Below are positions 1 to 33,914 of a stretch of DNA of 33,914 nt, piece after piece. This stretch comes from Betaproteobacteria bacterium. GTDB lineage: Bacteria > Pseudomonadota > Gammaproteobacteria > Burkholderiales > SG8-41. How positions within the stretch are numbered: the stretch's first letter is position 1; each line of letters starts with the position of its first letter. The notes under the pieces are model-generated. The model searched no databases. It saw nothing but the letters and a program-made list of their open reading frames with translations, and was not told the origin of the DNA. The DNA lies in contig CANJQI010000001.1 of the NCBI GenBank assembly GCA_947476215.1, positions 93,260 through 127,173 on the forward strand. The letters are read 5' to 3'. Both the position numbers and the translations under genes were made by a program.

Positions 1-347
1 CTACGTTTAAGACGGCGCGGAGGCTTCGGTCTGGGTTTTGATGTTCTGGAAGGTGTGGCTGGATTCTGTTCGTCAGGAACAGGACGGTGAACGACCAACG
101 TTTTTCCGATATGCTGGACTGGCGCAGCGTGCAGGGTCGCACATATTTCGCTCAGCCATTGCGCGCGCTGCTCGGGTCCGGCGCTAGCCGCCCTGATCTT
201 GATCAACCCATGGCTCAGGAGGTTCTTGTTGATTTCATTGAGTACGGGCGTGGTGAGGCCGGCGTCGCCGATCAGCACCGTGGGGCGCAGGTGATGGCTG
301 CGCGCGCGCAATTCACGTCGTTGTGTAGATGTCAGTTCAAGTTGCAT
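1..347 (-). CDS. yhbY: YhbY-type RNA-binding protein (CRM domain), 3' end off the window
   Basis: Small RNA-binding protein of the CRS1/YhbY (CRM) family, which associates with pre-50S ribosomal particles. Translating the minus strand from the ATG at 347-345 gives an open frame to the window edge, about 115 residues. The N-terminus begins MQLELTSTQRRELRARSHHL. It carries the CRM core: RPTVLIGDAGLT at residues 21-32 (the GxxGLT loop), then LNEINKNLLSHGLIKIR, and later IGKTLVVHR. The family is usually near 100 residues; here a Pro/Arg/Lys-rich basic tail follows the domain and no stop is reached. It is divergent from rlmE, 50 bp away, the same neighbour as in E. coli, so a shared ribosome-assembly role is sensible. 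A plus-strand open frame at 87-401 is only its shadow. Confidence 0.93.
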   Translation of the reverse strand, partial: MQLELTSTQRRELRARSHHLRPTVLIGDAGLTTPVLNEINKNLLSHGLIKIRAASAGPEQRAQWLSEICATLHAAPVQHIGKTLVVHRPVPDEQNPATPSRTSKPRPKPPRRLKR

Positions 348-397
348 TGCGCGGTGCCTATGAAAGATCAGATTGTATTGGGTGTAGAGTCTAGCCG

Positions 398-1030
398 ATG
401 AAACGCAGCAAGACCAGCAAGCAATGGATGATGGAGCACGTCAATGATGTTTACGTGCAACGTGCGCGCAGCGAGGGCTATCGCTCGCGTGCGGCGTATA
501 AATTGCTCGAAATAGATGCGCGGGACAAGCTGCTCAGGCCGGGTATGGTGGTGGTTGATCTGGGGGCGACCCCCGGCGGGTGGTCTCAGGTTGCGCAGTC
601 CAAAGTAGGCAATCGCGGCTTGGTGGTAGCGCTCGATCTGCTGGAAATGGACCCTTTAAGGGGGGTCACGTTTCTGCAAGGAGATTTTTGCACGGAAAAC
701 GCGGTCCAAATGCTTGAACAGGCGTTGTCGGGGCGGCAGATAGACCTTGTTTTAAGCGACATGTCGCCCAATATCAGTGGTATTAGCATGAGTGATCAGG
801 CGCGCGTGATGGATCTCGCCGAACGGGCGCTGGATTTTTCTTCGCAACACCTGAAACCAGGCGGGAGTTTTCTCGTCAAAGTGTTCCAAGGCTCTGGATT
901 TCAAGAGTATTTTCGCTTAATGCGCGGTCGGTTTCGAAGTCAGGTGACGCGCAAGCCGGCGGCATCGCGAGATCGTAGCAAGGAACTGTACTTGCTCGGC
1001 AAGGGGCACCTGGGACGTCTTGAAACATGA
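398..1030 (+). CDS. rlmE: 23S rRNA 2'-O-methyltransferase RlmE (FtsJ/RrmJ)
   Basis: SAM-dependent enzyme that methylates the 2'-O of U2552 in the A-loop of 23S rRNA during late 50S assembly (E. coli numbering, family knowledge). The 210-residue length is typical. The catalytic K-D-K-E tetrad is complete: K35 in AAYKLLEI, D121 in LSDMSPN, K161 in [10 protein letters not shown] and E196 in SKELYLLG. The SAM-binding motif [15 protein letters not shown] is at residues 52-66. The start at 398 fits the family N-terminus (basic, [10 protein letters not shown]), although no strong ribosome-binding site precedes it. It is divergent from yhbY and is followed 107 bp downstream by ftsH, the classical heat-shock-linked pair in enterobacteria. 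Confidence 0.97.
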
Positions 1031-1137
1031 TGATCCGGCACTTTGAGCGTGGTACGCGAGTTTCAACGTTGAAGGTGAAAAGAGTCTAGAATTGAGCACC
1101 ATAGCGCACTATTACGCGGTAATGATGAGGAGTACAT

Positions 1138-3036
1138 TTGAACAATCTGATTAAAAATGTAGCAATCTGGCTGGTCATTGCGTTGGTGCTGATGACGGTA
1201 TTCAATCAGTTCAACACGCGCCAGGCTGCGCAAAGCATTATTCCTTATTCGCAGTTCATGGATGAGGTCAAACAGGGGCGAGTCAGTTCAGCGGTGGTTG
1301 AAGGCCGTACCGTGCGCTGGCAGGCCAGCGACAATCGAAAATATGTGACCTACAGTCCCGGCACGCTCGGTGACTTGTGGATGGTCAGTGATTTGCTCAA
1401 GTATGGCGTGAAAGTCGATGCCAAACCTGAGGAAGAGCAGAGCTTCCTGATGCAGATTTTCATCTCATGGTTCCCTATGCTGTTGCTGATCGGCATATGG
1501 ATATTTTTCATGCGCCAGATGCAGGGCGGCGGGCGTGGTGGCGCTTTCTCGTTCGGTAAGAGCCGGGCGCGCATGATGGACGAGAACAACAATACCGTGA
1601 CCTTTGCCGATGTGGCGGGTTGTGAAGAGGCCAAGGAAGAAGTATCGGAGTTGGTCGAATTCCTGCGCGATCCAGGCAAGTTCCAGAAGCTGGGCGGACG
1701 CATACCTAGGGGCGTGCTTATGGTAGGCAACCCCGGCACCGGCAAAACCCTGCTGGCACGCGCGATCTCCGGTGAGGCCAAGGTGCCGTTCTTCAGTATT
1801 TCCGGGTCCGATTTCGTTGAAATGTTTGTCGGTGTCGGTGCTGCACGCGTGCGAGACATGTTCGAACAGGCGAAGAAACACGCTCCGTGCATTGTATTTA
1901 TTGACGAAATCGACGCGGTCGGGCGGCAGCGCGGAGCCGGGCTCGGCGGTGGCAACGACGAACGTGAGCAGACACTGAATCAATTGCTGGTGGAGATGGA
2001 TGGTTTTGAAGGTACTGCCGGAGTGATCGTGATCGCCGCGACCAACCGTCCGGATGTACTGGACCCGGCCTTGATGCGCCCGGGGCGTTTCGATCGCCAA
2101 GTGGTGGTGCCGCTACCCGATATTCGCGGCCGTGAACAGATACTGCTCGTGCATATGCGCAAAGTACCGGTTGCGCCGGATGTCAAAGCGGACATCATAG
2201 GACGCGGTACGCCCGGCATGTCGGGGGCGGATCTCGCGAATCTCGTCAATGAGGCCGCTCTGTTCGCCGCGCGCAAGAACAAGCGTCTGGTGGACATGGA
2301 CGATTTTGAGCAGGCCAAGGACAAGATATACATGGGGGCCGAACGCCGATCCATGGTCATGCCCGAAGATGAGCGTATTACCACCGCATATCATGAAGCA
2401 GGCCACGCCATTGTCGCTTACACGCTGCCCAAGGCCGATCCGGTGCACAAGGTCACTATTATTCCGCGCGGTCGTGCGCTGGGACTTACGTGGATGCTGC
2501 CGGAGGAGGATCGTCATGGCAAGGATCGTGAACATCTTCTTCAGGACATATCCGTTTCGCTGGGCGGACGTATTGCGGAAGAAGTTTTTCTCGGTCAGAT
2601 GACGACAGGGGCGAGCAGCGATTTCCAGAATGCCACAACACTGGCGCGACGCATGGTCACCGAATGGGGTATGTCGGACGCGCTTGGGCCTATGGTGTAC
2701 GGTGAAAACGAGGGCGAGGTTTTCCTTGGGCGTTCGGTCACCACGCACAAGAATATGTCCGAAGCGACGATGCAGAAAGTCGATGCCGAGTTGCGCCGCA
2801 TCATCGATCAGCAGTACCTGACCGCGCGCAAGATTATCGAAGACAATCGCGACAAGGTCGAGAAGATGGCGAAGACTCTGCTCGAATGGGAAACCATGGA
2901 TGCGGAGCAGCTGAAAGACATCATGGAAGGCCGTGAGCCGCGTCCGCCCAAACCCGCGGCGCCGGTGGTCGTTACGCCGAAAGACACGCCTCCGCCCAGT
3001 CCTGCGTCCACCGCCGCACCTGCGCAGGGAACCTGA
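1138..3036 (+). CDS. ftsH: ATP-dependent zinc metalloprotease FtsH
   Basis: Membrane-anchored AAA+ protease that degrades misfolded membrane proteins and short-lived regulators. It has 632 residues. An N-terminal membrane segment (about 6-24), a periplasmic domain and a second segment (about 100-124) precede the AAA module. Walker A is GNPGTGKT at 197-204, where most FtsH proteins have GPPGTGKT. Walker B ([11 protein letters not shown]), the pore loop FVGVGAAR and the SRH region [19 protein letters not shown] follow. The zinc site is HEAGH at 419-423 with the third ligand D495 in SSDFQN. The C-terminal tail is Pro/Ala-rich. The start codon is TTG at 1138, chosen because GAGGAG (1127-1132) lies 5 nt upstream and the product then begins MNNLIKN, the family N-terminus. 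folP follows. Confidence 0.97.
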
Positions 3037-3127
3037 AATCAAGGATAAAGACGTGGGGTGAAGATTACGCAACGCAGCGCGCGTTGCTGTGGTCACCGAA
3101 CTTAGCCCTTTCGAATACTTTTGCATC

Positions 3128-3961
3128 ATGTCCGGCTCTTTGCGTTGCGGCAGGTTCACGCTCTCGCTTGAGCGTCCCCTAATCATGGGGATAGTGAACG
3201 TGACTCCCGATTCATTCTCGGACGGCGGTCAATTCCTGAATGTCGACGCCGCGATTGCGCATGCACGTCAGTTGATTGCGCAAGGTGCGGACATTATCGA
3301 CATCGGTGGCGAGTCGACCCGGCCTGGTGCGCGAGAGGTGACGCTGGAAGAGGAGCGGCAGCGCGTACTGCCGGTGCTGGCCCGTCTCGCCGGGGAATCG
3401 ATCCCGGTCTCGATTGATACCCAAAAGCCGGAATTGATGCGCGACGCAGTGGCGGCCGGCGCGAGCATGATCAACGACGTCAACGCGTTGCAGGCGTCAG
3501 GCGCAATCGCCGTGGTTGCGGCAAGCAATGTTGCCGTATGCGTCATGCATAAACGGGGTACGCCCGCCGACATGCAGCGCGATCCACGATACGAAAATGT
3601 CATGGACGAGGTGTACGCTTTTCTCGATCAGCGCGTGCGGACTCTACGTGCCGCAGGTGTAGACATCGATCGCATCGTCGTCGACCCGGGTTTTGGGTTT
3701 GGCAAGACGCTGGAGCATAATCTTGCGCTGTTGCGTCAGTTGCAGCGTTTAAGCGCTATGCGTGCGCCTATTATGGCTGGAATTTCACGCAAAGCGATAT
3801 TGGGCCGTATCACCGGACGAGAAGCATCGGAGCGGGTATACGCGAGCGTGGCAGCGGCGCTCGTGGCCGTAAAAAACGGCGCCGCAATCGTGCGTGTCCA
3901 CGACGTCGCCGCAACGCGCGATGCACTTGCGGTGTGGTCGGCGGTGGAAAGCGGGATCTAG
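3128..3961 (+). CDS. folP: Dihydropteroate synthase FolP
   Basis: Condenses 7,8-dihydropterin pyrophosphate with p-aminobenzoate in folate synthesis; the target of sulfonamides. Signature motifs are present: IMGIVNVTPDSFSDGG near the N-terminus (pterin-binding loop 1), IDIGGESTRPGA (loop 2), SIDTQKPELM, INDVNAL, VCVMHKRGTP, VVDPGFGFGKTLEHN and GISRKAILG. Starting at the ATG at 3128 gives 277 residues, normal for the family. A GTG at 3089 in the same frame would add 13 residues that look non-native, and neither start has a clear ribosome-binding site. The ftsH-folP-glmM order is the common proteobacterial arrangement. Confidence 0.95.
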   Translation: MSGSLRCGRFTLSLERPLIMGIVNVTPDSFSDGGQFLNVDAAIAHARQLIAQGADIIDIGGESTRPGAREVTLEEERQRVLPVLARLAGESIPVSIDTQKPELMRDAVAAGASMINDVNALQASGAIAVVAASNVAVCVMHKRGTPADMQRDPRYENVMDEVYAFLDQRVRTLRAAGVDIDRIVVDPGFGFGKTLEHNLALLRQLQRLSAMRAPIMAGISRKAILGRITGREASERVYASVAAALVAVKNGAAIVRVHDVAATRDALAVWSAVESGI

Positions 3962-4091
3962 TGGCCGAGACGCCAAGAGCGCCACGAAATAATCATGGAA
4001 TATGGTCTACCCGACACCCGCTGCTTAGCAGGAAAACTGCTGCCGGTAATAACCAAGGCATCCCTCGCTAGGCGGCTAACAAGGATAGCAA

Positions 4092-5441
4092 ATGAAAAGA
4101 AAATATTTCGGTACTGATGGCATACGGGGGACGGTGGGGGAGTCTCCCATAACACCGGAATTCGTATTGCGGCTGGGATATGCAGCCGGAAAAGTATTGA
4201 CGCGTACACGCTCCGGGGGAGAGCGCCCGGCGGTGCTGATCGGCAAGGACACGCGCATTTCGGGATATATGCTGGAGTCGGCGCTGGAGGCCGGTCTGGC
4301 GGCGGCGGGCGTCGATGTATTGCTCGTGGGGCCTATGCCGACTCCCGCGGTCGCCTACCTTACGCGTGCATTGCGCCTCTCGGCGGGTATCGTTATTAGC
4401 GCTTCGCACAATCCCTACGACGACAACGGCATCAAGTTTTTTTCTGGCGATGGGGCCAAACTGCCCGACAAGGTGGAAATCGCGATTGAGAACGAACTCG
4501 ATCGGCCGCTCGCCTGCAGAAAATCGCTGCAGCTCGGCAAGGCGCGGCGCATCGACGATGCGGTGGGGCGTTATATCGAATTTTGCAAGAGCACGTTTCC
4601 GGCGCGGCTCGACTTGCGCGGCATGAAATTGGTCGTCGATAGTGCGCATGGCGCGACCTATCATATTGCCGGCCACGTATTTCATGAGCTTGGGGCCGAC
4701 GTCGTGGAGATAGGCAACAAGCCCGATGGTTACAACATCAACGCGGAGTGCGGCGCCACGCACCCTGCGGCGTTGCAGGCGGCGGTCAAGAAACAGCGCG
4801 CCGATCTTGGCATTGCGCTCGATGGCGACGGCGATCGGCTCCTGATGGTAGACCGCAGAGGCAAAATATATGACGGGGATCAGTTGCTGTTTGTGATTGC
4901 TGCCCACCGCAGAAAACGCGGTCGACTCGAAGGCGGCGTGGTTGGCACTCTGATGACGAATCTCGGCATGGAACACGCCCTGGGCCGGCTCAATATTCCT
5001 TTTGCGCGGGCGCACGTGGGCGACCGTTATGTTCTTGATATGATGCAAGCCCGCGGCTGGAAGCTGGGCGGCGAAAACTCAGGACATATCGTTTGCCTGG
5101 ATCAGCACACCACCGGTGACGGCATCATTTCCGCATTGCAGGTGCTGGGGGCGATACGCGCCGCCAATACGACGTTGGCGAAGGCGGCTGGCACGGTCAA
5201 GATGTATCCGCAGGTACTCGTTAATGTTCGCGCGCGGCAACGTTTCGATTTCAGCGCCGCTGCCAATGTCAAAAAGGCGCTTGGCGATGCGCAAGCTGCG
5301 CTCGACGTCCATGGCCGCGTCCTTCTGCGTGCCTCCGGGACGGAGCCTGTCATACGTGTCATGGTCGAAGGCAAATCGCGTGTGGCCGTGAAACGATGGG
5401 CCAATGTCATCGCGGATGCGGTCGCCAAAGCGGCCCCCTGA
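4092..5441 (+). CDS. glmM: Phosphoglucosamine mutase GlmM
   Basis: Interconverts glucosamine-6-phosphate and glucosamine-1-phosphate on the way to UDP-N-acetylglucosamine for peptidoglycan and LPS. It has 449 residues, close to the usual 445. The N-terminus [15 protein letters not shown] is the family signature. The phosphoserine loop is [16 protein letters not shown] with the catalytic serine at residue 105. The metal-binding loop DGDGDR lies in [16 protein letters not shown], the sugar-binding loop is GGENSGH, and the phosphate-binding loop [15 protein letters not shown] is near the C-terminus. An AAGGA ribosome-binding site lies about 7 nt before the ATG. It closes the housekeeping block; an unrelated arsenic module begins 71 bp downstream. 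Confidence 0.97.
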
Positions 5442-5475
5442 AATAAACTGGTAGGAGTGCGAAAGTACGCGGGAC

Positions 5476-5503
5476 TTGACATTAGGCTCATTAATTCGAT
5501 ACA
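5476..5503 (+). promoter_or_regulatory. Putative sigma-70 promoter of the arsenic module
   Basis: TTGACA at 5476-5481 matches the -35 consensus exactly. With a 16-bp spacer the -10 would be GATACA at 5498-5503, a weak match (3 of 6). Transcription would then start close to or at the ATG of the downstream gene (5513), implying a very short or absent leader. A prediction from sequence only. Confidence 0.5.
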
Positions 5504-5513
5504 TTTCGAATTA
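5492..5513. promoter_or_regulatory. Inverted repeat, probable ArsR operator
   Basis: Perfect 8-bp inverted repeat: TAATTCGA at 5492-5499 and TCGAATTA at 5506-5513, separated by 6 bp. It covers the predicted -10 region and its last base is the A of the ArsR start codon. ArsR-family repressors bind such AT-rich dyads across their own promoters, so autoregulation by the encoded N-terminal domain is likely (inference). Confidence 0.6.
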
Positions 5514-6352
5514 TGGAATCAAATCAGGTAATCAGGGCATTAGCTGCACTGGCGCAGGAGTCGCGGTTGGCGATTTTTCGTCTCCTCGTGCAGAGCGGCC
5601 CATCGGGGTTGACCGTCGGAAAAATCGCCGAGCACCTCAATATCGCCCCCGCGACGCTGTCGTTTCACCTCAAGGAACTGACTTTTGCATCCTTGTTGCG
5701 TTCGCGTCAGGAAGGTCGTTTTGTTTTTTATATGGCTAATTTTGCCGTGATGAATGACCTCCTAGGGTTTCTGACGGCGAATTGTTGCGGCGGAATTCCG
5801 TGCGCGCCCGCAGCTACCTGCATGGGAATATCTCTCGAAGGCGGTGAGCCCATGGACGATAAAGTTTTTAATGTAATGTTTCTGTGCACTCACAATTCGG
5901 CGCGCAGTCTGATGGCCGAAGCAATCATCAACAATCCTTCCGTGAATCGGGGACGGTTCCATGGCTACAGCGCAGGCAGCAATCCGCCTGGCAAGCCGAA
6001 TCCATTTGCCGTGAAGCAGATACGCGATGTGGGGCTGCCGGTCGACGGGGTGCGCAGCAAAGCGTGGGACGAATTCGTGAAACCCGATGCACCGCGCATG
6101 GACTTTGTGTTTACCGTGTGCGACAACGCCGCTAACGAAGTCTGTCCGGTATGGCCGGGCCAGCCTGTGACCGCGCACTGGGGATTGCCTGACCCTGCCG
6201 CAGCGAAGGGCAGCAATGCGCAAAAGCGCCAGGCGTTTGCAGAGGCGTACCGTAATTTATCCAATCGCATCCTTCTTTTTGCCAGTTTGCCCATGGACAA
6301 ACTTGATAAATTGAGCCTGCGGAAAAAACTCGAAGAAATCGGCCTGCAATGA
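5513..6352 (+). CDS. ArsR repressor fused to LMW-phosphatase-type arsenate reductase
   Basis: A single 279-residue chain joining a regulator and an enzyme. Residues 1-105 are an ArsR/SmtB winged-helix domain (LAALAQESRLAIFRLL; helix-turn-helix around LTVGKIAEHLNIAPATLSFHLKEL). A Cys cluster follows at C91, C92, C97 and C103. The adjacent CC pair plus a more distal Cys resembles the C-terminal As(III) site of Acidithiobacillus-type ArsR. Residues about 117-279 are a low-molecular-weight tyrosine-phosphatase-like ArsC, with the P-loop CTHNSAR (C125 nucleophile, R131), further cysteines C203 and C211, and the DP motif at D227 (GLPDPAAAKGS). Reduction of arsenate would yield the arsenite that releases the same protein from DNA (inference). 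The gene sits behind a strong -35 box and a dyad operator and overlaps the aquaporin gene by ATGA. Confidence 0.92.
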   Translation: MESNQVIRALAALAQESRLAIFRLLVQSGPSGLTVGKIAEHLNIAPATLSFHLKELTFASLLRSRQEGRFVFYMANFAVMNDLLGFLTANCCGGIPCAPAATCMGISLEGGEPMDDKVFNVMFLCTHNSARSLMAEAIINNPSVNRGRFHGYSAGSNPPGKPNPFAVKQIRDVGLPVDGVRSKAWDEFVKPDAPRMDFVFTVCDNAANEVCPVWPGQPVTAHWGLPDPAAAKGSNAQKRQAFAEAYRNLSNRILLFASLPMDKLDKLSLRKKLEEIGLQ

Positions 6353-6988
6353 CGTTGACGCGGAAACTGGCGGCCGAAACAATGGGCACCAGCGTTGTTG
6401 TTGGCGACCGTGATCGGATCCGGCATCATGGGCGAGCGTCTGTCGGGCGGCAACGTCGCAATTGCCTTGCTGGCCAACTCGATAGCCACCGGCTGCGCCT
6501 TATATGCTCTGATACTGGTGTTTGCCCCGGTTTCCGGTGCGCATTTCAATCCCGCGGTCAGCATGATCGCGGCACTGGGCAAGAAATTGTCCTGGTGGGA
6601 GGCAGCGGCATATACGGGGGCGCAACTTGCTGGTGCGTTCGTGGGAGTTGCCGCGGCGCACATCATGTTTGGTGAGCCGTTGTTTTTTGTTTCGCAACAT
6701 GAGCGGACCGGGGCTGCGCAGTGGTGGGCAGAGGGCGTGGCGACGTTTTGCCTGCTGGTGGTGATACTCGGCACGGTACGGCTAGGCTTGCCTGCGATCG
6801 CGGCAGCCGTCGGCGCTTATATCATAGGGGCATACTGGTTCACGGCGTCGACCTCATTCGCAAACCCCGCAGTGACGCTGGCGCGTTCGGCGAGCGATAC
6901 GTTTGCCGGAATTCGGCCGGCGGATGCGCCGGCTTTTATCGTAATGCAGCTACTGGGCGCGCTGGCAGCCTATGCCCTGATGAATTGA
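6349..6988 (+). pseudogene. MIP-family aquaglyceroporin (AqpS-like), frameshifted near the start
   Basis: Membrane channel of the major intrinsic protein family; in some ars operons (Sinorhizobium aqpS) it exports arsenite after ArsC acts. The ATG at 6349 overlaps the ArsR-ArsC stop and encodes the expected start MTLTRKLAAETMGT. The frame then shifts by one: the remainder (LLATVIGSGIMGERLSGG and onward) lies in another frame that begins only with a TTG at 6395 lacking a ribosome-binding site. Deleting A6391 restores one continuous protein of about 212 residues with the normal MGTALLLAT segment. Both NPA boxes are intact (HFNPAVS and FANPAVTLAR), and several hydrophobic helices are visible. 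Either a recent pseudogene, a sequencing error, or a protein made from the internal TTG. Confidence 0.8.
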
Positions 6989-7027
6989 CTGACGGAGCGC
7001 GGCACACCGCAGGCCAAGGACTGAACA

Positions 7028-8410
7028 TCAGGCGAGCAGCCTGATGATTTCGGTCACGTCCGGTACGTCCTGCAGCTGCAGCACCATGTCTTTCGCCTGC
7101 TCGGTCCGTGAACTTGGCAGCGGCGTGGGTCCAAACTTCACGCATTCGCGATAGCTTGCAACGACCTCTTCGGTCGTCAGCGGATTATCCGGATGTCCTT
7201 TTGCCGTCATGACTTTTCCAGATGTCACGATGCGGCCGTCCTTGAGTGTTATTTCGACCCAGGCGCCCTGTCGTCCTTCCTGCATGTCCGACTCAACTTT
7301 GCGCGCCAGATCGATATAGCGCTGGTCGCAGACGGCTGCATCCGTAAAATGCGCGAAAGAAACTTTTCCGTCGACCAATGCGCAGGCCACCGCCCATGGC
7401 AGGCTGAACTCGGTTTCGACGTGGTTGGTGGGATTCTTGCGCAGTTCCCGCGGTTCTACCATGATGGATAAACGTGTCGACCCGTAGACCTGGATGGCCT
7501 GTACCGTTTCAGCGCTTATGCCATTCTTGCCGCGCAATGCCAGCACCGCGTCGAGGACCGGATGCGCAACCACGCCACACGGATAGGCCTTGAAGCCCAG
7601 ACGCGTGCCCAAAAAGTTGCGCCCTAGGTCACGGGTGATCGCGTCGAGATCGATGTTCTCGCCGCGGAAAAACAGCGGGTATAGTCCGCATCGTCCGTTC
7701 AGGAACTGATGCACTCCGGTGATCCCCATCTTCGCGAGCTGCGCCGATGCAATGCCGTTGCGCACGCCGAATCCCATCTGCATACGGCAGCCCATGACGC
7801 CTTCGACATTCGCCTGCTGGCTACCCGTGGTCTGTGCATACGCGAGCCCCATCGCATTCATGAATTGCTCCTGGTCCAGCTTCAGGAGTCTGGCCACGAC
7901 CAGGGTCGCGCAGAATGCCGAAAAAACGTAGCTTGAAACCCAGCCCGAATCGATCGCGGTGGGCGCTCCGCACATCATGCGCGCACCGGCGTCGGTGGCG
8001 ATGGCGACGGCGGCCAGAAACGATTTCCCATTCATGCCCCCGGCCAGCTCCGCAAATGCAAAAGCGGCGGGCACGACCGCGGCACCGATGGCATAGCCGT
8101 GTCCCTTGTCCATCCAGAATTTGTCTTCAAATTCACGCGCTTTCGTGTAAGAGCCGTTCGCCAGTCCCGCCAAACCGGGCGACACGCGGTCACCGAAGCC
8201 GATCACGGTACATGGTCCGCGCCCGCCTTCCTGCCGGACAAATTCCGCGATGGTGTCTGAGCCTTCCGCACCTGCTCCCGCCACTGCCGTGCCCAGAGCC
8301 CATAGCACTTCGCGTCGTGCCGCGGCCAGTGCTTCTTCGGGTACATCGGAAAATGCGGTTTCGCGCACGTGCCTGACCAGTTGTTGTTCTATCGTCATTG
8401 AGTTTGTCAT
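7028..8410 (-). CDS. MmgE/PrpD family protein
   Basis: Member of the MmgE/PrpD fold (2-methylcitrate dehydratase, cis-aconitate decarboxylase, iminodisuccinate epimerase and many uncharacterised members). It has 460 residues, normal length. The family pattern is visible: an all-helical N-terminal part with REFEDKFWMDKGHGYAIGAAVVPAAFA near residue 90, a helical block containing AYAQTTGSQQANVEGVMGCRMQMGFG, and the C-terminal alpha/beta lid with KAYPCGVVAHPVLDAV and KGHPDNPLTTEEV. The substrate is not deducible. It is the last gene of the six-gene minus-strand run, 7 nt after the upstream Bug receptor, so it is probably translated from the same mRNA. Start 8410 is taken; an in-frame Met four codons later is also possible. 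Confidence 0.88.
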   Translation of the reverse strand: MTNSMTIEQQLVRHVRETAFSDVPEEALAAARREVLWALGTAVAGAGAEGSDTIAEFVRQEGGRGPCTVIGFGDRVSPGLAGLANGSYTKAREFEDKFWMDKGHGYAIGAAVVPAAFAFAELAGGMNGKSFLAAVAIATDAGARMMCGAPTAIDSGWVSSYVFSAFCATLVVARLLKLDQEQFMNAMGLAYAQTTGSQQANVEGVMGCRMQMGFGVRNGIASAQLAKMGITGVHQFLNGRCGLYPLFFRGENIDLDAITRDLGRNFLGTRLGFKAYPCGVVAHPVLDAVLALRGKNGISAETVQAIQVYGSTRLSIMVEPRELRKNPTNHVETEFSLPWAVACALVDGKVSFAHFTDAAVCDQRYIDLARKVESDMQEGRQGAWVEITLKDGRIVTSGKVMTAKGHPDNPLTTEEVVASYRECVKFGPTPLPSSRTEQAKDMVLQLQDVPDVTEIIRLLA

Positions 8411-8417
8411 GTGTGGA

Positions 8418-9377
8418 TTATTGCGAGTTCAAGCCAGCGCTCTTTATGATCCTGCCTGTGCGTTCCATATCGGCTTTCATGGCTTCGGCAAGTTGTGTCG
8501 TCGTGCTGCCGACGGCTTCTCCGCCGGCATTGAAGATTTTCTCCTTGACGTCCGGCTGATGAACGTATCGTACGATATGCTGATTGAGTCGGTCTACAAT
8601 GACAGCGGGCGTTTTTGCCGGCGCGAAGACGCCCGTAAACGTCACCAGTTCAAATCCGGGTAATGCCGCTGCCGCCATGGTAGGCAGGTCGGACACCAAT
8701 AGCGATGGCTGTGTGCCGGTAACCGCCAGTGCCCTGAGCCGTCCCGATTTCACGTGTGGTGCAACGGAAGCCGCGCTCGCGAACATGAGCTGAACTTCGC
8801 CGCCGAGCAGTGCAACAATCGCAGGCCCATCGCCCTTGTAAGGCACCCACACTATATTTACACCCGCCATGTCCGTGAACATTTGTCCCGCCAGGTGGCT
8901 TGCTGAGCCGCCGGAACTGGATGAATAGTTAAGCGTTGCCGGCCTGGAACGCGCCAGCGCTATCAGGTCCTTGACTGACTTGATCGGCAGCGCCGGATTC
9001 ACCACCAATATATTAGGCGCCCGATGCGTCATCGTAACCGGCGCGAAGTCTCTCACCGGATCATAGGTCGTTTTTTCCAGCAGTGGTTTGATCCAGAAGC
9101 CATTGTTGTAGACGAGCAGCGTATATCCGTCTGGTGTAGCCCGCGCAACAATTTCCGGCGGAATGACGCCGCTGGGTCTGTTCTCTATGATGATGGTCTG
9201 GTTCATGCTGGCAGTCAGCCCCAGCGCAATCAGCCGCGCGGTAAAGTCACCATTGCCGCCCGGATCCACGGTGACGATGCGTATGGATTTTCTTGGGTAA
9301 TCCTGGGCGCAGGCTGCGCCGACAGTTCCAATGATCCAGCCGGCCAAAACCATTTTTTGCAAAAGTTCTTGTGTCAT
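8418..9377 (-). CDS. Bug/TctC-type periplasmic solute-binding protein
   Basis: Receptor of the tripartite tricarboxylate transporter family, which delivers a carboxylate or related solute to TctA/TctB membrane partners. 319 residues. A signal peptide (MVLAGWIIGTVGAACAQ) precedes the mature start YPRKSIRIV. Family marks follow: RPSGVIPPEIVARATPDGYTLL, DPVRDFAPVTM, PNILVVNPALPIKSVKDLIALAR, LNYSSSSGGSASHLAGQMF, the WVPYKGDGPAIVALLGGEVQ segment and PHVKSGRLRALAVTG. No tctA/tctB genes occur in this window, so it is an orphan receptor. It lies between two MmgE/PrpD genes, which suggests that the ligand is the substrate of those enzymes or a relative of it (inference). Confidence 0.93.
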   Translation of the reverse strand: MTQELLQKMVLAGWIIGTVGAACAQDYPRKSIRIVTVDPGGNGDFTARLIALGLTASMNQTIIIENRPSGVIPPEIVARATPDGYTLLVYNNGFWIKPLLEKTTYDPVRDFAPVTMTHRAPNILVVNPALPIKSVKDLIALARSRPATLNYSSSSGGSASHLAGQMFTDMAGVNIVWVPYKGDGPAIVALLGGEVQLMFASAASVAPHVKSGRLRALAVTGTQPSLLVSDLPTMAAAALPGFELVTFTGVFAPAKTPAVIVDRLNQHIVRYVHQPDVKEKIFNAGGEAVGSTTTQLAEAMKADMERTGRIIKSAGLNSQ

Positions 9378-9407
9378 CTCAGATCCCTGTTGGAGTTCGA
9401 GCCGGCG

Positions 9408-10808
9408 TTACGCCAGCGCGGTTACCCGCATGAACGGGAACAGCGTACCGAGGTTTTCCATTTTTTCCACATTCCAGATCTGATCCAGCAGTGTTTGTGC
9501 CCGTGCATGGCCGAGCACGGGTTCGACCTGCGCAAAAAATTTGGCTTCCAACCCATTATCGCTCATCGGGTTGCCCGGATGTCCTTTGGGATTGATCTCA
9601 TGCAGCGTGATCGGCTCTCCCGACGTCAATTCCACTTCGAAGCGACAGTTGAGTTCACGGGGAAACGAAGCCGAGTAAGCCGGGTCGCCCTCCATGTGTA
9701 TCTTCTGCACAATGCCAAGTATGGTCGGGTCACGGTATCGTTCGGGAGTAAAGGTATTTTTCGATATCGCGCCATCCACGAGCGCCGCGCCTATAAGATA
9801 AGGTCCGCTGTGGTCGGCGGTCTCCGCGCTTTCCGGCTCCCAGTATTCCGGGTGGGTTTCGCGGCTGACGACGGAGCGCTTTTCCAGGTACACGCGCAAG
9901 GACTTGATCTGCGCCATGTCCACGCGTTCTCGGAGCTTGATCGCGGTCCAGATCGGCAACTGATAGGGATAGCGCACGGGCAGGGACTTGAAGAACGTGC
10001 CTTCGATCTTGAACGGCACGTTGCGTGCATGCAGTGGATCATCAAGTTCAAAGGAACTGTTCAATTGCTTCATAAGCCCCGAACTACCTTCGAACACGCC
10101 GTCCGGTCCGGTAATGTCCCTGGCCGCGAGCATTGCTGCAAACAGACCGTTGCGGCTGCCATTGGGGCCGGCAAATGCTTTCCAGTTGGAAAGATGACCG
10201 CGCCGGGTTTCGTTGAGGCAAATATTGGGTGCGACCGCAAGTGCCAGTGCATTACCCAGCTGCTGTTTCGACAGGCCCAGTAGTTTTCCCGCTCCCAGCG
10301 CCGTTGCAATTGAGTGGCACATCGGGTGGTCCCAGCCTTGCGCGGCCCATCGCACGCGATCGGAGAGATGTCCGCATACCTCGTAGGCAATGGCAATTCC
10401 CAATAGCAGGTCTTTGCCGCCCAGACCGGCCGATTCTGCTGTGGCGAGTATGCCGCCGATGTTATCGCTCGGATGAGGACCGGTGTCGCCGATACCGCCG
10501 AAGTAATCATCGCTGAAGTCCAGGATACGAACCATCGCGCCATTAACGAGCGCGGCCAGATCGGGCGTTGTTCGTATTGTTGTGCCTATGATCGTGGCCG
10601 GCGCGACGGATGTGATTTCCGACGCGATCGCGCGTATGGCGTTGATGGGCTCGCAACAATAAGCTCCTAAAGAACAGCCGACGGCATCGACGATGCAGCG
10701 TTTCGTGGCATGCATGGTTTCCACCGACAGGTCGCTGAAACCGACGGTTGAAGCAAATTCAACCAATGTGTAAGTCGTCTTGTCCACGGGCACTGCTCCG
10801 GAATTCAT
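9408..10808 (-). CDS. MmgE/PrpD family protein
   Basis: Second MmgE/PrpD paralogue of the run. It is closer in sequence to true PrpD than its neighbour, with DFSDDYFGG followed by HPSDNIGGILATAE and the block NWKAFAGPNGSRNG. The C-terminal part has RYPYQLPIWTAIKLRERV and KGHPGNPMSDNGLEAKF. Start 10808 gives 466 residues beginning MNSGAVPVDKTTYT, a typical family opening. The frame is open further upstream to 10964, but that extension lies inside the neighbouring gene and is rich in Ser/Arg/Pro, so it is rejected. With this start it overlaps the upstream 381-residue gene by 50 bp; a GTG four or six codons in would shorten the overlap. Probable (de)hydratase, decarboxylase or epimerase of unknown substrate. 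Confidence 0.86.
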   Translation of the reverse strand: MNSGAVPVDKTTYTLVEFASTVGFSDLSVETMHATKRCIVDAVGCSLGAYCCEPINAIRAIASEITSVAPATIIGTTIRTTPDLAALVNGAMVRILDFSDDYFGGIGDTGPHPSDNIGGILATAESAGLGGKDLLLGIAIAYEVCGHLSDRVRWAAQGWDHPMCHSIATALGAGKLLGLSKQQLGNALALAVAPNICLNETRRGHLSNWKAFAGPNGSRNGLFAAMLAARDITGPDGVFEGSSGLMKQLNSSFELDDPLHARNVPFKIEGTFFKSLPVRYPYQLPIWTAIKLRERVDMAQIKSLRVYLEKRSVVSRETHPEYWEPESAETADHSGPYLIGAALVDGAISKNTFTPERYRDPTILGIVQKIHMEGDPAYSASFPRELNCRFEVELTSGEPITLHEINPKGHPGNPMSDNGLEAKFFAQVEPVLGHARAQTLLDQIWNVEKMENLGTLFPFMRVTALA

Positions 10809-11904
10809 GGATGGACCGCGCAAGCTTGCCATCGCGGGTATTGATTGTGCGGGTGATCGGCACGGTTTCACCAAACGTCGGAAAGCAGGCGGAATGCTTG
10901 CCTGCGCCACCGACCACGATGACCACGATGTGTTCCGGCCGTTGCACCATGAGCACGGGCGCATCCATGCCCGCCGTCGCGTACCGGCCGGAGAATCCCG
11001 TGCGAAACCGTCGCTCTATATTCTCTTTTGAAAACAGATACATAGGTAAGCGTGCGCGCTCGAACAGAAACTGTTTGATGCGCGCCTTGTTCCAGCCGCT
11101 GTGCGCAATCGTTGTCGCGTGTTCGGGGCACAAAACGACCAGCGGATGCGCGGCGTAATACATGTCGTTGGCACCGGTGTTCGCCATGGTCCCGGCAATT
11201 GTTGTCAAAATTCCTTCCGCGTCGCTGCTTTCCCGGTCATGCACGTTATGCGGACATTCGAGACCCATGACCGTCACGGCACTGCTCCACGCGGGGTGTC
11301 CCCGCTCGACTTGCAGCGGTTGCCATGGATTCGCAGACTCATTTTCCGCGACACAGTAGCTGTACTTGGCAGGTGATCCCAGCGTCGCCATGTCGCCCAC
11401 TTCGGGCACCGCGCCGCCGATATTGATCAGTGCGAGGCGTATTGCCCGGCCTATGGTCGCGTTGGCATGCTTGCCGGGTCCGAACGCGTTGTAACCGCTG
11501 TTGATGCCCAGCTCTTTTGCAATGGGGCCATTGACGATTACCAGCGGTGCACACAGGTGGGTAGTCGACTGTATGGCATTCAGGTTGAACGCGGGTTCGC
11601 ACATGGCCTCAATGGCGGTGACGATCACCGGGAAATATTCGGGACGGCATCCCGCCATCACCGCGTTGACGGCGATGCGCAGCGGTGTTGCGGGGCTGTC
11701 GTTGGGCGCGATCGTTGCCACGGGTGCATTCCACGGGCGGTCACAGTAACCGAGCATGTCCTCGATCCGGCGCCGCGTCGGTGGCACCACCGGCAGGCCA
11801 TCTGTCCAGCCACGCGCCAGGTATTGCGTGTTGATCTCGTCGAAATCATCCTCGACCTCGAGGCCGGCGCCAGGCTCGCTGAGCCATTCCGCCACGGTTG
11901 TCAT
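10759..11904 (-). CDS. Conserved protein of unknown function, coupled to the UGSC selenoprotein
   Basis: 381 residues from the ATG at 11904, which overlaps the stop of the UGSC gene as ATGA; translational coupling is likely. The frame stays open to 12051, but that stretch lies inside the UGSC gene, so the internal start is chosen. I do not recognise a named enzyme family. Visible features are an acidic N-terminus (LEVEDDFDEIN) followed by GWTDGLPVVPPT at 32-43, AVMAGCRPEYFPV around residue 86, THLCAPLVIVNGP around 118, NATIGRAIRLALINIGG at 148-164 and GSPAKYSYCVAENE around 184. There are eight cysteines (54, 86, 102, 118, 184, 217, 259, 340). No signal peptide or membrane segment is seen. The tight link to a predicted selenoprotein and the conserved-looking Cys/Gly blocks suggest a shared enzymatic or complex-forming role (inference). 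Confidence 0.85.
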   Translation of the reverse strand: MTTVAEWLSEPGAGLEVEDDFDEINTQYLARGWTDGLPVVPPTRRRIEDMLGYCDRPWNAPVATIAPNDSPATPLRIAVNAVMAGCRPEYFPVIVTAIEAMCEPAFNLNAIQSTTHLCAPLVIVNGPIAKELGINSGYNAFGPGKHANATIGRAIRLALINIGGAVPEVGDMATLGSPAKYSYCVAENESANPWQPLQVERGHPAWSSAVTVMGLECPHNVHDRESSDAEGILTTIAGTMANTGANDMYYAAHPLVVLCPEHATTIAHSGWNKARIKQFLFERARLPMYLFSKENIERRFRTGFSGRYATAGMDAPVLMVQRPEHIVVIVVGGAGKHSACFPTFGETVPITRTINTRDGKLARSIHEFRSSARGQDDLHIG

Positions 11905-12440
11905 GCTGTGTGGTTCCCAGCGATCGCTAGTATTTGTGGCAGTGCAAGCGCGGCGCGCGCCTGCAATTGTTCCGCGCTGATACCCGTTACCGGATGAGGT
12001 ATGACGACCAGGGACAGGCCTGCTATGCCGCGCACGCGGGCCTGCGCGCACGCGAGATGATGAAACGCGTCCGAACAGATGACCACCGCCAAGGTGCCGC
12101 GCTTTTGTACTTCACACATGTCGTGGACACTCCACGACGTGCATGATCCTCAATCTGCAATTGCAGTGATGACAAGATCGGACTGTGCCGCAAGTTCTTC
12201 CAGAACATCGGCTGGCGCCGCCGCACTGACGCTCGGCTTGCGTCGTTCGGTTGTGGAAACTACATTCACGTCGCGCTTAATGCCCATCGCCAGCAGGGCC
12301 AGCAGGGCATCCGCGTTTCCCTTTGAATTATCGAGCAGTCCGAGTCGCAGTCCTTGCCTGGAAACGATGCGCGTGGTGGTGGCCGCAGCGGATTTCCGTT
12401 CAGAAACTTCGACCGGCACGCCCAGCAGGATTTTGGCCAT
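11901..12440 (-). CDS. UGSC-family selenoprotein (in-frame TGA as Sec97)
   Basis: A 179-residue product if the TGA at 12152-12150 is read as selenocysteine; otherwise it stops after 96 residues. Codons on both sides of the TGA are in one frame and encode one coherent protein. The N-terminal part contains GLRLGLLDNSKGNADALL (30-47) and SDLVITAIAD (87-96), then Sec97-Gly-Ser-Cys100, then TSWSVHDMCEVQKRG and a C-terminal half ending at 11901. This is exactly the U-G-S-C motif of the UGSC family, known from metagenomic selenoprotein surveys and with CGSC homologues. The motif is a thioredoxin-like UxxC redox pair. A SECIS-like hairpin follows the TGA. An AGGA ribosome-binding site lies upstream of the ATG at 12440. 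Its stop overlaps the partner gene's start. Function unknown; probably redox. Confidence 0.86.
12114..12152 (-). promoter_or_regulatory. Sec UGA codon with bacterial SECIS-like hairpin
   Basis: On the minus strand the TGA at 12152-12150 is followed after 5 nt by a stem-loop spanning 12144-12114. The upper stem is a perfect 8-bp pairing, GTCGTGGA (12138-12131) with TCCACGAC (12127-12120), closing a GTG loop at 12130-12128. Below one C-A mismatch, five more pairs form (two of them G-U). The loop sits 20-22 nt after the UGA and starts with G, as expected for bacterial SECIS elements (small G-containing apical loop, about 16-37 nt downstream). Folding energy was not computed. Confidence 0.75.
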
Positions 12441-12538
12441 AGCTGTGTCCTTATTCTGCGGTAATCCCTGTCAGTCGGATTACCCGTTTCCATTTTTCCT
12501 TATCTTCCTTCAGATACTTTGTAGACGGATTGCACCAC

Positions 12539-13498
12539 TCACTCCGGGCGTATGCCGGTTTGTTTGATCAACTGGATCCAGTGTGCGAGATCCTTTTTGA
12601 CAAACGCCCCGAATTCGTCAGGCGTCGTGCCGACGAGTTCGAGTCCCGCGATGACCATTTTTTCCCTGACGTCCGGAAGGTTGAGCACATCGAGAGCATT
12701 TTTGTTGATCTTGCTGATCGTTGCCCTGGGAGTGCCCTTGGGAACATGCACGCCGTTCCAGCCCAGCACTTCAAACCCGGGGAAACCGGACTCCGCGATG
12801 GTAGGGAGTTCAGGCGCGATGGTCGAACGTTGGGCGCCCGTTACCGCGAGAACCCTGACCTTGCCGCCTTTGACGTGAGGCATGGCTGTCGGTGCGTACT
12901 GGAACGATACCTGCACGTGTCCGCCAAGAAGGTCCGTGGTGGCCGCAGCCGAGCTTTTGTAGGGCACATGCACGATGTTGATGCGCGCCATGATCTTGAA
13001 AAGTTCGGTAGCCAGGTGCGGCGGCGAGCCGATGCCGGACGTGGAGTAATTCAGTTGTCCGGGTTTCGCGCGCGCCATTTCCACAAGTTCCGAAATGGAT
13101 TTTGCGGCCACAGAAGGGTGAACCAGCAGATAGTAGGGTGCGTGCGCCAGCAATATGACAGGCGCAAAATCGGTGACCAGGCTGGATGGCACATTGGCCG
13201 TGAATCCGGCGTTGATGGTGTGAGTCGCGGTGCTGATCAGCCACGTGTAACCGTCCGGCATGGACTTTGCCACAATGTCCGTGGCAATCGAGCCGCCGCC
13301 GCCGGGTCGTTGATCCACCAGCACCTGGTGTCCCCAGACCGAGCTGAGTTTTTGTGCGGCCATGCGTGGCAACACGTCCGAGCCCAGTCCGAGCACGACG
13401 CGCACTGGTCTGGCCGGAAAGGTTTCGGCGGATGCGGCCGCCGCCATCGCCGGCGTGATGGCGATCAGCAGGAAAGCCGCAAGGCGTGTCATGGTCAT
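12539..13498 (-). CDS. Bug/TctC-type periplasmic solute-binding protein
   Basis: First gene of the six-gene minus-strand run, 319 residues from the ATG at 13498, which has AAAGGAGG 6 nt upstream; the frame is open further back but without support. The signal peptide is MTMTRLAAFLLIAITPAMAAA with a Sec cleavage near ASAET. Mature family marks are FPARPVRVVLG, RPGGGGSIATDIVAKSMPDGYTW, SLVTDFAPVILL, LVHPSVAAKSISELVEMAR, YSTSGIGSPPHLATELFK, VHVPYKSSAAATTDLLGG and PHVKGGKVRVLAVTG. The usual GG(x)D binding loop is altered to GLGSDVLPRMAAQK, so ligand specificity may be unusual. It likely supplies the substrate for the UGSC/MmgE operon. The UGSC gene starts 98 bp downstream. Confidence 0.93.
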   Translation of the reverse strand: MTMTRLAAFLLIAITPAMAAAASAETFPARPVRVVLGLGSDVLPRMAAQKLSSVWGHQVLVDQRPGGGGSIATDIVAKSMPDGYTWLISTATHTINAGFTANVPSSLVTDFAPVILLAHAPYYLLVHPSVAAKSISELVEMARAKPGQLNYSTSGIGSPPHLATELFKIMARINIVHVPYKSSAAATTDLLGGHVQVSFQYAPTAMPHVKGGKVRVLAVTGAQRSTIAPELPTIAESGFPGFEVLGWNGVHVPKGTPRATISKINKNALDVLNLPDVREKMVIAGLELVGTTPDEFGAFVKKDLAHWIQLIKQTGIRPE

Positions 13499-13707
13499 CG
13501 AGAGCCTCCTTTGTGCAGTATGCCGCTGCAGCGTACTACGAAGGAGCGCAGGATGAAAGCACTGTCGACCCGCGATAGTCGTTGGAAGAGCATGCGTCTC
13601 CCGGAGAAATCGCCCGCCCAATCGACGCGTATGCCGGCTTCGTGGATCATTTTACCGGGGCGGGCCCGGTGTTTTACCGCAAGGCTCTGGCAGCGGGCAC
13701 ACGTTGG

Positions 13708-14489
13708 GTGTGCTGGCAAACGATAACTGAACTTGGCCGCCAATCAATCCGTTCAGCGCAGGACCGCCGCCTTTATAGGGAACGCGTACGAGTAACCGCT
13801 GTCGCGGGCCTGACGTATACCACTCATAGATCTTATCGTAGATTTCTGGTATTGACGTGAGCCATGGATTTCAGAAGTTCTGCGGCCATCAACCCGGCTG
13901 CGCCAGCGGCGGCGGTACCATAGTTAAGTTCGCCTGGCCTGACCCTCGTCAACGCTATCAATTCTTTGACGGATTTGATCGGCAGCAACGGATGCACGAC
14001 GAGTATGCTGGGTGAGCTTCCTATCAACGTGATCGGCGAGAAATCCCGAAGTGGATCAAATGACAAAGTCTGTGTGTACCCGGAAATCCATAAATTGCCA
14101 CTGCATACGAGCAAGGTATATCCGTCAGGAGCGGATTTAACCAGCGTCTCTCCCTGAATAACGCCGCTCGCCCTGTTGTCGACGATGACCGTTTGGCCGA
14201 AGGCTCAGAAGATACCTGGAACAAAGAGCCGCGCGACGAGGTCAGTCCCGCCGCCCGTGCCGGCCGTGATCACACGTATGGGTTTGAATGGATACGGTTG
14301 AGCCGACCCTGGCGAAGCAGACTGCGCGCAAACGCAACCAACGCATAGCACCGCAGGTAAGAATGACATACGCGCGATGCAGCGCAGGTATCCCCGCTTT
14401 GCAACTAACCGGAGCAACATCTGCTTCCCATTCCTATTGGTCCTGAGAATAGTATTACGCGGCGTTGCGTATCCTGGTTGTATCGGCAT
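13708..14489 (-). pseudogene. Decayed Bug/TctC-type receptor gene
   Basis: Minus-strand remains of a receptor gene. From 14489 the frame reads through a signal-peptide-like stretch (LPAVLCVGCVCAQ) into PYPFKPIRVITAGTGGGTDLVARLF, then hits TGA at 14207-14205. The same frame continues with AFGQTVIVDNRASGVIQ, SAPDGYTLLVCSGNLW, DPLRDFSPITL and LNYGTAAAGAAGLMAAELLKS down to MAHVN. There about 60 bp of unrelated sequence and a stop (13833) intervene. VRVPYKGGGPALNGLIGGQVQLSFAS then appears in another frame and ends near 13708, with the C-terminal third missing. One nonsense codon, one small insertion and a 3' deletion make this a clear pseudogene. 13499-13707 holds no gene I can recognise. Confidence 0.88.
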
Positions 14490-14804
14490 GAATCGTCGAA
14501 ATCGCAGAAGTTAGGTGCGAAGTATGTCGTAACCATTTGAGTTTATAAAATTTATGGTAAGCAGGGTTCTTGTCGTGGAATTTGGCTAATAGCCGCGAGT
14601 GCACGCCACACACTACCTTCACGCAGGCACGGGCGAGGTTCGAGCATACGAGTTCGTTGACCTTTGCCTATCCCGCTACTAGACTGTTCATCCCCTTATT
14701 TTCCTTGTTTCCACGTGGTGTTTTGGGCACTGTCTCGGTGGATGCGCATCGGGATATGTCCCTCCAGAAACATCGCGCGGTCACAGGCCTGACCTCCTCT
14801 GTTT
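14490..14804. other. Gap without a recognisable gene
   Basis: About 315 bp between the Bug pseudogene and the exported protein. Short open frames here have no family-like features. I see no strong promoter, terminator or repeat in it; it presumably holds the promoter of the 14805 gene. Confidence 0.5.
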
Positions 14805-15407
14805 ATGTTACGTCGTTGCCTCATATTGATATTGCTGCTGGTGTTTTCCACGACTGCCGTGGCGCTGGAGCCGATATTGATACTGGTGTTACGCATGTTG
14901 CGCGATCAGGCGATCTCGACCTCCATTGAACGTGGTGTCGGGGTCATGCGTCAGCAGCCTGCAGCGCCGCAACAGCCGTTCGGCTATGCGCTTGCCTCGC
15001 CGCCGATAGAAAGTGGCACCGAGGAGCAACGCTTACGTGCGCTTATCGACGAGAGTTTTCTGCACCTCAGTGCGTCGCAGCGCGATTCGGTATTTTCCGG
15101 CATGCAGAAAATTTTGCGCGATCCTCAGTATGCGAACTCGAAGTCGCAGATAGTCGCCGAATTTGGAATGAAGGCGCGTGCCGTGCGCGAAGGATATCGC
15201 GGTCTCGAGAAGCTGACGCCGGTCGACAAACGCGCGCTCGCCTCGCAGGCGAAGGAGGCGTTCAGCCGTCTGCCGATTGCGGAACGCCGCCAGATCATGG
15301 AAGTGCTGCAATCCGGTGTGTTGCCGCTGCCGCGCGATCTGGGGGCGCTCATGCTCGCCGAGCTGAATTCCATCGTGTCATACGCCGACCACGGTGCTCA
15401 ACCATAA
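14805..15407 (+). CDS. Exported protein of unknown function
   Basis: 200 residues. The N-terminus has a signal peptide (MLRRCLILILLLVFSTTAVALEP, basic start plus a hydrophobic run) and then another hydrophobic stretch PILILVLRML, so it may be secreted to the periplasm or remain membrane anchored. The rest is helical and charged (for example LIDESFLHLSASQRDSVFSGMQKIL), ending in LPLPRDLGALMLAEL. I recognise no domain. The start lacks a good ribosome-binding site but is supported by the signal peptide. It is convergent with a Ser/Thr kinase gene, the two stops being only 20 bp apart; whether they are functionally linked cannot be told from the sequence. Confidence 0.78.
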   Translation: MLRRCLILILLLVFSTTAVALEPILILVLRMLRDQAISTSIERGVGVMRQQPAAPQQPFGYALASPPIESGTEEQRLRALIDESFLHLSASQRDSVFSGMQKILRDPQYANSKSQIVAEFGMKARAVREGYRGLEKLTPVDKRALASQAKEAFSRLPIAERRQIMEVLQSGVLPLPRDLGALMLAELNSIVSYADHGAQP

Positions 15408-15426
15408 CGGCGAAACTACGCGCAGA

Positions 15427-16965
15427 TTAGTTTTTGCCCGACAGTGCGATTGCCGTACGCACGAAGTTCCGGCGCTGAGCCTTGTCTTTGATTTCGTCGC
15501 TTAACAGCAGATAGAGTTCGCTTTCGTTGCGTGCCGTGCGTGCGGCTCGCTTTAGCAGTACCTTCGCTACCGCACCTATATGTTCGGCTAGCGCTGCTTC
15601 CGCGCGCTGCAGCGTTGCAGCGTCGAATCGTTGAAGCTGCGATGTGGTGACTATCTGCGACGGCACAGATGCGCTGGATATGGAGTGCGAGGGCTGGATC
15701 GATGGCGTTGACCGCGCGGGTCGCGACGCTGGGGTGGCGGATTCACTAAATACTAGCCGCGACTTGGAGCTTACGATGCGTGAGGGGGAGGCTGGCGGAG
15801 CAAGTTGCGACGTAGGTGCGGAATCTTCATTGCCGAACGTTCTGATGAAAGCACTGCGGGCAGCATCGTCGGCAATGTCAGAGGCCAGCATTGCGACGAG
15901 ATCAGTGACGGTAGATGACTTCGTGGCGGCCCTCTTGATCATGGTCGCGGCGATGGGGCCGACGTGGGGTGCAAGTTCCGTCTGAACACGCATGAGCAGA
16001 TCACGATCGAATACCACGCCGCTCGGCATCTGCATCAAACTCGTGGCACCTGACGGAACGGGGCGTGCAGCCGGCGATGGCGCGTCGAGCAGGATATCCA
16101 CCGAATTTACGTCGGCCAGCGCGGTACGCCATTCGGACACAGACTGAGGGCGTTCAGTCTCCGGAACTTTCAGGGCCCAATCGATTGCCGACAGGAAGTG
16201 CTTGGTGTAGTACTTTTCGCCGCCGATATCCGCCAGGGCCGGCATGTTGTCGGTACCTACCCTGGCCGCGGCTTCGATAGGCTTCTTGCCGGTCACCAGC
16301 CAGTACATGACGCCGGCCAGAGCATAGAGGTCGGTCCAAGGGCCCTGCCTGCCCTGACTGTGATACTGCTCGAGCGGAGAAAATCCCGGTGAAACGATGG
16401 CGGTCAACTCTTTGTTGGCGGTGGCTTTCATGCGTGCCGAACCAAAGTCGATCAGAATAGGACTGCCGTCATTGCGTATGAAAATGTTGGGTGGTTTGAT
16501 GTCGCGATGCAGGTATCCGGCTTGATGGATGGTGTCCAGGCCATCGAGCAGCGGCATGATGATGCGCAACAGTCCGGTCTGGTCCAGATTGGTGCGTTTG
16601 AGCGGCTTGCCGGCGATAAACTCCATCACCATGTAGGCGGTGGCGTTAGCCTCGAAAAAACGCATGACGCGCACGATATTGGGATGACGAAACGTAGCCA
16701 AGGTGCGCGATTCTTCAACAAAAGCCTTCAAGCCCCAGTCAAACGACTCGCGGGTGCGATCCGACTTCGGTTTTACCGAATGATCGGCGTTTCTTGTCGC
16801 GAAATCGCCAGGCAGGTATTCCTTGATGGCGACTTTGGTTTTCAGATTGTTGTCGTGCGCGAGATAGGTAACGCCAAAGCCGCCTATGCCCAGCATCGAC
16901 TCGATGCGATACTCCTCTAGCGTATAACCGTTCGGTAACGCGTCATATAGCTCGGATGTCGACAT
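15427..16965 (-). CDS. Ser/Thr protein kinase with duplicated C-terminal domain
   Basis: Hanks-type kinase, 512 residues from the ATG at 16965 (MSTSELYDALPNGYTLEEY). The frame is open upstream to 17181, but the extra 72 residues look unlike the family and no ribosome-binding site marks either start. Kinase motifs: glycine loop GIGGFG at 26-31, lysine K48 in VAIKEYLPGD, catalytic HRDIKPPN at 153-160 (D155, N160), DFG at 173-175, then SPGFSPLEQY and the conserved GPWTDLYALAGVMYWLVTGKKP. After residue 300 two copies of a roughly 58-residue helical module occur, about 320-377 and 448-505. They share the patterns LA(P/E)HxG(P/A)xA and KRAA, and a region of acidic and Arg residues ending in FxRT. 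A Ser/Pro/Ala-rich linker joins them. No transmembrane helix is seen, so it is probably cytoplasmic. Confidence 0.9.
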   Translation of the reverse strand: MSTSELYDALPNGYTLEEYRIESMLGIGGFGVTYLAHDNNLKTKVAIKEYLPGDFATRNADHSVKPKSDRTRESFDWGLKAFVEESRTLATFRHPNIVRVMRFFEANATAYMVMEFIAGKPLKRTNLDQTGLLRIIMPLLDGLDTIHQAGYLHRDIKPPNIFIRNDGSPILIDFGSARMKATANKELTAIVSPGFSPLEQYHSQGRQGPWTDLYALAGVMYWLVTGKKPIEAAARVGTDNMPALADIGGEKYYTKHFLSAIDWALKVPETERPQSVSEWRTALADVNSVDILLDAPSPAARPVPSGATSLMQMPSGVVFDRDLLMRVQTELAPHVGPIAATMIKRAATKSSTVTDLVAMLASDIADDAARSAFIRTFGNEDSAPTSQLAPPASPSRIVSSKSRLVFSESATPASRPARSTPSIQPSHSISSASVPSQIVTTSQLQRFDAATLQRAEAALAEHIGAVAKVLLKRAARTARNESELYLLLSDEIKDKAQRRNFVRTAIALSGKN

Positions 16966-17366
16966 GGCGGCGGATGTGGAGGGTGTCTGCGCTAACTCGC
17001 GGTCATGGCTGCGCGACGGACTGGGCAGGAGGCCTGCCGGCACCGTGATCTGATTTTCATGATCGTTTCTGAAATGGCGGGCATATAATTGTTCTGCCGT
17101 TTCATCTGGTATGAAATACGTTGGGTATGCCCTCGAGTTTCGAGGGGCATTGTACACGCTAAATGTCGGAGTTGAGGGCAAAACCTTGCGTCAGGTGCCA
17201 GCGTGATCTTTTGCACGATCATGGCTGCGACGCCAACGCGATATTCCATGAGCGATGGCGCATGATGATCGCGCTGAGTTAGTGCGTTCCCGCATCGAGA
17301 GGGCACGATTATGCATGATAAAGTTTACGCTTCATTGCGCATATAGACTGAAACTTCAGAATAATC
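16966..17366. other. Divergent intergenic region with an inverted repeat
   Basis: Between the kinase and the Bug receptor at 17367. It contains an inverted repeat, TGCCCTCGA at 17128-17136 and TCGAGGGGCA at 17140-17149 (one bulged G), with a 3-nt loop. It is not followed by a T-run on either side, so a terminator is unlikely. The promoters of both divergent genes should lie here; I could not place them with confidence. The upstream extension of the kinase frame (to 17181) also falls in this region. Confidence 0.45.
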
Positions 17367-18329
17367 ATGGCATATCGACTCTATGTTTTTTCAGTCGTTT
17401 TCGGGGTGGGACTGGCGTCTTCTGGTTCGGTGACTGCGCAACAGTACCCGACCAAGTCGGTCCGCATACTCGCGTCCGGGATCGGTGGTGCCACCGATTT
17501 CACCGCGCGCTTTCTGGCTGCGGGTCTTGCGGCCAGGGTAGGTCAGCCGGTGATAGTCGATAATCGGGCCGGCGGACTTGTGCCCGGTGAAATTGTCGCC
17601 AGGGCGCCCGATGCGCATACCTTGATGTTGACCGGCGCCGTGACCTGGCTTTCGCCCTATATGCGTAGCGATATGCCATTTGATCCAGTGCGCGATTTTG
17701 CGCCGATTACGCTGGCGGTGACGCAGCCCAACGTGATCGTTGTTTATCCGGGGTTGCCGGTCAAGTCCGTGCGGGAACTGATCGCGCTGGCGAAGGACAA
17801 GCCCGGCGTGCTGAACTATGCATCGTCGGGTAACGGCAACTCGACGCATCTCGCCGCCGAACTATTCAAGTCCAGGGCAGGTGTAAACATCGTGCAGATC
17901 AGCTACAAGCTGGCTGCGCCGGCCTTTACCGATTTGTTCAGCGGCAGAATCGAGGTCATGTTTCCGGTCGCGTCGGGCGCGGCGCCACACGTGGGCGCGG
18001 GCCGTCTGCGGGCATTGGCCGTCGCTTCCCTGAAACCCTCGGAGCTTGCGCCCGGACTGCCTACGGTAGCCGTTGCCGCCGGGCTGCCGGGGTATGAGTA
18101 CGGGTCGACGCTGGGGTTGTTCGCCGGCGCCTCCGCGTCGGCGGCTATCGTTAATATGCTCAATCGGGAGATAGTGAATCTGCTCACTGCCCCGGAGGCG
18201 CGCGAGAGATTCTTCAAGGCCGGCATGGATATCGTTGCAAGTTCTCCTGCTCAGTTTGCGGAGGCCATCAAGGTTGACATGGCGCAAAGCGGTAAGGTGA
18301 TTCAGAGCGCCAGCATACGCACCGACTAA
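17367..18329 (+). CDS. Bug/TctC-type periplasmic solute-binding protein
   Basis: 320 residues, opening the plus-strand catabolic cluster. The signal peptide is MAYRLYVFSVVFGVGLASSGSVTAQ, with the mature protein starting QYPTKSVRILASG. Family motifs: DNRAGGLVPGEIVARAPDAHTL (the usual PDGYTL is altered to PDAHTL), DPVRDFAPITL, NVIVVYPGLPVKSVRELIALAK, LNYASSGNGNSTHLAAELFK, VQISYKLAAPAFTDLFSG (a change from the common VPYKG) and PHVGAGRLRALAVAS. The molybdenum hydroxylase genes follow in the same direction after about 144 bp, so uptake of the hydroxylase substrate is a reasonable guess (inference). No TctA/TctB membrane genes are nearby. Confidence 0.94.
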   Translation: MAYRLYVFSVVFGVGLASSGSVTAQQYPTKSVRILASGIGGATDFTARFLAAGLAARVGQPVIVDNRAGGLVPGEIVARAPDAHTLMLTGAVTWLSPYMRSDMPFDPVRDFAPITLAVTQPNVIVVYPGLPVKSVRELIALAKDKPGVLNYASSGNGNSTHLAAELFKSRAGVNIVQISYKLAAPAFTDLFSGRIEVMFPVASGAAPHVGAGRLRALAVASLKPSELAPGLPTVAVAAGLPGYEYGSTLGLFAGASASAAIVNMLNREIVNLLTAPEARERFFKAGMDIVASSPAQFAEAIKVDMAQSGKVIQSASIRTD

Positions 18330-18473
18330 GCACAGGCCGGTCGCGCGCGTTCCACGCCAGTTCCGTGCTTAGACAAATAGGCCTCAAACGCATATCATAA
18401 CGGACATGGCAAAGTGTGCGCCCGATGTGGCAACAGCGCACCTGTAACCCGGATAGAACACTTCCCCCTTCAA

Positions 18474-20795
18474 ATGAGTGATACACATACTGCGAACCGC
18501 CGCGAGGATCTGCGTCTAATCACGGGACGCGGAAGATATACGTCGGATTGGAATTTGCCCGGACAGTTGCACGCGGCGTTCTTGCGCTCCGACCACGCGC
18601 ACGCCGACATCGTATCGATGAACACCGCGCCAGCACTGGCGCGTCCCGGGGTGCAAGCCGTTTTTGCGGGCAGCGATGCGCGCGCGGCCGGTTACGTGCG
18701 CTTTCCGCTGATGTCGAATTTCATCAACCGCAATGGTGGCGCTCCAATAAAGTCCGATCGTCCGGTGCTGGCGCACGGCAAGGTTCGGTTTGTGGGCGAA
18801 TTGGTGGCGATGGTCGTCGCGAAATCGGCATCCGCCGCGCAGGACGCGCTTGATGCGATAGAAATTGAATATCGCGATTTGCCTGCCGCGGCCACCATAA
18901 ACGATGCGCTTGCCAAGGGTGCGCAACCGCTGCATGCAGGCGTACCGGACAATCGCAGTTTCATCTGGGAGGCCGGCGATGCAGACGCCGTGGCGCACGC
19001 ATTTCCGGGCGCGGCGCATGTCGCGCGCATAGACGTAGTGTCCACGCGTGTGGTGGCGAGCCCGATGGAGCCGCGGGCGTATCTCGTCAGCTATGATGCC
19101 GCCAGTGACTGCTATGACTTTCATACCCAGGCGCAGGGCATGGCCATGCTGCGCTGGCAACTTGCGCAACTAACCGGCCTGCCCGAGGAAAAGTTGCGGC
19201 TGCACTTGTATGATGTCGGCGGCAGTTTTGGTCAGCGCAGCAGCGCGTATCCTGAGCACGCAGCGCTGATGATGGCGTCAAAAAAGCTGGGGCGGCCGGT
19301 GAAATGGGTGTCCACGCGTTCCGAAGGATTTTTGTCCGATGCGCATGGACGCGGAATCCAGATGTCGGGGCAGCTCGCCTTGGACAAGGACGGGAATTTT
19401 CTTGCTGCGCGTTATGATTTCAAATGTGACATGGGCGCATACCTGACGCCGACTGGCTGTTCCGGGCACCTGCGCAATGTCGCCGCATGCATGACCGGCG
19501 TTTACAAGACGCCCGCGTTGTACGGCGATTTCAGTTTGGTACACACCAACGCCGCGCCCATTGCCGCCTATCGTGGCGCGGGCCGGCCCGACATCGCTTA
19601 CGTCGTGGAACGGCTGGTGGACAAGGCGGCGGCCGATATGAATATAGACCGCGCTGAGCTGCGGCGGCGAAATTTCATACCCATGACCGCGTTTCCATAC
19701 ACGTCCATGACCGGTGGCGTCTACGAATTGTCGGATTTTGCCGGCTGTCTGGATAAGGCGCTCAAAGCCGCTGATTGGGCTGGTTTCGCGCATCGTCGCG
19801 CGGCGGCAGCGCGAACGGGCAAGCTGCGCGGCATCGGGATAGGTACTGTTATCGAAGGCACCGGCCTCGGACGCTCGCCGAGCGACCAGATCGCGCTTGA
19901 ATTTGACGCGCAAGGAAAGCTAACGCTGTGTACAGCCACGCTATCGTCCGGCCAGAGTCATGAAACAACATTCACCCAGGTGGTTGCGCAGTCGCTTGGT
20001 GTAGCGCACGAATTCGTGGGATTTTGCTCCTCGCGCCGGGACAACGAGATCTTGGGAAATGGGTCGGGTGGTTCGCGCTCCATGGTAGGGGCGGGCAGCG
20101 TGTGCCAGATCGCGTCCCAGAAACTGATAGCGCAAGCGCTTCCGCTGGCCGCGGAAGCGCTTGAAGTCGAACCTTCGCAGATCAAATTCGCCCATGGTGT
20201 CTTCAATGCCAATGAAGGGGGGAAATCGATCAGCCTAGAAGCGCTCGCACGCCGGCTTGCCGGCACCCATCCTCATCCGATGAACGTCCTGGCCGAGAGC
20301 AGCGTAGGTTCGACTTATCCGAACGGATGCCATATTGCGGAAGTCGAGATCGATCCGGAGACCGGTGTTACGCAAGTTGCGTCGTATTTTGCTGCGGACG
20401 ATTGCGGTGTGGTCATCAATCATAGTATCGTCGAAGGGCAGGTGCACGGCGGTGTCATGCAGGGCGCGGGGCAGGTGTTTGGCGAACATGCGGTATATGA
20501 TCGTGGCAGCGGCCAGTTGTTGACCGGCAGTTTCAACGATTACTACATGCCGCGTGCCGGGTTGATACCTGAGATCCGCATGGATGAGCATCCGGTACCC
20601 AGCACGGCAAATGTGCTGGGAGCCAAGGGGGTGGGGGAGTCGGGTTGCACGGCATCCCTGCCGACGCTGGTCAGCGCGGTGATGGATGCATTGCGGCCGT
20701 TGGGCGTTCCTGAACTCGATATGCCGCTCACGCCCGCCAAGGTATGGCATGCTATACAGGACGCGAAAGCTCAACAGAAGGTAAAGGCACATTGA
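18474..20795 (+). CDS. Molybdopterin-binding large subunit, xanthine dehydrogenase family (CoxL-like)
   Basis: Catalytic subunit of a three-part molybdenum hydroxylase, 773 residues from the ATG at 18474 (MSDTHTANRREDLRLITGRG, the family opening). The frame is open 20 codons further back without support. The active-site loop is AYRGAGR (A365-R371). Carbon monoxide dehydrogenase has AYRCSFR with the CuS-binding cysteine, which is absent here, so this is not a form I CODH. The catalytic glutamate is E722 in KGVGESG. Other cofactor-binding stretches are GGSFGQR (near residue 250), the segment GNGSGGSRSMVGAG and VVINHSIVEGQVHGGVMQG. The substrate is probably an aromatic, heterocyclic or aldehyde-like compound. 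It is followed by the FAD subunit after 1 nt and then the FeS subunit: an L-M-S order. Confidence 0.93.
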   Translation: MSDTHTANRREDLRLITGRGRYTSDWNLPGQLHAAFLRSDHAHADIVSMNTAPALARPGVQAVFAGSDARAAGYVRFPLMSNFINRNGGAPIKSDRPVLAHGKVRFVGELVAMVVAKSASAAQDALDAIEIEYRDLPAAATINDALAKGAQPLHAGVPDNRSFIWEAGDADAVAHAFPGAAHVARIDVVSTRVVASPMEPRAYLVSYDAASDCYDFHTQAQGMAMLRWQLAQLTGLPEEKLRLHLYDVGGSFGQRSSAYPEHAALMMASKKLGRPVKWVSTRSEGFLSDAHGRGIQMSGQLALDKDGNFLAARYDFKCDMGAYLTPTGCSGHLRNVAACMTGVYKTPALYGDFSLVHTNAAPIAAYRGAGRPDIAYVVERLVDKAAADMNIDRAELRRRNFIPMTAFPYTSMTGGVYELSDFAGCLDKALKAADWAGFAHRRAAAARTGKLRGIGIGTVIEGTGLGRSPSDQIALEFDAQGKLTLCTATLSSGQSHETTFTQVVAQSLGVAHEFVGFCSSRRDNEILGNGSGGSRSMVGAGSVCQIASQKLIAQALPLAAEALEVEPSQIKFAHGVFNANEGGKSISLEALARRLAGTHPHPMNVLAESSVGSTYPNGCHIAEVEIDPETGVTQVASYFAADDCGVVINHSIVEGQVHGGVMQGAGQVFGEHAVYDRGSGQLLTGSFNDYYMPRAGLIPEIRMDEHPVPSTANVLGAKGVGESGCTASLPTLVSAVMDALRPLGVPELDMPLTPAKVWHAIQDAKAQQKVKAH

Positions 20796-20796
20796 T

Positions 20797-21597
20797 ATGT
20801 TTGAACTCAGTTATCTCAAGGCAAAATCGTTGTCCGAGGCGACGTCATTCCTAAGCACGCACCCGGAAGCCAAGTTTCTTTCCGGCGGCATGACGCTGTT
20901 GCCCACGCTCAAGCAGCGGCTGGCGCGGCCCACGCATCTGGTCGATGTCAGCGCCCTGGCAGAATTGGGTGGCATAGAGGCCAAGGGGGGGCAGCTCGTC
21001 ATTGGCGCCATAACCAAACACTATGAGGTGGCGGCATCGGCCGTGGTCAGGAAGGTGATCCCGGCGCTCGCTTATCTGGCGCATCAGATCGGTGATCAGC
21101 AGGTACGCAATCGTGGCACGCTCGGCGGGTCAGTCGCCAATAACGATCCCGCCGCCGACTATCCATCGGCGGTTCTTGCGCTGAATGCGCGCATCGTCAC
21201 CAACAAGCGCGAGATCGCCGCCGACGAGTTTTTTCAGGGCATGTTTGCCACCGCGCTCGAAGATGGAGAAATCATCGTTCGCGTGCAGTTTGAAGTCCCG
21301 CGTCGCGCCGCCTACGAGAAATTCCGTCACCCCGCATCGGGCTATGCCATGACGGGGGTATTTATCGCCGAATTTGACACGGGCACGCGCGTTGCGGTCA
21401 CCGGCGCGGGGCCGGGCGTGTTTCGCTGGACGGATGCTGAAGCCGCACTCGCGAAACAGTTGGCGCCGGCGTCGCTTGAGCCGCTGGTTGTGGATCACAC
21501 CAACCTCAATCAGGACATACATGCATCGCAGGAATACCGGGCCAATCTGGTCAAGGTCATGGCCAAGCGTGCGCTGCAGAAGCTCCTCAACACTTAA
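20797..21597 (+). CDS. FAD-binding middle subunit of molybdenum hydroxylase (CoxM-like)
   Basis: 266 residues. It carries electrons from the FeS subunit to the physiological acceptor through FAD. The FAD-binding motifs are [18 protein letters not shown] near residue 25-42 (the AGGxS-type loop) and [20 protein letters not shown] around residue 107-126 (the TLGG loop). The C-terminal CO-dehydrogenase flavoprotein domain follows with [18 protein letters not shown]. The start codon lies immediately after the stop of the large subunit, so the two are surely co-translated. Length is a little below the 280-300 typical of the family. Confidence 0.94.
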
Positions 21598-21629
21598 TCC
21601 AGAATTCTCAATCGAAGATTGCGACCAAC

Positions 21630-22094
21630 ATGTCCAAAATAGAACTCACCGTTAACGGTACTAAACACACGCGAGAAGTCGAGGACCGCACACTGCTGGT
21701 AGACCTGCTGCGCGATCATCTGGGGCTGACCGGCACTCACATCGGTTGCGATACCAGCCAGTGCGGGTGCTGCACCATCCATATCGACGGCCGCGCGATC
21801 AAGTCATGCACCATGCTGGCGGCGCAAGCCCACGGTGCAAACATCGTTACGATCGAAGGCATGGCTCAGGGTGAGGAACTGCATCCGGTGCAACAGGCAT
21901 TCACCGACTGCCACGCACTGCAATGCGGATTCTGCACGCCCGGCATGATTATGGCGGTAGCTGCGCTACTCAAGGACAACCCAAATCCTACCGACGAAGA
22001 GATTTATCATGGTCTGGAAGGAAACTTGTGCCGCTGCACTGGGTATATCAATATCGTCAAGGCTGTCAAACAGGCGGCACAGACGATGAAGTAA
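21630..22094 (+). CDS. [2Fe-2S] small subunit of molybdenum hydroxylase (CoxS-like)
   Basis: 154 residues, a typical two-domain iron-sulfur subunit. The plant-type [2Fe-2S] cluster is bound by C40, C45, C48 and C60 ([14 protein letters not shown]47 is an extra cysteine where most members have Ala). The second, alpha-helical cluster domain uses C99, C102, C134 and C136 (QCGFCTPGM and GNLCRCTGY). It passes electrons from the molybdopterin site to FAD. It is 32 bp downstream of the FAD subunit gene. No maturation genes (CoxD/E/F/G-like, XdhC-like) are found in this window, so these must be elsewhere if the enzyme is active. Confidence 0.96.
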
Positions 22095-22268
22095 GGGCTG
22101 CCACGCCGGCTCCGGTGTGGTGTCACGGAGCTATCCACGTGTATTCCGAGCGCGGGGATTTTCAGGAGCAGGGCCGGATCGCGGCACGCGCGTCAGCATC
22201 CGCGTTTTGTGTCGGCATTCAAGGCCCTGCCGTTTGATATTCTTTCGGTTGGCTCAGTGTCTGATTAG

Positions 22269-22964
22269 CAAAATATTTCTGTCTATGCGGTCGGTGATGT
22301 GGGGATGTCGAGGGCCGATGCCGAGTCGGGATTAGAACACGTAAAAAGCGTGCTCCATGAACCTGACATTATGTTTGGCCAGTTCGAGGCCTTTTTTTTC
22401 GCGCAAGGGCACGCCATCGTTGACAGCGCAGGGCGCGCACAGAAGCAGCCCGAACTTCGTGCCGGCGGTCAAGGCGGCTGGATTTGACGTCATGTCATTC
22501 GCGAGCAACCACTGCATGCACTTTGGTGCCGAAGGGCTGTTGGACACGATCGAGATCTCGAAACAGATCGGCATACCGTTGGTGGGCGTGGGCAAGGACA
22601 TCCACGAAGCGCGCAAGCCCGTGATCATGGAGTGCAAGGGGGCGCGCATCACGTTTCTTGCGTACTGCTCGATACTGCCCCCCGGTTACTGGACGACCGA
22701 GGACCGCCCGGGGTGCGCACCGCTAAGCGTAAACACATTTTATGAGTCCGCTGTCGCAAATCAGCCGGGTGCTCCCGCTGATGTGCATACGTTTGCGTTC
22801 AAGGAAGACCAGCAGGCGATGGTCGAGGACATCAGGAAGGCAAAAGAGATCGCCGATGTGGTCGTGGTATCGGCGCACTGGGGCGTGCCGTTCGCCTACG
22901 CAACCATAGATGCGTATCAGCGCGAGGCGGCGCATGCCGCGATCGATGCGGGCGCACGATATCG
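22269..22964 (+). pseudogene. CapA-type metallophosphatase remnant (two frameshifts)
   Basis: Remains of a CapA (poly-gamma-glutamate synthesis, PF09587-like) protein. The first frame reads QNISVYAVGDVGMSRADAES from right after a TAG (22266-22268), so the original start is lost. It continues to MFGQFEAFF, then shifts at a run of eight T (22392-22399); removing one T restores SRKGTPSLTAQG. The next frame has NFVPAVKAAGFDVMSFASNH, GLLDTIEISKQIGIPLVGVG, a central ARITFLAYCS stretch and VVVVSAHWGVPF. A second +1 shift near 22957 leads to DIVLGPH, where the CapA motif (normally GHHPH) is cut and SDR sequence begins. 22095-22268 holds nothing recognisable. Confidence 0.82.
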
Positions 22965-23212
22965 TGCTTGGCCCGCACGGCATACGCGCCAACCTTGTGG
23001 CGCTCGCGAATATCGCCACTACGCGACTCAATCCCGAATGGTATGCGGAAACCGGCGGCGGCCCCAATACCGCGCACAGACTTGCGGTGCTGCCTATCCC
23101 GCGTTCGGGTCAGCCTCAGGAAGTGGCCAACGTCACGCTGTTTCTGTCAACGGATCAGTCCTCCTCCGTGACCGGTGATCGTATAATCGGCGCCGGCGGC
23201 GAGTATATGTAG
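22965..23212 (+). pseudogene. C-terminal fragment of a short-chain dehydrogenase/reductase
   Basis: Only the C-terminal part of an SDR is left: GPHGIRANLVALANIATTRL, then IPRSGQPQEVANVTLFLSTD and QSSSVTGDRIIGAGGEYM up to the stop at 23212. These correspond to the post-catalytic segment and the C-terminal (R)xGxPEEVAN...FLxSDxSSxxTG signature of classical SDRs. The Rossmann glycine motif and the YxxxK active site are absent. It is joined in frame to the end of the CapA remnant through a shared L-G-P-H stretch. Not functional. Confidence 0.85.
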
Positions 23213-23247
23213 GTAGTCAAATTGCGAGTATTCGATAGGAGACATTG

Positions 23248-24225
23248 ATGAGAGCGTTACGTAGTTCATTCATTTCCATGGCAGTAATTTTCGTGTGTGC
23301 TGTAAACGCGTGTGCGTGGGCACAGAATTTCCCGACCCGGCCGATACGTTTCCTGGTGGGCAACGCGCCCGGCGGCGGGACGGACTTTGTGGCGCGCGCC
23401 ATTGCGCCCAAGATGAGCGAAGGGCTGGGGCAGTCGGTCATTGTGGAGAATCGGGCCGGCGCCACGGGTGTGCTGGCAGCGATGCTGGTTGCGAAGGCGA
23501 CGCCAGACGGTTATTCGATGATGGTAGTCACGCGCAGCACCCATTCGATTTCGCCCGCCCTGCAAAACGATTTGCCGTTCCATCCGGTAAAGGATTTCGC
23601 CGCGGTAACGCTGCTGGTCAACTCGCCGAATGTTCTCGTGGTTCATCCGTCGGTGCCCGGGAACACCGTAAAGGAGTTTATTGCCTTTGCGAAAACCAAA
23701 CCGGGCGCGCTGACCTACGGGTCGTCCGGTATAGGATCCGTCGGGCATATGGCGGCGGAATTGTTCAAGTCGGTAACCGGGACAAACTTCGTGCATGTGC
23801 CTTACAAGGGCTCCGGCGCGGCGCTGGCCGATCTGCTGAGCGGCCGTTTGCAACTCATGTTCAACGGGCCGGCATCCACCATCGCGCACGTGCACTCCGG
23901 CAAGCTTAAAGCGCTGGCACTCGGAGGCGACAAGCGGGCGAGCGGGCTGGAGACCGTGCCGACCTTTGCCGAAGCGGGTTTCCCCGCGGTCGAGGCGGCG
24001 CAGTGGTATGGTTTGGTCACCACGGCGCGCACGCCCAAGGCGGTAGTCGATAGGCTGAACCGCGAAGCCGTGCGCGCGCTGGAGATGCCGGAGGTGCAGA
24101 AGATCCTCAGCGGCAGCGGTTTTGACGCTGCGCCCACGACGCCGCAGTATTTCGCGAAATTTCTCAGTGATGATGTCGCCAGGTGGCAGAAAGTTGTAAA
24201 AACCTCGGGCATAAAACTCGAGTAA
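23248..24225 (+). CDS. Bug/TctC-type periplasmic solute-binding protein
   Basis: 325 residues from the ATG at 23248, chosen over an in-frame TTG 3 nt earlier because AGGAG (23237-23241) is 6 nt upstream. The signal peptide ends near CAWAQ, followed by NFPTRPIRFLVG. Family motifs: NAPGGGTDFVARAIAPKM (binding loop), VENRAGATGVLAAMLVAKA, PDGYSMMVVTRSTHSISPAL, HPVKDFAAVTLLVNSPNVLVV, YGSSGIGSVGHMAAELFKS, VHVPYKGSGAALADLLSGR and GKLKALALGG. It lies 10 bp before an MmgE/PrpD gene and upstream of prpD, so all three are likely one transcription unit handling one carboxylate. Confidence 0.95.
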   Translation: MRALRSSFISMAVIFVCAVNACAWAQNFPTRPIRFLVGNAPGGGTDFVARAIAPKMSEGLGQSVIVENRAGATGVLAAMLVAKATPDGYSMMVVTRSTHSISPALQNDLPFHPVKDFAAVTLLVNSPNVLVVHPSVPGNTVKEFIAFAKTKPGALTYGSSGIGSVGHMAAELFKSVTGTNFVHVPYKGSGAALADLLSGRLQLMFNGPASTIAHVHSGKLKALALGGDKRASGLETVPTFAEAGFPAVEAAQWYGLVTTARTPKAVVDRLNREAVRALEMPEVQKILSGSGFDAAPTTPQYFAKFLSDDVARWQKVVKTSGIKLE

Positions 24226-24235
24226 GGCCGCTTTC

Positions 24236-25594
24236 ATGGAATATACAAAACATCTCGCACAGTTCGCGACGCAAATTCAGTATGCCGATCTGCCTTCGCA
24301 GGTAATAGCCAGAGCCGCGGAGCTCGCGCTTCACACCTGGGGCGTGCAACTCGCGGGCAGCACGCTGCCTTGGGGCAAGGCGGCCTACCGCTATGTGATG
24401 AACGAGGGCACAGGCACAAAAAGTACGGTGCTCAACTACGGTCTGAAGACGTCGACTGTGAACGCCGCCTTCGCCAACGGTACCTTTGGTCATGGTTTTG
24501 AAATGGACGATAATCATGCGGCGACCGGCGTCAAGGGCGGTTGCGTGGTTGTTCCGGCCGCGCTCGCCGTGGGCGAGCAGAAATTCAGCTCCGGTAGGGA
24601 TTTTCTGCTGGCTATGGTGGCAGCGTACGAGGTCATGATCCGGATCGGACTGTCGGTGCATCCCGCGCTATATAACGGCCCGTTTCACCCCAATGGGACC
24701 TGCGGCCCGTTTGGGTCCGCCGTTGCCGCCGCGAGACTGATGCGTTTCGATGAAGCCACCATGCTGCAGGCGATCAGTATCGCCGCCGGACATTCCGCCG
24801 GTCTCAAGGAAGCGCCCATTACCGGGCGCGGACACCTCAAACGCCTGTACGGCGGGATGGCGGCATCCAGCGGTGTGCGCTCCGCCTTGCTTGCCAGCGA
24901 AGGGTTGACCGGACCGGTGACCATGCTCGAAGGAGAGCATGGATTTTGCCGCGCCATCGGCGGCCCCGATCCCAACCTCGCGGAGCTCACGCGGGCACTG
25001 GGCAGTGACTGGCAGATCATGAAGGTTCACTACAAGGTATATGCTCAGGACGGTTTCATACAGCCCATGACCGAGGCCCTGGAGCGCATGGTTAAACGCC
25101 ATGGATTCGGCGCCGGCGACATCGCGGACATACAGGCCGGCACCAACAGAGTCGCGCATACGCGCGTCATTGGCGTGATACGCGAGCCCAACGACTTGAC
25201 CAGCGCGCAGTTCAGCGCCAACTTCAGTCTGGCACTGTTTTTGGTCAAGGGCGGCGCGGGATTCCATGAGTACACCGATGAGAATCTGGTTGATCCTGAA
25301 GTTGTCGCCTTGAGCAGGAAGATACACACCTACGTCGATGACGAGATTGAAGCGGAATATCAGAGAACGCGTCCGCGTGGTGCGCGCATCACGGTGCGCC
25401 TGAACTCCGGACAGACGTATACCGATTGTGTTCCCGACCTGCGTGCCATGACTGCCGACGATGTCGATCAAAAATTCCGGCGGCTCGCCACTGTCGCGGT
25501 CAGCGAGGAGAAGTGCGAGCGTTTGATCAAGACAGTACGCGGGCTTGAAGAGGTGCGCGATGTTTCAACCCTGGTGCCGCTGCTCAGTCGTTAG
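24236..25594 (+). CDS. MmgE/PrpD family protein
   Basis: 452 residues with the MmgE/PrpD layout. The N-terminal helical domain includes FANGTFGHGFEMDDNHAATG (the DD-containing segment around residue 90 that contributes to the active site in this fold) and HPNGTCGPFGSAVAAARLM. The middle has SAGLKEAPITGRGHLKRLYGG and the C-terminal lid KVHYKVYAQDGFIQPMTEAL. It resembles the cis-aconitate decarboxylase/MmgE branch rather than PrpD proper, but the substrate cannot be assigned. It sits between a Bug receptor (10 bp upstream) and prpD (36 bp downstream). Confidence 0.9.
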   Translation: MEYTKHLAQFATQIQYADLPSQVIARAAELALHTWGVQLAGSTLPWGKAAYRYVMNEGTGTKSTVLNYGLKTSTVNAAFANGTFGHGFEMDDNHAATGVKGGCVVVPAALAVGEQKFSSGRDFLLAMVAAYEVMIRIGLSVHPALYNGPFHPNGTCGPFGSAVAAARLMRFDEATMLQAISIAAGHSAGLKEAPITGRGHLKRLYGGMAASSGVRSALLASEGLTGPVTMLEGEHGFCRAIGGPDPNLAELTRALGSDWQIMKVHYKVYAQDGFIQPMTEALERMVKRHGFGAGDIADIQAGTNRVAHTRVIGVIREPNDLTSAQFSANFSLALFLVKGGAGFHEYTDENLVDPEVVALSRKIHTYVDDEIEAEYQRTRPRGARITVRLNSGQTYTDCVPDLRAMTADDVDQKFRRLATVAVSEEKCERLIKTVRGLEEVRDVSTLVPLLSR

Positions 25595-25630
25595 GCAGCC
25601 CAAGAAATCGACATACAAACGAGGAAACCC

Positions 25631-27076
25631 ATGACCACACCTTCCAATACCCGCTTCAAACCCGATCAGGCTATGGCGGATGTCGCGGACTATGTAATCA
25701 AGTACAAGGTCAAGAGTGTCGAGGCCTACGATACCGCGCGCCAGTGTCTGATGGACAGCCTGGGCTGCGCCATGGAGGCTCTGTCCTATCCGGCGTGTAC
25801 CAAATTGCTGGGGCCTGTCGTTCCCGGCACGGTGGTGCCTAACGGCGCCAAGGTACCCGGCACATCGTACCAGCTTGACCCGGTAATGGCGGCGTTCAAC
25901 ATCGCGTGCCTGGTGCGCTGGGTGGATTTCAGCGATACCTGGCTGGCGGCCGAAGGCGGACATCCGTCAGATAATCTGGGCGGCATACTCGCGACCGCGG
26001 ACTATCTGTCGCGCGTTAACGTGGCACAGGGCAAGAAACCGCTGCTGATGCGCGAGGTGCTTACGGCTTTGATCAAGGCCTATGAAATCCAGGGCGTGAT
26101 GGCACTGGAAAACAGTTTTCACGCGGTGGGGCTGGACGGCAGCGTGGGGCTGGCCAAGCTCGGCAGTACGGCGGTGATAACCGCCATGTTCGGCGGCACG
26201 CGCGACGACATCATCAATGCTGTTTCGAACGTCTGGGTTGATGGCCAGACGCTGCGCGTATTCCGCCACGCGCCCAACGCCGGCTCGCGCAAGTCATGGG
26301 CGGCCGCCGATGCCGCAAGCCGTTCGGTGCGTCTTGCAATGATGACGCTCAAAGGCGAAATGGGTTATCCCACGGCCTTGACCGCCAAACGCTGGGGGTT
26401 GTATGACGTGTGTTTTGACGGCAAGCCGTTCAAGTTCCAGCGTCCCTATGGATCGTACGTCATCGAAAATGTCCTCTTCAAGATTTCCTATCCGACGGCG
26501 TTCCACTGTCAGCCGGCGGTCGAGTGCGCGCTTAAGCTCCATCCCAAGGTAGGAAAACGGCTCAACGACATCAAGAAGATCGTCCTCACCACACATGAAA
26601 ACTTGATACGCATCAGCGACAAGGCGGGCCCGCTCAGCAACCCTGCGGACCGCGACCATTGCGTGCGCTATACCATCGCGGTGCCGCTCATCAAGGGCAG
26701 CCTGTGCACGGCGGACTACGAGGATGATGTCGCTGCCGACCCGCGCATCGACATGCTACGCAACAAGATCGTGTGTGTTGAAAACCGGCAATGGAATATA
26801 GACTATCTCGATCCGAAGAAACGATCAGTGCCGTGCGCGGTGCAGGTGTTCTTCAACGACGGCAGCAAGACCGAAAACGTGGTGATTGAGTATCCGCTGG
26901 GTCATCGCAGGCGGCGCAAGGAGGGATTGCCGCAGCTGGAAGCAAAGTTCAGGACCAATCTGGCGCGGCGCTTTGCACCGCGACGGCAGATGGCGATACT
27001 CGATCTGTGCAAAAACCAGAAGCGGCTCGAGGCCACGCCGGTTCATGAGTTCGTGGATCTGTTCGTCAGTTATTGA
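25631..27076 (+). CDS. prpD: 2-methylcitrate dehydratase PrpD
   Basis: 481 residues and recognisably orthologous over its full length to E. coli PrpD (483). Diagnostic stretches: DSLGCAMEALSYPACTKLLG, VPGTVVPNGAKVPGT, VDFSDTWLAAEGGHPSDNLG, the motif VDGQTLRVFRHAPNAG, MGYPTALTAKRWGLYDV, FQRPYGSYVIENVLFKISYP and LSNPADRDHCVRYTIAVPL. The classical reaction is dehydration of 2-methylcitrate to 2-methyl-cis-aconitate in propionate breakdown. GAGGAAA lies upstream of the ATG. No prpB, prpC, acnD or prpF is adjacent, so it has either been recruited to another pathway or acts with methylcitrate-cycle genes elsewhere. Confidence 0.94.
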   Translation: MTTPSNTRFKPDQAMADVADYVIKYKVKSVEAYDTARQCLMDSLGCAMEALSYPACTKLLGPVVPGTVVPNGAKVPGTSYQLDPVMAAFNIACLVRWVDFSDTWLAAEGGHPSDNLGGILATADYLSRVNVAQGKKPLLMREVLTALIKAYEIQGVMALENSFHAVGLDGSVGLAKLGSTAVITAMFGGTRDDIINAVSNVWVDGQTLRVFRHAPNAGSRKSWAAADAASRSVRLAMMTLKGEMGYPTALTAKRWGLYDVCFDGKPFKFQRPYGSYVIENVLFKISYPTAFHCQPAVECALKLHPKVGKRLNDIKKIVLTTHENLIRISDKAGPLSNPADRDHCVRYTIAVPLIKGSLCTADYEDDVAADPRIDMLRNKIVCVENRQWNIDYLDPKKRSVPCAVQVFFNDGSKTENVVIEYPLGHRRRRKEGLPQLEAKFRTNLARRFAPRRQMAILDLCKNQKRLEATPVHEFVDLFVSY

Positions 27077-27118
27077 GCGTTTCATAATAGATGACAGTCA
27101 GAACGCTCAATCCCTCAC

Positions 27119-27508
27119 CCCGACGGCTATACGCTGCTGTTTGGTCTGCAGTCCACGCACGCCGTCAATCCGGCCATGTACAAAGACCTGCCGTTTGATC
27201 CGATCAAGGATTTCACGCCGGTAACGTTGACGGCTTATTCGCCGCAACTGCTGGCGATATACCCGGGCGTTGCGGCGAAAACGCCGCAGGAATTTATTTC
27301 GCTGGCGAAGAGCGCACCCGGCCGCATGAGTTTCGGTTCGTCCGGTACGGGATCATCACCGCATCTGGCGTTCGAGTTATTCAAGCGCGCGGCCGGCATT
27401 GATCTGGTGCATGTGCCGTACAAGGGCAGCGGGCTGGCGATCATTGATCTGATCGCCGGACAGGTTCAAGCCATCAACGGTGGCGTGGCGGGGTTCCTGC
27501 CCCACGTA
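27119..27508 (+). pseudogene. Middle fragment of a Bug/TctC-type receptor gene
   Basis: Plus-strand frame beginning exactly at the family motif PDGYTLLFGLQSTHAVNP (27119). It continues with LPFDPIKDFTPVTL, FGSSGTGSSPHLAFELFKRA and VHVPYKGSGLAIIDLIAG and ends at GGVAGFLPHV near 27508. There is no signal peptide, no binding loop and no C-terminal third; a stop lies just upstream at 27092-27094. After 27511 the frame enters the antisense of another Bug fragment. It is a fragment, not a functional receptor. Confidence 0.9.
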
Positions 27509-27791
27509 GGGTATAACCGTCCGGCGGCGCTTTGGCCACAACGTCAGGCAGAAGTGGCGTTGGCTGGTTGTCCACGATCAATTGCTGTCCGAAGGGCCCC
27601 GACATGGCTTGTGCAATCAAGCGCGCGATAACATCGTTACCGCCGCCTATGCCGGCCGTGGCAATGCGTATGGACTTGATCGGATATGCCGGTCCCGAGC
27701 CAGGCGTGGCGGTATGAGCGGTTGCCATGCCGCTGCACACAACAGTCAGTCCAACGACGCTAACACTTGCGAAGAAACGTCGCGGTAGCAT
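27507..27791 (-). pseudogene. N-terminal fragment of a Bug/TctC-type receptor gene
   Basis: Minus-strand frame from the ATG at 27791: signal peptide LPRRFFASVSVVGLTVVC, mature start YPIKSIRIATAGIGGGNDVI, then IVDNQPTPLLPDVVAKAPPD and GYTL at 27507. There it runs into the antisense of the plus-strand Bug fragment; the frame closes at 27474 with nonsense residues. Only the first third is left. It was probably once co-transcribed with the amidohydrolase gene, whose stop is 22 bp upstream. Confidence 0.88.
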
Positions 27792-27813
27792 AATTGCGCC
27801 GAGCGTCAATTTG

Positions 27814-28674
27814 TCAGGCGGCTATCGGCGCCGGCGTCGGAAGTTCGTGCAGCTGAATGACGTTTTCATACAGGATTTTTGTGCGGCTGGTGTCCGGCAA
27901 ATGCCCCAGATCCCTGGCAATGACGTCGCGCGACCTGGGCCAGGTGGAATTTTTATGAGGGAAATCGTTCGACCACATGCAGTTGTCCAACCGCCATCCA
28001 TTGAACAGCAAACGTGCAGGCGGGTCATTGAAGAAAGTTGCGTAGACCTGCCGCTTAAAGTGCTCGCTTGGAAGCATGGTCATCTGGCTCACGTGCGCTT
28101 GGACTTTGAGGCAGCACTTGTCCCATTCCGAAAGGACAAAGGGCAACCAGCTCGTTTCGTTCTCCACCAGGACTATTTTCAGTCGTGGGAAACGCTCGAG
28201 CACGCCGGAGGTAATTATCTGTAATAACGTATTATTCGCATAAAGCGATTTCATGTTGACTGAATGCGCGAGATGGATGGTGACATTCGTGCTCTTTTTC
28301 GCCATATCCGGCCCATAGGGCATACCGGTAAGCGTATGCAGACTCACCGGCATTTGCAGGTCCTGTGCTGTTGCCCAAAAGCGCTCGTAGTGGTCGGTTG
28401 CGAACGACAATTCAGGAGGAGGGACCTGCCAGATCATGACGCCACGCATGCCTTCTTTTTTGCGGCGATGAACTTCTCGCACCGCGTTTTCTATCCGGTA
28501 GGTGGAAATAGTACCCACGCCAAAGAGCCGGTCCGGGATATGTGCGCAGTGGTCAATCAGCCTATCGTTATTGATGCGGAAACAGGATTTCTGTAGGGTG
28601 GCGTCGGTCAAACCAAACTGTTTCAGTGCGAGGCTTGCATAGAGAATTTCGCCGCTGACGCCGTCCATGGCCAT
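27814..28674 (-). pseudogene. Amidohydrolase-2 family protein, 5'-truncated
   Basis: 286 residues of a PF04909-type metal-dependent hydrolase or decarboxylase. Visible parts are MDGVSGEILYASLALKQFG, RGVMIWQVPPPEL, PVSLHTLTG, THE HLAHSV metal-ligand region (TIHLAHSVNMKSLY), ERFPRLKIVLVENETSWLP and the C-terminal NCMWSNDFPHKNSTWPRS with its catalytic Asp. The N-terminal segment carrying the first metal-binding HxH is missing. In the same frame upstream codons still look native (VRARE before the Met at 28674) but meet a TGA about 12 codons earlier. The family normally has 350-400 residues. Probably inactive because the first metal ligands are gone. Confidence 0.75.
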
Positions 28675-28688
28675 TTCCCGCGCGCGGA

Positions 28689-28708
28689 CCTTAGACTCCC
28701 TTAGACTC
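28689..28708. repeat. Perfect 10-bp tandem duplication
   Basis: CCTTAGACTC occurs twice back to back (28689-28698 and 28699-28708), just upstream of the remaining amidohydrolase frame. Being 10 bp, the duplication shifts the reading frame by one; it may be one of the lesions that inactivated the gene. Confidence 0.8.
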
Positions 28709-28751
28709 TTTCACGATCCCAACCTAAACAGTCTGTTCAAACGAGAGCGGC

Positions 28752-31694
28752 TTAAACGACGGCGACGTTATCCAAGCCATGCTGTCCGGTTTCGGTTTCG
28801 TCTGCGGCCGGCAGCAAGAGCGATACCGTGGTGCCTACGCCATACTGGCTTGCGATGTCTACGGTGCCGTGGTGCATATCGACGATTTCCTTGACCAGCG
28901 ACAGTCCCAGTCCGGTGCCGGGAATGGATCCGGAGGTGTTGTCCGCGCGCCAGAAGCGTACGAATGCGTGGTTCAGTTCATCGGGCGTCATACCGATGCC
29001 ATGGTCAGTTACCCGAATATTAATGAATTTCCGGCCACTCCTGTCGACGGTTTGCACCGATAATTTGATCGGTACGGATGCCGCGCTGTACTTGGCTACA
29101 TTGCTCAACAGGTTGTGGATCGCACGCCGGATTTTGTCTTCGTCCAGCATCGCTACCAGCGACCCAGTGGTGTCCATTTCCAGCGTGATCTCATGCCGGT
29201 CTATGAAGCGTTTTCCCTCGCGGGGCACGGATGTGCCGTTGAACAGGTCGGTCAGGATAGACCTCACATCATGCGCCTTGGTTTTTAGGAGGTTTACGCC
29301 CGTTGCTTCGATCTTGGCGAGATCTAGCAGGTCGTTAATCAGATCTCTCAGTTGCAATGAGTGGCGGAATATGCTGTTCGCCAGTTCCAGGCGTTCTTGC
29401 TCACCGTACTCTTGTGTGCTCAGCAGCTCGGAAAAGCCGAGGATGGTGGTCAGCGGGGTGCGCAGTTCGTGGGCGGCGGTGGCCAGGAAACTGCTTTTCA
29501 TTGCATCCAGCTGGAATTCCCGGGTGATGTCCCTGAAATAATAAACACATGACTGGCTATCCTGGTCTTGTCGCGGAATTTGTTTTGAATACCTGATCAG
29601 TTTTTCCTTTGGGGAGTTGATGGCGATAACACCTTCTTCTGTCGCCGTGCTCCTGGTAACTATTTCCTGCTCCGGAGCATGCGAAATATTTTTGATGAGC
29701 GCCCAGAAATCCCCATGTGAGATTCCGCTTTTCAGGTGATCTGGATCAACGCCTAGAATTTCACATAAAGAACGGTTGTGTGCCGACAACCGGCCGTTGT
29801 CGTCGAATGATGCCAACCCATCCGGACTCAGCGTAAAAATGGCGTCGATTTCCGCGTTCTTTATAGAAATAGCACGCTGTTGATCATAAGTTTCCCGCAA
29901 GTCCTTCAGGTAAAGGCAGAGCTGTTTTGCCGATCCGTAATAAGTCAGGCTTGCGCTTAACTCGACCGGCAGATCTTTGCCTGCCGCAGTGCGGAGCCAG
30001 AGGGTATTCTCACGCCATATTTTTCCGGCTTCTCCGATGGCGAACAGTGATGCGCAGTAATCTGAAAAATTCTGCCGCGATTCGGAGGCCACGTAGTGGT
30101 CCGGAAAACGCAGGCCACACAGTTCGATGTTCTTCCGGCCCAGGATACGTTCCGCGGCGGGGTTGCAGTCAGTGATGATGAGATCCGGGGATAGCGTGAT
30201 AAAGCCGTCGAGCGCACCGTTGATGATCGCTGTCTTTCGGCGCTCGCTCTGCGTCAGCGCCATTTCCGCGGCCGCTTTCGTAGTATTGTCAAACGCAATG
30301 CAGTCTATGCGTGCGGAGTGCTGCGGCCCGACGTGCTGGAGGCGGACATCGTAGACCCGCTCGCCGTGGGTGGACTCGACCTTGATATAAAAGCGGGCTT
30401 GGCCGTGGCGGAGGGTCTCTTCGAGGGATCTGCGCAGTTGCGCGCGCTCGGATCGGCTGAACAGCCTGTAGACATCCCGCCAGTGCAGATTTGGCTTGGA
30501 CGGGAGGGGTAGCAGTCGCGCGAACGACTGGCTGGCATAGCTGATCACGCCGTTTTTAAGTTCGAAGGATAAGGCGATGATGTCACCGCTGCTTGCAATG
30601 CTTTCCAGACGCGCCCTGGTAAGGCTGAGTTCGTCGAAGGTGAGTTGGATCTTCTCCTCGTAACTGTGCTCTGTGGTGTTCAGCACATCCACGACCCTCA
30701 GCACGGATTGCTGCAGTCGCGACATCGAGGTTCCAGCATGTTCCGGCTCATGGCCGGAGGATCCCACACGTGCAATTTCTTCGGCAATCGCGGTAATCCG
30801 GCGCACCGGTTCAACGTAACGGACCTTGACCCACCGCGCCAGCGTGAAGAAAACCGTCCAAGTCAGCGTAGCTACCAACAAATAAGACAGGATGATCAGG
30901 ATGATCGCTTGCCGCTCCCGGGTGGTCGGCACGGTATGGTCTACCAGCACCTGGTGTTGTAAAAATGGCGCCGGCAGGGCGAAGCCGATCGTCGTCGTCG
31001 TTGTGGCGCCAAGGAAATAACTTGCCGCCGGTTCGCGCGCCACGTTCCGCGCATCGTTTACAGCCACCACCGTAATCGCGGTGTGTTCGCCATCCACATT
31101 ACTGCCGTCAGTGATGGCGGTTGCATTGATGATTATTGTCAGATCCAGCAGCGCCACCAGTACGCCTTCGTACTTGTTTGTGGGCGGGAACCAGACTGGC
31201 ACGATCAGGATTGTATGATTGTCATCTCGTATCTGATACGCGGTTTCGCCGCGCGCGATGATGGCCTGTAGTTGCCGGGGCTCAATTTTCAGAATCGATT
31301 TTTTCCCCGGAGCCAACAGGGAGGCAATCGGGGTGCCGACCCCGTCGAGCAATGCAAGTTCCAATATCGCCTTGTTTCCGCCTATTACCGATGCGAGATG
31401 TGGTTTCAGGTAAGCTTCCAGTCCTGCGGAGTCACTCAGGGCGTTGCGGATGAGCGGACTCGTTGCTTCGCTTTGGACAACGTTGACCAAAGCTGTGAGT
31501 TGGCTTGCAAAGCTGGCGGCGAGGAAGTTGATTTTGCTGCCGCTGCTCGCGATCACGCGCTCATTCATAACCCGGATCGAGGAGTCGACGATGCCGATTG
31601 ACAGCGCCGCCAGAAACAGAGTCGAGAAGGCGACGATGCACAGAGGCAGCCGCCCGATGATTAACTCCGTGATACGGTGCGACAGTTGCTTCAT
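28752..31694 (-). CDS. Membrane sensor histidine kinase with extracytoplasmic domain and several PAS-like domains
   Basis: 980 residues. A first membrane helix (about 15-37), a periplasmic Cache-like sensor region (about 40-260) and a second helix (about 263-285) are followed by a HAMP-like stretch. Three PAS-like regions lie at about 365-475, 485-605 and 612-728. The last contains ITREFQLD leading into the kinase. HisKA has H742 in ATAAHELRTPLTTILGFSELL. The ATPase domain has the N box HNLLSNVAKYS (N865), the G1 box DHGIGM, the F box FVRFWRAD and the G2 box GTGLGLSLV. There is no receiver domain, so phosphotransfer is expected to the separate receiver gene of the same operon. It starts 29 bp after the binding-protein gene. 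Signal unknown; the neighbouring ligand-binding protein may present it. Confidence 0.92.
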   Translation of the reverse strand: MKQLSHRITELIIGRLPLCIVAFSTLFLAALSIGIVDSSIRVMNERVIASSGSKINFLAASFASQLTALVNVVQSEATSPLIRNALSDSAGLEAYLKPHLASVIGGNKAILELALLDGVGTPIASLLAPGKKSILKIEPRQLQAIIARGETAYQIRDDNHTILIVPVWFPPTNKYEGVLVALLDLTIIINATAITDGSNVDGEHTAITVVAVNDARNVAREPAASYFLGATTTTTIGFALPAPFLQHQVLVDHTVPTTRERQAIILIILSYLLVATLTWTVFFTLARWVKVRYVEPVRRITAIAEEIARVGSSGHEPEHAGTSMSRLQQSVLRVVDVLNTTEHSYEEKIQLTFDELSLTRARLESIASSGDIIALSFELKNGVISYASQSFARLLPLPSKPNLHWRDVYRLFSRSERAQLRRSLEETLRHGQARFYIKVESTHGERVYDVRLQHVGPQHSARIDCIAFDNTTKAAAEMALTQSERRKTAIINGALDGFITLSPDLIITDCNPAAERILGRKNIELCGLRFPDHYVASESRQNFSDYCASLFAIGEAGKIWRENTLWLRTAAGKDLPVELSASLTYYGSAKQLCLYLKDLRETYDQQRAISIKNAEIDAIFTLSPDGLASFDDNGRLSAHNRSLCEILGVDPDHLKSGISHGDFWALIKNISHAPEQEIVTRSTATEEGVIAINSPKEKLIRYSKQIPRQDQDSQSCVYYFRDITREFQLDAMKSSFLATAAHELRTPLTTILGFSELLSTQEYGEQERLELANSIFRHSLQLRDLINDLLDLAKIEATGVNLLKTKAHDVRSILTDLFNGTSVPREGKRFIDRHEITLEMDTTGSLVAMLDEDKIRRAIHNLLSNVAKYSAASVPIKLSVQTVDRSGRKFINIRVTDHGIGMTPDELNHAFVRFWRADNTSGSIPGTGLGLSLVKEIVDMHHGTVDIASQYGVGTTVSLLLPAADETETGQHGLDNVAVV

Positions 31695-31723
31695 CGGATG
31701 CGGGGTGCGGTTGCCATGCCCGT

Positions 31724-32878
31724 TCAGAGTTCCGGCCGGATTTCACCATTTGCCGCGTAGCGGCAAAAAAAGACATCTTCTTCGGAAAGTGCATCCCGGT
31801 TGCCGCGCGCGTACGGCGCCACATACCGCTTGATGATGCCCTGGTGTGACTGGATGTTTGTCATGGCTTTAACGACTGCTGGCCCGCTGATGCTCGAAAG
31901 CGGGCGGATTGCGGCGCCGATCATCATCATCAGGTCGTAGGCATGGGCAATCCCGACCTGTGCCGAAAACGCGTGAATGTTGTCGACTGCCAGTAGTTTC
32001 GCGGCTCTGGTGGCGAGGCGCGCCGCTGCCGGGTTTTTCGAGCGCTGGAAGTTGAAGGTCTGCACAAACGAAATATCCAGTTGCAGTATCGTGCGCTTCG
32101 ACAGGCCGATCGTGTCACCGCCGGCGATCCCCCAGTGGCTGAGGATCGGCAGTCTTCGGTTGGCGGGCAGTTTTCCGACGATTTCGTTAGCCAGCAACGC
32201 GGCCTCGGGCTCATTGGCGACCAACACCAGGGCTTGCGCTCCGGCATCGGCCAGCGCGAGGTACTGCGGCAGCAGCGTGGTCTCCCCGCCCCAGTTGTAG
32301 ATCTGCTGGTTCAGTGCGGGGCCATTGGCCAGCGTCGACAGTTTTTTCTCGATCGCGCTGATACAACTGCGTCCCCAGCCGGAGTTCGGCGTCATCAGGC
32401 CCAGCGTGCGATAACCTTTCCGCACGCCGCGTTCGACGATCTTCGACATTGCCCAACTGTCGCGCATCGATAGCCGAAACACGAACTGCGACCGCTCCGG
32501 GTCAGCGGTAATATCATCCGCTGCAGACCACGGCACGAATAGGGGAACGCCCAGCTCCTTCGAGACCGGCATCATGGCGAGCACCACCGGGCTGAATTTG
32601 CCGCCAAAAATGCCCGCCAGATTTTCGCGCTTCGCCAACTCGCGCACATGATCAACGCCGCGCCTCGGTATTGATCCGTTGTCGTATTTCAGCAACTCCC
32701 AGGAAAAGCCCGTGGCGCCGGTTGCGGCATTCAGATCCTGCAGCGCCAGCGTCAGCCCGGCAATGACCGCCTCGTCGGAAAGACTGGTGGTGTGCGAGAT
32801 TTCCGTAGAAATGGCAATCACGGCCGATTTACCGGCGGCGTTTGACAGGTGAACCGGGAGCAGGGCGCCGCTTGACAA
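31724..32878 (-). CDS. ABC-type periplasmic ligand-binding protein (branched-chain amino acid/urea type), sensor-associated
   Basis: Type I periplasmic binding fold: SAVIAISTEISHTTSLSDEA, LTLALQDLNAATG, FSWELLKYDNGSIPRRGVDH, AGIFGGKFSPVVLAMMPV, LFVPWSAADD, FRLSMRDSWAM and YRTLGLMTPNSGWGRS. There is no permease or ATPase gene beside it. The coordinates use the first canonical start, TTG at 32878 (384 residues), but this cuts the signal peptide. The same frame upstream encodes LKHRRQLLLTAGALSSG, a plausible secretion signal with twin arginines. It begins after an ATC at 32920-32918 that overlaps the receiver gene's stop and has a G-rich ribosome-binding site. The true start may be that ATC. It lies between receiver and kinase genes, so ligand presentation to the kinase is likely. 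Confidence 0.85.
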   Translation of the reverse strand: MSSGALLPVHLSNAAGKSAVIAISTEISHTTSLSDEAVIAGLTLALQDLNAATGATGFSWELLKYDNGSIPRRGVDHVRELAKRENLAGIFGGKFSPVVLAMMPVSKELGVPLFVPWSAADDITADPERSQFVFRLSMRDSWAMSKIVERGVRKGYRTLGLMTPNSGWGRSCISAIEKKLSTLANGPALNQQIYNWGGETTLLPQYLALADAGAQALVLVANEPEAALLANEIVGKLPANRRLPILSHWGIAGGDTIGLSKRTILQLDISFVQTFNFQRSKNPAAARLATRAAKLLAVDNIHAFSAQVGIAHAYDLMMMIGAAIRPLSSISGPAVVKAMTNIQSHQGIIKRYVAPYARGNRDALSEEDVFFCRYAANGEIRPEL

Positions 32879-32913
32879 CGCGCCCGCAGTCAGCAGCAGT
32901 TGTCTTCGGTGTT

Positions 32914-33309
32914 TTAGGATGTCGTGCCCCCCTCTTCTGATTCGAGTACTGTTTTGATGGTATCGAGCAGGTGTTGGCGGGTGAACGGCTTGATGATGTA
33001 AGCATCACACCGCAGTTTGGCCGCAGCCACCACGTCGTCGAACTGGCCCTTTGCGGAAATCATGACGATTTTCGTCGTCATAACCTTGTTATTCTTGACG
33101 ATATCCAGCAGTTCAAGGCCGTTAGGATAACCGGGCATCATGATGTCCAGCAGGATCAGGTCGGGCCGGTATGTCTGGATCTGGGTGATGGCCGCTTTGC
33201 CATCGTGCGCTTCGAGTAATTCATAACCTTCCGGGGAGAGGATCATTCGGATCAGTTTTCGAACGTCCTCCTGGTCGTCAACAATCAATATGGAGAGGGG
33301 GCTTTGCAT
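32914..33309 (-). CDS. Single-domain response regulator (CheY-like receiver)
   Basis: 131 residues comprising only a receiver domain. Acidic pocket D11-D12 (LIVDDQED), phosphoacceptor D55 in LILLDIMMPG, S85 in MISAKG and K107 in IIKPF are all present. There is no DNA-binding output domain, so it must act by protein interaction or as a phosphorelay intermediate. The ATG at 33309 follows AAGGAA. It is the first gene of the minus-strand operon receiver, ligand-binding protein, histidine kinase, whose kinase is the likely phosphodonor. The last bases overlap the putative start of the ligand-binding protein. Confidence 0.95.
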   Translation of the reverse strand: MQSPLSILIVDDQEDVRKLIRMILSPEGYELLEAHDGKAAITQIQTYRPDLILLDIMMPGYPNGLELLDIVKNNKVMTTKIVMISAKGQFDDVVAAAKLRCDAYIIKPFTRQHLLDTIKTVLESEEGGTTS

Positions 33310-33420
33310 TCGTATTCCTTCGTGTGTGTGCCGTTGGGGCCAACGGTCAGGCGGCGGGCGGATACATCCGCGTATGTATACTCTCTCACTTTAGAGAAAT
33401 TGATCGGCTTGGTCAACCTC

Positions 33421-33440
33421 CTCCACTCACCTCCACTCAC
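33421..33440. repeat. Perfect 10-bp tandem duplication
   Basis: CTCCACTCAC at 33421-33430 is repeated at 33431-33440, upstream of the receiver gene. Probably replication slippage; no regulatory role is evident. Confidence 0.8.
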
Positions 33441-33598
33441 CGGGCAGTCTGCGGGCAAATGGCCGCGTTTTTTGATTTCATCTTGTGTCAGGCCAGTCAC
33501 TACACAGTAGCGTAGCGCGTCCGAATCGTATTGGTTGCTGAGAATTCGAATCAAATCGAATCCGTCTACGCGCGGGATATGTCATCGTGAGCGTGTGA

Positions 33599-33645
33599 TG
33601 AATTTCTAATGAACCGAGATTTTCCATTGGCCTGAATTTCTAATG
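33599..33645. repeat. Pair of 13-bp direct repeats beside the insertion sequence
   Basis: TGAATTTCTAATG at 33599-33611 and again at 33633-33645. The second copy is preceded by CC (33631), a common first dinucleotide of IS1380-family ends, so the left terminal inverted repeat may begin there (inference). The right end of the element lies outside the window and cannot be compared. Confidence 0.55.
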
Positions 33646-33731
33646 GAAACCATTATAGGAAGTCATTGATGTATAAGCCTTTTATGGTAGTTTCGGCGTA
33701 GAATTTGTTATCGCTATTTAGGGACGGGGAA

Positions 33732-33914
33732 ATGATGGGATTTGACCTACGTTTTTCTGACAAGGAAATCACGGCTTGGGGCGCAATGGCGGTGATGAAA
33801 CGGATGTTGGAGCACCTGCAGTTTGATGCGGCACTGATGGCGTGTGGCTTGCCCCAACCGGGCAGCAATCGCGGCTATCGGCCGGAACAACTCATCACCC
33901 AATTCATGCTCTCG
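33732..33914 (+). CDS. IS1380-type transposase, N-terminal part (runs off the window)
   Basis: 61 codons from the ATG at 33732 (a second ATG follows directly) to the window edge without a stop. GGGGA precedes it. The visible protein has FSDKEITAWGAMAVMKRMLE, FDAALMACGLPQPG and SNRGYRPEQLITQFMLS, the N-terminal pattern of IS1380-family DDE transposases. The catalytic domain lies outside the window. It marks the edge of the accessory region and offers a source of rearrangement. Confidence 0.82.
   Translation, partial: MMGFDLRFSDKEITAWGAMAVMKRMLEHLQFDAALMACGLPQPGSNRGYRPEQLITQFMLS

Follow-up and report, generated by a model that had tools for sequence, protein, structure and literature searches.

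A predicted UGSC-family selenoprotein gene with a constant partner, one of about 50 related copies in a betaproteobacterial genome

GrdB and PrdB belong to the glycine, betaine and proline reductases and, like the UGSC proteins treated here, have a UxxC(T) motif after a strand, followed by a helix and then by a G-(I/V)-P stretch. The UGSC family itself, its motif and its fusions have already been published from metagenome surveys; according to the available part of the 2008 survey, UGSC was fused to a domain named 'Unknown_1' (PMC2398784). In a census of 2016, 33 UGSC selenoproteins in 26 organisms were counted among more than 5200 genomes (PMC5029168, Table 3 and accessible text), which is about one copy per organism, whereas 50 intact copies were found in the genome described here. 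The largest reported bacterial selenoproteomes comprise 57 and 63 genes, all families together, as given in the accessible part of a 2026 review (PMC13188914). As far as the texts were available, neither an expansion of UGSC nor its link to TctC receptors was found in the literature; the figure of 63 goes back to a groundwater MAG study, which may contain such genomes. Nor does the accessible UGSC literature mention the constant partner, the link to TctC or the GrdB-like match of profiles described below.

The window is the whole stretch of DNA that was analysed, 33,914 nucleotides from Betaproteobacteria bacterium (Burkholderiales; SG8-41; assembly GCA_947476215.1, contig CANJQI010000001.1, positions 93,260 to 127,173). 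The features at the locus were as follows.

12539..13498, minus strand: TctC/Bug periplasmic receptor gene, directly upstream (PF03401, 195.5 bits; start inferred from the ORF)
11901..12440, minus strand: UGSC-family selenoprotein gene (predicted), 179 amino acids including Sec97 and Cys100
12150..12152, minus strand: in-frame TGA, codon 97, read as selenocysteine (54 loci of the genome, this one included, have TGA here)
12120..12138, minus strand: SECIS-type hairpin (predicted), 7-bp stem GTCGTGG/CCACGAC, 5-nt loop AGTGT
10759..11904, minus strand: partner gene, 381 amino acids, whose ATG overlaps the UGSC stop codon (ATGA)
9408..10808 (start approximate), minus strand: MmgE/PrpD-family gene, downstream (PF03972, 209.6 bits)
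8418..9377, minus strand: second TctC/Bug receptor gene of the same gene run (ORF and neighbour gene calling)
7028..8410, minus strand: second MmgE/PrpD-family gene of the same gene run (PF03972, 151.2 bits)

The UGSC gene, its in-frame TGA and the Sec machinery

The reading frame from 12440 to 11901 starts with ATG GCC AAA, and its product runs MAKILLGV...LVITAIAD-(TGA)-GSCTSWSVHDM...NHTA up to the terminal TGA. The sequence-only reading had described coherent coding sequence on both sides of the TGA at 12152-12150 and had placed this codon on the U of a U-G-S-C motif; both statements held, the position being correct, the joined product having 179 residues and TGA occurring at the same codon at 54 places in the genome. 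With the standard code (table 11) the ORF ended at this TGA and comprised 96 amino acids (12440..12150), which is the fragment expected from standard annotation. The assignment to the UGSC family was confirmed by scores above both cut-offs, as the 179-residue product reached 157.3 bits with PF24696 (residues 9-173, cut-off 25) and 141.5 bits with NF041046, 'UGSC family (seleno)protein' (cut-off 125), and it shares sequence, motif, length and Sec site with the published family. The limits 11901-12440 were right for the UGSC gene but too narrow for the functional unit, which takes in at least the overlapping partner gene (11904..10759, minus strand).

The expectation that homologues keep Sec or Cys at this position was borne out in all 97 aligned UGSC domains, which comprised 50 intact copies from the own genome and 47 domains from named genomes (U written as C). 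The second Cys of UxxC was present in 97 of 97 as well. This alignment omits the two Sec-less fusions, which were included only in alignment A1, as well as the four damaged TGA copies and the two TGA-less partial matches, which were left out of all domain alignments. In the 47 homologous domains, from 45 loci of named genomes, the codon is Cys; the scan that fetched these loci searched for Cys at the site and gives no Cys frequency. Chance was excluded as the origin of the in-frame TGA because of the 54 copies with TGA at the same codon and the Cys in 47 homologous domains. The UxxC pair is plausible as a putative redox active site.

The genome (5.75 Mb in 326 contigs; completeness 98.46%, contamination 1.17%) also contains the complete set of Sec genes on which the sequence-only reading had depended. 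The genes selA (584 bits) and selB (446 bits) lie next to each other on contig C221, which also carries tRNA-Sec (74.1 bits with Rfam; anticodon tca, i.e. UCA, by ARAGORN), and selD (424 bits) has its own in-frame TGA in GGGUGCK. Among 60 genomes, the own one and its relatives, selA was above the cut-off in 35 of 39 genomes with UGSC versus 5 of 21 without (Fisher p 4e-7). The exceptions among the UGSC genomes were G400 and G431, with weak partial matches, and G409 and G423, with none; all four are 88-92% complete.

Shortly behind the TGA the sequence can form a hairpin, which in the window starts at base 15, counting from the T of the TGA. In the class of the window copy it reads GUCGUGG-AGUGU-CCACGAC, and in the large fused class GCCCGC-CGUGUU-GCGGGC, where other amino acids are encoded. 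A stem at base 15 was present in 49 of 54 copies, in 30 of them with at least 6 of 7 pairs and in 19 with at least 5 of 6, and all 54 copies had GU within bases 20-27, the loop region. The 36 bases after the TGA fold more stably than sequences with shuffled synonymous codons (mean z -1.77), with 29 of 54 copies at or below the 5% tail. Six control windows elsewhere in the same genes had mean z values of -0.09 to 0.05 (0 to 4 copies at the tail, of 49 to 54), and the 47 Cys homologues one of -0.53 (2 of 47 at the tail). The p value for the hairpin, 2e-4, overstates the case because the copies are related. The outermost pair, 15-33, was G-C in 21, A-T in 5, G-T in 2 and A-C in none of 28 copies, and both of its sides are third codon positions. 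Judged by hairpin and covariation, the structure just after the UGA is a predicted bacterial SECIS; Rfam at gathering scores gave no match over the window.

Taken from these sequence signals, the gene almost certainly makes a selenoprotein: SelB with Sec-tRNA(UCA) would read the UGA at 12152-12150 as Sec, helped by the hairpin. That the TGA is a true stop, the gene being a pseudogene or carrying a sequencing error, is so improbable as to be negligible. Nothing except the codon itself speaks for a stop, while 51 of the 54 same-codon copies have no further internal stop in the matched stretch and both the Sec machinery and the hairpin are present.

Copy number of the UGSC genes and the constant partner

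A Pfam search of the own genome gave 58 UGSC matches. TGA was present at the same codon in 54 of these, in 51 as the sole stop of the matched stretch, and the motifs were UGSC (31), UGGC (12), UGAC (7), UGTC (3) and UESC (1). Fifty copies were counted as intact: 33 lie in long fused frames and 17 stand alone, among the latter C104, which is cut by a contig end. The remaining TGA copies (C307, C45, C7 and C37) are damaged or partial. Four matches lack the TGA, namely two partial ones and two full fusions (C76 and C80) with neither Sec nor the second Cys. UGSC-partner fusions with CNAGITQPT at the site, without Sec or Cys and with a well preserved partner part, were read at L080 (5209-6906) and L081 (5268-6998).

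The identity among the 50 domains was at most 71%, with a median of 26%, so that they are old paralogues rather than strain variants. The same values argue against an artefact of a mixed assembly, in which several strains would have been binned as one. Such an artefact would fit a draft genome of 326 contigs, and the available part of the 2026 review warns of it for a selenoprotein-rich MAG (PMC13188914), but it is very improbable in view of the low contamination, the single selA match and the copy numbers of other genomes: 21 matches were obtained in G418, a genome of about 30 contigs with completeness 100, and each of the 35 family members examined besides the own genome had 2-31 UGSC matches, fragments counted. 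Each UGSC row of the same-family relatives had one TGA among the matches listed. Of 399 genomes sampled across the order, 44 had a match, 41 of them above the cut-off and including four further family members, and every row had one TGA among the matches listed. Of 398 genomes sampled from the phylum, 5 had a match; one of these was the own genome, and another, G143, was without TGA. For both samples eight candidates were scored per genome.

In a midpoint-rooted tree of 117 domains, for which support is limited on such short domains, the Cys versions formed six separate groups among the Sec versions, and Sec and Cys have probably been exchanged more than once. The tree took 20 of several hundred copies from relatives, so that counts of nearest neighbours lean to the own genome. 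Among the domains sampled, the one closest to the window copy came from another family (G437) and not from the own genome; the radiation would therefore be at least partly older than the genus.

The 381-residue partner had no Pfam or NCBIfam match to E 10. It was found with all 50 intact copies: in 33 it forms the C-terminal part of a fusion, the one at C14:37541 being recognized from the alignment, and in 17 it is encoded by an adjacent gene, up- or downstream, of equal orientation. Beside the motif protein of the named Cys loci it was present in 44 of 45 cases, at a distance of at most 423 bases, and the sole locus without it (L127) lies at a contig end. The Cys loci come from Sphingomonadales, Alcaligenaceae, Actinomycetota and haloarchaea, among others. 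Conserved residues of the partner, each shared by at least 101 of 102 rows, are among others Asp21, Gly22, Ala64, Asn66, Gly71, Gly138, Arg139 and Glu173 (numbering of the window row). The 'Unknown_1' domain of the 2008 survey may be the same domain. UGSC and the 381-residue partner very likely make up a two-part enzyme, of which UGSC is one subunit or, in most paralogues, one domain.

Gene neighbourhood and TctC/Bug receptors

Because of their tight spacing, we infer that the six genes for TctC, UGSC, partner, MmgE/PrpD, TctC and MmgE/PrpD form one operon. TctC was the immediate neighbour, the partner being skipped, at 37 of 50 testable UGSC places versus 64 of 266 non-TctC control genes (p 2.7e-11). 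The controls were 20 regions of 20 kb from contigs without UGSC; 8 of the 58 UGSC places were dropped, as the neighbour lay beyond the stretch, and damaged and Sec-less places were included. As genes were called by a crude procedure (longest ORF, GC3 weighting), the neighbour counts are approximate. In a direct TctC search 150 of 995 first-look candidates were scored, and all 150 matched. Of these best-scoring 150 genes, 4 lay within 1.5 kb of UGSC (4.3 expected), 10 within 2.5 kb (6.9 expected, p 0.16) and 18 within 4 kb (10.4 expected, p 0.016). The linkage of TctC and UGSC was seen only in the neighbour test against the sampled control regions.

The control regions (L168-L187) contained 49 TctC genes per 400 kb, which corresponds to about 700 in the genome if they are representative. 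The massive TctC expansion is shared with Rhodoplanes sp. Z2-YC6860, for which the available text gives 434 TctC/Bug receptors (PMC5994714) against the approximately 700 extrapolated here; no word starting with 'selen' occurs in the main text of that paper. Further TctC/Bug genes were located in the window at 17367-18329 and 23245-24225. At 13833-14489 and 27176-27809 TctC pieces in broken frames were recognized by eye, and the stretch 27176-27628 was called TctC in the neighbour analysis.

Among 91 other near neighbours at the own loci (TctC and ORFs of less than 180 amino acids excluded), MmgE/PrpD occurred 14 times and CoA-transferase III 5 times. Among 91 neighbour ORFs at the Cys loci, picked by hand from 227 ORFs, there were 15 LysR and 8 CoA-transferase III genes. 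In Bordetella sp. BOR01 (L112) the gene order around the Cys version is LysR (opposite strand), partner, CGSC, CoA-transferase III, TctC and a Pyr_redox_2 flavoprotein, the last being the third gene behind CGSC; between selB and tRNA-Sec of the own genome there is also a Pyr_redox_2 flavoprotein. These flavoproteins, which are labelled 'thioredoxin-reductase-like' here, hint by their positions at an electron donor.

As TctC adjoins most testable copies, UGSC and its partner could, instead of being a catabolic enzyme, serve for sensing or binding and cooperate with the Bug receptors, either in signalling or in the handling of a toxic element. The two paralogues that keep the partner without Sec or Cys, and the LysR and TetR regulators near Cys loci, would be consistent with such a role. 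The neighbouring MmgE/PrpD, CoA-transferase III, acyl-CoA dehydrogenase and thiolase genes are catabolic, however, and the cost of Sec in 50 genes suggests catalysis, so that a module of this kind is quite unlikely. A catabolic enzyme is the preferred reading.

Two further groups of genes were observed in the window. At 5513-6988 an ArsR-type regulator carries a fused low-molecular-weight phosphatase (ArsC-like) domain and is followed by a major intrinsic protein channel, which looks like an arsenic unit. A molybdenum hydroxylase set is located at 18414-22094, its large subunit being recognized by Pfam and the medium and small subunits by eye.

Fold, kinship with GrdB and possible reaction

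Models were calculated with AlphaFold2 for a natural UGSC-partner fusion (pLDDT 89.9, pTM 0.90) and for the window protein (90.1 and 0.83). In the models of the UGSC domain strand and helix alternate five times, and the motif is located between the third strand and the next helix. The Sec domain is accordingly modelled as a Rossmann-like alpha/beta domain. Foldseek with the fusion model gave nothing at E 0.001, while UGSC alone gave 21 weak, mixed alpha/beta matches, none of them decisive; receiver, TIR, RecJ, FtsZ, lumazine synthase, B12-binding and flavodiiron structures and a chain of the MCR activation complex were among the structural matches. Sequence searches of the PDB with UGSC, the partner, the fusion profile and the GRDB profile yielded nothing convincing.

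A thioredoxin-fold oxidoreductase for housekeeping redox control was the view of the authors of the 2008 survey in the part available (PMC2398784), and the UxxC motif, with Sec or Cys and the second Cys in 97 of 97 domains each, agrees with it. In both models, however, strands and helices alternate regularly and the motif follows the third strand, an arrangement of Rossmann-like or flavodoxin-like domains, and various common alpha/beta folds appear among the structural matches. The presence of about 50 divergent paralogues, all with the one partner, also looks more like substrate diversity. A thioredoxin-fold protein is therefore considered rather unlikely, and a relationship to the reductases of the GrdB type is preferred.

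The latter relationship was assessed with hhalign, using a GRDB profile of the Sec regions from the own genome and its relatives, from which one row with masked bases (L156) was dropped. For the 97 UGSC rows and this GRDB Sec region the probability of a match was 90.8% (pairwise E 1.2e-6), and the two Sec columns were aligned with each other. Forty column-shuffled decoys reached at most 2.4%, and 21 other ORF clusters, some of which are antisense shadows (24 clusters minus three UGSC fragments), at most 1.2%. When the five motif columns were masked on both sides, the value decreased to 32% and the aligned stretch began after the motif. The GrdB type alone gave 83.5% and the short PrdB-like class alone 12%; the 35 fusions gave 93.5% and the 17 stand-alone copies 39% and 48%. 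On the window protein the NCBIfam GrdB model hit the same stretch weakly (11.6 bits, E 0.09) and was slightly outscored by two unrelated NCBIfam models (17.4 and 16.2 bits), while Pfam GRDB (PF07355) gave no match and hmmscan to E 10 listed UGSC only. The kinship therefore rests largely on the motif. From these profile comparisons a remote kinship between the Sec domains of UGSC and of GrdB/PrdB is likely, though not proven.

GrdB and PrdB work with a pyruvoyl subunit, GrdE or PrdA, whereas the window partner matched neither PF09338 nor any other Pfam family to E 10. The only PF09338 match of the genome is on contig C148 (L163), where a GrdB-like selenoprotein gene (UGTC) directly precedes a GrdE-like PF09338 gene at 4943-7551. 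A pair of the glycine-reductase type is thus present in addition to the UGSC set.

Because the Sec domain is probably a remote relative of GrdB/PrdB, the reaction ranked first is the reductive cleavage of a C-N, C-O or C-X bond, an assignment by analogy that is made tentatively. The partner would bind the substrate, the Sec97 selenolate of the UGSC domain would attack it, and Cys100 would be the resolving thiol for a selenenyl sulfide. NAD(P)H would reset the Sec97/Cys100 pair via a thioredoxin-reductase-like flavoprotein. The likeness to GrdB/PrdB would be one of working, not of membership. The approximately 50 versions of the enzyme, most of them adjoining TctC/Bug binding proteins, might each act on a different carboxylic acid or CoA ester, carboxylates being suggested by the neighbours only. 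Against a Sec-dependent enzyme are the fusion paralogues C76 and C80, without Sec or Cys at the site. On balance, we regard it as somewhat probable that the locus belongs to a set of Sec-decoded UGSC and partner enzymes for carboxylates with GrdB-like chemistry. A bolder reading, which may well be wrong, is that UGSC and its partner are a new class of selenium-dependent reductases. This class would be remote kin of GrdB/PrdB, although its partner is another one, and within a single genome of an uncultured, betaproteobacterium-like family it would have diversified into about 50 substrate-specific enzymes, matched to hundreds of Bug receptors. If this is true, one enzyme family would place the organism among those richest in selenoproteins so far known.

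The 50 intact UGSC genes, SelD and two GRDB-type genes that were read, these families alone being counted, come close to the bacterial maxima of 57 and 63 in the accessible text of the 2026 review (PMC13188914), and the number grows here through a single enzyme family that has radiated. In environmental DNA the UGSC selenoprotein family is common. The 2 to about 50 copies per family member, the constant partner, the adjoining receptors and the cultured relatives with Cys versions provide handles on its function. The approximately 50 UGSC genes with their partner are perhaps a large, unstudied set of selenium enzymes for the breakdown of organic acids.

With the standard code, all GRDB genes that were read (13 from relatives and the own ones on C148 and C52) terminate at a TGA, from which the frame continues as U-G-T-C, U-G-T-S or U-P-N-C. 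Two GrdB-like genes from two relatives (L147 and L148) have U-G-T-S, without the second Cys. A second GRDB class has about 160 residues up to VLLTPV-U-PNCTC or a similar sequence and then about 250 more; the ORFs read also end at the TGA in the standard code. This class was found at about 7690-8910 of L086 (contig C52), at 17647-18000 of contig C99 and in the relatives' loci L152-L160 and L162, and many relatives have one or two copies of it.
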